Below are positions 1-64,000 of a stretch of 64,000 nt of DNA, in pieces. The notes under the pieces were generated by a model that worked only from the letters and a program-made list of their open reading frames with translations, was not told the DNA's origin and searched no databases. The position numbers were made by a program, and so were the translations under genes. Within the stretch, counting starts at the first letter, position 1; every line of letters begins with the position of its first letter. Origin of the DNA: Bacteroides sp. 519 (GTDB lineage: Bacteria; Bacteroidota; Bacteroidia; Bacteroidales; Bacteroidaceae); the NCBI RefSeq assembly GCF_010500955.1, contig NZ_QVMJ01000001.1:186001-250000 (forward strand), given 5' to 3'.

Positions 1-682
1 TTTGGCTACGCTTGCTCAAAGCATCACGCATTTTGGGATATTTGCGATAAACAAAAGAAGGAATCCTGATATCCTTTGTTTCTTTGCGATATCCCCGGTT
101 ACGGGTAAGCACCACTACATTTCGATTGTTATATCCATCATCTATAGCCCGTTGCAGAGGGATAGAATCAACTATGCCACCATCGAGCATCGGAACACCA
201 TCTACATACGCAATTGGGCAAACAAAAGGCAAACTGCTTGAGGCTTTTACAATATCAATAACCCGCTTACTGTCGCTTTTTTCTTCAAAATAATTGGCTT
301 CGCCAGTGATACAGTTCGAGGTTACCATAACGTAGCGTTCGGGAGTAGCAAAGTAAGCATCGTAGTCATAAGGCAATATACGTTCGGGGAAATCATGGAA
401 CAATAAATCAAAATCCATAATATTCCGCTTCTTAAGCAGGTACTTTATCCCTATGTATCTATATTTTTCCAACAGATCAATGTTACTATATTTGGCCCTT
501 CCACGTTGGCGCGACATATACGAGAGTCCGTTACAAGCACCTGCCGAAACGCCGATTGTATAAGGGAAACGAATATCCTTATCCATGAAACAATCTAATA
601 CGCCACAAGTAAAGACGCCACGCATGCCTCCTCCTTCGAGTATCAATGCTGTAGACGGGGTTATTGCTATTTTACCATTCAT
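1..682 (-). CDS. Patatin-like phospholipase, 3' end cut by window edge
   Basis: The reading frame is open from an ATG at 682 leftwards past position 1, so the C-terminus is missing. The first 50 residues hold the oxyanion-hole loop GGGMRG (about 17-22) and the nucleophile elbow GVSAG (Ser about 46). A later LDGGIVDSIP segment carries the Asp of the Ser-Asp dyad. This is the layout of bacterial patatin-family lipid acyl hydrolases such as YjjU, which are cytoplasmic or membrane-associated and have no signal peptide. About 227 residues are visible against a usual 280-300. The exact lipid substrate is not predictable. Confidence 0.88.
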   Translation of the reverse strand, partial: MNGKIAITPSTALILEGGGMRGVFTCGVLDCFMDKDIRFPYTIGVSAGACNGLSYMSRQRGRAKYSNIDLLEKYRYIGIKYLLKKRNIMDFDLLFHDFPERILPYDYDAYFATPERYVMVTSNCITGEANYFEEKSDSKRVIDIVKASSSLPFVCPIAYVDGVPMLDGGIVDSIPLQRAIDDGYNNRNVVVLTRNRGYRKETKDIRIPSFVYRKYPKMRDALSKRSQ

Positions 683-727
683 TGTTTTAGTTGAAAGTTG
701 AAAGAAGATTTTCTCCTTAAGTTTCTG

Positions 728-755
728 CAAAATTAAAATTTTAATTAAGAATAAA
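728..755 (-). promoter_or_regulatory. Putative promoter of the patatin-like gene
   Basis: On the minus strand the -7 box TAATTTTG (728-735) fits the Bacteroidetes consensus TAnnTTTG. A TTTA at 752-755 may serve as the -33 box. The start codon at 682 would follow a leader of about 40 bases. Confidence 0.4.
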
Positions 756-893
756 CAGATAATTCTTATATTTACCAACTATTGACTGGAAAGTAAACAT
801 GAAAACATATTCAAGAGTATTCAATAACAATTGAAGGAAACCTTGACGACTCTGTTTCTCAGCATTAAATGTGATTGATTTCTAAAATTAATG

Positions 894-901
894 TATCTTT
901 G
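894..901 (+). promoter_or_regulatory. -7 promoter box of the C1 peptidase gene
   Basis: TATCTTTG is an exact match to the Bacteroidetes -7 consensus. It lies 30 bases before the ATG at 932 and supports that start over an in-frame ATG at 875, which lies upstream of the box. Confidence 0.6.
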
Positions 902-931
902 ACGCATAAATATAACTACATTATAATAATC

Positions 932-2095
932 ATGAAAAAAATGCTACTAACCGCCGCACTGTTTGCTTTTGCTATCGGTACCCAGGCGCAGAATTTTGTT
1001 TTCACAACAGTTAAGGAAAACCCAATCACATCAGTTAAAAATCAAAATCGTTCAAGCACTTGCTGGAGCTTTTCCGGACTTGGATTTATGGAGTCGGAGC
1101 TTCTACGTACAGGAAAAGGCGAATACGATTTGTCGGAGATGTTTGTTGTTCATCATACAATGACCGACCGTGCCGAAAGATATGTAAGAATGCATGGCGA
1201 TGGTGGTTTCTCGCCCGGTGGCAGTTTCTATGATGTTTTGTACACTTGGAAAAATTACGGAATAGTACCTCAGGATGCTATGCCGGGTATTAAATATGGT
1301 GAACCGTTGCCCATTCATAACGAACTCGATGCTGTAGCCGGCGGATATGTTAATGCTATTGCAAAAGGAAAATTCAGCAAGTTAACATCGGTTTGGAAAC
1401 AGGGACTTAGTGCCGTTTACGACACTTACCTGGGAGAATTGCCCGAAACATTTACATACAATGGCAAGGAGTACACTCCAAAAACATTTGCTCAATCACT
1501 GGGCTTAAATCCCGACGATTATATTTCGCTCACCTCTTATACACATTACCCATTCTACACAGAATTCTCTCTTGAGATTCCCGACAACTGGCGCAATGCA
1601 CTTTCGTGGAACGTTCCGCTAAACGAAATGATGAGTATTATTGACAACGCTGTAAACAACGGATATACTGTTGCATGGGCAAGTGATGTAAGCGAAATGG
1701 GATTCAGCAGAAACGGTATTGCTGTTGTGCCTGATATGGAACGTACTGACCTGAGCGGATCGGATATGGCTCGCTGGACTGGTCTTACTACCGAAGATAA
1801 GCGCAAAGAAGTTACTTCAAAACCCGCTCCTGAAAAAACAATCACTCAGGAAATGCGTCAAATGGCATACGATAACTGGGAAACTACAGACGATCATGGT
1901 ATGCAAATTTATGGTATTGCGAAAGACCAAACAGGAAAGTCATACTACATGGTTAAAAACTCGTGGGGAACCAACAACACATTTAATGGAACCTGGTATG
2001 CCTCAAAAGCTTTTGTTGAGTACAAAACAATGAACATTGTAGTACACAAAGATGCTATTCCACGTGACATTGCCCGGAAAATGGGATTGAAATAA
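932..2095 (+). CDS. Papain-like (C1 family) cysteine peptidase, aminopeptidase C type
   Basis: A secreted or periplasmic cysteine peptidase related to aminopeptidase C/bleomycin hydrolase. The ATG at 932 begins a clear signal peptide (MKKMLLTAALFAFAIGTQAQ), so the in-frame ATG at 875 is rejected. The catalytic Cys is in SSTCWSFSG (about residue 44). The His is probably in DDHGMQIYG and the Asn in VKNSWG near the C-terminus, which is the order of the papain fold. The length of 387 residues is slightly short for the family. It is transcribed alone and followed by a long inverted repeat. In vivo substrates are unknown. Confidence 0.9.
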   Translation: MKKMLLTAALFAFAIGTQAQNFVFTTVKENPITSVKNQNRSSTCWSFSGLGFMESELLRTGKGEYDLSEMFVVHHTMTDRAERYVRMHGDGGFSPGGSFYDVLYTWKNYGIVPQDAMPGIKYGEPLPIHNELDAVAGGYVNAIAKGKFSKLTSVWKQGLSAVYDTYLGELPETFTYNGKEYTPKTFAQSLGLNPDDYISLTSYTHYPFYTEFSLEIPDNWRNALSWNVPLNEMMSIIDNAVNNGYTVAWASDVSEMGFSRNGIAVVPDMERTDLSGSDMARWTGLTTEDKRKEVTSKPAPEKTITQEMRQMAYDNWETTDDHGMQIYGIAKDQTGKSYYMVKNSWGTNNTFNGTWYASKAFVEYKTMNIVVHKDAIPRDIARKMGLK

Positions 2096-2103
2096 TCCGG
2101 ATA

Positions 2104-2220
2104 TTAGAACACAGAGACACAGAGGCACAGAGTTTTTAAGTTACCATACGATGTATCTCATAACTCACTACTCATAACTCAAAACTTAAAACTCTGTGCC
2201 TCTGTGTCTCTGTGTTCTAA
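2104..2220. repeat. Long inverted repeat of simple CACAGAG-type sequence
   Basis: Arms at 2104-2140 and 2185-2220 are complementary over 36 bases with one extra base, around a spacer of about 45 bases that itself repeats ACTCATAACTCA-like text. Transcribed, it forms a very strong hairpin ending three bases before the next start codon (2224). It could terminate the peptidase transcript or mask the following gene. The repeated words suggest a dispersed repeat family. Confidence 0.75.
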
Positions 2221-2223
2221 TTA

Positions 2224-3126
2224 ATGAATAACTATATGGAAATCCGGATAGAAGAAATTACCTGCGAGAACGCCCTTAATAAACTCAAGCGCAAAATACC
2301 CTATGGATGGGATTTAAATGTGTATCGTGGTTGCCAACATGGATGTCCGTATTGCTTTGCACAATATTCGCATAAATACCTCGACAAAGATAATTTTACC
2401 GGAGATATACTTGTAAAAACAAATATTGTAGAGAAGCTGGAACAGGAATTGCGAAGCCCACGCTGGAAACGCGAAGTTATAAATCTGGGTGGCGTAACCG
2501 ATAGTTACCAACCAGCAGAGGCCGAATACAAAATCATGCCCGAAATCCTGAAACTGCTGATTAAATACAAAACACCTGCAATTATATCAACTAAATCCGA
2601 TCTGGTATTACGCGATTATGATTTAATCGACCAGTTATCGCGCATAACTTATATAAATATTGCCGCTACCATAACCTGTATGGACGAGAACATCCGCAGT
2701 AAAATAGAACCGGGCGGCGTAACTTCGCTACGGCGTTTTGCTATGCTGAAAGAGTTCAGAAAAACAAATGCCTCTACCGGATTACATCTGATGCCTATTA
2801 TTCCCTTTCTTACAGATAACAGAGAGAATCTGGAAACATTGTTCTATTACGCCAACGATAGCAAGGTGCATTATGCTTTACCAGGCACACTGTATTTGCG
2901 AGGGAAAACACGTAGCGTATTCCTCGATTTTATGCAAAAAGATTTTCCCCACCTCTTCGAATCATTCTCCCGCTTATACAAAACAGGAAGTGCCGGCCCT
3001 GAGTACAAAACAACGTTATACGAAATGGTAAACGAACTGCGAAGAAAATACAATGTTCAGTCGGGATACGCTAAGGTTATGAAAGAAAAAATGAATCCGC
3101 CCAATCCGCAGTTATCCTTGTTTTAG
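2224..3126 (+). CDS. Radical SAM protein of the spore photoproduct lyase-like family
   Basis: Cytoplasmic iron-sulfur enzyme. CQHGCPYC (Cys 37, 41, 44) is the CxxxCxxC cluster motif that binds the 4Fe-4S cluster and S-adenosylmethionine. The following GGVTDSYQPAE segment is typical of the SPL/Rv2578c-like radical SAM subfamily. The length of 300 residues is normal. Most members outside spore formers do not repair spore photoproduct, so the substrate is unknown. An ATG at 2236 is an alternative start. The last 23 codons are duplicated about 650 bases downstream. Confidence 0.85.
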   Translation: MNNYMEIRIEEITCENALNKLKRKIPYGWDLNVYRGCQHGCPYCFAQYSHKYLDKDNFTGDILVKTNIVEKLEQELRSPRWKREVINLGGVTDSYQPAEAEYKIMPEILKLLIKYKTPAIISTKSDLVLRDYDLIDQLSRITYINIAATITCMDENIRSKIEPGGVTSLRRFAMLKEFRKTNASTGLHLMPIIPFLTDNRENLETLFYYANDSKVHYALPGTLYLRGKTRSVFLDFMQKDFPHLFESFSRLYKTGSAGPEYKTTLYEMVNELRRKYNVQSGYAKVMKEKMNPPNPQLSLF

Positions 3127-3200
3127 TGTTTTAGTCCAATGTTTCGCCTGCGTCTCTACTTTCATAGAACAAAAATAGTTTCATTATAACTTGGGTTTAA

Positions 3201-3374
3201 AAAACTAGTAGTTTCATTTTGTTTTCTACCAATGAAACTATTAGTTTTCTATATAGAAAACAAGTAGTTTCATGCATAGAAAACAAGTAGTTTCCTATAT
3301 AGAAAACTGTTGGTTTCATACCGTGAAACTGTTGGTTTCATACTGAGAAACAGTTAGTTTTGTATAGAGAAACA
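3201..3374. repeat. Tandem palindromic repeats of about 23 bp
   Basis: Seven to eight imperfect units of about 23 bp follow one another, each containing GTTTC ... GAAAC so that every unit folds on itself. The last five run clearly from 3262 to 3374, with changing centres such as AAACAAGTAGTTTC and AAACTGTTGGTTTC. No spacers separate them, so this is not a CRISPR array. It resembles an expanded intergenic palindrome. Confidence 0.75.
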
Positions 3375-3706
3375 AAAGGCATCCTACAGAGATGCAAAAA
3401 CCGAATAACTAAATAACTAAAACAACCCCAAAGATATGAAAGTAACCAGTAAACGACATTACGTAATGACCTGATTTATGAAATCCTCAGCAAAATGTAA
3501 TATATGGAACTGTGTATGAGGTAATTATGAGTAATAAGTGGTAAGTTTTGAGTGATGGGTTATGATACTTGTAATGGTACTTATGTTTTACTTTTTTGGG
3601 GAATGCAATAATGTATCATGTTGAAAATCAATTTGATAGGTGTGTTATGATACTTATGATGGTTTTTTGGGCAAAAATCTTCTGTAGCTGAATGTCTGCC
3701 CTATAA

Positions 3707-3778
3707 CAGTTGGGATACGCTAAGGTTATGAAAGAAAAAATGAATCCGCTCGATCCGCAGTTATCTTTGTTTCAGTAA
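3707..3778 (+). pseudogene. Duplicated 3' end of the radical SAM gene
   Basis: These 24 codons, including an in-frame stop, copy the tail of the gene that ends at 3126 (3058-3126) with only a handful of substitutions; both read GYAKVMKEKMNP then PQLSLF. No upstream part of the gene is present. The segment from 3127 to 3706 carries only repeats and low-complexity sequence. Its TTTG at 3766-3769 lies where a -33 box is expected for the next promoter. Confidence 0.8.
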
Positions 3779-3785
3779 AAAGTCA

Positions 3786-3793
3786 TATCTTTG
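3786..3793 (+). promoter_or_regulatory. -7 promoter box of the outer-membrane hydrolase gene
   Basis: TATCTTTG matches the Bacteroidetes -7 consensus 20 bases before the ATG at 3814. A TTTG lies 16 bases upstream, inside the duplicated gene tail. Confidence 0.6.
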
Positions 3794-3813
3794 CACGCAA
3801 ATAAAACCGAAAT

Positions 3814-5022
3814 ATGAAAAAACTACTATGTATCTGCTTATTGAGCGGACTAATGGGATTTTCTCTGCATGCCAAAGATTTAACAAATGATTCCATAAAA
3901 CCTAAATTGCCACATTTTCTTATTTTTAATGCATCTAACGGTGCTGTAATTCCAACCAACGACTTTGTTGCTGGTGAATATAAAATTCCACATTATTCTT
4001 CCTTTTCCATAAAATATGGACTAACCTCTACCGGCGACGACTGGAAAGACCATGCATATGGCATGCCTTATGGGGGAATTGGTTTCTATATGGCTAATTT
4101 TTATCGTAATCACGATTTAGGTACACCTTTCTCACTTTATTTCTTTCAAGGGGCACAACTATTCAGATTAAAACATAATCTGAGCCTTAATTATGAATGG
4201 AACCTGGGAGGCTCTTTTAACTGGAAGTGTTACGATCCGTTCGACAATCCCAATAATATAGCATTGGGTTCCAGTGTAAACATTCATGTGGCAGGTAATT
4301 TGTTTCTCAAATGGCGGTTATCCAAACATTTTGATATTCATTTGGGAGCAGGCTTCACACATTTTTCTAATGGTGCATATTCATTACCAAACAAAGGACT
4401 CAACATGGTTGCCGGCTTTGTTGAACTTGCATACTATTTTAACAGGAAAGACGATGAAGGCTTTGTTGATCGAAGCATAACACCTCCTCCATTCAGAAAA
4501 AAGATAGATCATGATTTAATGATTCTCATTTCGTCCAGAAATGCACGCGTAGATACCCTCAATACTGGCTTATCGAGTGAGTTTACAGATCGTAAGTTTA
4601 AAGTACTGGGTATAAGTTATGCTCGTTTGTTTCAAAATTCCTATAAATACAAATGGGGTCCTAGTATAGAATTTACTTACGATGAAAGTGCTGGTATTAA
4701 ATCATGGAGACAGATACACCCTGAATCCGGAAAGATTTACGACAGGGTTAAGTTAGGTAAATTGGGCGATCGGTTTTCTTTGGGGGTTTCTTTAAAAGGA
4801 GAAATTGCTATGCCGGTATATTCTCTTTTCGCTAACCTGGGATACGATATTATTCATGCAAATGTTGTAGGTGCCCGGTTTTATCAGATACTGGGGGTAA
4901 AGGTTTACCTTAAAGATAACTTATTTGGCACATTTGGTATTAAGGCAACCAACTTCGGGAAAGCACAGTTCCTTTACTGGAATTTAGGTTATACGTTTAG
5001 TCAGGAAAGAAAAAAGAAATAA
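3814..5022 (+). CDS. Acyloxyacyl hydrolase-like (PagL-type) outer-membrane protein
   Basis: Predicted beta-barrel in the outer membrane that would remove an ester-linked acyl chain from lipid A. It starts with a signal peptide (MKKLLCICLLSGLMGFSLHA). Around residues 180-200, GFTHFSNGAYSLPNKGLN carries the His-Ser and Asn/Gly pattern of the PagL active site. Alternating aromatic strands run to the C-terminus. At 402 residues it is about twice the size of PagL, as in other Bacteroidetes members, which have a second barrel-like half of unknown role. It appears monocistronic. Confidence 0.8.
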   Translation: MKKLLCICLLSGLMGFSLHAKDLTNDSIKPKLPHFLIFNASNGAVIPTNDFVAGEYKIPHYSSFSIKYGLTSTGDDWKDHAYGMPYGGIGFYMANFYRNHDLGTPFSLYFFQGAQLFRLKHNLSLNYEWNLGGSFNWKCYDPFDNPNNIALGSSVNIHVAGNLFLKWRLSKHFDIHLGAGFTHFSNGAYSLPNKGLNMVAGFVELAYYFNRKDDEGFVDRSITPPPFRKKIDHDLMILISSRNARVDTLNTGLSSEFTDRKFKVLGISYARLFQNSYKYKWGPSIEFTYDESAGIKSWRQIHPESGKIYDRVKLGKLGDRFSLGVSLKGEIAMPVYSLFANLGYDIIHANVVGARFYQILGVKVYLKDNLFGTFGIKATNFGKAQFLYWNLGYTFSQERKKK

Positions 5023-5098
5023 TCCATATAACAAAATTCATATTAATTTGTTACTTTTACAATCATTATTCTCTGATTTCAAACAAATGCTATATAAT

Positions 5099-5215
5099 AT
5101 GATAACATTAAAAAAACGAAGCATAACACTTGTTGTCTTGTCTGTATTCTTCATGGGGACAAGCATTTATCCACAAAATTTGCTGCAAGAAGATATGCAA
5201 TCTTATTGTTATTGA
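5099..5215 (+). CDS. Small secreted-like peptide or gene remnant (38 aa)
   Basis: An ATG at 5099 opens 38 codons. The product has a basic start (KKR), a hydrophobic stretch (ITLVVLSVFFMG), then TSIYPQN, which looks like a signal peptide followed by about 15 residues. It could be the front of a degraded exported protein or a true small protein. No start or promoter evidence decides this. Confidence 0.35.
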   Translation: MITLKKRSITLVVLSVFFMGTSIYPQNLLQEDMQSYCY

Positions 5216-5266
5216 TTATAAAAATAAACGTTTTGGTATATCACGTTAAAATTATTAATAAACATT

Positions 5267-6541
5267 ATGTCTAAGTTTAAGCCCGAAACACTTTGTGTTC
5301 AAGCCGGATGGACTCCTAAGAAAGGAGAACCCCGTGTACTTCCTATTTATCAGAGTACAACATTCAAATATGATACAAGTGAACAAATGGCGCGTTTGTT
5401 TGATCTGGAAGACAGTGGCTATTTTTATACCCGTTTGCAGAATCCAACAAACGATGCTGTAGCAGCAAAGATAGCTGCATTAGAAGGTGGAGTAGCTGCA
5501 ATGCTTACATCAAGTGGTCAGGCTGCCAACTTCTATGCCATATTTAATATATGCCAGGCAGGTGATCATTTTGTTTGCTCTTCGGCTATCTATGGTGGTA
5601 CTTTCAACCTCTTCGAGGTAACAATGAAAAAGTTGGGTATTGAAGTAACTTTCGTTAATCCGGATGCTTCGGAAGAAGAAATATCCGCAGCTTTCAAACC
5701 TAACACAAAACTTTTGTTTGGAGAAACTGTTTCTAATCCATCACTCGAAGTATTGGATATTGAAAAGTTTGCTCGCATAGCCCATAACCACGGAGTACCT
5801 TTGGTGGTTGATAACACTTTTCCAACCCCAATTAACTGCCGCCCATTTGAATGGGGAGCAGATATTGTTGTGCATTCAACCACTAAATATATGGATGGAC
5901 ATGCAACAGCAGTAGGCGGATGTATTGTTGATAGCGGTAACTTTGACTGGGATGCGCATGCCGATAAATTCCCCGGACTATGTACACCAGACGAATCTTA
6001 CCATGGCTTAACTTATACCAAAGCTTTTGGCAAAGGTGCATATATAACTAAAGCAACTGCCCAATTAATGCGCGATCTAGGAAGCATCCCCAGTCCTCAA
6101 AATTCATTCTTGTTGAATATTGGCCTCGAAACGCTTCACCTACGCATGAAACAGCATTGCTATAATGCGCAGAAAGTTGCCGAATACTTAGAAGCAAACG
6201 AAAAAGTTGCATGGGTAAATTATTGTGGACTTCCAGGAAACAAATACTACAAACTGGCGCAGAAATACATGCCAAACGGTTCGTGTGGTGTAATCTCTTT
6301 CGGTTTGAAGGGTGGTCGCGAAATTTCCATCAAATTTATGGATAAGCTTGAACTGGTAGCAATCGTTACTCACGTGGCCGATGCCCGTACCTGTGTGCTT
6401 CATCCGGCAAGTCATACCCATCGCCAACTTAGCAACGAACAGTTAATTGAAGCAGGTGTACGTCCTGACCTAATTCGTTTATCGGTTGGTATTGAAAATG
6501 TAGATGATATTATTGCTGATATTGAACAAGCGTTAAATTAG
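5267..6541 (+). CDS. metY: O-acetylhomoserine aminocarboxypropyltransferase (sulfhydrylase)
   Basis: Cytoplasmic PLP enzyme that joins O-acetylhomoserine with sulfide (or methanethiol) to give homocysteine (or methionine). The length (424 aa) and start (KPETLCVQAGW) match the Cys/Met metabolism PLP family. The PLP lysine sits in VVHSTTKYMDGH (about Lys207). SSGQAANFYAI forms the phosphate-binding turn. The extra segment in the second half (GLTYTKAFGKGAYITKA) separates MetY from the shorter gamma-synthases. It is followed by a hairpin shared with the convergent gene. Confidence 0.93.
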   Translation: MSKFKPETLCVQAGWTPKKGEPRVLPIYQSTTFKYDTSEQMARLFDLEDSGYFYTRLQNPTNDAVAAKIAALEGGVAAMLTSSGQAANFYAIFNICQAGDHFVCSSAIYGGTFNLFEVTMKKLGIEVTFVNPDASEEEISAAFKPNTKLLFGETVSNPSLEVLDIEKFARIAHNHGVPLVVDNTFPTPINCRPFEWGADIVVHSTTKYMDGHATAVGGCIVDSGNFDWDAHADKFPGLCTPDESYHGLTYTKAFGKGAYITKATAQLMRDLGSIPSPQNSFLLNIGLETLHLRMKQHCYNAQKVAEYLEANEKVAWVNYCGLPGNKYYKLAQKYMPNGSCGVISFGLKGGREISIKFMDKLELVAIVTHVADARTCVLHPASHTHRQLSNEQLIEAGVRPDLIRLSVGIENVDDIIADIEQALN

Positions 6542-6554
6542 TAGTAAGAATTAA

Positions 6555-6598
6555 GTAAGTAGTAAGAATGCAATACTGTATAAATTCTTACTACTTAC
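6555..6598. terminator. Hairpin between convergent genes
   Basis: A perfect 15-bp stem (6555-6569 with 6584-6598, AGTAAG-type words) and a 14-base loop lie between the stops of metY and the convergent gene. It probably acts on both transcripts. No long T run follows on either side. Confidence 0.55.
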
Positions 6599-6617
6599 CC
6601 CTATAAGCTTATAATAC

Positions 6618-8210
6618 TCATTGAATAACAGCCGCCTGCGCAGAAGAAGGAAATGCCTTCTCTTTATAAAGCAAAACAACATTTGGATACACAATACTAT
6701 CCACACAAGTAAACTGAGACGAAAGAATAAAGTTCTCGAAGAAGTTACTGTTACGGAAAAAGAAATTCGGAACTAAACTAGAATACTCCGTAGGTTGTTT
6801 TTTTATCTCTCCCAAATCGGCTATTAACAAAAAAGAATATAAATCGGAGAGGTTTGCTTTTGTTTCCTCGTACATAACATCTGCTTCCAGTGTATTTCCC
6901 TTTTCAATATTATCAATATATGCAAGAATGCTATTGTTGTCGAGGCCAACAAGCATACTCCCTTTATAAAAACAAGCATACGAAAGTGTGGAAGAATTCG
7001 ATGTTCCTGTTAGTTGCGATAGCAACGTGTTTTCGGGCAAAGAGTATATAGTATGCGTTCCAGTTACAGTGTTGGTAGAGAGATTGCGCAAGAAACGTTC
7101 GGCCCGGATTTGATTTGTAACAGGGATATTAATAACCATGCATGTATTAAATACCGAGTCGGATGGATAAAATATACAGGTTGTTGCCGAGTTTTTAGCA
7201 TGTTCATTAAGGTAGCTCATTAACTCCCTGTTCTTATCTTTAATATATAACATCTGGCTTTGATCCTCTTTACCCATGCTGGTGAATTCGAAGATGCTTT
7301 CCAGATCGGCAACAGAATGCCTTTTAATATAGAATGTTGAAGCAGGAAGTATATCACCTGAGAGGTTTTCTACAGGCTTTTGATTTTTCAAAACATTCAT
7401 AAATGTAACAGTAGAATCTTGTGTGTGGTTTACTCCGGCAAAATACATTATATCCGAATTAATCTTCAAACTGAATTCGGTCCATCCGCCCACACAGGTC
7501 TTTAAGCTGTCTTTGCCTATGTTTATTGAACTCATTCGTAGATGTACAATAGCCGGATGTTGATTTCGGGCAGTTGTGCGTTTGGGAGAAAATCCGGGAT
7601 CGTTCAGAATAGATTTCTTAGACAGTTTGCTGTCAATTACCTGTTCAATTAATTTCTTCTGATAGCTTACAACCATAAAATCCGAGGTTATGTAGCAAGC
7701 CAGAAAACTATCATCGGGCATGGAGTAAATGCTAATCTCTTCTCCTTTGTAATCAAAGTATTTCGAAGGGAAGGAACTCTCACAATACTTCTTAATAAAC
7801 CTGTCGACCACATCTTTATCGCCTACCCCCAGCCTACAGTAAAATACCTGATTCCTGTTATTGTCTGGTTCGTGAAAGCTAATCAGCATCTTGCTCATTT
7901 GCCTGCTGAAACCATGCGGTGTTTCGCTCAATAATGTATTTATATATTCTTTCAGTTGCGAGAAAAGTATGGAGATATCACTTAAACCCTCTGTGTTGCT
8001 GTAACTGAGTTCATTAATACCTTTCAGTAAATCAACAACGTTATCAGAGTCTACAATAGCTATTGCATTGGATGGAACAATTGAATAAAGATCAAAGTCT
8101 TCTGCTTTCTCTACCTTAGTCATTCTAAAGTAGAAAAGCACAACAAACCCTATACACAGAAGTACAACCGAGGTTATTGTAGCAATTTTGAGAACAGAGC
8201 GAAGCTTCAT
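6618..8210 (-). CDS. Membrane-anchored protein of unknown function, 530 aa
   Basis: I do not recognise a specific family with confidence; the pattern resembles DUF3352-type proteins of Bacteroidetes. An N-terminal transmembrane segment (about residues 8-28, ITSVVLLCIGFVVLFYF) is followed by a large soluble part, presumably periplasmic. The ATG at 8210 is preferred because the 10 upstream in-frame residues are polar and the TM sits close behind it. It ends near the hairpin shared with metY and is 65 bases downstream of the MBL hydrolase, possibly cotranscribed with it. Confidence 0.7.
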   Translation of the reverse strand: MKLRSVLKIATITSVVLLCIGFVVLFYFRMTKVEKAEDFDLYSIVPSNAIAIVDSDNVVDLLKGINELSYSNTEGLSDISILFSQLKEYINTLLSETPHGFSRQMSKMLISFHEPDNNRNQVFYCRLGVGDKDVVDRFIKKYCESSFPSKYFDYKGEEISIYSMPDDSFLACYITSDFMVVSYQKKLIEQVIDSKLSKKSILNDPGFSPKRTTARNQHPAIVHLRMSSINIGKDSLKTCVGGWTEFSLKINSDIMYFAGVNHTQDSTVTFMNVLKNQKPVENLSGDILPASTFYIKRHSVADLESIFEFTSMGKEDQSQMLYIKDKNRELMSYLNEHAKNSATTCIFYPSDSVFNTCMVINIPVTNQIRAERFLRNLSTNTVTGTHTIYSLPENTLLSQLTGTSNSSTLSYACFYKGSMLVGLDNNSILAYIDNIEKGNTLEADVMYEETKANLSDLYSFLLIADLGEIKKQPTEYSSLVPNFFFRNSNFFENFILSSQFTCVDSIVYPNVVLLYKEKAFPSSAQAAVIQ

Positions 8211-8275
8211 AGTATAGTCTTTATTTTTGAGATGAAACAAAAATAATAAATTCCGTAAACAAACGAAAATATTAT

Positions 8276-9037
8276 CTAAAAAACTTCTAATTCAAGACCA
8301 TCGTAAGTTAAATGCATTCCATTGGGTAAAGTAGCTTCTGCTTCTTTATGTAGTCCCATATGGTGGCTCATGTGAATAAACCAGGTTTGGCCGGCGCCTA
8401 TCCTTTGGGCCACAGCTATGGCGTCATCTAATGTTTGATGAGACATGTGCGGTTCAATTCTCAGTGCATTCAATATCAATAAATCTAATCCTTCAAGATA
8501 TTGGTACGACTCTTCGGGCATGGTTAACATATCTGTAATATACGCCATATTGTTTATACGATATCCAAGGATGGGTAGTTTACCATGAATAACACGAATA
8601 GGAACTATTTTTGTGTTATTTATATAAAACACTTCACCTTCGGCAATATCTTTTAAAACCACATCGGGAACACCTGGGTATTTAATATCCGTAAAGCAAT
8701 AAGGCATTCTGTTCCTTAAGCGATTCCCAGTGTATTCTTCGGCATAAACAGTTACTTCGCCAAACCTACAAAAAGGTCTTAAATCATCTAAACCACCAAC
8801 ATGGTCATAATGTTCATGCGAAATAAGCACTCCGTCTATCTTGTTGAAATCTACGTGTAACATCTGTTCCCTGAAGTCGGGTCCGCAGTCCATTAAAAGA
8901 GTAGCATCATCTGTATAAATTAAGGCAGATGTGCGCAGTCGTTTATCTTTAGTGTCGGTAGAAGTACATACAGTACAATTGCATCCAATCTCAGGAACGC
9001 CAGTAGATGTTCCGCTACCCAATATTTTTATTTTCAT
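8276..9037 (-). CDS. MBL-fold metallo-hydrolase (PhnP-like)
   Basis: Cytoplasmic zinc hydrolase, likely a phosphodiesterase. The HEHYDH motif (VLISHEHYDHVGG) and later His/Asp residues form the metallo-beta-lactamase metal site. A CNCTVC cluster near the N-terminus (GVPEIGCNCTVC) is like the extra structural zinc site of PhnP-type enzymes. The ATG at 9037 puts the conserved MKIKILGSGTSTGVP at the N-terminus; the frame upstream of it is repeat DNA. There are no phosphonate genes nearby, so the substrate is open. Confidence 0.85.
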   Translation of the reverse strand: MKIKILGSGTSTGVPEIGCNCTVCTSTDTKDKRLRTSALIYTDDATLLMDCGPDFREQMLHVDFNKIDGVLISHEHYDHVGGLDDLRPFCRFGEVTVYAEEYTGNRLRNRMPYCFTDIKYPGVPDVVLKDIAEGEVFYINNTKIVPIRVIHGKLPILGYRINNMAYITDMLTMPEESYQYLEGLDLLILNALRIEPHMSHQTLDDAIAVAQRIGAGQTWFIHMSHHMGLHKEAEATLPNGMHLTYDGLELEVF

Positions 9038-9040
9038 GAT

Positions 9041-9181
9041 AGCAATGTGCCAATATGCCAATGTGGCAATATGCTAATTGGCTGGCGCAATAAATTTTAT
9101 AATTAAACAATTTACGATTCTCACATTGGTACATTAGTAATTGGCACATTGGCATATTCTCACATTGGCACATTAGTAATT
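9041..9181. repeat. TTGGCACATT repeats overlapping the end of murB
   Basis: Copies of a CACATTGGCA / ATTGGCACATT word occur in both orientations on either side of an AT-rich spacer (9041-9074 and 9123-9181), able to fold as a hairpin. The right-hand copies continue into the murB stop codon and supply its last residues (TNVPM), suggesting the repeat grew into the gene end. Confidence 0.6.
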
Positions 9182-10182
9182 ATATAAACTTCGGGTTTGA
9201 TTTCTATTCCAAACTGTTCTTTAACAGAAGTTCTTATAGCATCCGACAGTGCAATTATATCCTTTCCCGAGGCTTTTCCGGTATTTACCAGTACTAGCGC
9301 TTGTTTATCGTGTACCTTAGCCGGGCCGATTGATTTCCCTTTCCATCCGCTTTTCTCAATAAGCCATCCGGCAGGAATCTTTATCTCATCGGCACCTAAC
9401 TCATAGAATGGAATTTCGGGATAATCTTTTTGTAACGTAATTAGCTTTTGTTTGTTTACAATGGGGTTCATAAAAAAACTTCCGGCATTGCCCTGAATGG
9501 CAGGATCCGGCAATTTAGAACCTCTTATGTTAAATATTGCCTGACGAACGTTTTTTAATGACGTTTCCGGAAACCCGGATAGCTCTGCCCGTATTGTGCC
9601 ATAATCAAGTTTATACGATTCTTTCTTGTTCAACCGGAAACATACCGAAGTAACAATAACATCTTTCATTTCCGGTTCTTTGAAAATGCTGTATCGGTAA
9701 GCATACTGGCAGTTGTTGCGTAAATACGTTTTTTGCTCTCCTTTTATATTTACTGTTTCAACAGAATGAATAATATCTTTAACCTCTACTCCGTAAGCGC
9801 CAATGTTTTGTACGGCACTTGCACCTACTTCGCCGGGTATATTAGAGAGGTTTTCGGCTCCATACCATTTGTTTGCAACACAATGAGCTACAAAATCGTC
9901 CCAAACCACTCCCGAACCTACTTTAACCAACACATCGTTATCGTTTTCTTCAACAATGCGGATGGTGTTAATGCGCGAGTGAAGAATGGTTCCTTCAAAG
10001 TTATTGACGAATAACAGATTGCTGCCTCCACCAATATGTAAATAGGGTAGGGTAATCTGGTTGGTGCGGATCAGCTCGTATAAATCCTCTTCGGTATCGT
10101 ATTCAATAAAACGGGTGGCTTTTACATCAATGCCAAAGGTGTTGTGTGATAATAGAGAATAATTATCAAAGTATTGTATCAT
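9160..10182 (-). CDS. murB: UDP-N-acetylenolpyruvoylglucosamine reductase
   Basis: Cytoplasmic FAD enzyme of peptidoglycan synthesis that reduces UDP-GlcNAc-enolpyruvate to UDP-MurNAc with NADPH. FAD-binding features are [17 protein letters not shown] and [18 protein letters not shown]. Catalytic segments YRYSIF and GSFFMNP and the C-terminal [13 protein letters not shown] match the E. coli-type (type I) enzyme, and 340 aa is the usual size. It starts 17 bases after the stop of the lipoprotein gene, so the two are likely cotranscribed. The extreme C-terminus is encoded by repeat DNA. Confidence 0.95.
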
Positions 10183-10199
10183 GTCTGGAATATCTAATG

Positions 10200-11081
10200 T
10201 TAATTGCTGGTGTCTTCAAATCGGAACAACTCCCATCTTCCTTGTTTCTTTCTGAACGAAAGTGTATTTAGAAATCCATTTCCTACACCTTTCAGGTAAA
10301 CAATTTTGGTAGGCGACTTATCATCGTTTTTTTGTCCGTAGTTGATGTTCGAAAACATTTCGGTGGGTAGTTCGGGGCGTAGGGTAAACCACTGATTCAA
10401 ATCCATGGTTGTTTCAAGTATAGCAAAGTCATCATCCGGATCGGTTGTAATAAACTTCAGCGGATTACAGATGTGTTTTGTTTGAAAGGTGCTATCGGTA
10501 GAGAATTTGAGGAAGAAGTCAGCAAAGTCTTTCTTCTCTTCTTCTAAAGAATGCAGGTTAACAGCTTCGAGTATCCATCTTCCGTTAATGCACTCAAAGT
10601 AGTACTTCTTTAAGAGATGCGATTTCAAATATATCCATTCTATCTGAATGGAGCTTGGGTCCACCTCATCAAGCAGGTCGAAATCTTCTTCTTTATCAAA
10701 CAATAATGTGTAATGGTTGTATTTATAGAATAAACTATCGTGCTGCCATTCGCTCTTCTCTAGCTTCAGAGAAGCGTTTTCTTTGTAATAGGGTAGGGGG
10801 AATACAATTCGCTTAAGCTGAAATTTCTTGTCCAATGCAAACTGATAAATAAAATCGTCAAAGTATTCGTCTCTCACTACTTCCGGTTCAGGATCTTCTA
10901 CTTCTTCTAAAGTGTCTTTGAGAATAGTAGGTATGGTGTCGTTAACAACTATCATTGTATCTGTTTGTACAGCGTTGACAGATGTCTTCTTTTTATTTTC
11001 GCACGAAAATAAAAAGATTCCAAGCAAGAGTAGACTAATATGTACCTTAAACAATTTCAATCTTGAGTTAACTCCTTCCAT
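10200..11081 (-). CDS. DUF4348-type lipoprotein
   Basis: Predicted lipoprotein: a hydrophobic stretch and lipobox (GIFLFSC, Cys about 27) are followed by a low-complexity linker rich in D, E, T and V. The folded part starts near [20 protein letters not shown] and continues to the end; I place it in the Bacteroidetes DUF4348 family from memory of the pattern. The role is unknown. Its stop lies 17 bases before murB, pointing to a two-gene unit. Confidence 0.75.
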
Positions 11082-11225
11082 TCTTTTAGGTTGGCAAAGT
11101 TAGACATTTTTTTTTCTGTATTCAACCAAAAAGTTATTGTTTATTCCAACAAAAATGGTGTCCTTTGCACTAAAATTGAGTTCTTGTTAAGAACTTAGTA
11201 CTTTTAAACTTAAAACTTAAATCCT

Positions 11226-12413
11226 ATGTATGGTAAAATGAAGGAATACCTCAGCAATACTCTTGCTGAAATTAAAGAAGCTGGTTTATACAAAGAAGAA
11301 AGACTGATTGAAAGTCCTCAGCAAGCAGTCATTAAAGTAAATGGAAAAGATGTATTGAATTTCTGTGCTAATAATTACCTTGGATTATCAAATAATCCGC
11401 GTTTGATTAAAGCCGCCCAGGAAATGATGGATCGCCGGGGCTATGGAATGTCGTCGGTACGCTTTATATGTGGTACACAAGATATTCATAAAGAACTGGA
11501 AGCTGCTATAGCCGAATATTTCCAAACAGAAGATACCATATTATATGCCGCATGTTTTGATGCAAACGGTGGAGTATTTGAACCTCTCTTTACAGATGAA
11601 GATGCAATTATTTCCGACTCTCTGAATCATGCCTCGATTATTGATGGTGTACGTTTGTGTAAAGCAAAACGTTACAGATACGCCAATGCAGATATGGGCG
11701 AACTGGAGAAATGTTTGCAGGAAGTACAGGCACAACGTTTCCGTATTATTGTTACCGACGGTGTGTTCTCTATGGACGGAAATGTAGCACCGATGGATAA
11801 AATATGCGATCTGGCCGAAAAATATGATGCCCTTGTAATGGTAGACGAATCGCACTCGGCTGGTGTAGTAGGTGCCACTGGTCATGGAGTAAGTGAATTA
11901 TTCAATACATACGATCGTGTTGATCTCTATACCGGTACACTTGGTAAAGCTTTTGGTGGTGCATTAGGTGGCTTTACTACTGGTAAAAAAGAAATTATTG
12001 ACTTACTGCGTCAACGCAGCCGTCCTTATTTGTTCTCTAACTCGTTGGCACCTGGCATTATCGGAGCAAGTATTGAAGTATTCAATATGTTGAAGGAGAG
12101 CAATGAACTACATGATAAACTTGTTGAAAATGTAACTTATTTCAGAGATAAGATGCTGGCAGCCGGATTCGATATTAAACCTACACAAAGTGCTATTTGT
12201 GCAGTTATGCTATACGATGCAAAACTATCGCAGGTTTTTGCTGCCCGGATGCAGGAAGAAGGAATATACGTAACCGGATTCTATTATCCTGTAGTACCAC
12301 AAGGTCAGGCACGTATCCGTGTGCAACTCTCTGCCGGACACGAAAAGGCTCACTTGGATAAGTGTATTGAAGCCTTTATTAAAGTAGGTAAAGAACTCGA
12401 AGTACTAAAATAG
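11226..12413 (+). CDS. kbl: Glycine C-acetyltransferase (2-amino-3-ketobutyrate CoA ligase)
   Basis: Cytoplasmic PLP enzyme of the alpha-oxoamine synthase family; cleaves 2-amino-3-ketobutyrate with CoA to glycine and acetyl-CoA in threonine degradation. MYGKMKEYL at the start, NFCANNYLGLSNNP, VDESHSAGVVGATGHG and the PLP lysine in TLGKAFGGALGG (Lys241) are diagnostic. The length (395 aa) is standard. No threonine dehydrogenase gene is next to it in this window. The following gene starts 21 bases after its stop. Confidence 0.94.
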   Translation: MYGKMKEYLSNTLAEIKEAGLYKEERLIESPQQAVIKVNGKDVLNFCANNYLGLSNNPRLIKAAQEMMDRRGYGMSSVRFICGTQDIHKELEAAIAEYFQTEDTILYAACFDANGGVFEPLFTDEDAIISDSLNHASIIDGVRLCKAKRYRYANADMGELEKCLQEVQAQRFRIIVTDGVFSMDGNVAPMDKICDLAEKYDALVMVDESHSAGVVGATGHGVSELFNTYDRVDLYTGTLGKAFGGALGGFTTGKKEIIDLLRQRSRPYLFSNSLAPGIIGASIEVFNMLKESNELHDKLVENVTYFRDKMLAAGFDIKPTQSAICAVMLYDAKLSQVFAARMQEEGIYVTGFYYPVVPQGQARIRVQLSAGHEKAHLDKCIEAFIKVGKELEVLK

Positions 12414-12434
12414 AATTGCTCAAACTAATCCGAT

Positions 12435-12845
12435 ATGGAAGAATTAACCTTGACAACTCCTACACTTTTGTTTTCGGCTGTTTCGCTGATACTGTTAGCT
12501 TACACCAATCGTTTTTTATCGTACGCTCAATTGGTGCGTACCTTGAAAGACCGGTATGTCGAAGATCCGTCTGAGGTAACTGTAGGACAGATTCTTAATC
12601 TACGGAAAAGAGTCTATCTAACCCGGACAATGCAGATATTAGGAATTGGAAGCCTGTTTCTATGTGTTGTTACAATGTTTTTTATTTATATCGGATTACA
12701 GTTGCTATCTGTATACGTATTTGGAGTAGCGTTACTTTTATTAATAGCATCTCTGGGAGTATCAATTTGGGAAATACAAATATCTACTCATTCTTTGGAT
12801 TTGTATCTGGGAGATTTAGAGGGAAAAGTAGGTAAAGTAAAGTGA
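12435..12845 (+). CDS. DUF2721 family membrane protein
   Basis: A 136-residue protein with three hydrophobic segments (about residues 9-24, 71-90 and 93-112) and a charged cytoplasmic loop, the layout of DUF2721 proteins, whose function is unknown. It overlaps or abuts the next gene, so the two are translationally linked and probably belong to the kbl transcript. Confidence 0.75.
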   Translation: MEELTLTTPTLLFSAVSLILLAYTNRFLSYAQLVRTLKDRYVEDPSEVTVGQILNLRKRVYLTRTMQILGIGSLFLCVVTMFFIYIGLQLLSVYVFGVALLLLIASLGVSIWEIQISTHSLDLYLGDLEGKVGKVK

Positions 12846-12847
12846 TT

Positions 12848-13333
12848 ATGGATTTACCTCTTTTACCCGATAAAGCTAAAAAAGTAGAGAAAGAAATAAA
12901 AGCTTTCTTTAAAAACTTAAAGAAGAGCAAGATACGCGAACTGGACGATGTTATTCATGAAATTCATGAAGATGTTTTTTCCGAAATAGATTGTTTGGAT
13001 TGTGGTAACTGTTGCCGTACTCTAGGACCAATGATTACCAATAAAGATATTGACCGTATAGCTAAAACCCTTCGTAAAAAGCCGGTTGATGTAATTAGTG
13101 AATATCTGAGGATTGATGAAGACAATGACTATGTGTTCAAATCAATGCCTTGTCCTTTTCTGGGTACCGATAATTATTGCTCCATTTACGAAGATAGGCC
13201 AAAGGCATGCAGGGAGTATCCACATACCGACCGGAAGAAGTTTTATCAAATCCATGCACTAGCCATTCGTAATGCACAAACCTGTCCTGCGGTTTATAAT
13301 ATTCTTGAGCAGCTTAAAAAGACAATGGGTTAG
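12848..13333 (+). CDS. YkgJ-type cysteine cluster protein
   Basis: Small cytoplasmic protein with the zinc or iron-chelating Cys pattern of the YkgJ family: DCLDCGNCCRTLGP, then MPCPFL, CSIYEDRPKACREYP and a final CP. The family has no agreed biochemical role. I use the ATG at 12848; a GTG at 12842 overlapping the upstream stop (GTGA) is an equally possible coupled start and would add two residues. Confidence 0.82.
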   Translation: MDLPLLPDKAKKVEKEIKAFFKNLKKSKIRELDDVIHEIHEDVFSEIDCLDCGNCCRTLGPMITNKDIDRIAKTLRKKPVDVISEYLRIDEDNDYVFKSMPCPFLGTDNYCSIYEDRPKACREYPHTDRKKFYQIHALAIRNAQTCPAVYNILEQLKKTMG

Positions 13334-13758
13334 TAGTTAGTAGCTAGTAGTTAGTAGCTAGTAGTTAGTAGCTAGTAGGTGGTTAGCTAGTAGTTAGTAG
13401 CTAGGGAAGGTGCTCAATAATTTAAACATTAATATCAAGTATACAAGCATATTTCCGGACCGAAGGTCCAGTTTAGTTCAGCCCCAGGCATTCGCCTGGG
13501 GTAAGTAATGACCTCATACACAGCGCCCTGATAAGGGCAACTTAATAAGGTAATGCGAAAAATATTATATAAATAGGCTGAAATTTTATTGAATTGGACT
13601 TTCAGCCCGCTGTTGTGTGGTAACTTGCCAACCCTAGGTGCCGCTTTGCTCTACCTAGGGCTGAATTAAGTTGGACCTTCGGCCCGGAAATATGTTTATT
13701 ACACTAGCTACTAGCCACTAGCTACTAGCCACTAACTACTAGCTACTAACTACTAGCT
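13331..13758. repeat. Nested inverted-repeat block, REP/MITE-like, without genes
   Basis: Outer arms are TAGTAGCTAGTAG-type tracts (13331-13404 and 13704-13758). Inside, about 50-base arms begin CATATTTCCGG (13449 on plus, ending 13694 on minus) and share GACC/GCC-GAAGGTCC and TTCAGCCC. Each arm carries its own hairpin with an AGGC or CCTAGG stem. This pairing of similar stem-loops head-to-head is typical of REP-type dispersed elements. I see no open frame in it. Confidence 0.65.
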
Positions 13759-13828
13759 AAATTATACTAAAAAAGGAGATATCCTTTAAAAGATTATCCC
13801 CTATCTTTAATTCCTAATTAATCAGAAA

Positions 13829-14005
13829 TTAGTTTTTAGAAGCTTCTAAAGATGCTTTTCTGAACTCTTTCATTAGTTTTTCAATTTCCAATGAAGCTTT
13901 ACGAGCGCGAGTACCAGCAGCTTTATTGCCATTTTCGATTTGAGCGCTAGCGTCTTTGTTAAATCCAGCTACTAGCTCAGCCATTTTTTCAACCAGTTCT
14001 TTCAT
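13829..14005 (-). CDS. Histone H1-like small DNA-binding protein
   Basis: A 58-residue, Lys/Ala-rich protein: MKELVEKMAELVAGFNKDAS, then GNKAAGTRARKASLEIEKLMKEFRKASLEASKN. It matches the short histone H1/Hc1-like proteins common in Bacteroidales, thought to bind and compact DNA in the nucleoid. Nearly the whole chain is predicted helical. It is monocistronic, with its own promoter upstream. Confidence 0.85.
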   Translation of the reverse strand: MKELVEKMAELVAGFNKDASAQIENGNKAAGTRARKASLEIEKLMKEFRKASLEASKN

Positions 14006-14037
14006 AATTACTATATATCTATGTTAATAATGTGGGG

Positions 14038-14045
14038 CAAAAATA
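14038..14045 (-). promoter_or_regulatory. -7 promoter box of the histone-like gene
   Basis: On the minus strand TATTTTTG matches TAnnTTTG; a TTTA 17 bases further upstream may be the -33 element. The box lies 33 bases before the ATG at 14005. Confidence 0.55.
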
Positions 14046-14138
14046 CATCCTTTCCGGAAATAAACGAATATTATTAGCTTTTTTTTTAAAATAATCTTCG
14101 ATTTTGTTAGAATAAACAACTGATTGAACTTTTTTATA

Positions 14139-14146
14139 TACTTTTG
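14139..14146 (+). promoter_or_regulatory. -7 promoter box directly at the AlbA_2 gene start
   Basis: TACTTTTG fits the Bacteroidetes -7 consensus and ends five bases before the ATG at 14152. Transcription would begin at or just after that codon, so translation is either leaderless or uses the ATG at 14170 or 14188. Confidence 0.5.
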
Positions 14147-14151
14147 TGGGC

Positions 14152-14793
14152 ATGAAATCACCGAAGGAGATGAGAACCGTGCATGTCATGATATCAGAAG
14201 GAGAACATCAGATGCAGGATTTTAAGTTTGAGATTTCCGATGCCCGGAAGATAGCCCGCACCCTGTCGGCCTTTGCAAATACACAAGGAGGGCGACTGCT
14301 GATAGGAGTAAAAGACAATGGTAAAATAGCCGGAGTTCGTTCTGAAGAAGAGGCATATATGATTGAAGCCGCTGCACAATTGTATTGTTCGCCGGCAATT
14401 CAGTATTCAATGGAAGCTCAGCTAGTAGAAGGAAAACAAGTTTTAATAGTATATATAGAAGAGAGTAAACAAAAGCCCATATATGCCAAAGACGAAAATG
14501 GAAAACTATTGGCTTACATTCGAATAAAAGACGAAAATATACTGGCCACCCCTGTGCATCTCAGAGTTTGGCAGCAAGAAAGCAAAACAGATGGCCAGCT
14601 AATTGCATTTACAGATCGTGAACAACTTTTAATCAGTTTGATGGATAGCGATATACCTCTGTCTATTAATCGCTATTGCCGTAAAGCAGGAATATCGCGT
14701 AGAGCGGCTGAGCATCTTTTGGCTAAGTTTATTCGCTATGACATTGTAGAAACCGTGTTCGAGGATCATCGGTTTTATTTTAAGTTGAAGTGA
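14152..14793 (+). CDS. Schlafen AlbA_2-domain putative DNA-binding protein
   Basis: The first half carries the AlbA_2 (divergent AAA-4) pattern: an E near the start, FANTQGGRLLIGVKDNGKIAGV, and a later YIRIKDENILAT. The second half looks like a winged helix (ISRRAAEHLLAKFI). Such proteins are predicted nucleic-acid-binding regulators; targets are unknown. The start is uncertain: ATG 14152, 14170 or 14188 are in frame, and the promoter position argues against a long leader for the first. Confidence 0.75.
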   Translation: MKSPKEMRTVHVMISEGEHQMQDFKFEISDARKIARTLSAFANTQGGRLLIGVKDNGKIAGVRSEEEAYMIEAAAQLYCSPAIQYSMEAQLVEGKQVLIVYIEESKQKPIYAKDENGKLLAYIRIKDENILATPVHLRVWQQESKTDGQLIAFTDREQLLISLMDSDIPLSINRYCRKAGISRRAAEHLLAKFIRYDIVETVFEDHRFYFKLK

Positions 14794-14866
14794 ATGGGGT
14801 ATTCTGAAAGATATTTTTGTATTTTTGCATGCCAACATGAAATTAATAATATAAATAATAATTGCA

Positions 14867-15487
14867 ATGAGTATATTCTCTAAATTATTTGGTAAAAAAA
14901 CAAACGAAACAGTAGGCGATGTTGAAGACTTCTCCCTACTTACCCGTGTGTATTTCCAATCGGTTATTGCAGTGAATCTGGGTATTACCAACATTAACTT
15001 TGTTCCTGATGTAGCTACGTTTAAGCGACTATTTAAAGTGCCTACACAGGGTGGTAAACTGGGACTAGGCGAAAAATCGCGTTCACGCAAAATGTTGATG
15101 CAAGATTATGGCTTGAGCGAAAGCTTTTTCAAAGAAATCGATTCATCAATTAGGAAGAACTGTAAGAACCAGAATCAGGTACAATCTTATTTAGCATTGT
15201 TTCAGGGCTTCTCAAACGATTTAATGATGCTGATGGGAAACCTTATGCAATGGAAATTCCGTATGCCGGGATTCTTTAAGAAAGCTCTCTATGCAATGAC
15301 TGAAAAAACAGTTCACGACATTGTTACAAAGAAAGTATGGAAAAAAGACGATGTGCATAAAACGGCCACTGCTGTTCGTACCTACAAAGAAAGACTGGGA
15401 TTTTCGGAACAGTGGATGACTGAATATGTGTACCACATTATAGTTCTTGCCAAGAAAGAATCAAGAAAGAAAAAAAACGAAGACTAA
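14867..15487 (+). CDS. Conserved-looking cytoplasmic protein of unknown function, 206 aa
   Basis: I do not recognise the family. The N-terminus MSIFSKLFGKK is followed by mixed alpha/beta sequence, a Met-rich helix (LMMLMGNLMQWKF) and a very basic C-terminus (KKESRKKKNED). There is no signal peptide or membrane span. Two overlapping TATTTTTG boxes (14812-14819 and 14820-14827) lie 40-55 bases before the ATG and make a good promoter, so it is transcribed on its own. Confidence 0.75.
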   Translation: MSIFSKLFGKKTNETVGDVEDFSLLTRVYFQSVIAVNLGITNINFVPDVATFKRLFKVPTQGGKLGLGEKSRSRKMLMQDYGLSESFFKEIDSSIRKNCKNQNQVQSYLALFQGFSNDLMMLMGNLMQWKFRMPGFFKKALYAMTEKTVHDIVTKKVWKKDDVHKTATAVRTYKERLGFSEQWMTEYVYHIIVLAKKESRKKKNED

Positions 15488-15493
15488 CAGTTA

Positions 15494-15596
15494 AAAACAA
15501 CTGTTGTTTGCAACTTGAATAACGGTGGTTTGCAACCCAATAACGGTGATTAGTACTGCTAATAACTGTTATCGAGGTTGTAAATCACCGTTGTTT
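15494..15596. repeat. Short palindromic repeats with AACGGTG / CACCGTT words
   Basis: About four imperfect units of 21-23 bp, two forward (AATAACGGTG) and later inverted (ATCACCGTTGTT), sit just after the preceding gene. They resemble in size and style the repeats at 3201-3374 but differ in sequence. The region from 15600 to 15990 holds a few further short palindromes (for instance CTTCTTTTACAAAAGAAG) and no credible gene. Confidence 0.5.
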
Positions 15597-15992
15597 TTAT
15601 GATAACTACATTTGGCTCCAATCCGAGACTTTTATTGTAATGGATGTAACGGAATGAAGGGAAGTTGTTGCTGGATTATTTATGTTTTTAAATATCCCTG
15701 TAGAAGAATTTCTCTGTCTCCTTCTTTTACAAAAGAAGGTGCCTCCAATGCCATTGCGGCATGGCGCTCTTTCGGCTTTCGCCCATCTCTATCAGGTATA
15801 TCAAAAAAACATTATTGACAGGAGAACCTCCTTTAATGCATTTCTATAAATATTAAATGTTTGAGAAGTAAAATTATAGGGTATATCCGAGGTTTTGTGC
15901 GGTTTTGAGGTATGTGGCAGCAGTATGTGGCGTTGGTTTGGCAGTGTAGCTCTTATCTATATGGAAATTAGGTTGAAATGCACGAAAAACCT

Positions 15993-16000
15993 TATCTTTG
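15993..16000 (+). promoter_or_regulatory. -7 promoter box abutting the nuclease-like gene
   Basis: TATCTTTG, with TTG at 15973-15975 as a -33 element. It ends six bases before the ATG at 16007, so the mRNA would start almost at the start codon. Confidence 0.6.
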
Positions 16001-16006
16001 CAAACG

Positions 16007-17134
16007 ATGAAAGGAAAATTACAGTTAAGAAAGCCCGAAAATTGGCAAGATTTTGAAACTCTGTGCAAAAAGTTATGGGGAGAGATTTGGGAATGTTCCA
16101 ACATAAAGAAAAATGGGAGAAGTGGACAGAAACAATACGGAGTAGATATTTATGGTATTCCTAATGGTGAATCGGCATATTATGGAATCCAATGCAAAGG
16201 TAAAGATGATTATTCTTATTGCCAATTAACGGAAAAGGAAATAGATGACGAATTAAATAAAGCTTCAATATTTCAACCACCTCTGAAAGGGTTCTATTTT
16301 GCTACTACCGCTAATAAGGATGCTAAAATTGAAGAATATATTAGAAGAAAGAATATAGAGAGCATTACGCAAGGAGGGTTTTCAATTGATGTTTTTTCTT
16401 GGGAAGATATTGTTGATTTAATAGAAGAAAACCAGAAAACATTTAATTGGTATGTCCATGACTTTCAATACAAAGATTCATATAATATTGAAATAAACAT
16501 TGTAAATAACGACAAAAATAATCCATTTATACTTTATCCAAAATTCTACAAAACGACAAAGAAGTATGAATTAAGCAGGCCTAATGATATGAATTTTTTA
16601 TTGTCGCAAATGCCTAAGTTCAACACAAGTCTATTCCCTTTTCATAATACAAGCACTAACTACCAGTGGTGTACTCTAATTTTGTATATTAAAAATATCG
16701 GAGGTATATCTATTGAAGACTATAAAATTGACATTCGTTTTAACGAAGAAGAAATAGACGAATTAGATACTTCTTACGGAGTTTCTAATAATCCTTTATT
16801 GAGCGATACTATGAGGGCGGAACTTCATAGGAATGCAAGCCAAAAACGTGAAGTCTTTTCATATTCCAATTGTAGCAATGGACTGCTAATTCAACCAAAA
16901 AATAATTTGGTTCAAAAGGAAACCGATAATTTTAAATTTTATGTAAAACCGAAATATGGAATAACTGAATTATCTATTAATTGGAGATTGTTGGCGAAAA
17001 ATTTCTCTTTAGATGGTGAATGTAAACTAAAAGTAGAAGCACAAATAGAAGATAAATCAATTGTTGAATATGTTGATTCGGAAGTAGAATTAAAACCTGT
17101 TGAAATAATTATTGAACCAAAGATCGTAGATTGA
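16007..17134 (+). CDS. PD-(D/E)XK (Mrr-like) nuclease-domain protein
   Basis: Residues 12-70 fit a restriction-endonuclease-like fold: Glu17 in the first helix, Asp47 in YGVDIYG and Gln62-x-Lys64 in IQCKGK, the Q-x-K variant of the nuclease motif seen in Mrr-type proteins. The remaining 250 residues look like beta-rich domains that I cannot name. No methylase accompanies it, so it may be a type IV-like or abortive defence nuclease. Base composition is more AT-rich than the chromosomal genes to its left, which suggests transfer. Confidence 0.65.
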   Translation: MKGKLQLRKPENWQDFETLCKKLWGEIWECSNIKKNGRSGQKQYGVDIYGIPNGESAYYGIQCKGKDDYSYCQLTEKEIDDELNKASIFQPPLKGFYFATTANKDAKIEEYIRRKNIESITQGGFSIDVFSWEDIVDLIEENQKTFNWYVHDFQYKDSYNIEINIVNNDKNNPFILYPKFYKTTKKYELSRPNDMNFLLSQMPKFNTSLFPFHNTSTNYQWCTLILYIKNIGGISIEDYKIDIRFNEEEIDELDTSYGVSNNPLLSDTMRAELHRNASQKREVFSYSNCSNGLLIQPKNNLVQKETDNFKFYVKPKYGITELSINWRLLAKNFSLDGECKLKVEAQIEDKSIVEYVDSEVELKPVEIIIEPKIVD

Positions 17135-17169
17135 TAAAAACTTTATGAAGTAATAAGGTTACTTAGCAA

Positions 17170-17340
17170 ATGTATCCTACCGGAACCTATCGCGGTCATC
17201 AAACTCGTAACTACCGCGACAATCTCCAGTTCATTGCTAGCGACACAAGGCGTACTCAGAAGCCAAACTTTCCGAAGCCTTCACCAAATGCCTTGAAGCA
17301 GGTATTTTCCTCTTCATCAGGCCCAAAGAAAAAGGACTAA
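17170..17340 (+). CDS. Doubtful small basic ORF (56 aa)
   Basis: An ATG at 17170 opens 56 codons giving a basic, Pro/Ser-rich peptide ending SSSSGPKKKD. No family is recognised. It may be real or a gene remnant in the accessory strip. The rest of 17341-17625 shows no gene. Confidence 0.2.
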   Translation: MYPTGTYRGHQTRNYRDNLQFIASDTRRTQKPNFPKPSPNALKQVFSSSSGPKKKD

Positions 17341-17625
17341 AGTAGGTTGTTTAGTCCCTATTTCAGTCCTTTGTTTTGCTAAATTGCTGATTGTCAGCAT
17401 TTGTTTGCGGAGAGAGAGGGAACGGAACGATAAATTCCGATTGTCCTGTATGATACGAGGTTAAGGCTACTTCGCCTTTTCTTTAGTAACTATTTAGTAA
17501 CTGATTTCTGTCCAGTCTTGACTTTCGACTGTCTTTTCCTGTCCACAAGCTTCATATCAGCTTTCAGGTTCAAATATACGAACTTTTTGAATCTTACAAA
17601 AATTAATTGAATATCAAGTCGTTCT

Positions 17626-17673
17626 CCAGTGCAAGGTGCAGCCTATTTATATATAGGCTGCACCTTGCACTGG
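17626..17673. terminator. Strong perfect hairpin after the ATPase gene
   Basis: A 21-bp perfect stem (17626-17646 with 17653-17673) with a 6-base loop lies four bases beyond the stop of the minus-strand ATPase gene. No clear T tract follows, but the stem alone is unusually stable. Confidence 0.6.
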
Positions 17674-17676
17674 GCT

Positions 17677-18987
17677 TTACATATCATTCATAGATAAGCC
17701 TCTTAATTCAACCTTATATTTTGCAAGTTCTTTTTTGATTGAATCGGCTTTCGCCTGAAGTAAAGTCATGTCAATTTTCTTGGGGTTACGCTTTACCTCG
17801 GCAACAATAGCCGTTTTATCCAAATCATTCAAGGCAATCAGGTCTATCTCATTTTCGCCTTTATTGTCCCAATAGCTACCGATAGCGGTTATCCTCTCCT
17901 CTTCCGCCATTTTAGCCCGAAAGTATTTTTCCAAAGTGAAACCGCTATATTGCTCATAGTTCTTATTAATAAACTCACGAAGCAAGTCATATTTCCCCAT
18001 TTCAATCAATGACTGATTCGGATAAATAAATCGAAACCAAAAACGAAGGTAGTTGTCATTCAAACTCCAACGAGCTTTTCGGCTTTCCGGCTTCGAGAAC
18101 ATGGGCTTGTTCTTTGTGATAAGGGAGTATTCTTTTTCTAAATTGACCAAATATGCCCCGGTATTTTTCCCAATAATAGAATCTATTTCACTTTGGGTTG
18201 TTTTCCCGGAAGCGATTAACTGTAAGATAGAAAAATAAGTTCCATACTCTTTTCCAAACTCAGAGATAAGCAATTCTTTGCCTTCCCCGATAAAGGGAGA
18301 ATCAGGACGTGTAACCATATCCAGTATCTTATCCTTTGTTACAGCTCCGGCTTCCATAAGAAGGTCAATATACTTGGGAATGCCACCCGTCAGCATATAG
18401 AGACACAGAAGATCTTCCGAATTATATTTCGGATTATAATCGTTCAGGATTTCTTTTATTACACTAACGGCGAAAGGTTGCTGTGTTATTTTTGAGGTAA
18501 GTCGCCCGAATAACGGTTCTTTCCTGTTCTCAAAAATTTTCATCATCATCGAATAGATAGAACCGGAAGCAATAAAGTTGATCTTAGTCTTATCCTTGTA
18601 CTGATCCCAAAGATTCTGAACATCGCTGAATATGGACGAATTTACATTATCAAACTCTTGAAACTCATCTATGATAAGCGTATAATGTTCCTTCGTGGCA
18701 AAAATCAATAACTGCTCAAAAAGGTCTTTGAATCGGGTAATCGAGCCGAATATTTGCAATCCTAAAACATCTGCTGCATCTTTCTGAAACTGTTCGCAAA
18801 GAAGTGGTTCGCTTTTACGGGAAACAAACAGATAAAGATACTTCTGTCCCTTTACAGATTCAAGTAAAAGGGAGGTCTTGCCGATACGACGACGACCAAC
18901 CATAACCGTAAAACAGGAACTCCTCTTCGATTGCTCCAATGTACGGGCTAATATCTCTAACTCCGCTGTTCTGTTATAAAACTTCAT
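17677..18987 (-). CDS. AAA ATPase with C-terminal DUF234 nuclease-like domain
   Basis: Archaeal-type STAND-related ATPase. Walker A is GRRRIGKT (31-38) and Walker B is LIIDEFQEF, followed by a sensor segment (INFIASGSIYSMM), a winged helix in the middle and a C-terminal DUF234 domain with NEIDLIALNDLDKTAIVAEVK, a PD-(D/E)XK-like core. Such proteins are frequent on Bacteroidales mobile DNA; a toxin or defence role is guessed but unproved. It has its own TATTTTTG box (19028-19035) upstream. Confidence 0.82.
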   Translation of the reverse strand: MKFYNRTAELEILARTLEQSKRSSCFTVMVGRRRIGKTSLLLESVKGQKYLYLFVSRKSEPLLCEQFQKDAADVLGLQIFGSITRFKDLFEQLLIFATKEHYTLIIDEFQEFDNVNSSIFSDVQNLWDQYKDKTKINFIASGSIYSMMMKIFENRKEPLFGRLTSKITQQPFAVSVIKEILNDYNPKYNSEDLLCLYMLTGGIPKYIDLLMEAGAVTKDKILDMVTRPDSPFIGEGKELLISEFGKEYGTYFSILQLIASGKTTQSEIDSIIGKNTGAYLVNLEKEYSLITKNKPMFSKPESRKARWSLNDNYLRFWFRFIYPNQSLIEMGKYDLLREFINKNYEQYSGFTLEKYFRAKMAEEERITAIGSYWDNKGENEIDLIALNDLDKTAIVAEVKRNPKKIDMTLLQAKADSIKKELAKYKVELRGLSMNDM

Positions 18988-19072
18988 ATCTCATGTTATT
19001 TAATACTCATTATCTTAATGGCGGTTACAAAAATAAGAAGAATATTTCAATCCGCCACTATGTATATTAGGT

Positions 19073-19109
19073 TATTTTAATGATGATTAAAATAATCACC
19101 ATTAAAATA
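19073..19109. promoter_or_regulatory. AT-rich palindrome upstream of the ATPase gene
   Basis: Two arms (TATTTTAATGATGATTA and its near-complement) form an almost perfect palindrome 40 bases upstream of the ATPase gene's -7 box. It could be an operator or a remnant terminator. Confidence 0.35.
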
Positions 19110-19192
19110 TAGATAAGAGGATTTGTAGCTTGAAGCATTCATGCTATTTTATTTAACTTTTGTGAGTATAGACGAATAGTTTATTTCGTGCT

Positions 19193-19389
19193 TACAACTG
19201 AAAATCTGCCAACTTTTCCTCCAACGATTCCATATCAGCATTAAGCTTTGTATCCGTAATTCGAGCATAGAGCTGTGTTGTTCGCACATTCTTATGTCCT
19301 AATAATTTAGCAAGGCTTTCCATCGGCATACCATTAGATAAAGCAATAGTCGTAGCCATTGTGTGCCGCGCTGTATGAAAAATTAGTAG
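19193..19389 (-). pseudogene. C-terminal fragment of a tyrosine integrase
   Basis: The minus-strand frame reads FHTARHTMATT, then LAKLLGHKNVRTTQLYARITD and ends ADFQL at a stop (19193). This is the HxxR ... GH ... Y end of a phage-type integrase. Directly before FHTAR the frame runs into unrelated sequence and a stop (19390-19392). The N-terminal three quarters are absent from this window. Confidence 0.85.
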
Positions 19390-19740
19390 TCAGAATAGGT
19401 ATGAGAAGGTAAGAAGCGAATCGGATAACACCATTGTAATTCAGTGATTTGAGTAAAATTGAAGTTTGGAGCATAAGCAGTTCTACGAAGAGTTTCAGTT
19501 ACCAAATCGTTACCTTGCCAGTTACCGAAGGAAAATGGGTAACAATAGCAGAGTGAAGAATTATGAGGGACGGTGCTAATGTTCTGATGTGCTGCGATTT
19601 GCATAACAATGGGCGCTTATAAAACAGGTAACTTTGCCGTCGGCAAAGCCCACAAATTATAAGCGTATGAAAATTGAAAAATTCAAGGTTCTGCTATACC
19701 TTAAAAAAAATAGCTTGGACAAATCGGGTAAGCTCCGATC

Positions 19741-20895
19741 ATGGGAAGAATCACTGTGAACAATTCCATGTCTCAATTCAGTTTGAAACTTTCATGTACT
19801 CCTTCGTTGTGGAATCCACGAGAGAGCAGGCTCAACGGCAAAAGTAGGGAAGCAGTGGAAGTGAACGGCAAAATCGAAATGGTTTTATTATCAGTGCATT
19901 CTGCATTCGACAGTCTTGCCGAAAGAAAAATTCCTTTTGATGCTACGAAAGTAAAAGACTTGTTTCAAGGTAGCATGACAAAACAAACAACCCTACTTGC
20001 CATGTTTGATTACCACATCGAACAAATGCAGGCTCGTGTCGGCATCGACCGTTGTGCTACGACTATTCCGACTTATACTTATACCCGACGATTCGTTGTT
20101 GAGTTTGTCGAGAAGAAGTTCAAAACTCGTGATATTGCTTTCGGACAACTTACTGAACAGTTCATTCGGGATTTTCAAGAGTTTTGTTTAGGGGAAAAAG
20201 GCATGGCAATGGACACCGTTCGTCATTTCCTTGCTATTCTGAAAAAGGTTTGTAAAATAGCCTATAAAGAGGGACATAGTGAAAGGCACTTCTTTTCCCA
20301 TTACAAATTACCCAAACAGAAAGAGACCACTCCCAAGGCACTTACTCGTGAAGATTTTGAGAAACTTCGGGACTTGGAAATTCCCGAAAGTCGTTGTTCT
20401 CATGTCATAACAAGAGATTTATTCCTGTTTGCCTGCTATGTCGGTACTGCCTATGCAGACGTTATCAGTATTACAAAGGAGAATTTGTTTACAGATGACG
20501 AGGGCAATCTTTGGCTTAAATACCGCAGGAAAAAAAATGAACATTTGGGACGTGTCAAACTTCTCCCCGAAGCCATTGCATTGATAGAGAAATACAAAGA
20601 CGAAAGCCGGGAAACTTTATTTCCGCCACAGCATTATGCTACTCTTCGTTCGAATATGAAAGCCCTTCGAGTTATGGCTAATTTATCTCAAGATTTAGTC
20701 TATCATGTTGGGAGACATTCATTTGCAAGTTTGATTACGCTCGAAGAAGGAGTGCCGATAGAAACAATCAGTCGTATGCTCGGACACAACAATATTCAAA
20801 CCACTCAAATCTATGCTCGTGTTACTCCAAAGAAACTTTTCGAGGATATGGACAAGTTTATCGAAGCAACCCAAGATTTTAAATTAATTCTATAA
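19741..20895 (+). CDS. Tyrosine site-specific integrase, 5' end frameshifted
   Basis: Cuts and joins DNA at the ICE ends. It has an N-terminal SAM-like domain, then a catalytic domain with HVGRHSF (HxxR), LGHNNIQTT and the Tyr nucleophile in QIYAR. The Arg-I position (VGTAYADV) lacks Arg, as in IntDOT. An ATG at 19667 opens MKIEKFKVLLYLKKNSLDKS in another frame; one missing base near 19732 separates it from MGRITV at 19741. The original start was therefore probably 19667, giving about 409 residues. The 384-residue form may be functional or not. Confidence 0.85.
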   Translation: MGRITVNNSMSQFSLKLSCTPSLWNPRESRLNGKSREAVEVNGKIEMVLLSVHSAFDSLAERKIPFDATKVKDLFQGSMTKQTTLLAMFDYHIEQMQARVGIDRCATTIPTYTYTRRFVVEFVEKKFKTRDIAFGQLTEQFIRDFQEFCLGEKGMAMDTVRHFLAILKKVCKIAYKEGHSERHFFSHYKLPKQKETTPKALTREDFEKLRDLEIPESRCSHVITRDLFLFACYVGTAYADVISITKENLFTDDEGNLWLKYRRKKNEHLGRVKLLPEAIALIEKYKDESRETLFPPQHYATLRSNMKALRVMANLSQDLVYHVGRHSFASLITLEEGVPIETISRMLGHNNIQTTQIYARVTPKKLFEDMDKFIEATQDFKLIL

Positions 20896-20922
20896 ACCAC
20901 TAATCTGTAAATCAACAAAAAT

Positions 20923-22137
20923 ATGAGAAGTACATTCAAAATATTATTCTATATTAATAGAGGAAAAGTAAAGACAGACGGAACAACTGCCGTTATGTGC
21001 CGGATCAGCATTGACGGAAAAATTTCGGTTCTTGCAACAGGTATCTATTGCCAGCCCAAAGATTGGAATTCCAAGAAAGGCGAATTGAAAATCGGCGGTA
21101 GCCAAATAAAAACCGGAAGGGAAAATAATCGTCTTGCAGAATTTCACCGACAGGTAGAGCAGACCTATGAGCGTATTCTTAAAGAGCAAGGAGTTATTAG
21201 TGCAGAATTACTTAAAAATACGATTGTGGGAGTAAATTCTGTTGCCAATTATTTGTTGAAAGGTGGAGAGGTTGAAATTGAACGCTTACGTCTTCGTTCA
21301 TTGGAAACCAACTCCACGTCGACACTTCGACAATCCAAGCTCACACAACGTAATTTGAAATCCTTTGTCGAATCACGCGGAATCCAAGATATTGCCTTTG
21401 AGGATATTACGGAAGAATTTGGAGAATCATTCAAGCTGTACTGCAAAATAAATTTAGGTTTTACGGCTACCCATACCAATCGACACTTATGTTGGTTGAA
21501 CCGACTGATTTATATCGCTGTTGACCAAGAAATTATAAGAGCCAACCCGATAGAAGATGTTCTCTATGAAAAGAAAGCCCCTCCAAAATTGAAATACATT
21601 ACTAAAAATGAATTGAAACAAATTTTGGAAACACCATTTGAAGACCCAATGATGGAGCTTGTCCGCCGGGCGTTCATTTTTTCCTCACTGACCGGATTAG
21701 CGTATGTAGATGCTCAACGATTATACCCGCGACATATTGGAAAAACGGCAGAGGGAAGATTGTATATTCGTAAACAGCGTGTAAAAACAAATGTAGAAGC
21801 ATTTATTCCGCTTCATCCGATAGCCGAACAAATTCTTATGTTGTATAATACAACCGATGACAGTCAGCCGGTGTTTCCACTACCAAAAAATCGAGACCTT
21901 GCATGGCGAGAAATCAATCAGATAGGAATTTGCCATGCTTTCAAAGAGAATCTCTCCTACCATAAAAGCCGACATTCATTCGGAACCCTTTTACTTTCGG
22001 CAGGTGTTTGTATCGAATCCGTAGCCAAAATGATGGGACACGCTAATATATCCACAACGCAAGGATATGCGCATATTACCGACCAAAAGATTTCCGAAGA
22101 CATGGACAGACTGATTGCCCGTAGAAAGGTATCGTGA
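20923..22137 (+). CDS. Second tyrosine site-specific integrase
   Basis: 404-residue integrase starting MRSTFKILFYINRGKVK, with the Arm-binding domain, a core-binding SAM-like domain and a catalytic part: HKSRHSFGTL (HxxR), MGHANISTT and Tyr in QGYAHI. Arg-I is again replaced (LTGLAYVDA). It follows the first integrase by 27 bases and is surely cotranscribed. Tandem integrases of different subfamilies are usual at the end of this ICE type; which one acts in integration is not clear from sequence. Confidence 0.92.
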   Translation: MRSTFKILFYINRGKVKTDGTTAVMCRISIDGKISVLATGIYCQPKDWNSKKGELKIGGSQIKTGRENNRLAEFHRQVEQTYERILKEQGVISAELLKNTIVGVNSVANYLLKGGEVEIERLRLRSLETNSTSTLRQSKLTQRNLKSFVESRGIQDIAFEDITEEFGESFKLYCKINLGFTATHTNRHLCWLNRLIYIAVDQEIIRANPIEDVLYEKKAPPKLKYITKNELKQILETPFEDPMMELVRRAFIFSSLTGLAYVDAQRLYPRHIGKTAEGRLYIRKQRVKTNVEAFIPLHPIAEQILMLYNTTDDSQPVFPLPKNRDLAWREINQIGICHAFKENLSYHKSRHSFGTLLLSAGVCIESVAKMMGHANISTTQGYAHITDQKISEDMDRLIARRKVS

Positions 22138-22150
22138 AGTCCTCAACAAT

Positions 22151-22185
22151 AATACCCCCGAATTCAAGCGAATTTCGGGGGTATT
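22151..22185. terminator. Bidirectional terminator between integrase and HTH genes
   Basis: Stem AATACCCCCGAA(A)TT (22151-22164 with 22171-22185) around a short loop, between convergent stops at 22137 and 22218. A/T-rich sequence flanks both sides. Confidence 0.75.
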
Positions 22186-22217
22186 ACATATTATTATAAT
22201 TGAAAAGTAAGCCACTC

Positions 22218-22508
22218 CTATGCTTTGCGGTAGCCCTTATCCAAAATCTTTTGAATATCCGATTCCCGGTACAAGGTTTTACCGCCGAAGTGAGTGTAGG
22301 GGATTCGTCCTTCCGTCCTGTATTCCTGCAACGTCCGGCGGCTCACTTTAAGCCGCTCTGAAACCTGTGTGTCGGTCAGAAACCGTTCCCCTTTCAGGGT
22401 AGGTCTATAATCTGCCAATGCTGTTTCTATTTTATCCAGCATCTTGTCGAGCGAACAGAAAAATGCCTTAATCTGCTCATTCTCTTTTGTTATAACTTTG
22501 TTTTCCAT
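22218..22508 (-). CDS. Helix-turn-helix (excisionase-like) protein
   Basis: 96-residue DNA-binding protein. RFLTDTQVSERLKVSRRTLQ followed by EYRTEGRIPYTHFGGKTLYRESDI is the MerR/excisionase-type HTH_17 domain in the C-terminal half. The N-terminal half is predicted helical. In this ICE type such pairs assist excision or control the integrase region. The ATG at 22508 (MENKVITKE) is chosen; upstream codons belong to the preceding overlapping gene. It is four bases from the partner HTH gene and cotranscribed with it. Confidence 0.85.
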   Translation of the reverse strand: MENKVITKENEQIKAFFCSLDKMLDKIETALADYRPTLKGERFLTDTQVSERLKVSRRTLQEYRTEGRIPYTHFGGKTLYRESDIQKILDKGYRKA

Positions 22509-22512
22509 GCCA

Positions 22513-22788
22513 TTATAACCCAACATTGTTAATGACTTTTTCCACGTCTTCCGGCTTGTAATACATTTTCCGGTTGATTTGGCTGTATGGCAACTTTCCC
22601 GTTTCACGCAAGTTCTGCAAGGTGCGTGGACTGATATTCAGAATAAGGCAGACGTCCTGATTATCCAACCATTCGTCAAGCCTTTTGCCAACGTGCGGTT
22701 CACACAACGCTCCCACTTTCCGGGCAAACGCTTCAAAATGAAACATCATCGCCCTGTATGTTCCGGCTTCTATACTCACTATTTCCAT
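22513..22788 (-). CDS. Helix-turn-helix (excisionase-like) protein, first of pair
   Basis: 91 residues, with a C-terminal HTH_17 domain: EWLDNQDVCLILNISPRTLQ, then RETGKLPYSQINRKMYYKPEDV. It is paralogous to the following protein and to the one at 61370. It probably binds the ICE end or an operator as a small excision factor. It heads a two-gene operon with a perfect -7 box and a palindrome in the promoter (22831-22851), which suggests autoregulation. Confidence 0.85.
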   Translation of the reverse strand: MEIVSIEAGTYRAMMFHFEAFARKVGALCEPHVGKRLDEWLDNQDVCLILNISPRTLQNLRETGKLPYSQINRKMYYKPEDVEKVINNVGL

Positions 22789-22830
22789 ATCTTTTTTTCT
22801 TTATTCGTTTGTACTATTGCACGGGGATAG

Positions 22831-22851
22831 CAAAGATATGGTAATAATACC
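22831..22851 (-). promoter_or_regulatory. Promoter with palindromic operator for the HTH pair
   Basis: On the minus strand the -7 box TATCTTTG (22831-22838) lies 43 bases before the start at 22788. Just upstream is a perfect 12-bp palindrome, GGTAATAATACC (22840-22851), placed in the promoter spacer where a repressor would block polymerase. Confidence 0.55.
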
Positions 22852-23138
22852 AACAGTATATCAATTGTTTACGCCTTGCGTACCTATGTCCGGCTTTGTC
22901 TTGGCTAAAAGCCGGATTTCTTCTTTGCGGTTATTCCGGTTAAACCGATTTTGATTCTCCGCCCATAGAATGTTACGGCGATGAATGTGGATTCTTCCAG
23001 TCTGTTTCTCTTTATAATTTCTTCCCCCTTTTAGCTACACCTGCCGCTGATGAAACGCACGCGGAAGTGATACGATTTCAGGCGCGAAAGTATTCCCATG
23101 TTCCGGTAGCCCCCGCAAGGTCAAGCCTTCGGTTTCGT

Positions 23139-23182
23139 GAAAAATCTTCCTCTTTCCCTCATGCTTCGGGCGAGCGTATTTG
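23139..23182. repeat. ICE leader block, copy 1
   Basis: GAAAAATCTTCCTC, then TTCCC and CGGGCGAGCGTATTT, recur in the same order and strand at 60578-60622. Both copies lie 60-110 bases before the first gene of a plus-strand block of small ICE genes. The rest of 22860-23288 shows no convincing gene. Confidence 0.6.
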
Positions 23183-23288
23183 TTCCCGAAAACCTTGCGT
23201 GGTCTGAACATGGACTTGTCTTGCCCCCGAAACTCGATAACTCCGACGGCTCCGAGCAGCATGAAGATTAAAAAAAAGGTCAGAAATT

Positions 23289-23525
23289 ATGAAACAGACA
23301 GAAAAAATATCGAAACAGCGATTCACCTTCCTTCCAATCAGCATTTGGTGGATTTTGAAAGTAGCCTTTGCGGTAGCAGGGTTTGCCCTTTGGGGTTGGT
23401 CATTCGTGGCGGTGGTAGTGGGTGCTTGTATCCTTTGGGAGATTGCAAAAACGGTGCTTTCGTGCCTTGTGTCGCTTCTGGTGTTGGCTGTCATTATCTG
23501 CCTTGTAATAGTATTAATTTTCTAA
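23289..23525 (+). CDS. Small membrane protein, 78 aa
   Basis: Unrecognised. A basic N-terminus (MKQTEKISKQRF) is followed by two or three closely packed hydrophobic segments (about 16-38, 41-55 and 58-77), so it is an integral inner-membrane protein. It is first of a close-set row of small ICE genes leading to the ParB-like gene. Confidence 0.6.
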   Translation: MKQTEKISKQRFTFLPISIWWILKVAFAVAGFALWGWSFVAVVVGACILWEIAKTVLSCLVSLLVLAVIICLVIVLIF

Positions 23526-23536
23526 ATATCAACAGT

Positions 23537-23749
23537 ATGAAAGCAAAGTATTTTAATTCGGTAGGCTCTATTGAAAGCCATGTGCAAATTTTCCCGCATC
23601 ACACTTTTATTATAATTCCTCAGCCGAGAGCGTGTGAATGTGGAACGGTAAGAATAGCATACGAAGTAACGGACAGGCAGGACAATGATATACTTGATAT
23701 TCTTGTAGTATGCCCCATTTGTGCCAATAACCCTAAAAATAGACAGTAA
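23537..23749 (+). CDS. Small Cys-containing protein, 70 aa
   Basis: Unrecognised. It contains CECGTVRIAYEVTD and, near the end, VVCPICANNP, so CxC and CxxC pairs could hold a metal ion as a small zinc ribbon. The ATG at 23537 follows the previous stop by 11 bases and the next gene starts one base after its stop, which fixes it within the operon. Confidence 0.6.
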   Translation: MKAKYFNSVGSIESHVQIFPHHTFIIIPQPRACECGTVRIAYEVTDRQDNDILDILVVCPICANNPKNRQ

Positions 23750-23750
23750 T

Positions 23751-23969
23751 ATGACACAGCCTAAAATGAACCTGCACGGAGTATCAATATGCCCCGCAGG
23801 AGAAGAAAATTACGAGCGTTACAAGGATTTTCGCGGGAAGTGGCTCTTCCAATACGATTATCGGGATACGGACGGCGAACTTTTTAGCGTAGTGATGCCA
23901 ACCCTTACCGAGTGCCGAATGAGGCGGGATAAGTGGTTAGCAAAGAAAATTCATCATTCAAATAGTTAA
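23751..23969 (+). CDS. DUF3873 family protein
   Basis: 72 residues. NLHGVSICPAGEENYERY, then FQYDYRDTDGELFS and TLTECRMRRDKW match the pattern of DUF3873, a small family tied to Bacteroidales conjugative elements. Function is unknown. It starts one base after the previous stop. Confidence 0.75.
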   Translation: MTQPKMNLHGVSICPAGEENYERYKDFRGKWLFQYDYRDTDGELFSVVMPTLTECRMRRDKWLAKKIHHSNS

Positions 23970-23973
23970 GAGT

Positions 23974-24453
23974 ATGAAAACGAACGAAGTAAACGACAGT
24001 ATCATAGGCAAACGGTGTAAGTGCATTTTTACAGGCTTAATGGTTACAGGAACTATCGAAAGCATAAACGTAACCGAGTACACCGCAGAGGTAATGGTAC
24101 GTTTCGATGAACCGCACTCGTGGGGAAACGAGATATACGAATATGATTGGGCACACGCCCGACTACATGATGAATTTGGCTCACTTCAATATCTGGAAAT
24201 CATAGACGACCAATATAAAACCGTCAAAGTAGCATTTGAAAAGCCCATAAGGGAGATTAACCGAATGTTTACCAATGATTACACGAATTGGGGCGTAGTC
24301 AATCTGAAAGAATGGTGCGATAGCTATGAAAGTAGCAGGTTTACGCAAATCGGCGAACATTGCGCCATTATCACATCCGAATATAACATGGAGTATGTAA
24401 GGGAGTGGCTTATGAAAAATACCCCTGTAAAGGAAATTGAAACAATCATCTGA
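23974..24453 (+). CDS. ICE-encoded protein of unknown function, 159 aa
   Basis: I do not recognise it. The first half (GKRCKCIFTGLMVTGTIESIN, then EVMVRFDEPH) looks like a small beta-barrel such as a Tudor- or SH3-like fold; the second half is mixed with many aromatic residues. It is soluble and acidic. It starts four bases after the previous stop and lies 41 bases before the ParB-like gene. Confidence 0.65.
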   Translation: MKTNEVNDSIIGKRCKCIFTGLMVTGTIESINVTEYTAEVMVRFDEPHSWGNEIYEYDWAHARLHDEFGSLQYLEIIDDQYKTVKVAFEKPIREINRMFTNDYTNWGVVNLKEWCDSYESSRFTQIGEHCAIITSEYNMEYVREWLMKNTPVKEIETII

Positions 24454-24494
24454 AAATCAACAATATTTTAAAAATCATTCAAATAATTACAGTT

Positions 24495-26486
24495 ATGACA
24501 GCAATTAAGAACAACGGCACAGCCGTAGCAGTACAGACAAGCGAGAAAGCAAACGAAGTAGTAACCGCAGTAGTGGTACGCACCCCCGACAACGGACAGC
24601 ACAAAGCCGTAAACATTCCGTCCGACCTCATAGAGCCAAGCAACTACAACGCCCGAAAAACGTTCGATGCCGATGCACTGGGTGAGTTGGCGCAAAGTAT
24701 CTCCGTTCACGGACTGATACAGCCCATTACGGTACGGCGCAAGGGTGAGAAAGGCGAACATTACGAAATCATTTGCGGGGAACGCCGTTTCCGTGCCTGC
24801 CGTATGCTGAAACTCGCCGAAATTCCCGCCATTGTGCGGGAGGCGACCGATGAACAGGCGTATGACCTTTCAATCTCCGAGAACCTGCAACGAGAAGATG
24901 TGCCACCAATGGAGGCGGCAGAGGCTTATAAACGCCTTATAGACACCAAGCGTTACGATGTGGCAAGCCTCGCCCTGCAATTCGGCAAGAGCGAAAAGCA
25001 CGTTTACCAAACGCTGAAACTTTGCGAACTCATTAAAGGCATTGCCAAACTCGTAAAGGCGGGTAAGCTGACTGCATCGGCGGGGATAGTGATAAGCAAG
25101 TACGACAAGAAAATACAGGCTGAAATACTGAAAGACCGTTTAGGCGAGGACGGACAGGGCGAATGGTGCAGTATCTCCGCAGGAGTTTTGGACGGCAAAA
25201 TACAATCCTGCTATACAAACAACATCGAAAACTACCTTTTCGACAAGACCCCATGTCTGAAATGTCCGCACAACTCTACAAACTTCGACCTGTTCGCCAC
25301 AGGGAGCGGGTGCGGAAGATGTGCGGATAAAAAGTGCCTCGATGCCAAAAATACGGCTTACCTCGTAGCGCAAGCCGAAGAAGTTGCCTTGCACGACCCG
25401 AAACTCGTTTTTATCGGGGAGCAGTACGGATATGAAAACGAGGCGACCCAAAAGGTACGCAAAGGCGGGTACGAATTTAAGAACGTACACACCTACAATC
25501 TAAGCCGATACCCGACAGCACCCACCGCACCGCAAGCCTCCGAGTACAAAAAGCCCGAAGATTTCGACAAGGCGCAGGAGAAATACGACAAGGAACAGGA
25601 ACAATACACTAAGCAAACCGCCCACCTTGACCAGTTGAAAGAACAGGGCAAAATCCGTGTGTACGCTGAAATCGGCGATAAGGGTGTAAAACTCCACTAC
25701 AAAGAGGTGGCAAGCAAAGACACCAAAAGCAACGAGCAGTTAATCTCCGACCTTACCGCCAAGAAGAAACGTAACACCGAGTTACAAGCGGAAAAGACCG
25801 CCGAGGGGGTAAAGGAACTTTTGCGTACCGATGAACTGCCACAGTCGGCATTTACCGCAGACGAGGAAACAGCCATGTATTTTTTCATGCTATCGAAATT
25901 GCGCCGTAGCCACTACAAAGCCATAGGACTGAAAGAAAATGACTACTACGGACTGACGGACGAGAAAAAGCTACAAATAGCCTCTACTCTTACCGAAGAA
26001 CAAAAGACCGTGATACGGCGTGATTATCTGTATAGCCACCTGACCGAGCGAACAAATACGGTAGCCGACACGAAAGGCGGGTTATTGTTGGCGTTCGCCA
26101 AACAGCACCTACCCAAGAAAACGGCAGAAATCGAGGCGACCCATGCCGAGGACTACGGCAAGAAAAACGCCCGATTGGACGAACGTATCGCAGGGCTGAA
26201 AAAGGCAGAAAAACAGGCAAAAGCCGATGCCAAAGCGAAAAAGACGGCTAAAACGGTCGGAAAAACGGCAGACAAGGCAAAGAAAGCCACCGCCCCGACT
26301 GTAACCGCCAAGCCCAAAGACGAGCCGAAAGTACAGACGAAAGATACAGACAAAGCGGAAAGCACCAAGCAGACCGCCAAAGTAGCGGAGCAACCCAAAG
26401 CAATATCAACCCCGACAGCGGGAACGGTACAACTTGTAACCGTACCCCCGAAAGGCAAAACGGCAGAGGTAGCCACAGCAGTATAA
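24495..26486 (+). CDS. Large ParB/Spo0J-like nuclease-fold protein
   Basis: 663 residues. The ParB/Srx-like N-terminal domain (about 35-130) has LIEPSNYNARKTF, IQPITVRRKGEKGEHYEIICGERRFRA-type CTPase/nuclease core with GERRFR, and ISENLQREDVPPMEAA. A HTH follows (ALQFGKSEKHVYQTLKL). A CPHNSTNF ... CGRCADKKC cluster may bind metal. The C-terminal 170 residues are Lys/Ala/Thr-rich low-complexity. It may act in ICE maintenance or in transfer regulation rather than in partition alone, because the ParA-like gene (traA) is 18 kb away. Confidence 0.85.
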   Translation: MTAIKNNGTAVAVQTSEKANEVVTAVVVRTPDNGQHKAVNIPSDLIEPSNYNARKTFDADALGELAQSISVHGLIQPITVRRKGEKGEHYEIICGERRFRACRMLKLAEIPAIVREATDEQAYDLSISENLQREDVPPMEAAEAYKRLIDTKRYDVASLALQFGKSEKHVYQTLKLCELIKGIAKLVKAGKLTASAGIVISKYDKKIQAEILKDRLGEDGQGEWCSISAGVLDGKIQSCYTNNIENYLFDKTPCLKCPHNSTNFDLFATGSGCGRCADKKCLDAKNTAYLVAQAEEVALHDPKLVFIGEQYGYENEATQKVRKGGYEFKNVHTYNLSRYPTAPTAPQASEYKKPEDFDKAQEKYDKEQEQYTKQTAHLDQLKEQGKIRVYAEIGDKGVKLHYKEVASKDTKSNEQLISDLTAKKKRNTELQAEKTAEGVKELLRTDELPQSAFTADEETAMYFFMLSKLRRSHYKAIGLKENDYYGLTDEKKLQIASTLTEEQKTVIRRDYLYSHLTERTNTVADTKGGLLLAFAKQHLPKKTAEIEATHAEDYGKKNARLDERIAGLKKAEKQAKADAKAKKTAKTVGKTADKAKKATAPTVTAKPKDEPKVQTKDTDKAESTKQTAKVAEQPKAISTPTAGTVQLVTVPPKGKTAEVATAV

Positions 26487-26501
26487 ACCGAATGACTAAC
26501 A

Positions 26502-26523
26502 GGGGCGGGAGAAATCCCGCTCC
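26502..26523 (+). terminator. Hairpin after the ParB-like gene
   Basis: GGGGCGGGA and TCCCGCTCC pair around a GAAA loop 16 bases after the stop. No T tract follows, so it may attenuate rather than end transcription into the next two small genes. Confidence 0.5.
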
Positions 26524-26539
26524 ATAAATTTACCCGATT

Positions 26540-26722
26540 ATGACAACAATATTTGTATTATTTCAGACAGACGTACACCGCACAAAGGCAAGCCGTGTAT
26601 TTTTCGGTGTATTCAGCACCGAAGTAAAAGCAATCGACCACGCCAAAGAAAACGGCTTGTATCGCCATGATGCGGAAGTCGTAATAATAGAATGTGAAAT
26701 AGATAAATTTGGCGAGGTATGA
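26540..26722 (+). CDS. Small ICE protein, 60 aa
   Basis: Unrecognised soluble protein (MTTIFVLFQTDVHRTKASRV). Its predicted beta-alpha-beta order (FVLF, then a helix from STEVKAIDHAKENG, then VVIIECEID) suggests a compact domain. Its stop overlaps the next start by four bases (ATGA), so the two are translationally coupled. Confidence 0.6.
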   Translation: MTTIFVLFQTDVHRTKASRVFFGVFSTEVKAIDHAKENGLYRHDAEVVIIECEIDKFGEV

Positions 26723-26946
26723 GAATAGACGCATATATCGGCAATCCGATAATTGCCACGCAGGAACAGTATTACCAACTGGAGGAACTTTTGCACGAGA
26801 TAGACCCCGACTGTAAAACGGTACAACTCCGACAGGATGTTGTTATAATCGAAAATATTGCGCGTAAAACGTTCCATTATCCACGCACTCCCTCTGTCCA
26901 TTGGGTAGCTGGTCGGCTGCAATACATGGTCGAGAACGGGCTGTAA
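26719..26946 (+). CDS. Small ICE protein, 75 aa
   Basis: Unrecognised. An N-terminal amphipathic part (QEQYYQLEELLHEIDPD) is followed by VQLRQDVVIIENIARKTF and an aromatic C-terminus. It is translationally coupled to the gene before it. A typical terminator lies 32 bases downstream. Confidence 0.6.
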   Translation: MRIDAYIGNPIIATQEQYYQLEELLHEIDPDCKTVQLRQDVVIIENIARKTFHYPRTPSVHWVAGRLQYMVENGL

Positions 26947-26978
26947 ATGCCTATGGAAGCGATTTTGAGAACTTATAT

Positions 26979-27010
26979 CCGGGCGGGGAAACTTTGCCCG
27001 GACTTCTTTT
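26979..27010 (+). terminator. Rho-independent terminator closing the small-gene block
   Basis: CCGGGC and GCCCGG stem around GGGGAAACTTT, followed by ACTTCTTTTT. It separates the plus-strand block from the convergent AT-rich cargo operon. Confidence 0.75.
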
Positions 27011-27097
27011 TCCATGAGCAATTAGCAGGGCTTTATGCGGAGAAAAGAAGCAAAAAGCCAATATATTTTAAGCCTTCAAAAGTAGCTTAAAATCAAT

Positions 27098-28045
27098 TCA
27101 ATATTTCATTTCAAATTCTCTGTGAGGCATTAGCGATATTAGCCTATCAAATAGAAGTGTTTTTTGTATGTAGGTTTCTTCCTGCAATATTCGCTTTCCT
27201 TTTTTTATTTCAACCAATCCGAAGTGATAAAGAAATCGCTCAAATGTACGCAAACAATAGCAATTGAAGCAATAATCCAGCACTGTACCATAAGTAGGCT
27301 GAACCGTTTCCAATAACATAGGAAAAGCCTTAAAATATTTCTCTGCATAATATCTCTCAGAACGCTCTGTATTCCCGTATATACTAAGCAGAATCAATGA
27401 AAAACCAAATCCAAGTTGCCCAATCGTTCCAGATTGCACGTCATCAGAATAATTATCAAAATAATGCCAGTTAAATTTCTGGCAAAAACCTTTGAAAATA
27501 GAATCGAACAGTTTCGAATCATCAGCGATAATTTTTGTTCCGGTCGCTGTCAAGGATAAAATCCCTTTGCGTTTTTTAATTATACCGGACGCTTCGGCTA
27601 ATAATCGAGCCAAATGAACAGGCGTACAATCCATCTCCTTGCCTAATTTTGATATAGCATTTTCAATCATTTCATCAGGAGCACCCAAAGGATAAAGTTC
27701 CTGAACAATTTTAATCGGCAAATATCCGGCAGTAGTCAACTTTATTTGCCCATTTTGAGAGATAATTTCCGCAAATCGCTTCACCTGACGTAAAATGGGT
27801 ATTTGAGAATATTCATGCGAACTAAGCGGATTGAAACATATTGGAGAATCTGCATCAAATGTAAAATGCAGAATTTTGTGCATCTCAAGGGACGAGTAAC
27901 CCTCAAAATCTGTTCTTGGAGTATTATTTTGAGTGCGAAAGAATTCTCCCATTTTTTGGTTTAAATCTTCCATTGTTGGAGTTATGCCCTTAGCCTGCAT
28001 TCGGTCTATATACTCCTGCAAATATTTAGTTGCTTCCTGTTTCAT
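27098..28045 (-). CDS. Unknown protein, last gene of the S1-repeat operon
   Basis: 315 residues, soluble. I do not recognise the family. A helical N-terminus (ATKYLQEYIDRMQAKG) is followed by a possible winged helix (QIKLTTAGYLPIKIVQELY, and later KRKGILSLTATG), suggesting a nucleic-acid-binding or regulatory part; the C-terminal third is aromatic and helical. The gene lies 51 bases after the S1-repeat gene and shares its low G+C content, so it is read as the third gene of the operon. It converges on the terminator at 26979. Confidence 0.7.
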   Translation of the reverse strand: MKQEATKYLQEYIDRMQAKGITPTMEDLNQKMGEFFRTQNNTPRTDFEGYSSLEMHKILHFTFDADSPICFNPLSSHEYSQIPILRQVKRFAEIISQNGQIKLTTAGYLPIKIVQELYPLGAPDEMIENAISKLGKEMDCTPVHLARLLAEASGIIKKRKGILSLTATGTKIIADDSKLFDSIFKGFCQKFNWHYFDNYSDDVQSGTIGQLGFGFSLILLSIYGNTERSERYYAEKYFKAFPMLLETVQPTYGTVLDYCFNCYCLRTFERFLYHFGLVEIKKGKRILQEETYIQKTLLFDRLISLMPHREFEMKY

Positions 28046-28096
28046 GCGCTTATAATTGTTGCTTCTGTGAAAATATAACTAAATAAAATTCTCTCT

Positions 28097-30652
28097 TTAT
28101 TCACATATAGTAAATTCCCCTAAAGAAGCTGAGATTAAAGTAACCTCAATCATCGCTCCTACTTCAATGTTTTTATCCGGTAAGTTTGTCCAGCCTTCTA
28201 TTTCATCAGAATAAAAATATCCCTTCGAATGAGTTTCCTTGACATATTTTACATCAATTTTTTCTCCATAATTGGGATAGATTGATTGTTCAAGATACTC
28301 TTTTCTTGTTAATGCTACAGTCTTTTTATTTTTATTAATTTCAGAAATAAAAAAATTGAAAGTATCACCGACTGGCAGATAGAATTTCAAATCCTCACTA
28401 TCAATAAAAGCAAAATTTGAAATTTCTCTTTTTAGTATAAATGCTTGAACTATATATTCTCCATCAGTCAATTCAACATGTACGCTATTTTCAAAATATC
28501 TGATAATCTGACCTTTTACAGCCTGATTTTCGTCTACGTTCTTATACCAATCGTCAAATTGATGTTCAAATTGACGTTTAATACTAAATCTTACATTGTT
28601 TCTTTCAGCATCAAAGGTTATTGGAATAACTCTGATAGTATCTTTTTTATTGAATAGATTTTCAAAATTTCCAATAATCCCCCAACTAATCTCCGACCAC
28701 CAAATGAACCCTGTATTATCATTATCAATATATTTTACCGCAATCCCTTTATCAGGAACAATATAAGCAACCTCAACTTCTACAATTTGGTTTGCATTTT
28801 TCTCGAAATATTCCAATTCTGGTGTTTTTGAAAGACGTTTAATTGAAACATCAATCCTCTTTCTTTCATGATTTATTGATGTAACACAAACTTCAATTTC
28901 TTCTTCAATACTAAACTGTGATGTAATACATTCTTTTATATCCCAAGATATTTCTTGTTTAACAAGCCAGCATTCAACTCCTTCACTTAATTCTCCAATA
29001 ATAGTAAATTCGTTTATTTGTTTTATTAAGATAGAGATGGTATCTCCAATTTGCATTTGTTGAATGGCAACATCATCCCATGGATTTGGTAGATTTTCTA
29101 TAGAACCAATAAAACTTGAAGAGAGAGAGCTGTATTTTTCAACTACAACATTTAAAATATCCCCGATTGAATACTTTTGAGTTAAGTCTAAAAAACGACT
29201 ATACGTAGCATTATATTTCGGGATATAAATCCATGATTTTAAATTTGAGTTTGACACTTTGAGCCCAGTTTGAAGCCCTTGTTTATCTGTTTGAATTTTC
29301 TCAACCGTACAAGGATATACTTTATCTTCATTTAAAACAGCTTCAATATAATGCTTTGGGTCTGATTCGGTATCTTTACTAGACAGGATTATATGCTGCT
29401 TATCAGTATCTAATTCAATTATAGAAAGAAATAGTTCATCTTCTGAATTTAATACTTTCCGAGCGTCCTTTATTTCAATGTCAGAGAGTTGTTTGTTAGG
29501 AATGTCAAATTTTAGACCAAAAGCATTAACAACAACATGGTCTTTGTAAACACTATCAATAATTGCAGGTACATTAGTACTCTCCTCATAGTGTTTCTTT
29601 AGATTTTCCCAAGCAAGATAGGCAATCGTTGCTTTATTGGGTCTTAATGAATAGCAAGTTACAATATATTCATTCCCTTCGGGAGATGCACATTTGATTT
29701 TGGGATTCCGGTTAATTTGATCAAATCCTTTGGTAGCTGTTAAAATTCCAACAACATTGGACGCTCTTTCATAGCCATTGCCTCCTCTTGCTAAGATATA
29801 TACTGAATTAAAGTTTTCAGTAGCATAATAATCTGCCCATTTTATATAAGCTGATGCTCCATATTTCTCCCACGTCTCATCTTTTCCAACTAAAATTACT
29901 CCTATTTTGAAATTTTTTGAGAGATATTTTAGATTAGTTCGCTCGTCAAACTCTCTAGTTGCTAATTCTTTAAACCATAAAAGAAGATTATTTGCTTCAA
30001 TCCTATATTCAGAACTTGGTGGAAGAGTGTCTATTAGTTCGCCATAGAAATGAAATTCGGGTAACAATATATTTAAAAATAAACCCCTGTCATTGGTCGG
30101 TACAAGTGTTTCAAATTCTTGTATTGTTGAATTCTCAAATTCATTAAGTTTTTTTCTAAATGTAGTTAAAACCTCTTTTCTATTATTCCTCAGAATTATA
30201 TGAGTTGTAAGTAAATCTATTGCTTCTGATGATGATTTTTCCAAATAGTCTTTAGCCTTTGCTATTAGTGCTGTCTGAACAAAACTTAACGTAGCATTAT
30301 AAAAATTCAGATTGTGATCTTTTTTATCAAAACTCAGACAAACAATGGCCTCATTTTCTCTAAGTATATTTTTTTTGTTACTATCTGTTACCCACTCAAT
30401 TTTACAACGAGGAAGTATCGGGTCTTCAAAATTCTTGTTATAGTCTTGAATTATTGAGTTCATAGTTCCTTCATACTCGCTTTCTACACTTAGTTTCCGA
30501 ACTTTTTTCCCACTCCAGCCAATAAATTTCAGAATATCGCCCAACACGATTTTTCCCTTTGCCCATACTTCTCCAGCAAGATATATCCATGCAAAAGCAA
30601 TCAATAATGGTGTCACTCCATAGATCAAAATTGATTTTATTAACTCATTCAT
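28097..30652 (-). CDS. Membrane-anchored protein with multiple S1-like repeats
   Basis: 851 residues. One N-terminal transmembrane helix (about 8-28) anchors it, with the rest likely cytoplasmic. Residues about 60-350 form an unrecognised domain (GVILVGKDETWEKYG, then VYILARGGNGYERAS). From about 365 to 845 come roughly five repeats of S1/OB type, each beginning with a beta-strand pair and ending in INxxxKxxxLSxK-like text (for example INHERKRIDVSIKRL and INKNKKTVALTRKEYL). S1 domains bind RNA, so an RNA-sensing role at the membrane is inferred. Very AT-rich; imported cargo. Confidence 0.75.
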   Translation of the reverse strand: MNELIKSILIYGVTPLLIAFAWIYLAGEVWAKGKIVLGDILKFIGWSGKKVRKLSVESEYEGTMNSIIQDYNKNFEDPILPRCKIEWVTDSNKKNILRENEAIVCLSFDKKDHNLNFYNATLSFVQTALIAKAKDYLEKSSSEAIDLLTTHIILRNNRKEVLTTFRKKLNEFENSTIQEFETLVPTNDRGLFLNILLPEFHFYGELIDTLPPSSEYRIEANNLLLWFKELATREFDERTNLKYLSKNFKIGVILVGKDETWEKYGASAYIKWADYYATENFNSVYILARGGNGYERASNVVGILTATKGFDQINRNPKIKCASPEGNEYIVTCYSLRPNKATIAYLAWENLKKHYEESTNVPAIIDSVYKDHVVVNAFGLKFDIPNKQLSDIEIKDARKVLNSEDELFLSIIELDTDKQHIILSSKDTESDPKHYIEAVLNEDKVYPCTVEKIQTDKQGLQTGLKVSNSNLKSWIYIPKYNATYSRFLDLTQKYSIGDILNVVVEKYSSLSSSFIGSIENLPNPWDDVAIQQMQIGDTISILIKQINEFTIIGELSEGVECWLVKQEISWDIKECITSQFSIEEEIEVCVTSINHERKRIDVSIKRLSKTPELEYFEKNANQIVEVEVAYIVPDKGIAVKYIDNDNTGFIWWSEISWGIIGNFENLFNKKDTIRVIPITFDAERNNVRFSIKRQFEHQFDDWYKNVDENQAVKGQIIRYFENSVHVELTDGEYIVQAFILKREISNFAFIDSEDLKFYLPVGDTFNFFISEINKNKKTVALTRKEYLEQSIYPNYGEKIDVKYVKETHSKGYFYSDEIEGWTNLPDKNIEVGAMIEVTLISASLGEFTICE

Positions 30653-30656
30653 TTGC

Positions 30657-30881
30657 TTACTGATTATGATTATACTCTTCTACACAAGTTGGGCTATCAC
30701 AAACATAATCGTAGGAATCCCCTTTTCTTGGAATTATTAACTGAATATTTTTTAAGCTAATCAACTTTGAACATAATAAGCAAAACCTCTCACTTTGTTC
30801 GATTTTATCAAGTTCATTAACTGATTGAAGAAAGTTTTGCAAGTCTTCTTTAAATATTGCTGGTATTTTTTTCTTTTCCAT
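30657..30881 (-). CDS. Small Cys-rich protein heading the S1-repeat operon
   Basis: 74 residues. A helical N-terminus (MEKKKIPAIFKEDLQNFL) is followed by CLLCSKL and then VCDSPTC, so two Cys pairs about 30 residues apart could form a zinc ribbon. The ATG at 30881 is chosen because the promoter lies just upstream of it (30908-30938); a longer frame from 30950 would overlap that promoter. It ends four bases before the S1-repeat gene starts, so the two are tightly coupled. Confidence 0.75.
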   Translation of the reverse strand: MEKKKIPAIFKEDLQNFLQSVNELDKIEQSERFCLLCSKLISLKNIQLIIPRKGDSYDYVCDSPTCVEEYNHNQ

Positions 30882-30907
30882 GATGATAAAAGCACTTATA
30901 ATCTCCG

Positions 30908-30938
30908 CAAAGATACCCATAAAAAAACACCTGACAAA
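30908..30938 (-). promoter_or_regulatory. Near-perfect Bacteroidetes promoter for the cargo operon
   Basis: On the minus strand TTTG (30935-30938), 19 bases, then TATCTTTG (30908-30915): both boxes and spacing match the -33/-7 consensus. It gives the three-gene operon its own expression, separate from the tra genes. Confidence 0.75.
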
Positions 30939-31007
30939 ATCGCTTGCCAAGTGTTTTTCAGAGAGTTACTCCAAGTTGTTTATCCATCAACCATTTCATT
31001 CTTCTGC

Positions 31008-31460
31008 CTACCCAATTTGCAAATTTATCTCTCGCCGGAACGCCAGCGGATTTGCGATATACGGATAGGAACTTGTCGCCCCGCCAGTAGTAACCGTGAT
31101 TGTGCCGAAGCCGAATATCCTGCCTAAAATGCTTTGGTTTATATGCAGCCCCTCACACTTTGCCAGCACCAGTTCGACCGCCCGGCGACTGATTACACCT
31201 GTCTTAAGTATCACGCGCTTATTGGTAACGGCATAAGTCGAACCTATTTTTACGAGTATCCTTTGCACAAGCGATACCAGTCCGAAAAACAACATCAAAA
31301 GTCCGGCGTAATATATTACAGGTAATACTTCTTTTGGGGCTGTCATAAGAAAAACACCGATAAGCAACAGGATAACCGGTTGCATAAACAGGAAGAAATG
31401 TAGTTTGGCAACGTATTTTATTTCTTCTCCGGGTTGTAGATTTGTTTCTATGTAGTTCAT
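31008..31460 (-). CDS. Bacterial PH-domain membrane protein
   Basis: 150 residues: PGEEIKYVAKLHFFLF, two transmembrane segments (about 26-44 and 48-66), then a bPH2 domain (YAVTNKRVILKTGVISRRAVEL ... GTITVTTGG). YdbT/YdbS-like membrane proteins have this layout; function is unknown. A TATTTTTG box (31478-31485) lies just ahead of the start, so it may be expressed apart from the M23 gene. Confidence 0.8.
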   Translation of the reverse strand: MNYIETNLQPGEEIKYVAKLHFFLFMQPVILLLIGVFLMTAPKEVLPVIYYAGLLMLFFGLVSLVQRILVKIGSTYAVTNKRVILKTGVISRRAVELVLAKCEGLHINQSILGRIFGFGTITVTTGGATSSYPYIANPLAFRREINLQIG

Positions 31461-31491
31461 AAATTATTGATTTACTGCAAAAATAAGAAGT

Positions 31492-32091
31492 TTAGTTGAT
31501 TCCGTCGTGTTTTGCTGTCTGTATTTTCAATTCATATAGCAGATAGCACCATCCCGCCGGATTCAGAAAACAGCCCTCTTTCCTGATTTCATAATGTAAA
31601 TGGCTGCCCGTTGATACTCCGGTATTGCCGACACAAGCTATTTGTTGGGTTATATTTACCGAGTCCCCAACATTCACCAGCGTTCGACTTAAATGCGCAT
31701 AGAACGAACGGAAGCCTCCTGCGTGTTTAATTTCGATAAAATTCCCGTACCCCGAACAATATCCTTTACGGATTACTGTTCCGTTTCCGGTAGCATACAC
31801 CGCAGTACCTTTTGGTTTCGGAATATCTATTCCCGTATGGAATTTTTGTACTTTATAAATTGGATGTAAGCGCATTCCGAAGTTCGACGAAACAACAGGG
31901 CATTTTACCGGAGAAATTACGGGATAGTCGCATAGCTCGTCAATCGTCATTTGCAGGGAATCGGCTACCCGCCTCAACTCCGCTACGGAGTAAGTTTTTT
32001 CCGTGAGGTATTCTATCTCCGACTTTCGGTTCGACTGTCCCGATACGGGCAAATGTAGTAGGGCGATGAAAAATATTAGAGTGTATTTCAT
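31492..32091 (-). CDS. M23 family metallopeptidase (peptidoglycan hydrolase)
   Basis: Exported zinc endopeptidase with a signal peptide (MKYTLIFFIALLHLPVSG). The LytM core has FHTGIDI (metal His and Asp), a YGNFIEIKH strand, and SHLHYEI (HxH). It probably opens peptidoglycan for the conjugation channel, as expected for an enzyme at the end of the tra operon. The ATG at 32091 is preferred to a GTG two codons upstream. Confidence 0.9.
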   Translation of the reverse strand: MKYTLIFFIALLHLPVSGQSNRKSEIEYLTEKTYSVAELRRVADSLQMTIDELCDYPVISPVKCPVVSSNFGMRLHPIYKVQKFHTGIDIPKPKGTAVYATGNGTVIRKGYCSGYGNFIEIKHAGGFRSFYAHLSRTLVNVGDSVNITQQIACVGNTGVSTGSHLHYEIRKEGCFLNPAGWCYLLYELKIQTAKHDGIN

Positions 32092-32147
32092 AATCACGTT
32101 TTAAAAGCAGTAAGCACCCGAAATAATCCGGGTGCTTACCTATTACT

Positions 32148-32597
32148 CTAATCCTCTTCATTATTTTCGCTCTCCACCGCTTCGTTCTGAAATGAAAAAC
32201 TCACTTCGTAGTATTGCCCGTAATTATCCTGCACCACCACGTCAATTTGTTGCTGGTCGGTCGAACGGGAAGTATAGTACATTCGGAACACCATCTTTTC
32301 GAGCGGGTAAAGATCGTTGGACGATAACAATGTGCCATCGTCAAGCCGCAGTTCCCCTTTCCCGTCCGGCTGAAAATACCGGATATAGTACCGTGCTTCG
32401 GAATAATCCCCCTCACGCACCAATGTACAGCGTATTTCAGCCGTTTCACCTTGTGTTATGCGTTTCTGCACAGGCATCGTTTCGAGATAAAAGCCGTAGG
32501 TTTTATATACGTCCAAATTGTCGGTGCAGGCAAACGCCAAGAGCGCGATTACGCCCACGCCGACCAGTATTGCGATTGTTTTTCTTATCTTTTTCAT
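32148..32597 (-). CDS. traQ: Conjugative transposon protein TraQ (DUF3872)
   Basis: 149-residue lipoprotein-like protein: a hydrophobic N-terminus ending in ALLAFAC (lipobox), then a beta-sandwich domain of the DUF3872/TraQ family (DVYKTYGFYLETMPVQKRI, then RCTLVREGDYSEARYYIRYF). It is the last named tra gene of the operon, seven bases after traO. It probably sits at the outer membrane in the transfer apparatus. Confidence 0.88.
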   Translation of the reverse strand: MKKIRKTIAILVGVGVIALLAFACTDNLDVYKTYGFYLETMPVQKRITQGETAEIRCTLVREGDYSEARYYIRYFQPDGKGELRLDDGTLLSSNDLYPLEKMVFRMYYTSRSTDQQQIDVVVQDNYGQYYEVSFSFQNEAVESENNEED

Positions 32598-32604
32598 ATC
32601 GAAT

Positions 32605-33192
32605 TTAATTTATAATGAACTTTACTCCCAGGCCAAACATCGTATGAAAGTGTCCGGTAGAATTGCCCCATAACACCCGCTGGCGACCATTCAGGAGCAA
32701 CACAATACGGTCGGCAAGATAGAGTTCCATTTCGAGCGTGATAGCCCCGCCATAAATAAAAGCGTCCTTATCCCGGAGTGTCGAACCATCATACAGGGTC
32801 TTTTCACCCCAGTTGCTTGTTTCGTAACCTGCCAACGCCGAACCGCCCAAATAGAAATGTACCGTTTTCGACCCGTCGGAAAGGAATTTCAAATAGTACC
32901 CTCCTTCAGCGGTAAACTGCGAAACAGGTATGTGGATCGCTCGGTACGGATAATATCTTTCCAAAAACTCCGCACCGAACACCCACTTATTCCCTTTTTT
33001 CGCATAGGTCGCCATCGCCACGCCGAAATAATATCCGGCTTCATTGTCTAAGGCGGACGAGTATATACCGTCCACCATTCCGCCTGTTACCTGTATGCCT
33101 TGCATACCCGGCAACTGACGCTGTGCGTGTGCTTGGTCTGTAAAGACCAGGCACAACACAAGCGTTGTTATAATAATAGGTAGTCCCTTCAT
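32605..33192 (-). CDS. traO: Conjugal transfer protein TraO
   Basis: 195 residues with a signal peptide ending near QAHAQ and a beta-barrel-like remainder rich in alternating aromatic residues (AGYYFGVAMATYAKKGNKWVF), consistent with the outer-membrane TraO family of Bacteroidetes conjugative transposons. It starts two bases after the traN stop. Confidence 0.88.
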   Translation of the reverse strand: MKGLPIIITTLVLCLVFTDQAHAQRQLPGMQGIQVTGGMVDGIYSSALDNEAGYYFGVAMATYAKKGNKWVFGAEFLERYYPYRAIHIPVSQFTAEGGYYLKFLSDGSKTVHFYLGGSALAGYETSNWGEKTLYDGSTLRDKDAFIYGGAITLEMELYLADRIVLLLNGRQRVLWGNSTGHFHTMFGLGVKFIIN

Positions 33193-33194
33193 GA

Positions 33195-34154
33195 TTATTT
33201 CACTTTCAGTTCGTTAATAACCTTTGCACGTACTAAATCAGCATTCTCTACCGTAAAGGATTGGTGTCTGCCGCCGCTCTGTTCGTTCAGTTCGACAATC
33301 AGCATCTTATCGTCCGGTATCGTGAATTTAGGCAGCGTGAAGACCATACGCTCTGTACGGCTTCCGCCAATCAGTGTCAGGTTATTGTAGGCGCGAAGCG
33401 GCCAGATAACCTGTTCCTGAATCGCTGTGCGTTTGGCTACTTTCTTATCCACGATTTTGAATGTGACATAATTAATATTGAACGGTACGTTGGACGAGTT
33501 CTTTAACTGTAAATGGAAATACAACAAGCCATTGTGCGTATAAACGCCTTTTAGCGTGTATTGAATCCCGAAACGCTTGCTGCCGATATGCTTGATTTCC
33601 TTGCGGTCATTTTTATAGATTGACTGCATAATCAGCTTTACCAATAGCGGCGATTCCTGCCCCAACTCCTGCATATAAATATCGAGCGCGTTGTTAGGGC
33701 GGTTGGTTGCTTCCCCGTCGTGCAGAAAGTCCGTCATTTCTACTGATAGTTTTACAGGCTCATCGGCATATTTTACATTGAACGTGTAGTAACTACCGTC
33801 TTCCGTGATTACGGACAGATTACTCTCCCGGCTGAAATCCCGCAAAGCGGCTTTCACTCTCAACACGTTTTCCGTTCCGTCCGCTTTTGCCGCGAGAAGA
33901 TCTGCCGAACCTAAATCGACATAGCGAATCGGTGCGGGGAAAATCACATGAACGGTTTTATTAAATGTAACTTCGAGCGCATAAGGTGGTATCATGCGGT
34001 TGAACGTTAGCGGGCGGGTAAAGCCCTGAAAGTAGTCACCCGTTGTCGGGCTGGTCGTTACTGTTTCTTTGACAGCTTCCGTGTTTTCGACTTCCTGCGC
34101 ACCCGCAGTCATTACGCCCGCTACCAATGCGAGCATCAAAAAGATTTTTTTCAT
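33195..34154 (-). CDS. traN: Conjugative transposon protein TraN (DUF4138)
   Basis: 319-residue periplasmic protein with a signal peptide (MKKIFLMLALVAGVMTAGAQ) and the DUF4138 domain (LEVTFNKTVHVIFPAPIRYVD, then FNVKYAD). It is likely the VirB9-like component linking the inner and outer channel. One copy of the 14-base motif CCACTAAAAAAATC lies 41 bases before its ATG, in the only sizeable gap (81 bases) between traM and traN. Confidence 0.9.
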   Translation of the reverse strand: MKKIFLMLALVAGVMTAGAQEVENTEAVKETVTTSPTTGDYFQGFTRPLTFNRMIPPYALEVTFNKTVHVIFPAPIRYVDLGSADLLAAKADGTENVLRVKAALRDFSRESNLSVITEDGSYYTFNVKYADEPVKLSVEMTDFLHDGEATNRPNNALDIYMQELGQESPLLVKLIMQSIYKNDRKEIKHIGSKRFGIQYTLKGVYTHNGLLYFHLQLKNSSNVPFNINYVTFKIVDKKVAKRTAIQEQVIWPLRAYNNLTLIGGSRTERMVFTLPKFTIPDDKMLIVELNEQSGGRHQSFTVENADLVRAKVINELKVK

Positions 34155-34196
34155 TGCGAATAATTTTAATTGTTGTTTTTAATTCTGTTATCTGGG

Positions 34197-34209
34197 ATTT
34201 TTTTAGTGG
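34197..34209 (-). repeat. CCACTAAAAAAATC motif, copy upstream of traN
   Basis: Minus-strand copy (with its final C at 34196) in the traM-traN gap. Confidence 0.7.
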
Positions 34210-34235
34210 CAGGCACAGCCTGTTTTATTACTTCT

Positions 34236-35636
34236 TTATTGCGTTTTAGGAAGCAGCAGTAGACCGTAATTCGCTTTCAGGGTTACTTTAACCACGCTCA
34301 TTTTCTTACTCACATACTGCGAAGCTCCCTGAATCAAGCCTTTGCCAACGTCGGCGGCAAGCTGCGAACCCGCATTATCCGTTATCGAGATAGACGTTCC
34401 GGCGGATTGCGCCAGTTGCGCGGCTACCTCTTTGGCAGCGTTGATTTCATCGCTTCCCGGCACGAAGATTCCGGGTTGTCCGTCCATATCATAGACTTGC
34501 AGTTCCACAGGAATAATATTACCGCCATACTGGATTGAATTTACCGTTACGTTCATCCGCTCGCCACTGACCCGGCACGCGCCCGTGATAATGCTGTTCG
34601 CCGGGATCAGGATATTTCCCGCCCGCATCGGTTCCAAGAGCCGTATTTGCAACTCCCGTCCGCTGGTCAGCGTTATGGTCTGATACACACAGGCGCGAAT
34701 GCTGTTTTTACTTGCCAGCGTTTCGTTTCCGGCAGCGGTAACGAAACCCATATTGCGGGGCTGGCTGAAAGCGGAGATAAACTCATCATCAGTCATGGGT
34801 GCGGATAGTAGCGACACCACATTGTGGCTCACATGACTTACAGGCTGAACAACTGCTTTATCTTTGGTCGATACCGTTTCCACCGGTTGCGAAACTTCGG
34901 TTACAGGTTGTGCCGTCCCCGGCATATACTTCGCCGCCATCGCATACGATTTTTCGAGTAGAGCCGTTTGTTCGTCCTCTGCCGCTTTTTGCGCTTCGAC
35001 TTCCTCTAAGCGGCGTTCCAATTCCTGTATGCGCCCCTCAACGACAAGCTGATCATCTGTTTTTCCGGCAGGCTCTTCGTACCATGTCCCTAACTGACGG
35101 TTAATGTCGTTATAGGCGTTTGCCGACGAGTTAATCGAAGAAGCTGCCGAACGGGTATTGGCATTCCTCTCGAATAGTTCCGGGGTTTCGTTATATACCT
35201 GCCGTTCGTGTTCCGTCTCACTTTGTGCCGTTTGACGGTCGAACATATCCGATAAATCTTGTAGTGAACGCATTTTGGATTCTTCCCGCTGGCGCATGGC
35301 ATCCTGTTCGTATGCCGCCCGTTTGTCGCCGACAATCCCTTCGTCTTTGGGTACGGGCAGTTCGGCGTTAAAGCCGCTCAGTCCCTCTGCCTCTTCTTTA
35401 TCTTTGCCCGACGGGGCGAAGATAAACCACAGACACGCCCCGAAAACGAGGAAGAAAAGCGGGAAGATTATCATCTTCCTGCGCTTCTGTAATTGGGCGG
35501 TTGTCAGTTCTTTTTTGGCTACCGCCGACCGTTGGTTCGGTTGAACCGACTTCGGAGGTTCTTTTTTCACCTCCGGCTTCACTTCGGGCGCGGAAGTTTC
35601 CGGCAACCCTTCGTTATTCAAATTCTGTTCGTCCAT
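34236..35636 (-). CDS. traM: Conjugative transposon protein TraM (VirB10-like)
   Basis: 466 residues. A Pro/Glu-rich cytoplasmic start is followed by one transmembrane helix (about 50-70, IIFPLFFLVFGACLWFIF), a long charged coiled-coil and linker, and a C-terminal TrbI/VirB10-like domain (MRAGNILIPANSIITGACRV). It spans the envelope as the channel scaffold. Start ATG 35636 (MDEQNL); the start overlaps traL by 23 bases, indicating coupling. Confidence 0.9.
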   Translation of the reverse strand: MDEQNLNNEGLPETSAPEVKPEVKKEPPKSVQPNQRSAVAKKELTTAQLQKRRKMIIFPLFFLVFGACLWFIFAPSGKDKEEAEGLSGFNAELPVPKDEGIVGDKRAAYEQDAMRQREESKMRSLQDLSDMFDRQTAQSETEHERQVYNETPELFERNANTRSAASSINSSANAYNDINRQLGTWYEEPAGKTDDQLVVEGRIQELERRLEEVEAQKAAEDEQTALLEKSYAMAAKYMPGTAQPVTEVSQPVETVSTKDKAVVQPVSHVSHNVVSLLSAPMTDDEFISAFSQPRNMGFVTAAGNETLASKNSIRACVYQTITLTSGRELQIRLLEPMRAGNILIPANSIITGACRVSGERMNVTVNSIQYGGNIIPVELQVYDMDGQPGIFVPGSDEINAAKEVAAQLAQSAGTSISITDNAGSQLAADVGKGLIQGASQYVSKKMSVVKVTLKANYGLLLLPKTQ

Positions 35637-35916
35637 ATTCAAATTCGTTTAATTGTAATTGATAATTGATACTGTCCCTTCCTTCCTGTTCCGATTCCAG
35701 TTTCAGGGTTTCGATACGCTCGATTTCCATTTTGCGCCCTTTGTCCTTTCCGAAATTATAGATTGAAGAAACGGTCATGTAGATAGATAGTCCGCTGAAT
35801 AAAACCAGCATCGTAACAATAAGAATAACCCGTCCGTCGGGACTTAACGGTCTGATAAGGTGGCGTATCCTATCTTCCAGCCACTCGTTTATGTTCTGAA
35901 TGATTTTCTGTAACAT
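35614..35916 (-). CDS. traL: Conjugative transposon protein TraL (DUF3989)
   Basis: 100 residues with a single transmembrane helix (about 28-50) after a basic start (IRHLIRPLSPDGRVILIV) and a charged C-terminal tail. This matches the small TraL/DUF3989 family. It overlaps traM and follows traK by seven bases. Confidence 0.88.
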   Translation of the reverse strand: MLQKIIQNINEWLEDRIRHLIRPLSPDGRVILIVTMLVLFSGLSIYMTVSSIYNFGKDKGRKMEIERIETLKLESEQEGRDSINYQLQLNEFEYGRTEFE

Positions 35917-35923
35917 AACGCAC

Positions 35924-36547
35924 TTACCTTTCCGTTATCCGTATATCACGGTTTTCGACAATCTCGAATTTCTCCATCGTGAAGCCGTGCGGGTTGTTAT
36001 CACTCCGTACCGAATTAATCAGGTCAGCCCGTGTAACAAGGCTTCGCTCGGTAATATTCGACGAGCGGATAATATACTGGCGGGCGTATGTTACCGTTTT
36101 ATACGGGTACACATTGAAGTCGCAGGCGATAGAATCCACCTGCACGACCTGATTAATGTTACTTGAAATTATGCGGTTGTAATATCCCTTTTCCTGCATA
36201 TCCTGATAGTATTTGAAAGCCGACCTGTCCACAAGGAACAGGGCGCGGCTCACATTACTTTCGATAGCCGATTTGTCGGGCGCGAGGGTAAAGAACAATT
36301 CATGAAATCGTTTTACGTGTTCCCGTGCTTCCACGGGACGGTTTTGCGAAAGGTCTTGTGAGAGGGCAAGCATGAGTGACTTGCCCTCGTCCAACACATA
36401 GATACGCTGGCGTTGCGCTTCGGCGAAGCTATACGACGACCAGACGGAATAACCCGTTATAGCGGCGCACAGTACCAAAAACACCATACCGAACAGGCGT
36501 ATCTGTTTGAAACTTGTTTCGATATTTTTTAGACTTTTGAACTCCAT
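35924..36547 (-). CDS. traK: Conjugative transposon protein TraK (VirB8-like)
   Basis: 207 residues starting MEFKSLKNIETSFKQIRLFG, with one transmembrane helix (about 20-38) and a periplasmic domain. Conserved in all CTnDOT-type elements and considered the VirB8 equivalent. It is 15 bases after traJ. Confidence 0.92.
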   Translation of the reverse strand: MEFKSLKNIETSFKQIRLFGMVFLVLCAAITGYSVWSSYSFAEAQRQRIYVLDEGKSLMLALSQDLSQNRPVEAREHVKRFHELFFTLAPDKSAIESNVSRALFLVDRSAFKYYQDMQEKGYYNRIISSNINQVVQVDSIACDFNVYPYKTVTYARQYIIRSSNITERSLVTRADLINSVRSDNNPHGFTMEKFEIVENRDIRITER

Positions 36548-36562
36548 TGTTTTAATTGTTTA

Positions 36563-37606
36563 TTATTTCTTCAACATTCCTTTGATTGCTCCATAGCCTT
36601 TCTTAGCGAGTGAACCCGCCCGTCCGGCCGCGTTGCCCGCAGCGGCTCCGGCAAGTCCTCCGGCGATTGCACCGCCTTTGGTTGCCGCCGTGTTCATGGT
36701 ACGGTTTGCGCTGCCCATACCGCCACTTTGGATAATCCAGCCCGCAACGGTCGGAATCGTGAAATACCCGATAATGCCGATAATCAGGAACAGGATATAC
36801 ATACCGTTCGTTTCATCCGGCACGTATGACGGATCTTTGAGCAGCACTATATCCTGTTGGAGCATCAATGCCTGTATTTTGGATAATACGGCGGAAAAGA
36901 GGTCGGCCACAGGAAGCCACAGGTACACGCTTATGTAGCGTGCGAGCCAACTTGTGAGCGTAGCCCCGAATCCGTCATAGACGGAGAGAGCGAACGACAG
37001 CGGCCCCAATATTGACAATACGATAAGGAAAAACGTTCTTATCGTGTCAATACTCAGGGCAGCAGCGTTAAAGAGCAGTTCAAAGAAATCGCTTATCAGC
37101 TTGCGAAACCACACTTTCATTGTGTACCAAGCGTGTTCCCACCACATGGATAGCTTTTCGCCGACTTGCCGGATACCCATTTCGCTCATTTTTTCCTCGT
37201 ACACCTCATCATTGACAAGCCATTCCTTACCTTCGCGCACCCGCGCCTGATATTCCAGCGCATCGCGTTCGGCTTGCAGGGCTTCCACATTCTCGATCTG
37301 TGATTCTAAAATGGTATGTGTACCTTTTACCACAGGCGACATCACTCCGTTTATTGTTCCCAGCACGATTGTCGGAAAGAACATGATACAAAGTCCGATC
37401 ACAAACGGACGGAGTAAGGGGAACACGTCGATAGGTTCTGCCCTTGACAGGGCTTGCCAAACACGGTACGCTACATAAAAGAGCGCACCCAGACCCGCTA
37501 TCCCCTTTGCTACGCCGATCATATCCGCACAGAGCGGCATCATCTCTGTATAGAGATTCCGCAGCAGTTGGTGCAGGTTGTTAAAATCTATTGCAAGTAG
37601 TGTCAT
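36563..37606 (-). CDS. traJ: Conjugative transposon protein TraJ (VirB6-like)
   Basis: 347 residues, with several transmembrane segments (for example FVIGLCIMFFPTIVLG and MYILFLIIGIIGYFTIP) and a long central loop. The C-terminus is Gly/Ala-rich (GGAIAGGLAGAAAGNAAG). It is the polytopic inner-membrane component of the channel. It follows traI by three bases. Confidence 0.92.
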   Translation of the reverse strand: MTLLAIDFNNLHQLLRNLYTEMMPLCADMIGVAKGIAGLGALFYVAYRVWQALSRAEPIDVFPLLRPFVIGLCIMFFPTIVLGTINGVMSPVVKGTHTILESQIENVEALQAERDALEYQARVREGKEWLVNDEVYEEKMSEMGIRQVGEKLSMWWEHAWYTMKVWFRKLISDFFELLFNAAALSIDTIRTFFLIVLSILGPLSFALSVYDGFGATLTSWLARYISVYLWLPVADLFSAVLSKIQALMLQQDIVLLKDPSYVPDETNGMYILFLIIGIIGYFTIPTVAGWIIQSGGMGSANRTMNTAATKGGAIAGGLAGAAAGNAAGRAGSLAKKGYGAIKGMLKK

Positions 37607-37609
37607 GGC

Positions 37610-38230
37610 TTACCAGTATCTTTCGGAAGGACTGCCATACAATGCTTTCACCCGCGCTACATCGCCTTGTTCCTTGCTCCTGATAAAAGATATAGCGATA
37701 TTCTTATTGGAATAGTAGGTTACAAGGTTGCGGTAGCTTGCCATCTTCGAATGGATTTTGTCGATTATATCCATGCGCTCCGCATCCGACAGGGATAGCC
37801 CGTTGGAGGGCGTAACGATATTCTTAATATCGGTCAACAGGTTGCCGCTTTCCTTTAATAGTATGGCGTACCCATCGGATATTGCAGCCAGTTCATTCAC
37901 CGAAAAATTCTTATCCGACAGCATTTTGTTAAAATTGGTCGAATAGATTTGGGAGATTTGACTTACCATTTCCACCGTTTCTTTTACCTTTCGGGCATCT
38001 TTTATCAGGTTATGCACCGATTTGAGCGCATCGTAATATTCTTTACCCTGACTGTAAATCTTTTGCATCTCCTTAAATGAGTTGATTACATTGGTCGCCG
38101 TTGTCGCCGTTTTGGAAACCGTCAGAATATTTTGCGCCAAGTTGGACGGGTCGATCACCGCCCATTGTGCTTTTGCCTCGTAGCCGCAAAAAGCGAGGGC
38201 TATCGTAAGGCTCAATATTATTTTCTTCAT
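37610..38230 (-). CDS. traI: Conjugal transfer protein TraI (DUF4141)
   Basis: 206 residues with a signal peptide (ISLTIALAFCGYEAKA-type, then QWAVID) followed by a long helical domain (DPSNLAQNILTVSKTATTAT). This is the DUF4141/TraI family, a periplasmic protein comparable to VirB5. It is coupled to traJ. Confidence 0.9.
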   Translation of the reverse strand: MKKIILSLTIALAFCGYEAKAQWAVIDPSNLAQNILTVSKTATTATNVINSFKEMQKIYSQGKEYYDALKSVHNLIKDARKVKETVEMVSQISQIYSTNFNKMLSDKNFSVNELAAISDGYAILLKESGNLLTDIKNIVTPSNGLSLSDAERMDIIDKIHSKMASYRNLVTYYSNKNIAISFIRSKEQGDVARVKALYGSPSERYW

Positions 38231-38295
38231 TGTTTTTACTTATTTAATTGTTAATATTCTTCATTGTCCGCTGACGGAAGCAACCCGAAAACAGG

Positions 38296-38610
38296 TTACT
38301 CCGCCCGGACATATTCGCCGTAATCGGAGAACACCAACACGTCGCGCTCCCCATCGTATGATATTCCCACACGCCCGTACAGATAGAAAAAGGTTATGCC
38401 CCACCGCCTACATAGCGGGCAGTTGTAAACCGTATCGGGATCGTATGCAAACCTGATCCGGTGGTGGCGCACCCCCGTGCGATAAATATGCACCTCCGGC
38501 ATCCGGCATCTGTCCCCGCCGCCGCTTACCCACCGTCCCCGTATCTCTTCCAACAGAAAATATTGCTGGTTTTTCAGCGGATCGGACGCAACTCTGTTTC
38601 TCTTCTGCAT
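38296..38610 (-). CDS. DUF3876-like small protein, second of pair
   Basis: 104 residues: EIRGRWVSGGGDRCRMPEV, then FFYLYGRVGISYDGERDVL and FSDYGEYVRAE. The pattern of GRW, a central strand and an FYLYG...YD end matches DUF3876 proteins found in tra operons. The ATG at 38610 is used; the upstream frame overlaps the sister gene. Function is unknown; a lipocalin-like small barrel is inferred. Confidence 0.7.
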   Translation of the reverse strand: MQKRNRVASDPLKNQQYFLLEEIRGRWVSGGGDRCRMPEVHIYRTGVRHHRIRFAYDPDTVYNCPLCRRWGITFFYLYGRVGISYDGERDVLVFSDYGEYVRAE

Positions 38611-38623
38611 GGTTTCGTCCTCC

Positions 38624-39112
38624 TTACTTTTGTTCCTCCGCCCAGCGGGTGTAGTTAACTCCGGGAGAAACCATAAGTGTATCCGTCTCGGTATTGAGAG
38701 CCAACACTGTAATCCGGTCGCCGTATCCGTAGTAGAGAATATCGCCATCCAACCAGATCAGCACGTAGCGTTCATCGGTAGCCCGCCCGTTGCGTTTGAG
38801 GTGGGTCAGTACAAAATGTTCTCCCTCGCGGGTAATCTCAATGCCGCAGCGGTAATTACCCATAGTCCACCGTCCGCAAAGACGGCTCATCGCCTGTTCC
38901 CTGCGCTGACGTTCTTCCGCCTGCCAGTCTATCGGTATGGGTGGTGCATTCTCTATCGCATCCCAGTCAATGACGAATGCTTCCGGTTCTATCACGTTCT
39001 CTGTGTCGGCGGGCTTTTTCGCCTGCGCTTTCAGCAACGCTTCGGCGAAAATGCTGTTTATCCCTGCCGTGTATAGCGTCAGCCTTGTTAATTGTTCATT
39101 ACTTAACTTCAT
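38624..39112 (-). CDS. DUF3876-like protein, first of pair
   Basis: 162 residues. A helical, charged first half (LTRLTLYTAGINSIFAEALL) is followed by a C-terminal module (LCGRWTMGNYRCGIEI ... LYYGYGDRITVLALN) resembling the sister gene downstream; the pair probably arose by duplication. The CCACTAAAAAAATC motif ends directly at its ATG, with no bases between. Confidence 0.7.
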   Translation of the reverse strand: MKLSNEQLTRLTLYTAGINSIFAEALLKAQAKKPADTENVIEPEAFVIDWDAIENAPPIPIDWQAEERQRREQAMSRLCGRWTMGNYRCGIEITREGEHFVLTHLKRNGRATDERYVLIWLDGDILYYGYGDRITVLALNTETDTLMVSPGVNYTRWAEEQK

Positions 39113-39113
39113 G

Positions 39114-39126
39114 ATTTTTTTAGTGG
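39114..39126 (-). repeat. CCACTAAAAAAATC motif, copy at the DUF3876-like start
   Basis: Minus-strand copy whose final C (39113) touches the ATG at 39112. Confidence 0.7.
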
Positions 39127-39160
39127 ATTGTGGGACGGACTGCTCCGTCCCGGTTGATAA

Positions 39161-41662
39161 TTATTTATGCCGTTTGCTTTCGGCAAGTTGCTTAATCGCC
39201 AATTCGTAGTTACCGCCGAGTTCGTCCGTTTTTCGGAAGACTTCCAGTTTTTCGGATTCTTCGGTCGTGTACGTGAGATATTCTTCGCCGCTCACTTCTG
39301 TTGCATACACTGCCGACTGCACACCACCCAGCCCGAACCACACCTCTTTGTATAAGCGGTTCGGATTGTTTGCCATATTGATAGATAGGATTTGCCCCTT
39401 CTCCTTTTCGGTCAGACCTAAAAGGGACTGGATTACATCGAATCTATTCATGAATTTTCGCTGGTCGAGTAGAATTTTACAATCGGAGTTATTGATGATT
39501 GCCTCCTTGACAATGGGCGATGAAATAATATCGTCCACTTCCTGCGTTACGACAATCGCTTCCCCGAAATACTTCCTGACGGTTTTATAGAGGTACTTCA
39601 TGTATTCCGCCATATTGGGGGACGACAGGGCTTTCCATGCTTCCTCACAAATGAATTGTTTTCGGACACCTTTCAGCCTGCGTAATTTGGAAATAAACGC
39701 TTCCATGATAATGATTGTCACGACGGGAAAAAGTTCGCGGTTTTCCTTTATAGAATCAATTTCGAAGACTATAAAGCTCTTATTCAGGAGGTCTATGTTC
39801 TCTGCCGAGTTCAATAGGAAGTCATAACGTCCGCCCCGGTAATACTGGCGCATGGTGGTCAGCATATTGTCGAGGTTGAAATCTTCCCGGCTTACCTTGA
39901 TTTCCCTTTCGTCGAGTTCCCGGCGGTAGTCACCGCGCATAAACTCATAAAAGGTATTGAACGAGGGCGTAATCGTTCGGTCGTCCTGTATCTTTTGGAT
40001 ATAGGACGATACCGCTGACCCAAGTTCGCCGGATTCGGTTTTGCTGATTTTATCGTCTTCGGACTTCCACAGGGTAAGGAGCAGCGTTTTAATAGAATCT
40101 TTCTTTTCCACATCGAAAACATAGTCTTCGGTGAAAAATGGATTGAAACTGATCGGGTTCTCTTCCGTGTATGTGAAATAAATCCCGTCCGCGCCTTTGG
40201 TTTTGCGGCGTACCATTTCACATAAGCCCTGATAGCTGTTACCCGTATCGACAAGCACCACATGAGTACCTTGCTCCCAATACTGGCGGACGAGGTGGTT
40301 CATGAAAAACGATTTTCCCGACCCGGAAGGCCCCAACACGAACTTGTTCCGGTTGGTGGTGATTCCTCGTTTCATCGGCAAATCTGAAATATCCACATGA
40401 AGCGGCTTTCCTGAAACCCTGTCACACATCTTGATACCGAATGGGCTTGGCGAAGATTTGTAATTCGTTTCCTCAGTGAAGAAACACAGGGCGGGTTCTA
40501 TGAACGTATAAAACGATTCTTCGGCAGGAAAATCCGCTGCGTTTCCGGGCATCGCCGCCCAATAGAGGGTAGCCGCATCCACTGTGTTGTGGCGGGGCTT
40601 GCACTCCATAAGAGCCAACTGGCTACCGACATCGTTACGGATATGTTTCAGTTCTTCCGTATCGTTCGACCACGCCATCACATTGAAGTGGGCGCGAACG
40701 GAAGTCAGCCCGAAGCTGTGCGCTTCGTTCAGGTATTCGTCGATCCACTCTTTATTGATTTGGTTTCCACGAGAGTAGCGGGAAAGCGACTGCATATTTC
40801 TTGCGCTCTTCTCGAATTGTCGTAGGTTCTCCGCCGAATCATCCAAGAAAATGTACTGGTTAAATACATGGTCGCAGGATAATAGCAGTCCCACAGGTGC
40901 GGCAAATGACAATCGGCAGTCGCTCCGGTCAGTCGATAGGCGTTCATAACGCATATCTGTTCCGACCGTTCCCGGCAGGTCTTCGACATCCGACACCGTA
41001 TGTACGCAGATATGTTTGTCGCCTACACGCAAACCGTCGGCTCCCAGCTCCAAATCCTCTAAGCAAGTTGTATCTTCGAGCGACAGGGCAAAATACTTCT
41101 CAATCAGTCCTGCGCTTTCCGGCGTTCCTGTTATCTCGTCCGACGTTAGGCGAGTGAGTTTCACAAACCCCGAATCGTTTACGATGCGCTCGAATTGCCC
41201 GACAGCTTCCAGAAACTTTACTGTCGTTTCCTTATCTACTTCCTTCGGAATGATATTGCCCCGGCAAAGGCTTGAAAAGTTCGACTGCATACGCTGGCGT
41301 TCTTTCGTTGTCTTTGTCAGGTAGAGGAAACAGGTATGATTCAGGAACGGACGTTCGTTGAAGTGCCGTTCAAAACTGCGGGATAGGAAACTCATATCTT
41401 CCTTGTCTGTCTCCGGCTTGTAGTTCTCTTTCGTGAACCAATCCTGTTTTTGGATGACCGAATAATCGGGAAGCACTTTGATTGCTTTCGCCCATGACGA
41501 ATGTATCGCTTCGTATTCCGACGAGGTTACGGTAAACAGTTCGGGTAAGTCCACCCGGAACGCTACCGTTATATCGGCATCTTTGGATATGATACAGTCA
41601 TGTTCGACCGCCAGTAATGGGAACTTACTTTCGATGGTGGCGGCTTTCATCGTATTACGCAT
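39161..41662 (-). CDS. traG: Conjugation ATPase TraG (VirB4-like)
   Basis: 833-residue ATPase that powers assembly of the type IV secretion channel. Walker A is GPSGSGKSFFMNH (Lys about 450) and Walker B is in KQFICEEAWKAL; the N-terminal half is the VirB4 family CagE/TrbE-like region. Its length and start (MRNTMKAATIESKFPLLA) fit CTnDOT TraG. It overlaps traF by eight bases. Confidence 0.95.
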   Translation of the reverse strand: MRNTMKAATIESKFPLLAVEHDCIISKDADITVAFRVDLPELFTVTSSEYEAIHSSWAKAIKVLPDYSVIQKQDWFTKENYKPETDKEDMSFLSRSFERHFNERPFLNHTCFLYLTKTTKERQRMQSNFSSLCRGNIIPKEVDKETTVKFLEAVGQFERIVNDSGFVKLTRLTSDEITGTPESAGLIEKYFALSLEDTTCLEDLELGADGLRVGDKHICVHTVSDVEDLPGTVGTDMRYERLSTDRSDCRLSFAAPVGLLLSCDHVFNQYIFLDDSAENLRQFEKSARNMQSLSRYSRGNQINKEWIDEYLNEAHSFGLTSVRAHFNVMAWSNDTEELKHIRNDVGSQLALMECKPRHNTVDAATLYWAAMPGNAADFPAEESFYTFIEPALCFFTEETNYKSSPSPFGIKMCDRVSGKPLHVDISDLPMKRGITTNRNKFVLGPSGSGKSFFMNHLVRQYWEQGTHVVLVDTGNSYQGLCEMVRRKTKGADGIYFTYTEENPISFNPFFTEDYVFDVEKKDSIKTLLLTLWKSEDDKISKTESGELGSAVSSYIQKIQDDRTITPSFNTFYEFMRGDYRRELDEREIKVSREDFNLDNMLTTMRQYYRGGRYDFLLNSAENIDLLNKSFIVFEIDSIKENRELFPVVTIIIMEAFISKLRRLKGVRKQFICEEAWKALSSPNMAEYMKYLYKTVRKYFGEAIVVTQEVDDIISSPIVKEAIINNSDCKILLDQRKFMNRFDVIQSLLGLTEKEKGQILSINMANNPNRLYKEVWFGLGGVQSAVYATEVSGEEYLTYTTEESEKLEVFRKTDELGGNYELAIKQLAESKRHK

Positions 41663-41984
41663 ACGCCACCCCCTTTCTTCGTTGGAAAAAACGGCGTGAG
41701 TTCCGGCGGTTAATCAGGTAACGGGGATGCTGCCGTTTGGCGAGCAGCTTCATCAGCCCATGTTCCCCATACCGCGCGTTCAGGTTGAAAGTGAACCACA
41801 CCAGTACCGAAGCGGCAACCACTCCGAAGGCTATGCAGACCCATTGATCCACGCCTGCCATATACATGATGGCAAACAGGATAAACACAGAGAGCAGACC
41901 ACCCGCGAAGATGAACAGGTATTGTGCTTTCAAGCCTTTGAACTCTACGCTTTTTCCAATGCCTTTATTTACATTGTACTCCAT
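41655..41984 (-). CDS. traF: Conjugative transposon protein TraF (DUF4133)
   Basis: 109 residues: MEYNVNKGIGKSVEFKGLKA, then two transmembrane helices (about 24-42 and 48-66) and a basic C-terminus. This is the VirB3-like inner-membrane partner of TraG; it overlaps the traG start. Confidence 0.93.
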   Translation of the reverse strand: MEYNVNKGIGKSVEFKGLKAQYLFIFAGGLLSVFILFAIMYMAGVDQWVCIAFGVVAASVLVWFTFNLNARYGEHGLMKLLAKRQHPRYLINRRNSRRFFQRRKGVAYA

Positions 41985-42008
41985 TTCGTTTTGTCGTTTT
42001 GAAATGGA

Positions 42009-42308
42009 TTACAAAAAGAATGAGCGAAGGATAGTCGCGGCGACGATCAGGAAGATACACGCACCGAACCACGAGGCGGCGGTTTTGCTTGTATCGGGGT
42101 CGCCGGAAGAGAACTTGTTGTACACCTTTATACCGCCAATCAAGCCCACAACAGCGCCCACAGCGTACACGAGTTTCGTGCCGGGGTCGAAATAGCTGGT
42201 TACGAGACTTGTAGCGTCATTAATACCACCGATACCGTTGCCTTGTGCGAAGGCATCTGCGGCAGCCAAGATAATAGCCGCCGACAAAAGAATTTTCTTT
42301 TTAGTCAT
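42009..42308 (-). CDS. traE: Conjugative transposon protein TraE (DUF4134)
   Basis: 99 residues from the ATG at 42308: signal peptide (KKKILLSAAIILAAADAFAQ), then GNGIGGINDATSLVTSYFDP and two hydrophobic helices. This VirB2/pilin-like layout is typical of TraE. Upstream lies a gap of 156 bases with one CCACTAAAAAAATC copy (42384-42396) 74 bases before the ATG. Confidence 0.92.
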   Translation of the reverse strand: MTKKKILLSAAIILAAADAFAQGNGIGGINDATSLVTSYFDPGTKLVYAVGAVVGLIGGIKVYNKFSSGDPDTSKTAASWFGACIFLIVAATILRSFFL

Positions 42309-42383
42309 TGTTTGAATTTTAAAGGCGGACGAAGGGTTGGATAGTCCCTTCATCCGCCGGGATTTTTACTTTTTTACTTCTCG

Positions 42384-42396
42384 ATTTTTTTAGTGG
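42384..42396 (-). repeat. CCACTAAAAAAATC motif, copy upstream of traE
   Basis: Minus-strand copy in the traD-traE gap; its final C is at 42383. Confidence 0.7.
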
Positions 42397-42464
42397 TTGA
42401 TAGCATCGCAGCTATCCATAATCGCGTTCTTTCATGCTTTTACACATTTTTAGTTTATAAACTC

Positions 42465-43199
42465 TCAAGCAAAACTTCGTACATTAAAATCGGTTGGGGC
42501 TTTTACCGTAGGTTGGGGTTGGGCTTCCCTGTCGCGGTAGTAGGCATTGAAATAATCGTCCATAAGGGAGGACACGATTTTCTTTTTCGGTTCGTCGTTG
42601 GCGACTTGCCCGAATAGTTCGGTTTTTCGCACCTCGACCAGTACCCGCCCGGCTTCTTCCCGTTCTTCTTTTGTCGCACCCTCGGCGTTTCCCACCGTCC
42701 GGATCGCTCCCGAAAGATCGTCGAAGCCAAGTCCCAATGCTTTTCCACTCCCGGAGGTTTCTCCCGCTTCTTCGGTTTCGTCGTAATCTATACCGTCGTC
42801 TTCGTCAGATTCTATTTCCCCCTCTGGCTCGTCATAGATAACTATATCTATATCGCCGGAATTATCCTCTGCCGACTGGGGTAAAACTACGTTTTCCACT
42901 TCGGTTGCCGGAGTTTCCCCCGGAGTGTCCTGTACATGGGTTTGCTCGTTCCCGTCTGCAAATGTAAGTTGTTTTTCTTCTGATTTATCACTGATTTCCA
43001 GCATGGTAGCCTTTGTCCAACCTTGTCCGAGGACAAATTTGCTTTTGCCGATTATATCTTCTTTTGCGGAGAACTTGAAAGGATTATAACCTTTCTTCCG
43101 TGCTGCGTTCCGTTTGCGTTTTACTCCGCGTTCCCAAAGAAGATAAATCCCGACTACCAGCGCATACAGCATAATTGCTATAATAAAATACCGTCCCAT
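42465..43199 (-). CDS. traD: Conjugal transfer protein TraD (DUF4122)
   Basis: 244 residues: an N-terminal transmembrane helix (about 4-22), a basic segment (KRKRNAARKKGYNPFKFS), a long acidic low-complexity middle and a conserved C-terminus. This is the DUF4122/TraD pattern. The DNA encoding VLGQGWTKA (43009-43030) matches, with one mismatch in 22 bases, the operator-like repeat ahead of mobA. Confidence 0.82.
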   Translation of the reverse strand: MGRYFIIAIMLYALVVGIYLLWERGVKRKRNAARKKGYNPFKFSAKEDIIGKSKFVLGQGWTKATMLEISDKSEEKQLTFADGNEQTHVQDTPGETPATEVENVVLPQSAEDNSGDIDIVIYDEPEGEIESDEDDGIDYDETEEAGETSGSGKALGLGFDDLSGAIRTVGNAEGATKEEREEAGRVLVEVRKTELFGQVANDEPKKKIVSSLMDDYFNAYYRDREAQPQPTVKAPTDFNVRSFA

Positions 43200-43202
43200 A
43201 AC

Positions 43203-43466
43203 TTAAAATATGTTGGGTTTCTTTTCTTCGTACAAGGCACTTATTTCATTCTTATATACAGCAAAGTGTTCGGTCAGTACATTGTTCAGGTAATCGGACA
43301 GACTTATTTCGTTCGCTCCGATTGTTTGGATTATCCGCATAATGCGTTCGTGATACTCTTTGCTGATATATACTGCTTTTCCGCTCCGGGTTTTCATTCC
43401 GCCCTGTTTTATAAACAGCTTTTCATAGTAAGCCTTATCTTCTTGGCTCATTGTTTTTTCTTCCAT
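43203..43466 (-). CDS. traC: DUF3408 protein TraC
   Basis: 87 residues with RSGKAVYISKEYHERIMRII and LSDYLNNVLTEHF, a ribbon-helix-helix-like domain of the DUF3408 family. It is shorter than its paralogue traB directly upstream. It is likely a DNA-binding accessory or regulator of transfer. Three bases separate its stop from traD. Confidence 0.82.
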   Translation of the reverse strand: MEEKTMSQEDKAYYEKLFIKQGGMKTRSGKAVYISKEYHERIMRIIQTIGANEISLSDYLNNVLTEHFAVYKNEISALYEEKKPNIF

Positions 43467-43485
43467 TGTCTTAATTATTAAAAGT

Positions 43486-43926
43486 TTACAATAAATCGTT
43501 CTGCCGTTGGCGGTATATCTCGTTGATTTCCTCCTTGTTGGCTTGCAGGTGTTCAGTCAATACCGTGTCGATATACCCGCCCAGTGTTATATCGTTTCCG
43601 GTGTCCACCAAAGCCCTGACGAGTTTTGCAATAACCGCATGAACGTCGTAACTGATATAGACGCATTGACGGGTTTTAATATCGTTGCGCTTTAAGAAAG
43701 TTTCCTTATACCCTTGCGATTGGCTTCGCTTGCGCTTGGTTGTTTCTTTCACTTCCGGTACTGGCTCCGGTTCAATAATAGGTTCTACCGATACGGGAGC
43801 CGATACCTGTTCCGGTTCGTTGGCGGGCGATACTGTGGGTTCCGCCTGTTGCTCCCGGTTGCTCTTTTTTCCCTGCCCGATGATAAATGCGGGGTCTAAA
43901 CCGCTTGTATCTGCTTTCTTCCCCAT
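43486..43926 (-). CDS. traB: DUF3408 protein TraB
   Basis: 146 residues. A Pro/Glu-rich linker (about 20-65) is followed by the DUF3408 domain: KTRQCVYISYDVHAVIAKLV, then LGGYIDTVLTEHL. It is paralogous to traC and may act as the DNA-binding partner of the ParA-like TraA, seven bases upstream. Confidence 0.85.
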   Translation of the reverse strand: MGKKADTSGLDPAFIIGQGKKSNREQQAEPTVSPANEPEQVSAPVSVEPIIEPEPVPEVKETTKRKRSQSQGYKETFLKRNDIKTRQCVYISYDVHAVIAKLVRALVDTGNDITLGGYIDTVLTEHLQANKEEINEIYRQRQNDLL

Positions 43927-43933
43927 AATAGCA

Positions 43934-44704
43934 TTACTTTAACAGGTGCAACAGTTCATCGGCGAGGGCATTCAGGTTAGAGCCTTTGACGAGCGATTTA
44001 TCCGCCGGGAACAGTGTAGAGCGGAACAGGGCTTTATGGCTCACGGACAGTTCACGGCGAAATCGCTTGCTGTCGGGTATGAAGGTTTTGAGGACGGGAA
44101 AATCCAACTCCTTGATAACCGCTTCGTACACTTCGTACAGGTCTGATTTTTCCCGCCCATCGACCAGATTCCAAAGGAGATATACCCCTTTGATATTTGA
44201 TTTTCCGGTGCTTATGATATTATCCCTTACTGAAATCAAATAGTTCAGGGTGCTTTCCAATACGAGGCGGTCGGCAGCTATCGGCGAAATGATATAGTCC
44301 ATACTGGCAACGGTCAATACCAGGTGGGGATTATCGAAAGTGCCGGGGAGGTCGAAGAAGATAAAATCATAGTCCCCGTCCCGGATTAATTTCTCTGCAT
44401 CGTTCAGAGCGTCTTTAGTGTTACTCTCAATAATCGGGTAGGCTTTTTTCTCACCCAAGCGGGTAAACTGCTCGAAAAGCATACCCTTATAATACTCGTC
44501 TTTTTCGACCATAGCAAAATCGCGCTCCCTCATTTCAAAGATTGAGTGCTGCGGATAGTCGCAGTCGATCACGGCCACGTTGTAGCCTTTCACATAGTGA
44601 AGGTATGAAGCTACCAAAACAGTAAGGGTAGTTTTTCCCGCCCCGCCTTTTTGCGTACTGAATGCTACATACTTCGGTTCTTTTTTGCTTACATTCTTTT
44701 CCAT
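43934..44704 (-). CDS. traA: ParA family ATPase TraA
   Basis: 256 residues. The deviant Walker A KGGAGKTTL (about residues 19-27) and a Walker B-like FIFFDLPGTF define the MinD/ParA superfamily. It heads the tra operon and probably has a DNA-partition or transfer-positioning role with the DUF3408 proteins. Upstream, 44705-45065 shows no gene and no box I can assign with confidence. Confidence 0.92.
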   Translation of the reverse strand: MEKNVSKKEPKYVAFSTQKGGAGKTTLTVLVASYLHYVKGYNVAVIDCDYPQHSIFEMRERDFAMVEKDEYYKGMLFEQFTRLGEKKAYPIIESNTKDALNDAEKLIRDGDYDFIFFDLPGTFDNPHLVLTVASMDYIISPIAADRLVLESTLNYLISVRDNIISTGKSNIKGVYLLWNLVDGREKSDLYEVYEAVIKELDFPVLKTFIPDSKRFRRELSVSHKALFRSTLFPADKSLVKGSNLNALADELLHLLK

Positions 44705-45065
44705 TGTTCTACTTTTTTAATTCGTTAATTATTTAATTGTTCGTACCGGTAAAGAGATACGGTTATTTGTCAATCGTTATTTACTTCCTTGTTTTTTTGC
44801 TCCATTGCTTTTGCCCTTTCGGGACAATCTATTGATTTGCCGATTCGACCCTTTGCCTTTTTTCTTATCTGTATCGGTATTGACCTATTGCCATTTTTCG
44901 ATACGACAATACTTATGTGCAACTGTACGAAAGCCTATCATTCCATTTCCATTTTTGAAATTTTCCGCTTTCACAAAAAGCTATTTCAACGAAGCGATAT
45001 TTACTTTCCGGGAGCAAATAAAAGCCTATTTTTTCATATCATCACCATGTTTTTAAGGAGTGGCC

Positions 45066-45128
45066 GCCTTTGTCCGACCTTGTCCGACCTATTTGATATA
45101 CAGCGTGTTAAATTAGCCCGTAACTTTG
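45066..45128 (+). promoter_or_regulatory. Tandem TTGTCCGACC repeat and promoter upstream of the mob genes
   Basis: Two exact copies of TTGTCCGACC (45070-45079 and 45080-45089) precede GTTAAATT (45107) and a consensus -7 box TAACTTTG (45121-45128). The box would start a transcript about 315 bases before mobA, running through the oriT-like hairpins. A similar arrangement lies ahead of the DUF3945-type gene at 52509. Confidence 0.6.
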
Positions 45129-45230
45129 CAGCATGAAATGTTACGCGAGGTTTTCGGGCAAACATTCAAGTCAGGTTTCCCTCTAACCTGATACCCGAAT
45201 CGGAAGCCAATTTCCCGATTAATCATTTAC

Positions 45231-45427
45231 GGTAAATCTTTTGCCGCTTCGGCAAAAACCATTTGCATTTTGGCAAATAGCAAGGTATGTCTCGTGCATC
45301 GCAAAACCAGTTTTGCAGCACTCAACCCTTGCCCTGCCGGGGGCGGCGCGACCCTCCGAAGTCGGTTGCGCATTTGCTCGGCAAGCCTCGATTGACAGAT
45401 TTTAATCCGGGTGTGGCACGCCATCAC
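45231..45427. other. Candidate origin of transfer (oriT) region
   Basis: Three short hairpins follow each other: TTTTGCCG/CGGCAAAA (45239-45257), ATTTGC/GCAAAT (45261-45278) and GCAAAA/TTTTGC (45301-45316). They are followed by a G+C-rich stretch (45330-45360). The position directly ahead of the relaxase genes is where oriT lies in related elements. The nick site cannot be fixed from sequence alone. Confidence 0.5.
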
Positions 45428-45440
45428 CCACTAAAAAAAT
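45428..45440 (+). repeat. CCACTAAAAAAATC motif, copy upstream of mobA
   Basis: Plus-strand copy with its final C at 45441, six bases before the mobA ATG. Confidence 0.7.
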
Positions 45441-45447
45441 CCGTGTT

Positions 45448-45891
45448 ATGAATGAAAAAAAGAATGTACCCCACGGGCGGGGTAAAGGTGGCAGACCACC
45501 TAAAGAGAATCCGGCGTTTCGCCGACTGACCGTGAACCTGACCGATACGCAGTACGCCGACTTTCTTACCATGTACGAACAGTCCGGCGTTGCTTCGCTA
45601 TCCGGTTTTATAGCAGCCCGTATATTTTCCGAAGAGTTCCGGGTAGTGAAAACCGATTCGTCGGCGGTCGATTTTGTGATGAAACTATCGGCGTTTTACG
45701 GACAAATCCGAAGTGTCGGTGTGAATTATAATCAAACGGTTAAGCAACTTCACACCACTTTCGGGGAGAAAAAAGCGTTGTCATTGCTCTATAAATTAGA
45801 ACAGGAGACGATTGAATTATCGAAAATCGGGCGCGAAGTTTTGCATTTGTGCGAAGAGTTTAAGGAAAAACTTTTGCCAGAACACCCTTAA
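45448..45891 (+). CDS. mobA: Mobilization accessory protein MobA (MobC-like)
   Basis: 147 residues: a basic start (GRGKGGRPPKENPAFRRLTV) followed by a ribbon-helix-helix-like region and a long helical part with GVNYNQTVKQLH, the pattern of relaxosome accessory proteins that help the relaxase load at oriT. It ends four bases before the relaxase start, so translation is coupled. Confidence 0.88.
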   Translation: MNEKKNVPHGRGKGGRPPKENPAFRRLTVNLTDTQYADFLTMYEQSGVASLSGFIAARIFSEEFRVVKTDSSAVDFVMKLSAFYGQIRSVGVNYNQTVKQLHTTFGEKKALSLLYKLEQETIELSKIGREVLHLCEEFKEKLLPEHP

Positions 45892-45895
45892 AATT

Positions 45896-47161
45896 ATGGT
45901 AGCGGATATTCATAAGGGCAGCAATTTGTACGGCGCGTTGGCTTACAATCAGGATAAGATTGATAATGGGAAAGGGCAAATACTGGAAACAAACCGGGTA
46001 TTTGTTCCCTTTGACGGTCATTTCCGGGTGTCGGATTGTGTGCGGGATTTTGAACAGGCAATGCCTTCGCAGATAAAAACAGGCAAACCCGTAATCCATA
46101 TTTCGCTTAATCCGCACCCTGACGACCGTCTGACCGATACCCAACTTGCGGATATTTCGCGGGAATATCTCGAAAAAATGGGATTCGGCGGACAGCCGTA
46201 TATGATTTTTAAGCATGAAGATATAGACCGCCAGCATGTACACATTATTTCTACCCGTGTACGTGGCGACGGTTCTATTATCAGCGACAGCAAGGATTAT
46301 GAACGGAGCCGGAAGATTACAGACGCTTTGGAGCAGAAGTACGGTCTTCACCCCAAAGGGGAAAGCCAGAAAGAAGCGTGGCAACTATCTCCTGTGGATG
46401 TACAGGCGGGCAACTTGAAACGGCAAGTCGCCAATGTCATTAAGCCGCTTTCGGAAATGTACCGTTTCCAATCGCTGACCGAATACCGCGCCCTGCTCTC
46501 CTTATATAATATAGGCATAGAGAAAGTCGAAGGTAACAATGGCGGCAACAAGTACACCGGATTGGTGTACTCCGCGCTTGATGCGGACGGAAACCGTGCG
46601 GGCAAGCCGCTGAAATCTTCTCTCTTCGGGAAGTCGCAGGGTGTTGAGCTATTGGAGCAAAAAATGAAACGCTCCGGTGAAGCTATAAAGTCCGAACGTG
46701 TGTCTGATAAAACGAAAGCCATCATAGCCGAAGCCCTTAAAACTTCCCGGACGGAAAGCGACCTACGGATGGTGTTGCGGGATAAAGGTATTGATATGGT
46801 ACTCCGGCGGAACGATACCGGGCGTATCTATGGCGCAACCTTTATCGACCACAATACCCGGACGGTATTGAACGGTTCGCGTATGGGTAAAGAATTTTCG
46901 GCGAATGCCCTGAACGAACGCTTTGCAGATAGTTCGCCCCGCGAGGATCTGCATACACCGGTTCCACAAACTACCGATAATCTGCGGAATATTCCCGCAC
47001 CGGATGACAAGGCTAAGACTCCAACGCCCGATTTATCCGCTGCGACCGAAGCAGCGGGTAACCTGTTCTCTTTCCTTACACCGGAAGAAGGACAGAATGA
47101 CAATCAGTCTGTACCCAAACGCCGGAAGAAGAAAAAACGGCGATACGGCAGGCAAATGTAA
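45896..47161 (+). CDS. mobB: Relaxase MobB (MOBP-type mobilization nuclease)
   Basis: 421 residues. It nicks one strand at oriT and stays bound through a Tyr, likely in the N-terminal NLYGALAYN region. The metal-binding HxH is RQHVHIISTRV (His114 and His116). The relaxase/mobilization nuclease domain ends near residue 250; the rest includes a second folded part (TKAIIAEALKTSRTES) and a basic tail (KRRKKKKRRYG). ATG 45896 (MVADIHKG) is the natural start; an upstream frame from 45812 overlaps mobA. Confidence 0.92.
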   Translation: MVADIHKGSNLYGALAYNQDKIDNGKGQILETNRVFVPFDGHFRVSDCVRDFEQAMPSQIKTGKPVIHISLNPHPDDRLTDTQLADISREYLEKMGFGGQPYMIFKHEDIDRQHVHIISTRVRGDGSIISDSKDYERSRKITDALEQKYGLHPKGESQKEAWQLSPVDVQAGNLKRQVANVIKPLSEMYRFQSLTEYRALLSLYNIGIEKVEGNNGGNKYTGLVYSALDADGNRAGKPLKSSLFGKSQGVELLEQKMKRSGEAIKSERVSDKTKAIIAEALKTSRTESDLRMVLRDKGIDMVLRRNDTGRIYGATFIDHNTRTVLNGSRMGKEFSANALNERFADSSPREDLHTPVPQTTDNLRNIPAPDDKAKTPTPDLSAATEAAGNLFSFLTPEEGQNDNQSVPKRRKKKKRRYGRQM

Positions 47162-47224
47162 GGCACACAGTGCCTTCTATTATTCTTTTAACTGTAAAAA
47201 ACAAACAATTTAATTTTTAAGATT

Positions 47225-49237
47225 ATGCAAAATGAAGATGATTTGAGAGGCTTGGCTAAGGTCATGGACTTTATGCGGGCATTGTCAATACTGTTCGTAG
47301 TGATAAATATTTATTGGTTCTGTTATGAAGCAATAAAGTATTGGGGAATTGATATTGGGGTGATCGATAAAATCCTGATGAATTTTAATAATACCGCCGG
47401 ACTGTTTACCAACATTCTCTGGACGAAATTTTTTGCGATGGTTTTCCTTGCCCTTTCCTGTTTGGGTACAAAGGGAGTTAAGGATGAGAAAATCACTTGG
47501 CCAAAAATTATCGTATGCCTTGTTTCGGGATTTATCCTGTTCTTTCTCAACTGGTGGTTATTGGCGTTGCCGTTTCCGGCGGAAGGTCGGGCGGGATTGT
47601 ACATATTCACCATGACGGTAGGATATATCTTTATGTTAATGGGCGGAATATGGATGTCGCGTTTGCTCAAAAGCAATATGTTCGATGATGTGTTCAACAC
47701 AGAGAACGAATCATTTATGCAGGAAACACGCTTGATTACAAATGAATATTCCATCAACCTGCCGACACGATTTTGGTATAAGAAGAAGCTGCACAACGGT
47801 TGGGTGAATATCGTAAATCCCTTCAGGGCAAGTATTGTGCTGGGTACGCCCGGCTCCGGCAAGTCCTACGCTATCGTAAATTCTTACATTAAACAACAGA
47901 TAGAAAAGGGGTATTCGGCTTATATTTACGACTTTAAATTCCCCGATTTATCGACAATCGCCTACAATCATTTGCTCAATAACCGTGAGGGTTACGCCCA
48001 AACACCCACATTTTACGTGATTAATTTTGACGACCCTTCGCGTTCGCATCGTTGCAACCCGCTTAATCCGGCTTTCATGGAAGATATATCGGACGCATAC
48101 GAAAGTAGCTACACGATTATGCTCAACCTTAATCGAACTTGGGTGAGCAAGCAGGGCGATTTCTTTGTAGAGAGTCCAATTATTTTGTTTGCGGCTATAA
48201 TCTGGTTCCTCCGCATTTACGAGGGCGGAAAGTATTGTACGTTTCCCCATGCAATAGAATTGCTCAACAAACCCTACGAGAAAATTTTCCCTGTTCTGAC
48301 CTCTTACCCGGAACTTGAAAACTACCTTTCTCCCTTTATGGATGCTTGGCTCGGTGGGGCTGCCGAGCAGTTACAGGGGCAGATCGCAAGTGCGAAAATC
48401 CCGCTTTCGAGGATGATTTCACCTGCCCTTTATTGGGTCATGTCGGGTGATGAATTTTCATTGGATATTAACAACCCGGAAGACCCGAAGATTCTGGTTG
48501 TCGGTAATAACCCCGACAGGCAGAGCATATACGGGGCGGCATTGGGATTATATAATTCCCGCATCGTAAAGCTGATTAATAAGAAAGGGATGCTGAAAAG
48601 TTCGGTGATAATCGACGAGTTACCGACTATCTATTTTAAGGGATTGGATAATCTGATAGCCACCGCCCGAAGCAACAAAGTCGCGGTGCTTTTGGGCTTT
48701 CAGGACTTCTCGCAGTTGAAGCGCGATTACGGCGACAAAGAGTCCGCCGTAGTGATGAATACCGTAGGTAATATTTTCAGTGGTCAGGTAGTTGGCGACA
48801 CGGCGAAAACCCTGTCCGACCGTTTCGGAAAAGTCCTACAAAAACGCCAGTCTATGACGATAAACCGGAATGATAAATCAACGTCTATTTCTACACAAAT
48901 GGATTCGTTGATACCGGCCAGTAAAATCTCCAATCTTACACAGGGGATGTTTGTCGGCGCGGTAGCGGACAATTTCGACGAGCGTATCGAGCAGAAGATT
49001 TTCCATGCGGAAATCGTGGTTGATAATGAGCGGGTAGCCGCCGAAACAAAGGCTTATAAAAAGATTCCCGTCATTGCCGACTTTACGGATGAAAGTGGCG
49101 TTGATAGAATGAAGGAACAGATAAAGGAGAATTACGACCGGATCAAATCCGAAGTGAAGCAAATCGTGGAAATCGAGATTCAGCGTATTAAGGATGATCC
49201 CGACCTTTGCCATTTGTTGCCGAAGGAGGAAGAATAG
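47225..49237 (+). CDS. mobC: Type IV coupling protein (MobC, VirD4-like, YWFCY N-terminus)
   Basis: 670-residue ATPase that brings the relaxase-DNA complex to the secretion channel. The N-terminus has the YWFCY motif (about residues 31-35) and four transmembrane helices. Walker A is GTPGSGKSYAI; Walker B is VIIDELPTIYF. TraM-recognition-type C-terminal sequence follows. A terminator lies just downstream, closing the mobA-mobB-mobC operon. Confidence 0.93.
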   Translation: MQNEDDLRGLAKVMDFMRALSILFVVINIYWFCYEAIKYWGIDIGVIDKILMNFNNTAGLFTNILWTKFFAMVFLALSCLGTKGVKDEKITWPKIIVCLVSGFILFFLNWWLLALPFPAEGRAGLYIFTMTVGYIFMLMGGIWMSRLLKSNMFDDVFNTENESFMQETRLITNEYSINLPTRFWYKKKLHNGWVNIVNPFRASIVLGTPGSGKSYAIVNSYIKQQIEKGYSAYIYDFKFPDLSTIAYNHLLNNREGYAQTPTFYVINFDDPSRSHRCNPLNPAFMEDISDAYESSYTIMLNLNRTWVSKQGDFFVESPIILFAAIIWFLRIYEGGKYCTFPHAIELLNKPYEKIFPVLTSYPELENYLSPFMDAWLGGAAEQLQGQIASAKIPLSRMISPALYWVMSGDEFSLDINNPEDPKILVVGNNPDRQSIYGAALGLYNSRIVKLINKKGMLKSSVIIDELPTIYFKGLDNLIATARSNKVAVLLGFQDFSQLKRDYGDKESAVVMNTVGNIFSGQVVGDTAKTLSDRFGKVLQKRQSMTINRNDKSTSISTQMDSLIPASKISNLTQGMFVGAVADNFDERIEQKIFHAEIVVDNERVAAETKAYKKIPVIADFTDESGVDRMKEQIKENYDRIKSEVKQIVEIEIQRIKDDPDLCHLLPKEEE

Positions 49238-49245
49238 AAATGATT

Positions 49246-49274
49246 AGAGCCGCTTCAATTCGGGCGGCTCTTTA
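49246..49274. terminator. Terminator after the coupling-protein gene
   Basis: AGAGCCGC and GCGGCTCT pair around a 10-base loop, followed by TTTA. It lies between convergent genes (49237 stop, 49297 stop). Confidence 0.7.
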
Positions 49275-49296
49275 CTAAAATGTCCTTGTATATCGC

Positions 49297-51423
49297 CTAA
49301 ATATATTTCTGAAATTCGGTTACGAACTCCTGTTCAATCCTTGAAAATCTGTTTTGGGATGGAACAAAACCACTCAACTGAGTAAGCGCTTCGTCAATAT
49401 TAGGCGAAATCTGTATCGCTTTGCCTATTTTTTGAGAAATTTGTATAGGTAGTCCGTATTCATCTAATGGAACAACATAAGGGGCTATGAAATAACATTC
49501 TACAAAACTGGCAAAATATGAATAATCACAAGCCTTGAGATTTTGCTTTTTGAAAATATCATTTGCAATGCTGCACAAACTCATTAAGTAGCGTGGAAAT
49601 TGAAAATTTATCCAATGTCGTTGAATATCAAAAGACAACTCTATAGCTTCATTTATTTTGTCTTGTGTATTACAGCCTGCGGTATTAGCTGCAATGAATT
49701 TTTTAATACTCCCAGCCTCTCTAAATTGATTAATTCTAAAATGCAGTTGTTTTCCAGAACTTACTCCATAAGTCATTTTCTTAGACGCTATTAAATAATC
49801 CCAAATAAGCAAGCATGCCAATTTAAGTTGATTGTTATCAGGATATTGACTCCATTTCAAAAGCGGATATATTTTGTTGATGTTTTTCTGTATGACAGAT
49901 GCTAACTGTATTTGTTTGTCTAAATCTATATATGAATTTTTCTTTAGCGTTTCCTTTGACAGGATATCTTGATTAAAGTATTTTTGCAATTTCTGTTTTG
50001 AGCTTTCTTTCAAATCGTTTTCATCAATATTAATCAATAGCTTCTCAGGAACATCATCATTCTGAGAGAATATCGGAAAATCAACTAATGGTAGTTCTGC
50101 TGCTGGTGGCTCATGAAATAGATATATATTTCCAATAAAATGCGAAAACATTCTGCCGGAACGTCCACAAATATTATTAAAGGTAAAGTAGTCGAACTTA
50201 GTCCGAGCTATCTTATTGTCGTATATTATAACATTTTTTGCTTTCGTATTGACTCCCTCAATGAGGGTTGAGGTACATATGAGATATTTAATCTTGCCCT
50301 CATTAAATAGTTTAACGCATTTTTGTGCAATTGCGCGAGGAACTCTACCATGATGAATCCCTATACCTTGCTCTAAACAATTTGGGAGAATCCATTGAGA
50401 ATGATAATTGCTTTTTAGCCAGTCCGCCAACTCCTTATTCATACCTGTTTCCTCAAATTTTCCACTATTTAGAAACGCATTAGCGACTTTATTTGCACTT
50501 GCTGGAGATTGACAGAATATTAGTGTTGGCTCGTCCATAGATGAACTTATTTCAATCAAACGGCTGATCGAATCCTCTCCATTTTTGACCTTAACTGAAT
50601 GTCGTTCAGAAACGACCGTTTTATAATCTGTCCGAATGAATTTGTATTTGACATTATCTAATAAGGCTGTAGTCACTTGTTCTATATTGGGGCCTAAAAG
50701 ATAAAATTGCGCTCCCTTTTTTACCAACGTATAAAAGACCTGATTCAAAACATGGCATCTTTCTTCATCGGATTTTTGAGGACTTAACTTATAGAACTCA
50801 TCTATTACAAAAAAGTCCACATCAATTTGAGGTATAATTTCTATCGCTCGTTCCTGCGTAAGTATAAAGATATTTTTTTTTAGCAACGATTGACTTGGGT
50901 GCGTAATTATTTTATACGAGTCCTTGAATTTAGATAATCTTTTTCGAGTTTCGTCAATTAGAGCTATCGTGGGAACAATGATAATTATATTTGAATGAAC
51001 TTGCGAAGCAATAACTGAATCTATTATAAGGCTTTTCCCAAAACTTGTAGGCGCACTCAAAACAATGTTTTCCCCTCGTAAAAGGGCGTAATACACCTCC
51101 GCCTGAGCGTGATGAAAAACTATATGCTCGTTAAATCCGGTAGGACGGTGTACTTCATAAGCGATAGCATCTTTAAAGGATAAATTGTCTTCGTCCATAT
51201 AGGGAAAAAGCCCAACTTGTCTTGTTAGTCCGCTAATCATAGACTCCAAACCTTGAAACTCATTTATCCTTGCTAATAAACGCAATATGAACTCCTGTCC
51301 TACAGTCTGGTTAATTGCGACAAGAGCCGCAACCTGCTTTATTATTTGAAACTTATCTACATCAGCAGGAAATTTCCGCCTTAAGATATTTCGTAGTTCT
51401 TGCGGAGTTATAAATTCTGCCAT
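49297..51423 (-). CDS. hamB: Hachiman helicase HamB
   Basis: 708-residue superfamily 2 helicase. Walker A is APTSFGKSLIID, motif II is VIDEFYKL (DEFY in place of DEAH), motif V is TSTLIEGVNTKAKN and motif VI is NICGRSGRM. Its start overlaps hamA by 16 bases. In Hachiman, HamB senses damaged or intermediate DNA and releases the HamA nuclease, killing or stalling infected cells. Base composition is AT-rich compared with the ICE backbone. Confidence 0.88.
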   Translation of the reverse strand: MAEFITPQELRNILRRKFPADVDKFQIIKQVAALVAINQTVGQEFILRLLARINEFQGLESMISGLTRQVGLFPYMDEDNLSFKDAIAYEVHRPTGFNEHIVFHHAQAEVYYALLRGENIVLSAPTSFGKSLIIDSVIASQVHSNIIIIVPTIALIDETRKRLSKFKDSYKIITHPSQSLLKKNIFILTQERAIEIIPQIDVDFFVIDEFYKLSPQKSDEERCHVLNQVFYTLVKKGAQFYLLGPNIEQVTTALLDNVKYKFIRTDYKTVVSERHSVKVKNGEDSISRLIEISSSMDEPTLIFCQSPASANKVANAFLNSGKFEETGMNKELADWLKSNYHSQWILPNCLEQGIGIHHGRVPRAIAQKCVKLFNEGKIKYLICTSTLIEGVNTKAKNVIIYDNKIARTKFDYFTFNNICGRSGRMFSHFIGNIYLFHEPPAAELPLVDFPIFSQNDDVPEKLLINIDENDLKESSKQKLQKYFNQDILSKETLKKNSYIDLDKQIQLASVIQKNINKIYPLLKWSQYPDNNQLKLACLLIWDYLIASKKMTYGVSSGKQLHFRINQFREAGSIKKFIAANTAGCNTQDKINEAIELSFDIQRHWINFQFPRYLMSLCSIANDIFKKQNLKACDYSYFASFVECYFIAPYVVPLDEYGLPIQISQKIGKAIQISPNIDEALTQLSGFVPSQNRFSRIEQEFVTEFQKYI

Positions 51424-52244
51424 GTTTTTAACTTAGTTTCTAATGATTTCATCAATTCCTCTTTCGTGTTCAATGGTAACAAAAATAGATGTACCGTTAA
51501 TGGGAAGTCGCCTAATCTATCACAAAATCTTTTGTGGAATTTTGTAAATTCTTCTGAAATCTCGGCTGTATATTCTGCACTTTTTTGGTCGTGCTTTGCC
51601 AGTACCGAGGAATCGTATGTGAGCAAAACGGGTATGCAAGTATTCGAGAAAACATCATCTAAAGATGTGTTTGGGTTAAGTAGTGTCTTAAGTCTTTGTG
51701 CATGAGGCCACGAGTTATCTATCTTATTCGTAATAGCAACAAACTCATTTCTTACATACCGAGTTTCAGCATGTTGCTGTAATTCCGTAACAACGTGTGA
51801 TATGGCATTTGAAATGTCATTGTAAAATTTAACTTCCCCCAACCACAGTTCTAAAGAATCATCCAAATCCACTATGTGAACAGCATCAAATCCTTTGACT
51901 GTTTCATTTGGCCCGTCCTTGTAGTATATTTTGCTTATCGCGGGAATTGTATTGTGCGTTTCTCGTATGATAGCATGAAGTAAAAGCTCTCCAAATTCTC
52001 CTCGATTCTCAAATTTTTTAGACTGATATATACTGGCGACCACCTGCCTGATTTTGGCAACTGCATTTTCTCCCGTGAGATTATGAAATTCGGTATGAGT
52101 TAAAGCAAATTCCGGTAAATATTCAAACAAGTAATTTACTAACTGATCTTTCCTCCAAATACGATTTTCAAATCCAACACACATCCCATGCAAGTCAGGA
52201 AGCTGATCTTCTTTGTGAACAATGATATTAAAAAATGGAGTCAT
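51408..52244 (-). CDS. hamA: Hachiman nuclease HamA (DUF1837)
   Basis: 278 residues of the DUF1837 type. A PD-(D/E)XK nuclease core is visible: Glu in RGEFGELLLH (about 83-86), Asp120 in KGFDAVHI and Glu137-x-Lys139 in WLGEVKFY. HamA degrades DNA once HamB is activated. It is the first gene of the pair, with a good -7 box 32 bases upstream. The combination and the overlap with a helicase identify Hachiman with fair certainty. Confidence 0.88.
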   Translation of the reverse strand: MTPFFNIIVHKEDQLPDLHGMCVGFENRIWRKDQLVNYLFEYLPEFALTHTEFHNLTGENAVAKIRQVVASIYQSKKFENRGEFGELLLHAIIRETHNTIPAISKIYYKDGPNETVKGFDAVHIVDLDDSLELWLGEVKFYNDISNAISHVVTELQQHAETRYVRNEFVAITNKIDNSWPHAQRLKTLLNPNTSLDDVFSNTCIPVLLTYDSSVLAKHDQKSAEYTAEISEEFTKFHKRFCDRLGDFPLTVHLFLLPLNTKEELMKSLETKLKTWQNL

Positions 52245-52275
52245 AAGCTTGTTAAATTCAATACATTATTGGTTG

Positions 52276-52283
52276 CAAAGGTA
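52276..52283 (-). promoter_or_regulatory. -7 promoter box of hamAB
   Basis: On the minus strand TACCTTTG matches TAnnTTTG exactly and lies 32 bases before the hamA ATG. Confidence 0.6.
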
Positions 52284-52396
52284 GCGATTTTAATTGATTC
52301 TTAAAAAATAGGTGGAATTACAAAATGTGGCGCTCAACAAAAATCCCCAAATGACAAAATATCCATGTCTTTTTTATCAAATTTATATAAAGCACT

Positions 52397-52492
52397 CGGA
52401 CAACCCCGGACAAGCATATCCACTGCCTTAATTCCTTGCAATCAGTCCGTTAAATTGGCTTACTTTCGTTCTGCATTAATAATAATGCAGAA
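52397..52492 (+). promoter_or_regulatory. CGGACAA repeats, promoter and hairpin before the DUF3945-type gene
   Basis: CGGACAA occurs twice exactly 10 bases apart (52397 and 52407), the reverse complement of the TTGTCCG repeat before mobA. GTTAAATT (52449) and a near-consensus -7 box TACTTTCG (52461-52468) follow, then a perfect hairpin TTCTGCATTA/TAATGCAGAA (52469-52492) at the expected 5' end of the mRNA. Confidence 0.55.
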
Positions 52493-52508
52493 TAAAAACA
52501 TATTTATT

Positions 52509-54041
52509 ATGGACGAAAGTAAAGTAAAAAATGACGAGCCTAAAGTCTTATTGACACAAGGCGAAGACGGCAAACTGAAAGCCGTTACGGGTATGGAGCA
52601 GAACGGTAAATTGAACACCGTCGATCCGACCAAAGAGAATTCGGATAAATTCTTAGAAATTAATCCGAACGGGAATGTGCTTGAAAATTTTATGAAGAAG
52701 TTTTCGGCACAGTATGAGAAGCCTTCCCATACGGGACTGTATGCAGTTACCGCCAGCGCGGTTGTGAACATTGCGGCGTTTCTCGACAAGATTATCAAGG
52801 TTTACCCTGACGACAAAGTGCTTGACCCGTACCGGGTGCAGCCCGACGGACAGCAAAAGGAACTATCCGAGGGGCAGCAAAAGTATCAGGCACTCGACCT
52901 GAACAAAGTCGATTGGAAAGACGCTGAAAAGCTGGGTATTCCTGCCGATGCACTTGCAGATACCCTCAAAGCCATGTCTTACGGTCATAAATCGCCCGGA
53001 CTGGTCGATATTAAGACGGAAGTTGACGGCAAAGAGTACAGCGTAAAAGCCCGCCTGTCATTGGAACAGCAACCCGACGGTTCGTTCAAAGTACAAGCCC
53101 TCCCCAAGCAGGAACAGCCCGATTTCGAGAAGCCTTTTATGGGCGTAACCTTCACCAAAGAGGATATTGAGCAATTCAAGCAGACCGGCAACGGCGGACG
53201 TATATTCGACCTCGAACACGTACCGGGCGGCGAGAAAGTGCCGTCGCTCATTTCGCTCGATAAACTCACGAACCGGTTTGAATCCGTTTCGCTTTCTGAA
53301 ATCAACATTCCGCAGAAATTGAAAGGCGTTGAACTTTCTGCCGAACAGCAGGAAGGACTAAAAACGGGTAAAGGCGTATTGGTCGAAGGTATGGACAAGC
53401 GGATTAAGGCGGGCGAAGAGCCGTCGAAAATCGACCGCATCTTGCAGTACAACGCATCCAACCGCAATTTCGATTTCCGTTTCACGCCCGAACAGCGGGA
53501 GCAACACCGACAAGACCGTCAAACCAAACAAGGACATGAACAAGGCGATAGTCCGCAGAAAGGACGCAAGGTGGACGGCATTTGGATAAATCCCGTTCAG
53601 GGCGGAGTGAAACTGACCGAGGAACAGTTTGCCAAGCTGCTCAACAAAGAACCTGTATTTGTCGAAGGTATGCAGAAGCAACAACCCAAGCCAAAAGAGG
53701 GCGCGGCGCAACAGGTTGAAGCCACCGACAAGAAAGGGCAAAAGTATAATGCGTGGGTGTGGCCTGATGCGGAAGCCGGACGTGTCCGCCATACTTCCAA
53801 GCACCCCGACGAATGGAAAGCGATACAGGCGAAAAAAGCAACGCCTGCCGAAAGCCATAAAACACAAGTTGCTGTCAACAATGACGGCAAAACCAATGAA
53901 GCGACCAAGCACAGTAACGAGCCTTTGAAGCCGGGTCAATCCCGCCCGACTGAAAAGCAGGCTGAAAAGAAAGCCGAGAAACAGGCTGAAAAACAGTCGC
54001 CCAAAGCTCCCAAGAAAGGCGGCGGTCGCAAAATGAGCTAA
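52509..54041 (+). CDS. DUF3945/DUF4099-type ICE protein
   Basis: 510 residues from the ATG at 52509 (MDESKVKNDEP). Repeated segments of DUF3945 type occur (VPSLISLDKLTNRFESVSL; QKLKGVELSAEQQEGLKTGK; and a second VKLTEEQFAKLLNKEPVFVEGM), so it appears to be built from tandem modules. The C-terminus is Lys/Ala/Gln-rich. Such proteins precede topB in many Bacteroidales ICEs; a DNA-processing role is inferred. The upstream frame back to 52365 crosses the promoter and is rejected. Confidence 0.82.
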   Translation: MDESKVKNDEPKVLLTQGEDGKLKAVTGMEQNGKLNTVDPTKENSDKFLEINPNGNVLENFMKKFSAQYEKPSHTGLYAVTASAVVNIAAFLDKIIKVYPDDKVLDPYRVQPDGQQKELSEGQQKYQALDLNKVDWKDAEKLGIPADALADTLKAMSYGHKSPGLVDIKTEVDGKEYSVKARLSLEQQPDGSFKVQALPKQEQPDFEKPFMGVTFTKEDIEQFKQTGNGGRIFDLEHVPGGEKVPSLISLDKLTNRFESVSLSEINIPQKLKGVELSAEQQEGLKTGKGVLVEGMDKRIKAGEEPSKIDRILQYNASNRNFDFRFTPEQREQHRQDRQTKQGHEQGDSPQKGRKVDGIWINPVQGGVKLTEEQFAKLLNKEPVFVEGMQKQQPKPKEGAAQQVEATDKKGQKYNAWVWPDAEAGRVRHTSKHPDEWKAIQAKKATPAESHKTQVAVNNDGKTNEATKHSNEPLKPGQSRPTEKQAEKKAEKQAEKQSPKAPKKGGGRKMS

Positions 54042-54057
54042 TCAATTCATTACAAAC

Positions 54058-54070
54058 CCACTAAAAAAAT
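54058..54070 (+). repeat. CCACTAAAAAAATC motif, copy upstream of topB
   Basis: Plus-strand copy with its final C at 54071, five bases before the topB ATG. Confidence 0.7.
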
Positions 54071-54076
54071 CAACAG

Positions 54077-56188
54077 ATGAAAGTATGTATAGCGGAAAAA
54101 CCCAGTGTGGCAAAAAGTATTGCCGCGATTCTGGGTGCATCGTCCCGAAAAGACGGATATTTTGAAGGCGGCGGTTACGCCGTAACATGGGCGTTCGGAC
54201 ACCTTGTCGGACTCGCCATGCCGGAAGCCTACGGAATAACAGGCTTCAAACGTGAGAACTTACCGATATTGCCGAAAGAGTTTTTACTTGTTCCCCGGCA
54301 AATCAAAGAGGGCAAGGAGTATAAACCCGACCCCGGAGTAATGAAACAGTTGAACATCATAAAAGACCTGTTCAGCCGTGCCAGCGAGATAATTGTTTGC
54401 TGTGATGCAGGTCGAGAAGGAGAACTTATCCATCGCTACATTTATAATTATTTAGGGTGCAAAGTTCCTTGTCGCCGATTGTGGATAAGCTCGCTTACCG
54501 ACCGCGCCATACGTGACGGTTTCCAAACCCTGCGCCCCGGAAGCGATTACGACAACTTATTTCTTTCGGCGCAAGCCCGCAGTCGTGCGGATTATGTAGT
54601 CGGACTGAATGCAAGCCAAGCGTTATCCATCACCGCCGGAAGCGGTATCTGGTCGCTCGGTCGGGTGCAGACCCCGACGCTGGCGATGATTTGTTCCCGC
54701 TATATGGAGAACAAGGATTTTACCCCGCAGACTTATTTCCGCCTGAAAGCGCATACGGCAAAAGATGCAACAGCATTTGGCACACTGTCCGAAAGCAAGT
54801 ACGACAAACGCCAATCGGCAGATGAAGCGGCAATAGCAATCCGCGAAGCCGGAATGCTTCGGGTTACGGGTGTAGAACGAAAGGAAGTTCGCCAAGAACC
54901 GCCTTTGCTTTACGACCTGACTTCTTTACAGAAAGATGCGAACAAGCAGCACGGTTTTTCAGCGGATAAAACGCTCTCGATAGCACAGGAACTATATGAA
55001 CAGCGCGTATTGTCCTATCCAAGAACCGGAAGCCGCTATATTTCCCAAGACGTATTTGAGGAAATACCACATTTGGTTGCTATGCTCCGTTCGCATCCGT
55101 TGTTCGGCAGGTATATCGACAAACGTTTCGACACTACGCTAAATAGCCGTCCGGTGGATGATACGAAAGTTACCGACCACCATGCGCTGATTATTACGGA
55201 AGATCCCGCTTCGGGATTATCCGAAGAACAGCAAATCATTTATAATATGGTTGCCGGGCGGATGTTGGAAGCCTTCGGGGAACGTTGCATCAAAGAGAAC
55301 ACCACCGTTTCATTAGAAGCCGGAGGTGTACACTTTGTAGCAAGGGGCAGCATAACATTACATCCTGGTTGGCGTGAAGTTTTTGGAGCCGATCAGGAAG
55401 AAATGGACGGCGAAGAATTAACCGTGCTGCCCGATTTGACGGAGGGCGATACGCTTACCCTCCGTGATTTGGAAATACAGGAGAAGCAGACCAAGCCGAA
55501 ACCGCTACACACAGAGGCGACATTGCTTGCTTCTATGGAATCGGCAGGTAAGGAATGTGAAAACGAAGAAGAACGCGAAGCGATGAAAGAGGGCGGCATC
55601 GGTACGCCGGCAACACGCGCTGCGATTATTGAAACGCTTTTTGCCCGCGAGTATATCCGGCGGGAAAAGAAATTGCTTGTCCCGACAAACAAGGGACTGA
55701 CTGTCTATTTGGCTGTCCGCGATAAGAAAATCGCTGACGTGGCCATGACCGGAAGCTGGGAGTTGGCTCTCTCGAAAATCGGCACAGGCGAAATGGATGC
55801 AACGACATTCCACCGTTCGATAGAGGTGTATGCTTCGCAGATTACAGCCGAGTTGTTGGAGATGCCTTTCGAGCGTAAGGACAACCGCCAGAACTGCCCG
55901 TGTCCGAAGTGTGGAAATGGCAACGTGGTTTTCTACCCAAAAGTCGCCAAGTGCAATAATGAGAATTGCGGACTGACGGTTTTCCGCTCTATTGCGAAAA
56001 AGGAGTTGTCGGATTCACAGCTTACTACGCTTCTGATGAACGGAAAGACCGGAATTATTAAGGGCTTCGTGAGCAGTAAGACGGGCAGCACATTTGATGC
56101 GGCTGTCGCTTTCGACGCTGATTATAAGACTATTTTTGAGTTCGCCCCGAAGAAAGGCAAGGGCGGGAAAAGAAGTAAATCAAAGTAA
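54077..56188 (+). CDS. topB: DNA topoisomerase III (type IA)
   Basis: 703 residues. The TOPRIM domain (MKVCIAEKPSVAKSIA; DAGREGELIHR), the active-site Tyr in YPRTGSRYIS and a C-terminal zinc finger (CPCPKCGNGN ... CNNENCG) are all present. It relaxes or decatenates single-strand-containing DNA and is thought to help ICE DNA processing during transfer. It is in an operon with the DUF3945-type gene, 35 bases upstream. The protein is full length. Confidence 0.95.
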   Translation: MKVCIAEKPSVAKSIAAILGASSRKDGYFEGGGYAVTWAFGHLVGLAMPEAYGITGFKRENLPILPKEFLLVPRQIKEGKEYKPDPGVMKQLNIIKDLFSRASEIIVCCDAGREGELIHRYIYNYLGCKVPCRRLWISSLTDRAIRDGFQTLRPGSDYDNLFLSAQARSRADYVVGLNASQALSITAGSGIWSLGRVQTPTLAMICSRYMENKDFTPQTYFRLKAHTAKDATAFGTLSESKYDKRQSADEAAIAIREAGMLRVTGVERKEVRQEPPLLYDLTSLQKDANKQHGFSADKTLSIAQELYEQRVLSYPRTGSRYISQDVFEEIPHLVAMLRSHPLFGRYIDKRFDTTLNSRPVDDTKVTDHHALIITEDPASGLSEEQQIIYNMVAGRMLEAFGERCIKENTTVSLEAGGVHFVARGSITLHPGWREVFGADQEEMDGEELTVLPDLTEGDTLTLRDLEIQEKQTKPKPLHTEATLLASMESAGKECENEEEREAMKEGGIGTPATRAAIIETLFAREYIRREKKLLVPTNKGLTVYLAVRDKKIADVAMTGSWELALSKIGTGEMDATTFHRSIEVYASQITAELLEMPFERKDNRQNCPCPKCGNGNVVFYPKVAKCNNENCGLTVFRSIAKKELSDSQLTTLLMNGKTGIIKGFVSSKTGSTFDAAVAFDADYKTIFEFAPKKGKGGKRSKSK

Positions 56189-56416
56189 ATGATTAACTTT
56201 TTTTACAAGAATATACTCCCGCTCGACAATGCCAAAGTAAAACTTTGCATTGTCCTCGCTTAGTCGTATATTTGCCGCTAAGAAAGTCCAAAGAGCATAG
56301 TCATTGTAAATAGGGATGTTTACTTTAACTTCTGCGGATTTTTTTAGTGGAGGGCGTCCGGGGCAAGGCTTCGGACGCCTATTTATGTAGGCTTTAGAGC
56401 TATAACGTGTTGTCAA
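56180..56416 (-). CDS. Doubtful small ORF over two hairpins, 78 aa
   Basis: The minus frame reads CPGRPPLKKSAEVKVNIPIY and later LAANIRLSEDNAKFYFG, which has protein-like composition. However, it overlaps the end of topB by nine bases, and its DNA contains two hairpins (56225-56254 and 56353-56379) and one CCACTAAAAAAATC copy in frame (PLKKS). It could be a true small ICE protein or an accidental frame across regulatory sequence. Confidence 0.35.
   Translation of the reverse strand: MTTRYSSKAYINRRPKPCPGRPPLKKSAEVKVNIPIYNDYALWTFLAANIRLSEDNAKFYFGIVEREYILVKKVNHLL
56225..56254. terminator. Hairpin downstream of topB
   Basis: GACAATGCCAAAG and CTTTGCATTGTC pair with one bulge around TAAAA, 37 bases after the topB stop. 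There is no T tract; a terminator or processing hairpin is possible. Confidence 0.4.
56338..56350 (-). repeat. CCACTAAAAAAATC motif, sixth copy
   Basis: Minus-strand copy (final C at 56337) next to a GGCGTCCG/CGGACGCC hairpin (56353-56379), at the boundary between topB and the caspase module. Confidence 0.7.
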
Positions 56417-56450
56417 TGTCTTTGGAAAAACAGCACGTTATTATATGTGA

Positions 56451-58553
56451 TTATGACTCAAAATTCATTTTACTTTTAGCTTCTACCTTGTCGCTGATAT
56501 TCTTGATGGTTTCTTTATAATATTCGGTATTGTAATAAGTCATTATCATTGATGGAAATAGTTTTTTAAACTCGTCTTGACTTGTAGCTGGAAATTTTGA
56601 CTTCAATCGGAAAATTGTATAGAAAAAATATTCTACAAATTCATCACTCTTACCTTCAGCTACAAATCGAGTAAATAACAATAGCCAATACTCGCCGTAA
56701 TGGTCAATAAGGTACCCTAAATCAAACAAATCTCTTAATGCCAGAGCTAATTCATTGTAGAATTGTGTTACAAGACTGACTTTAAGCCACAATTCTCGTG
56801 TCATCAATTTATTTGATAGTAATGCCGAAGAGATATCGTACATCCGCTCGTTTTCATTTTCAAATAGGTATAATAGGAATTTAGCGGCAAATGTATTTTC
56901 TGCATAACAATCATAGTAATAGTTCGTCAGTATTTTTTTCGTAGTAAATACATCAATACTACAGTTTAGTAGTTTCTGACTGAATGTAGGCAAAACACCA
57001 TGTATATTGCTTAAATTCAGCGAATTATTTCTTGTAATTAAGTGTAGCAATTCAATAGGACAGTTAGGGCAAAATAAAGCTAATGCAGCAGCATAGTCAT
57101 CAGCAAGAATACGTTCTTTTATTCTTTCTTTTTCATCATCTCTTAAATAAGTCCAGTTTGCCGTACAAACAGATATCAGATAATTAGTAGTGTATTTATT
57201 ATCAAGTTTAAGGATGTCAGAAACAATATCTTTTCGTGCGTTGGGTACATTGCGGGTTATGTCAAAAGCTAAAGACAAGGCTACTAACTGGTTTTCTCTT
57301 TCAAATGAGCAAGATTCAATCTGTAGTTTATAAAAACATAAAATGCTTTCAAATATTGTAATATATTCTTCCGGAGTTACTTTTTCTGCAAAATCCATTA
57401 AAGTTCTAGAATAACGTCCGCTCATCAAATATGACGCAACTCGCGGATCCATATTGGATATAAATATCGGAAAAACTTCTTTCCAGAGATTCCACAATTC
57501 TAATTGTTGCTCTTCATTAAAATCTCTCCAATGAATATCTACCGAACCATAATCTATAGTAAAATGTAACATTAATCTACCACATCTGAGACAATTGTTT
57601 TTTTGCTGGAAAATGTCGAATATGAGATTCTTAAATATCACCTTTATAGACTCATCAACTTTGTGAAAATTATTAATACAGAGTTCGACAACTTTATACG
57701 ATGTATCAGGAAGAAGGTACTGTTTATTATCTTTCAACAGTCCCACTATGTATACATTGTCTATTTTATTTAGAAAATGGAAGAGATATTTGATTGCTGT
57801 AGTTCTTAAGAACTCTTCTTCTGCATGAATAGCTTTCTCAAATAAATTTTGTTCAAAATCAACTTCATTGTCTCTATGATGCAACAGTAGTTGATTTAGA
57901 AGCTTGGATGAGATAAGGGCATTTCTGTTAATGACACTAATACCTTGAATATATTCTTCGGGAGTTAATTTTCTTTGTTGAAATTCATGTGTTAAAAAAG
58001 AGTATTCGTCATAATAGGGCGTTTCCTCATTCCAATAAATATATAATGAAGAATCATCAGCAATTAGCTCTGTTAATTCTTTTGTCTCTTCAGGTGACAT
58101 ATCGAACTCTCTTTCGATAAAATATTGTAGAATTGAATCTCTAACTTTCGGAAATAAAGGTTTATGTAAATAATATATAGGAATGTCTATAGCTGCATGA
58201 TAGAGGCTATCGTCTGACAACTCTAAGTATCTGATGTTTTTAGAGCATATAAATGCTGCGCTAGGATTTAAACAATTAATGGAATTATACAAGTTGCGAA
58301 TGAGAACCTTTCGTCTCCGATCATTCAGATTACTTATCATATAAATACACACTTCCTGATGGTAAGGATGGGTAAATCTAATCCCCTCATCATTAACCTG
58401 TATAACATTCTGTTGCTCAAGCCATAAAATTTGTTTTTTTATATCTACGTCAATTTCTATTAGGTTTTCGTATTGCGGAATTTTAGGTTCATAAAACAGA
58501 CTGGATGTTCTGAAATTTTTCTCTTCTCGCTCCTCAATTGAAGGATATTTCAT
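56451..58553 (-). CDS. Large helical protein, apparent C-terminal half of the caspase-NTPase
   Basis: 700 residues. The start looks like the middle of a winged helix (KKQILWLEQQNVIQVNDEGI, then RFTHPYHQEVCIYM), the segment that normally follows a STAND NTPase core. The remaining 600 residues are helical, repeat-like text without clear TPR consensus, as expected for the ligand-sensing end. It overlaps the caspase gene by 20 bases in another frame. It is either a coupled separate subunit or the second half of one gene split by a frameshift. Confidence 0.75.
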   Translation of the reverse strand: MKYPSIEEREEKNFRTSSLFYEPKIPQYENLIEIDVDIKKQILWLEQQNVIQVNDEGIRFTHPYHQEVCIYMISNLNDRRRKVLIRNLYNSINCLNPSAAFICSKNIRYLELSDDSLYHAAIDIPIYYLHKPLFPKVRDSILQYFIEREFDMSPEETKELTELIADDSSLYIYWNEETPYYDEYSFLTHEFQQRKLTPEEYIQGISVINRNALISSKLLNQLLLHHRDNEVDFEQNLFEKAIHAEEEFLRTTAIKYLFHFLNKIDNVYIVGLLKDNKQYLLPDTSYKVVELCINNFHKVDESIKVIFKNLIFDIFQQKNNCLRCGRLMLHFTIDYGSVDIHWRDFNEEQQLELWNLWKEVFPIFISNMDPRVASYLMSGRYSRTLMDFAEKVTPEEYITIFESILCFYKLQIESCSFERENQLVALSLAFDITRNVPNARKDIVSDILKLDNKYTTNYLISVCTANWTYLRDDEKERIKERILADDYAAALALFCPNCPIELLHLITRNNSLNLSNIHGVLPTFSQKLLNCSIDVFTTKKILTNYYYDCYAENTFAAKFLLYLFENENERMYDISSALLSNKLMTRELWLKVSLVTQFYNELALALRDLFDLGYLIDHYGEYWLLLFTRFVAEGKSDEFVEYFFYTIFRLKSKFPATSQDEFKKLFPSMIMTYYNTEYYKETIKNISDKVEAKSKMNFES

Positions 58554-60009
58554 TATGGAGTATAAAAGCTATATCATTATTGGTTACACGATCTATGGTA
58601 TTACAGGTTAATGCCATAACACAACAGATATCCCATATTTCCGGTTTATTATTTAAATATATCCCAGCTTGCTGCTTTGCATCGATTTGTGATAGGTGAA
58701 CAATATCTAGCAACGCTTTTTGTTCTATATCATCTTTAGACATAGTACTGACGGTTTTCAAATTACCTATGTTGAGGATGCTCTCCGAAGAATTTAAATA
58801 ATCTATATATTCTGTTATTTTCTCATCGCTGAGCCCCATCAGAGAAGAATAAATTTCCCAAGCTTGTATCAACACATCTTTTTCTGAGTATATTTCCTGC
58901 CAATCGACAGAGGCTTCTTTGCAGTTAATGAGATTACTGTGCCCAAAGATTTCAAGTATAATATCTTTTCGAGAGGTTATTATCAAAAGGTTTGTAATAG
59001 GTTTATTTGAAATAATATCCGAAACAATTTTATGTCGGTTGGAATCCGAAAATGTTTTCCATGAACCATATGGATCATCTAATAGACAGACACGAGGATG
59101 ATCCGTAAGAGATAAGAAATTCCTAGCAGTATCCAAATTATTTGTTTGCAAAAAATCATAACCTTTCCGCCATAATTTTTTTGCCAAAGAAAGGGATAAG
59201 TATGTTTTACCGACCTTTGTATCACCGCAAAGAAGGAGAGTTCCTTCTTTTAACAATTTATTAATCAAGTGTGTTTCATCACTTCGTTCCATGTAAAATG
59301 GATCCACAAATGGAGCTTTACAATGAGGAGGTGCTTTTCTCCATAGAGCAAAAGGTTGCACATCCTTTTGGGCTCCCTGAATACTAATGCGTTGTGCTAT
59401 ACCTTTTAACTGAAATATATGATTTATATATTCATATATTCTACTAATCGACAATTGATTATTCGTGTAGAGTGAATGATCATCTAAAGCTTCGCAAAAT
59501 GCACTGGTAAATAAGCTACTATTAGGATAAGCGAATGCTGAAGTTGTGGGCGTTGATGCAAAGATGCCGAAAAAACCCAAAGAATCATCATCTGCATAAC
59601 CTCCATATTCCGTTATAATTTCTTCTCCGCTTTCGCATGCATCAACTATTATACATGAACTTTTAGGAGACAAAGCAATAATCCACTCTGTCACTTCTTT
59701 AATTCCCAGATCTTCAAGATCATTGAGACACAAAAAGGATTCATGCGTTGCATTATGATAGCCATGCCCACTGAAATAAAATAGAATATTTTCAATATCT
59801 TCTACAATTAGTTGGACAAATATATCTTCTACTTTTTGTTTCGCTCCTCTTTGGGGTTCACCAGCACTTATCAACAAAGACATATATCTATCATAGATAC
59901 AATATTCCCTCAATTTACTCTCCAAAAGATTAATATCTTTATTTGGCGCAGTTAATTTCTCATTTGGATCTGCATAATTTTCAGATGCTATTAGTATAGC
60001 TACATTCAT
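58534..60009 (-). CDS. Caspase-like protease fused to nSTAND3-type NTPase
   Basis: 491 residues. The caspase-like (C14) domain spans about 1-220, with catalytic His82 in FSGHGYH and Cys125 in VDACESG. The NTPase follows: Walker A is GDTKVGKTY (262-270) and Walker B is CLLDDPYG (308-315), the latter characteristic of nSTAND3. The protein stops just after the NTPase (HNEISFN). Architectures of this kind are predicted to sense infection and kill the cell by proteolysis. AT-rich, no signal peptide, and its stop overlaps the next start. Confidence 0.8.
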   Translation of the reverse strand: MNVAILIASENYADPNEKLTAPNKDINLLESKLREYCIYDRYMSLLISAGEPQRGAKQKVEDIFVQLIVEDIENILFYFSGHGYHNATHESFLCLNDLEDLGIKEVTEWIIALSPKSSCIIVDACESGEEIITEYGGYADDDSLGFFGIFASTPTTSAFAYPNSSLFTSAFCEALDDHSLYTNNQLSISRIYEYINHIFQLKGIAQRISIQGAQKDVQPFALWRKAPPHCKAPFVDPFYMERSDETHLINKLLKEGTLLLCGDTKVGKTYLSLSLAKKLWRKGYDFLQTNNLDTARNFLSLTDHPRVCLLDDPYGSWKTFSDSNRHKIVSDIISNKPITNLLIITSRKDIILEIFGHSNLINCKEASVDWQEIYSEKDVLIQAWEIYSSLMGLSDEKITEYIDYLNSSESILNIGNLKTVSTMSKDDIEQKALLDIVHLSQIDAKQQAGIYLNNKPEIWDICCVMALTCNTIDRVTNNDIAFILHNEISFN

Positions 60010-60577
60010 ACATTATCAATATTTATAAACACAAAATACAATGCCATAACCGATAAAAGGTAGAAATTATGCGGTAAATACAAGCAATGATTTCAAGTGT
60101 ATGCGAAAATATTCTTCAATAATTCAACTAAAAAAGCTTAGAAGATACTCATCTCATCAACTAAACAATTTCGTCCCAAAGATACCAATTATCTAACAAC
60201 CAGCCACTATACACCCGCTAATATCGTCCTTACCTCCATTAGCAGGCTACCAACAAGCCAATTTGTTTTCCTGTTCCGCCCAATTCCCGGCTATCATCCA
60301 TACGGTTATCCCACCTTTCAACATAACGCCGGGTATTCCTTCGTCCTGAATAAATCAGCATTCGTCGCTTATATGTGGCAAGCAGAATTATTCTTTATCG
60401 GATTGAGCAGGGCTTATATCACTTTCCAACATACCGTTTACAGGGCATAAGTACCATATCCGCGCTTCTTATTAAATCCCATGACTTGTTTAATATTTCC
60501 CGACCGGGTGCGTGTATTTAGCGGGCAAAGGTGTTTACGGCTTCTTAACGGGCAGTAAAGTTCAGGCTGCGTTTGCT

Positions 60578-60622
60578 GAAAAATCTTCCTCATTCCCGTT
60601 CCGGGCGAGCGTATTTCCCAAC
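60578..60622. repeat. ICE leader block, copy 2
   Basis: Second copy of the block at 23139-23182 (GAAAAATCTTCCTC, TTCCC, CGGGCGAGCGTATTT), here about 60 bases before ardA. The rest of 60010-60578 shows no gene on either strand that I would support. Confidence 0.6.
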
Positions 60623-60678
60623 AAAAACTTGACCGCCCTAAAACCTACACCGGAAATCGCCCATAAAACAACGACCGT

Positions 60679-61233
60679 ATGGTCATAAAATTTGAAGTCA
60701 TGGGAAATGTAATTTTATCAGAAGCACGGGTTTATGTAGGCACTTATGCCAAGTACAATAACGGTTCTATCTTCGGAAAGTGGTTAGACCTTTCGGATTA
60801 TTCCAACAAAGAAGAATTTTACGACGCTTGCCGCGAATTACACAGCGACGAGCCGGATGCTGAATATATGTTTCAGGACTACGAGAATATCCCCGACGGG
60901 CTTATCAATGAAAGCTGGATTTCGGATAACCTCTTTGAAGTGATTGAAGCCGTTTCGGAGTTGGGCGACGATGAACAGGAAGCCTTTTACCTTTGGCTTG
61001 ATAACAACAGCCGCGATATTGATACGGACGATATTAGCGGATTGATTGATTCGTTCCGCGACGATTATCAAGGCACTTATAAAGACGAAGAAGATTACGC
61101 TTATGAAGTTGTCGAACAATGTTACGACTTGCCGGAGTTTGCTAAAACGTATTTCGACTATGAAAAATTTGCACGCGACCTTTTTATCGGCGATTACTGG
61201 TTCAGTTCCGGTTACGTTTTCCGTTGCAGCTAA
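60679..61233 (+). CDS. ardA: Antirestriction protein ArdA
   Basis: 184 residues, very acidic, mimicking DNA to block type I restriction enzymes during ICE entry. EARVYVGTYAKYNNGSIFG, KWLDLSDYSNKEEFYDACRE and later YFDYEKFARDLFIGDYWF match the ArdA family. An ATG at 60700 (MGNVILSEARVYV) is a good alternative start closer to the family norm. It stands alone between the leader block and a terminator. Confidence 0.92.
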   Translation: MVIKFEVMGNVILSEARVYVGTYAKYNNGSIFGKWLDLSDYSNKEEFYDACRELHSDEPDAEYMFQDYENIPDGLINESWISDNLFEVIEAVSELGDDEQEAFYLWLDNNSRDIDTDDISGLIDSFRDDYQGTYKDEEDYAYEVVEQCYDLPEFAKTYFDYEKFARDLFIGDYWFSSGYVFRCS

Positions 61234-61258
61234 CGGAAAACTTCTTTCAAAAACCGAA

Positions 61259-61281
61259 GGCGGGAAATTCCCGCCTTTTTT
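61259..61281 (+). terminator. Rho-independent terminator after ardA
   Basis: GGCGGGAA and TTCCCGCC with a minimal loop, followed by six T residues, 25 bases after the ardA stop. Confidence 0.85.
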
Positions 61282-61369
61282 CATTGGGGCAAGCATGAAA
61301 AAACGCACCCCGCATTATCTCTCGACAATACGGGGCACAACTGTAAAGCACTTCAATCAAAAAACATGG

Positions 61370-61717
61370 TTATTCGTCCGGTTCTGTTTCCGGCTCTTCG
61401 CCGTCCGGTTGCTCCGGTTCTTCATTTTCTCCTTTGGAGAATCTTGCGTTGATAAACGCGTCTACATCGCCCTCTTTATAATAAGGCTTTTGATGAATGG
61501 TGTAGAATTTCAATTCACCCGTTGCCCGATAGCGTTGCAGGGTACGTTTGGTTACGTGAAGTAATTGGCACAAGTCCTGATTATCCAAAAGGCGTTCGCC
61601 GTCCAAAAAGTTATATCTGCCTGACATATTTCCTAAATTTTCGTCCAATCGGTCGAAGCGATTCATGAAACGTTCGAACCATTCTTGCATCCATTTTCGT
61701 ATATCATCGTTATCCAT
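61370..61717 (-). CDS. Helix-turn-helix (excisionase-like) protein near right ICE block
   Basis: 115 residues. The HTH_17 domain is DNQDLCQLLHVTKRTLQ, then RYRATGELKFYTIHQKPYYKEGDV, closely like the one at 22513. The N-terminus is helical; the C-terminal 20 residues are Glu/Pro-rich. It is a likely DNA-bending or regulatory factor of the ICE. A gap of 270 bases upstream holds GGCCGGTAT twice (61773 and 61883) but no gene. Confidence 0.85.
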   Translation of the reverse strand: MDNDDIRKWMQEWFERFMNRFDRLDENLGNMSGRYNFLDGERLLDNQDLCQLLHVTKRTLQRYRATGELKFYTIHQKPYYKEGDVDAFINARFSKGENEEPEQPDGEEPETEPDE

Positions 61718-61917
61718 AACCTCTGTATTTCTGTATGTTACTGATGCAAAGTTCGGGCATTTATGAATGTCTGATAACGAGGCCGGTATGACTTTTCTTG
61801 AAAGTTTTTAGCAAAACGGCTGTCTACAAGGGTTTACAAAGGGGATTTTCTTGTGAAAAGAGACGAGGAAAAACGGGAAAAGGCCGGTATTTTTACGATA
61901 TAGATGAATTATAAATG

Positions 61918-61965
61918 AAAACACCCGATTTTGAGCTGAATCAGCATCAAAATCGGGTGTTTTTG
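61918..61965. terminator. Terminator downstream of rteC
   Basis: ACACCCGATTTTGA and TCAAAATCGGGTGT form a 14-bp perfect stem with A and T runs outside, so it works in both directions. It lies 24 bases after the rteC stop. Confidence 0.8.
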
Positions 61966-61988
61966 GATAAATACCGACCCCGGTATTT

Positions 61989-62819
61989 TTATTTCCTACC
62001 CATACGCCGCAATAGAGCGGCTTTTAGTTTATCAATATAGGGAGTGGGAGTGTTTCTTGTCTTCAAATCGTCAGTAACTCGTGAAAGATTACTATCTACT
62101 TGAATGTTAAATACATTTTGCATATAACTGTGAAGTTGTGTCTGTGGCACATCACCGAATGTAGCCGCACTATCCCATGATAAAATCTGTTCCTGAAATT
62201 CGGCTTTTGTTCCTTTCCATGTTATTTTAGTAGCTGGAAAACCGAATGAACCCATTATCAAATTGTTATTTTCGCTTAATGCTTCAATTTCCCTCGTCAG
62301 ATAATCAGAAAGCATATCGTTCGCTAAGATTTTCGCCACTTTAAAATCGCAGTTTGTAGAGAACTTCGGATCAAATTCATGAGAGAATGTTTCCATATAC
62401 TGTTCTGTATCTGCTTGTCCCCGTAAAAAATAAAGGGAGTCAAAACAAGAAGACCCCGAACGATAATAACGGATGAAATCAAGTCGTTTGCCGTTGTATC
62501 TATTTATACTGTTTAGTAAATCGTTTAGATACTCGCGTTGTTTCTCTATTCCCGTAGGTCGATCCATTTCAATATTGTATAATTTCCGGTAATAAATTAA
62601 CCGGAAACACAGTCTTGGCTTAATTTCCTTAAAAAATAGAATTTCTTCCTCCTCGCTCTGAAAGGTGTATGACAAAACAAATGTTTTTAATTGATTGTAT
62701 GCTTCGACAAATACACGGGAAGCCTCTAATGACTTTGTGATCATACTGATTTCAGAGGATTCTATTATCTCAATCTTTGCATCTATTTCTTTCTTTAGAC
62801 GAGAAGTAAATTGAATCAT
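61989..62819 (-). CDS. rteC: RteC family regulator of ICE excision
   Basis: 276 residues, RteC-family text: FSHEFDPKFSTNCDFKVAKI, ANDMLSDYLTREIEAL and a C-terminal LTWKGTKAEF-like segment (ITWKGTKAEFQEQIL). In CTnDOT, RteC activates the excision operon in response to RteA/RteB; no rteA or rteB gene lies in this window. It follows two small genes on the same strand and ends at a clear terminator. Confidence 0.88.
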   Translation of the reverse strand: MIQFTSRLKKEIDAKIEIIESSEISMITKSLEASRVFVEAYNQLKTFVLSYTFQSEEEEILFFKEIKPRLCFRLIYYRKLYNIEMDRPTGIEKQREYLNDLLNSINRYNGKRLDFIRYYRSGSSCFDSLYFLRGQADTEQYMETFSHEFDPKFSTNCDFKVAKILANDMLSDYLTREIEALSENNNLIMGSFGFPATKITWKGTKAEFQEQILSWDSAATFGDVPQTQLHSYMQNVFNIQVDSNLSRVTDDLKTRNTPTPYIDKLKAALLRRMGRK

Positions 62820-62831
62820 AAGTTATTAATA

Positions 62832-62936
62832 TTAGTCTTCTTCATGAAGTGCTTTTAGGAAACCATACAAAACGAACAAATATCCGATCATTATGAACGC
62901 CGTTATTATTGATCTGACTAAAAACAAATAGTTCAT
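62832..62936 (-). CDS. Tiny membrane protein, 34 aa
   Basis: The ATG at 62936 opens MNYLFLVRSIITAFIMIGYL, then FVLYGFLKALHEED. One hydrophobic helix with a charged end is visible. It sits seven bases after the upstream gene and 12 before rteC, so its spacing fits an operon gene. Too small to assign. Confidence 0.45.
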   Translation of the reverse strand: MNYLFLVRSIITAFIMIGYLFVLYGFLKALHEED

Positions 62937-62943
62937 TGGTTTA

Positions 62944-63282
62944 TCATTGGTCTATTTTCAGTATATTACAGCTTCTATCGTATCTCTTAATCCGCCAGAT
63001 TCGCTTTACTGAGAAGTAATCATTGGCAACACGAACTACAACCTTATCCGAAGCTGGCAAAGAGGCTATCTTTTTGCAGAAAGCGTTGTATGTTTCTATT
63101 TTATTATCATTGAAAACTACAAAGAAGTCGTTGCCGACACCTTTCAACTCTTTGCCGGACGATGGCATAGCGGCGATTATTTCGCCTAAAAGATCGTAGG
63201 TCTCAATTTGGGAGTCCTTAATTTGGACATCCGAAAGAATCAGAGCAAAAGAATGAGGCATTAAGCCAAGCAAATAATTCAT
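62944..63282 (-). CDS. Protein with internal duplication, 112 aa
   Basis: Unrecognised. Two 36-residue units are related: IETYDLLGEIIAAMPSSGK with GNDFFVVF, and IETYNAFCKKIASLPASDK with ANDYFSVK (first residues 26 and 62). The protein is soluble. It lies 23 bases after the acyltransferase gene stop and is in the same direction, so it may be cotranscribed with it and rteC. Confidence 0.6.
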   Translation of the reverse strand: MNYLLGLMPHSFALILSDVQIKDSQIETYDLLGEIIAAMPSSGKELKGVGNDFFVVFNDNKIETYNAFCKKIASLPASDKVVVRVANDYFSVKRIWRIKRYDRSCNILKIDQ

Positions 63283-63305
63283 AAGCTATATTGATTTTAA
63301 ATGTT

Positions 63306-64000
63306 TTATCTCTTCCATCGTTTATGTGTCCATAACCAACTGTATGGTTCTTCTTTGATATTTTCGGTTAGTAAATCCACATACTTCTGGCTTATCTCTC
63401 TTTCATTTGTAGACTCTGCATCAGAGCATACTGGAATGCACGTTACTTTATAACTTCCTTTTGATAGCTGAGTAATATGAAGATAGATAACTGTTGAACG
63501 ACTTATACGCGCCAATTTCTCCATGCCTGAAAAGATATATGTTTCCTGATTCAGCAACTTAAATTTGTATTTGTCTTCTTTTATCCGGGGGCATTGATCG
63601 GCCAGAAATAAGTAAACAGCAGAGGATGATTTTTGTGTCAGAATATGACGTGTAACCGATTTGTCAGGTATCAGCTTCATGCCAAACCGCGACCGGAGTT
63701 TAATCATCAATCTGTTCATTATGCCCGACCGCAGAGGTTTATAAACGGCATACATATCGTGGCGAAGTTTATAAGGCATAAAGTTCAACATTTCCCAATT
63801 TCCACAATGCCCCAGACAAGCAATAACATTCCGTCCGGCGTTCATGTGTCTGTCTATAAGTTCCAAATTTTCAAACCTTATCTTCTTATCAAGAACCTTT
63901 GCCGGAGCGGATATGCTTTTAAGTATTTCGGCAAAGTAGGCGGTAAAGCAGGTATAGAATTTCTTTACCACACAGCGAATTTCTCCATATCTCATATCGG
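63306..64000 (-). CDS. Lysophospholipid/lipid A-type acyltransferase, 5' end beyond window
   Basis: The frame stays open to the right edge, so the N-terminus (with the usual membrane helix) is missing. LGHCGNWEML (HxxxxE at the LPLAT motif), YAVYKPLRSG and LFLADQCP match the HtrB/LpxL lipid A acyltransferase family. It transfers a fatty acid from ACP onto a lipid head group. In this context it is ICE cargo next to rteC rather than a core lipid A gene; the true substrate is open. Confidence 0.85.
   Translation of the reverse strand, partial: DMRYGEIRCVVKKFYTCFTAYFAEILKSISAPAKVLDKKIRFENLELIDRHMNAGRNVIACLGHCGNWEMLNFMPYKLRHDMYAVYKPLRSGIMNRLMIKLRSRFGMKLIPDKSVTRHILTQKSSSAVYLFLADQCPRIKEDKYKFKLLNQETYIFSGMEKLARISRSTVIYLHITQLSKGSYKVTCIPVCSDAESTNEREISQKYVDLLTENIKEEPYSWLWTHKRWKR

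Follow-up and report, generated by a model that had tools for sequence, protein, structure and literature searches.

Genes and features of the cargo slot

The window, by which is meant the whole 64,000-nucleotide stretch analysed from Bacteroides sp. 519 (contig NZ_QVMJ01000001.1, positions 186,001 to 250,000), contains an integrative and conjugative element (ICE) with a cargo slot filled by the genes considered here. The features of the slot are as follows, with positions counted from the first letter of the window.

27098..28045, minus strand: 315-aa gene, downstream of the large gene; slot neighbour outside the conserved unit
28097..30652, minus strand: large gene (851 aa), whose product combines a hydrophobic N-terminus, an N-domain in which an Alba fold is predicted, and six modules of OB/S1-like type
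28100..29584, minus strand: residues 357-851 of the large protein, six OB/S1-like modules that resemble the array of ribosomal protein S1 (profile and model)
29633..29932, minus strand: residues 241-340, predicted Alba-like domain that ends the N-domain (predicted fold)
29933..30517, minus strand: residues 46-240, a conserved portion of the N-domain of mixed alpha/beta type, with many invariant columns
30569..30631, minus strand: residues 8-28, a hydrophobic helix at the N-terminus, predicted to anchor the protein in the membrane (hydropathy)
30657..30881, minus strand: gene of the small partner (74 aa), with the cysteine pattern C-x2-C ... C-x4-C and a predicted site for one zinc
30908..30938, minus strand: promoter-like match TTTG-N19-TATCTTTG, a feature of the ICE slot edge; TATxTTTGC is kept in all three cargo-filled slots
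30917..30958, minus strand: hairpin resembling a terminator, located at the slot edge and in overlap with the upstream box of the promoter

The first-pass annotation had described three minus-strand open reading frames inserted as an AT-rich block into an ICE cargo slot, and each element of that description holds: the reading frames encode 74, 851 and 315 aa, and the G+C content of the block is 0.30-0.36 versus 0.43-0.50 in the 5 kb that flank it to the left and right. In two sister ICEs the same slot is occupied by different genes, and one more distant ICE has nothing in it. The promoter assigned to the block is present as a match at 30938-30908, but it is not private to the S1-pair cargo, since it lies at the slot edge, overlaps the hairpin and occurs at the same place in the two sister ICEs with other cargo. 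The hairpin folds in all three slices of cargo-filled slots, with z from -5.25 to -5.41 and none of 200 shuffles as stable; no Rfam match was obtained at the locus at E 0.1. In a family-wide scan, the right flank of the slot was found only as two copies in the source genome and one partial match in genome G447. Five proteins from the sister slots were compared with PADLOC, four giving no match and one a weak match to Hp2 (E 2.7e-4); these results do not clearly mark the ICE slot as one for defence. A Hachiman system lies 18.6 kb from the pair.

A conserved two-gene unit

Because the 315-aa gene is found in none of the nine other loci and occurs without the pair elsewhere (4 of 156 further congeneric genomes, one by a partial match), the three-gene operon proposed at first is rejected; the gene travels independently. 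Its product, in which the first-pass annotation saw a possible winged helix, gave only a sub-threshold HTH_Tnp_Tc5 match (E 0.11) and no match in NCBIfam.

The conserved unit is instead two genes, the small four-cysteine (Cys4) gene and the large S1 gene. A homologue of the 74-aa protein is encoded immediately ahead of the S1 gene in all nine other loci, down to 25% identity, and the spacing ranges from an 8-nt overlap to a 5-nt gap in ten of ten loci, the window included. Two of these loci, L009 and L010, have almost identical sequences, come from two metagenome-assembled genomes (MAGs) assigned to different phyla and may be one locus; counted as one, they leave the pair in 8/8 loci and defence neighbours, considered below, in 6/8. 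The pair is under strong purifying selection, dN/dS being about 0.05-0.08 for the large gene and 0.01-0.04 for the small one, a range taken from three locus pairs with dS up to approximately 1.25.

All four cysteines of the small protein (C34, C37, C61 and C66) are invariant in nine aligned sequences, from which L010 was left out as near-identical to L009, so that the cysteine pairs noted earlier are real. The small protein is a probable zinc partner. It may be an obligate partner that loads, licenses or restrains the large protein. No homologue was found in phages by tblastn, a search of a kind (BLAST) that also missed the homologue in L050.

Distribution of the pair is rare and patchy, and we infer that it has spread horizontally. 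Members of its family occur even in a Treponema MAG and in MAGs that carry the names Gemmatimonadetes and Spartobacteria. Viral contigs gave no match to the pair. None of the plasmid records (best 20 of 26) or phage records (all 5) covered 80% of the query; most matched in the S1 region, with 20-24% identity. A literature search for the pair or its parts found no paper describing the pair.

Anatomy of the large protein

The 19-residue Kyte-Doolittle maximum of the 851-aa protein, 2.07, starts at residue 8, and a 19-mer with hydropathy of at least 1.6 lies near the N-terminus in 110 of the 111 homologues of at least 835 aa found among the best 120 matches listed. With this hydrophobic segment and the S1 domains both present, the membrane-anchored S1-repeat protein of the first-pass annotation is probable. 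The S1 profile PF00575 scores 63.9 bits against a gathering score of 22, in three stretches (whole-protein E 1.8e-17), and while the repeats themselves are therefore in place, we read the strand pattern of the structure model as six OB-like modules in place of "about five".

The structure model has a pLDDT of 91 over residues 46-358, and within this region residues 241-340 are predicted to adopt an Alba-like beta-alpha-beta-alpha-beta-beta fold. The Alba fold occurs in RNA- and DNA-binding proteins. A Foldseek search returned no match at E ≤0.001, and by sequence profile Alba was absent both from the five PDB matches obtained with an E limit of 10, which were weak and unrelated, and from the best 25 of 48 Pfam families listed. 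Given the predicted membrane anchor, Alba fold and six OB modules, the large protein very probably binds RNA. A match to the BsuBI/PstI nuclease family PF06616 at residues 61-114 (E 0.051; 13.4 bits versus a cut-off of 27) was rejected, and no catalytic or known effector domain (pore, nuclease or NTPase) was recognised in the pair. Two proteins, P0122 and P0123, seem to be truncated members of the large-protein family.

Relatives with the N-domain but without the S1 repeats exist, one of them in a named phage. UF08_11 of Marinitoga camini virus 1 shares with the large protein an N-terminal hydrophobic segment and a homologous N-domain, but is 336 aa long and has no S1 array. Proteins like UF08_11 were represented in the protein collection only by UF08_11 itself, and viral contigs yielded no further phage relatives. 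A profile search with the N-domain returned eight proteins, among them P0126, which its source names ribosomal protein S1; as its longest contig has 1448 bases, P0126 itself may be truncated.

Relation to known systems

The closest likeness is to ribosomal protein bS1 (rpsA), which has tandem OB/S1 modules that both the profile and the model of the large protein match; NCBIfam models of the S1 family can be aligned with residues 340-790 of the large protein. The large protein differs from bS1 in its predicted membrane anchor, its Alba-containing N-domain, its linked Cys4 partner and its patchy distribution, and against the seven best S1 models it scores 82.8-127.3 bits where the cut-offs are 368-918. 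Assignment as an rpsA equivalog was accordingly rejected (127.3 bits versus 624 for PRK00087.1; 113.9 versus 577 for rpsA). The Alba / IF3-C / Rpp20-Rpp25 fold predicted for residues 241-340 is here, unlike in those proteins, embedded in a larger domain, and has no sequence-profile match among the PDB and Pfam matches listed.

With TOTE conflict systems (S1/CSD-like domain 1) the link is a weak match to PF22708 in 2 of 49 members (best E 0.01); such systems contain helicase and primase, and the pair has neither. The two-gene layout is compatible with a toxin-antitoxin pair. The TERNS3 MoxR-vWA systems, as a published account presents them, have OST-HTH plus S1 effectors and were proposed as a conflict system (PMC8195603); multiple S1 domains are common to those effectors and the large protein, but MoxR, vWA and OST-HTH were not recognised in the pair itself. 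No family of PADLOC-DB 2.0.0 (2023) matched the 74-, 851- or 315-aa protein at E up to 1, in agreement with the first-pass annotation, which could assign the genes to no known system.

Defence neighbourhood

In six of the nine other loci, the pair has recognised genes of defence or DNA modification at a distance of no more than about 5 kb, a count that rests on scans around the loci other than L009 and L010, with neighbour and control reading frames picked by eye. The neighbours include Mza, type I and IIG restriction-modification, YhcG, a reverse transcriptase (RT)/phosphoribosyltransferase pair and DNA methyltransferases. In L003, no defence gene was present in the two reading frames scanned. 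Picked neighbours of the 315-aa gene, serving as control, gave only weak matches, in 1/10. Proximity to known defence genes thus recurs in distant hosts and with differing systems. The antiphage role suggested as possible in the first-pass annotation is in keeping with these neighbours, and a role in defence or against mobile elements is likely. Near L007 there is an RteC homologue.

Proposed function and alternatives

While a defence role is likely, the mechanism is a matter of inference. Our leading reading, to which we give a probability of about 0.4, is that the two-gene module protects the host: invader RNA would be retained at the inner membrane, away from the ribosome. The predicted N-terminal anchor would tether the large protein to the inner membrane, the ribosomal-S1-like array would hold the invader RNA there, and the small Cys4 protein would load, license or restrain its partner; binding of phage transcripts, or of leader regions recognised by S1, would then arrest translation. 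The specific capture-and-block step is put forward tentatively. An elaboration, in which a membrane-tethered S1 decoy with Alba and a zinc-partner switch seizes phage mRNA by its S1 leader signals and some phages answer with a free-standing anchored N-domain, seems unlikely. Since the family extends beyond Bacteroidota, an argument specific to Bacteroidota S1 cannot explain everything.

As no effector domain was recognised, RNA capture suits the anatomy at least as well as an RNA sensor does, and the lack of any catalytic or known effector domain also means that the recognised parts leave blocking or killing without explanation. A sensor with an abortive outcome, in which the S1/Alba part detects phage or damaged RNA, the anchor and residues 46-240 form a membrane effector that harms the host and the Cys4 protein is the brake, is nevertheless a competitor, if a doubtful one. 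The near-universal hydrophobic N-terminus of the long homologues listed, the high conservation of residues 46-240 with their invariant polar residues, the tight layout reminiscent of toxin-antitoxin pairs and the existence of N-domain relatives without the array all speak for it, but there is a single predicted transmembrane helix and no known pore, nuclease or NTPase fold was recognised.

Two readings outside defence are improbable. A membrane-bound S1 substitute might, instead of attacking the phage, keep selected element or host mRNAs translated under stress or infection, countering shutoff or maintaining the element, as the closeness of the array to ribosomal S1, the carriage of the pair on a conjugative element and the RteC homologue near L007 would allow; against this stand the defence or DNA-modification genes close by in 6/9 loci and the rpsA cut-offs, which are far from reached. 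Those same genes, within some 5 kb, in distant hosts and of different systems, also weigh against an ordinary accessory pair of RNA metabolism (stress, RNA decay) whose closeness to defence genes would reflect no more than the mobility of both, as do the control neighbours of the 315-aa gene; L003, with its two scanned reading frames, and the poor recognition of the sister-slot cargo by PADLOC fit such a pair.

Significance

What is new here is the predicted Alba-fold domain, the strict conservation of the small partner, the recurrence beside defence genes and the N-domain relatives without S1. Even without a mechanism, the strict pairing of small and large genes is a clear annotation marker for an unnamed system. 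If the defence reading is true, the pair would be an immune module made of RNA-binding folds on a membrane anchor, without a recognised nuclease, NTPase or pore, and RNA capture would be indicated as a means of immunity. It would then become possible to test directly what S1 does in phage translation, above all in Bacteroidota, whose S1 has been proposed as a selector of start sites (PMC3155529).

The conserved unit

The first-pass annotation had drawn a three-gene operon in the window, of which the pairing of the small Cys4 gene with the S1 gene stands and the membership of the 315-aa gene does not. The features concerned are:

30908-30958, minus strand: slot edge, terminator-like hairpin with overlapping promoter-like box
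30657-30881, minus strand: 74-aa ORF, small Cys4 protein (ORF call)
28097-30652, minus strand: 851-aa ORF, S1 protein (ORF call)
27098-28045, minus strand: 315-aa ORF (ORF call)

A search of genome_contigs with an alignment of 33 members of the S1 protein (A1) yielded eight loci with the S1 gene; a homologue of the 74-aa gene lies directly upstream in all eight, and the 315-aa gene is absent from all eight, the sole stray match covering 21 residues (E 0.15). At a ninth locus (L050), from another family of the same order and at 25% identity, an 81-aa Cys4 protein overlaps the S1 start; it was missed by BLAST and keeps the Cys4 pattern in the nine-sequence alignment of small proteins (A5), in which C34, C37, C61 and C66 are invariant, as are A8, L14, L18, N45, I50 and P51. 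The small-gene stop and large-gene start range from an 8-nt overlap to a 5-nt gap. dN/dS is ~0.05-0.08 for the large gene and 0.01-0.04 for the small one in three locus pairs with dS up to about 1.25, the remaining pairs being at or near saturation. The conserved unit is the pair of genes.

Among 158 genomes of the genus, the S1 gene occurs in Bacteroides sp. 519 alone. Between an Algoriphagus locus (L003) and a Bacteroidales MAG locus (L004), just 4% of the nonsynonymous sites of the large gene differ, a closeness suggestive of horizontal transfer. Two of the eight loci (L009, L010) are nearly the same stretch of DNA, found in one MAG labelled Gemmatimonadetes and another labelled Spartobacteria; probably at least one of the two is mis-binned.

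The 315-aa gene is separate from the pair. It is found in five of 157 genus genomes (Bacteroides sp. 519 and four others, one a partial match), and the S1 pair is not among the ORFs of four regions around its homologues (L043-L046). Its product has no match in PADLOC, a defence-system model database, or in NCBIfam, and only sub-threshold matches in Pfam.

Neighbours of the pair

That the genes might recur in defence islands was supported for the pair, with defence or methyltransferase genes nearby at L004-L008 and L050. In a PADLOC run on neighbour ORFs picked by eye, covering seven of the nine loci (L003-L008 and L050), L004 has MzaB to MzaE, and L007 has a reverse transcriptase (RT_III-A) and a PRTase. 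L005 carries a type I RM system together with a kinase, whose best models are mad6 and PD-T4-6, and an ATPase matched by mad3 and AriA. At L006 the pair sits 140 bp downstream of a type IIG RM gene and 17 bp upstream of a YhcG nuclease gene; at L008 it has type I RM on its upstream side and a type IV-like nuclease on its downstream side. The L050 pair (genome G1069) is flanked by N6 and D12 methyltransferase genes, with HsdR-like and YhcG-like ORFs present as judged by eye. L003 gave no PADLOC match on the two ORFs scanned. As a control, ten chosen ORFs around the four homologues of the 315-aa gene were scanned: a 1122-aa helicase-like ORF matched weakly and the other nine not at all. The recurrence of the pair beside defence genes is a strong indication, uncalibrated as a statistic because neighbour and control ORFs were all selected by eye.

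The element and its slot

The block had been described as AT-rich between G+C-richer ICE parts, and it is: G+C is 0.30-0.36 across the three ORFs against 0.43-0.50 in the flanks and, by kilobase, 0.36 where most of the 315-aa gene sits against 0.30-0.32 for the pair. The window spans G000:C94:186001-250000, and TraM and relaxase family matches inside it (C94:220254-220700 and 232028-232348) mark the element bearing the pair as conjugative; more TraM matches lie on the same contig at 287 kb and 337 kb. A Hachiman system (49297-52244, minus strand; HamB 708 aa, E 4.5e-250; HamA 278 aa, E 1.3e-124 in PADLOC) probably belongs to the same ICE. Also in the window, a 436-aa ATPase (17677-18987, minus strand) matches the candidate defence model PDC-S27 (E 3.3e-51), and a 491-aa ORF with a 700-aa partner (56451-60009, minus strand) has only a weak PADLOC match, PDC-S73. 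The 491-aa ORF carries GHGYHN and DACESG, which we take to be caspase-like motifs, and a likely NTPase part; the two ORFs are a possible caspase/NTPase defence module.

The slot flanks were found together in genome G449 (L039) and in a second ICE of Bacteroides sp. 519 (L040). The former slot (5597-6508) holds a single 303-aa gene whose product matches neither Pfam nor PADLOC. The latter (8351-12809; G000:C94 about 328-333 kb) holds five genes, encoding a 200-aa protein that matches Hp2 weakly, an NTPase whose NACHT match falls slightly below cut-off, and cytidylyltransferase-like, glycerol-3-phosphate acyltransferase (PlsY-like) and acyltransferase proteins, possibly an NTPase system that includes lipid enzymes. 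In G475 (L019, 1314-2380), a more distant case, the flanking-gene homologues lie 125 bp apart with no cargo genes between, by this layout an empty slot. All three filled slots open with the same terminator-like hairpin and TATxTTTG box despite different cargo. The near-perfect promoter reported earlier thus survives as a promoter-like box and loses its standing as private to the cargo operon; it may serve the slot as a fixed intake promoter. Since PADLOC recognises the sister-slot cargo poorly, we regard the slot as one for general cargo and its use for defence as unproven.

Relatives without the S1 array

Among the records listed, UF08_11 of Marinitoga camini virus 1 is the only phage record matching in the N-domain, the N-terminal part of the 851-aa protein (tblastn E 2e-7). 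This 336-aa protein (L011, 4509-5519), encoded upstream of the terminase gene, has a hydrophobic N-terminus followed by the N-domain, which was matched at an i-Evalue of 5.4e-26 when three sequences were searched, and no S1 repeats. A 363-aa metagenomic protein (P0126), from a short contig and named ribosomal protein S1 at its source, resembles it by eye, and a viral structure library returned a 346-aa siphovirus protein (TM 0.79 normalised to its own length). Given these S1-less relatives, the anchored N-domain can stand alone, and the S1 array looks like an addition to it; that phage copies act as antagonists is speculation.

A candidate defence system

The match to no named system was borne out: the pair belongs to none of the PADLOC families, and no description was found in the literature searched, most subscription journals being outside its reach. 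Its S1 protein falls outside ribosomal S1 by curated cut-offs, and none of MoxR, vWA and OST-HTH was recognised in the pair. We class it as a candidate defence system, as yet unnamed, whose architecture is new.

From its predicted membrane anchor and folds, the large protein would be a membrane-held RNA-binding array, with the small protein as its predicted obligate metal-binding partner. As neither protein showed a recognisable effector domain, capture is the simplest mechanism: invader RNA would be bound at the membrane by the S1 and Alba parts and kept away from ribosomes. Of this account, the pairing of the genes, the selection on them, their context and their distribution are shown and the anchor and folds are predicted, while the RNA target, the translation block, the small protein's role, horizontal spread and the defence function as such are inferred. 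PMC3155529 proposes that start-codon selection in Bacteroidetes goes via S1 binding to unstructured leaders; if so, the S1-array protein, as an S1 mimic, would compete directly with host S1.
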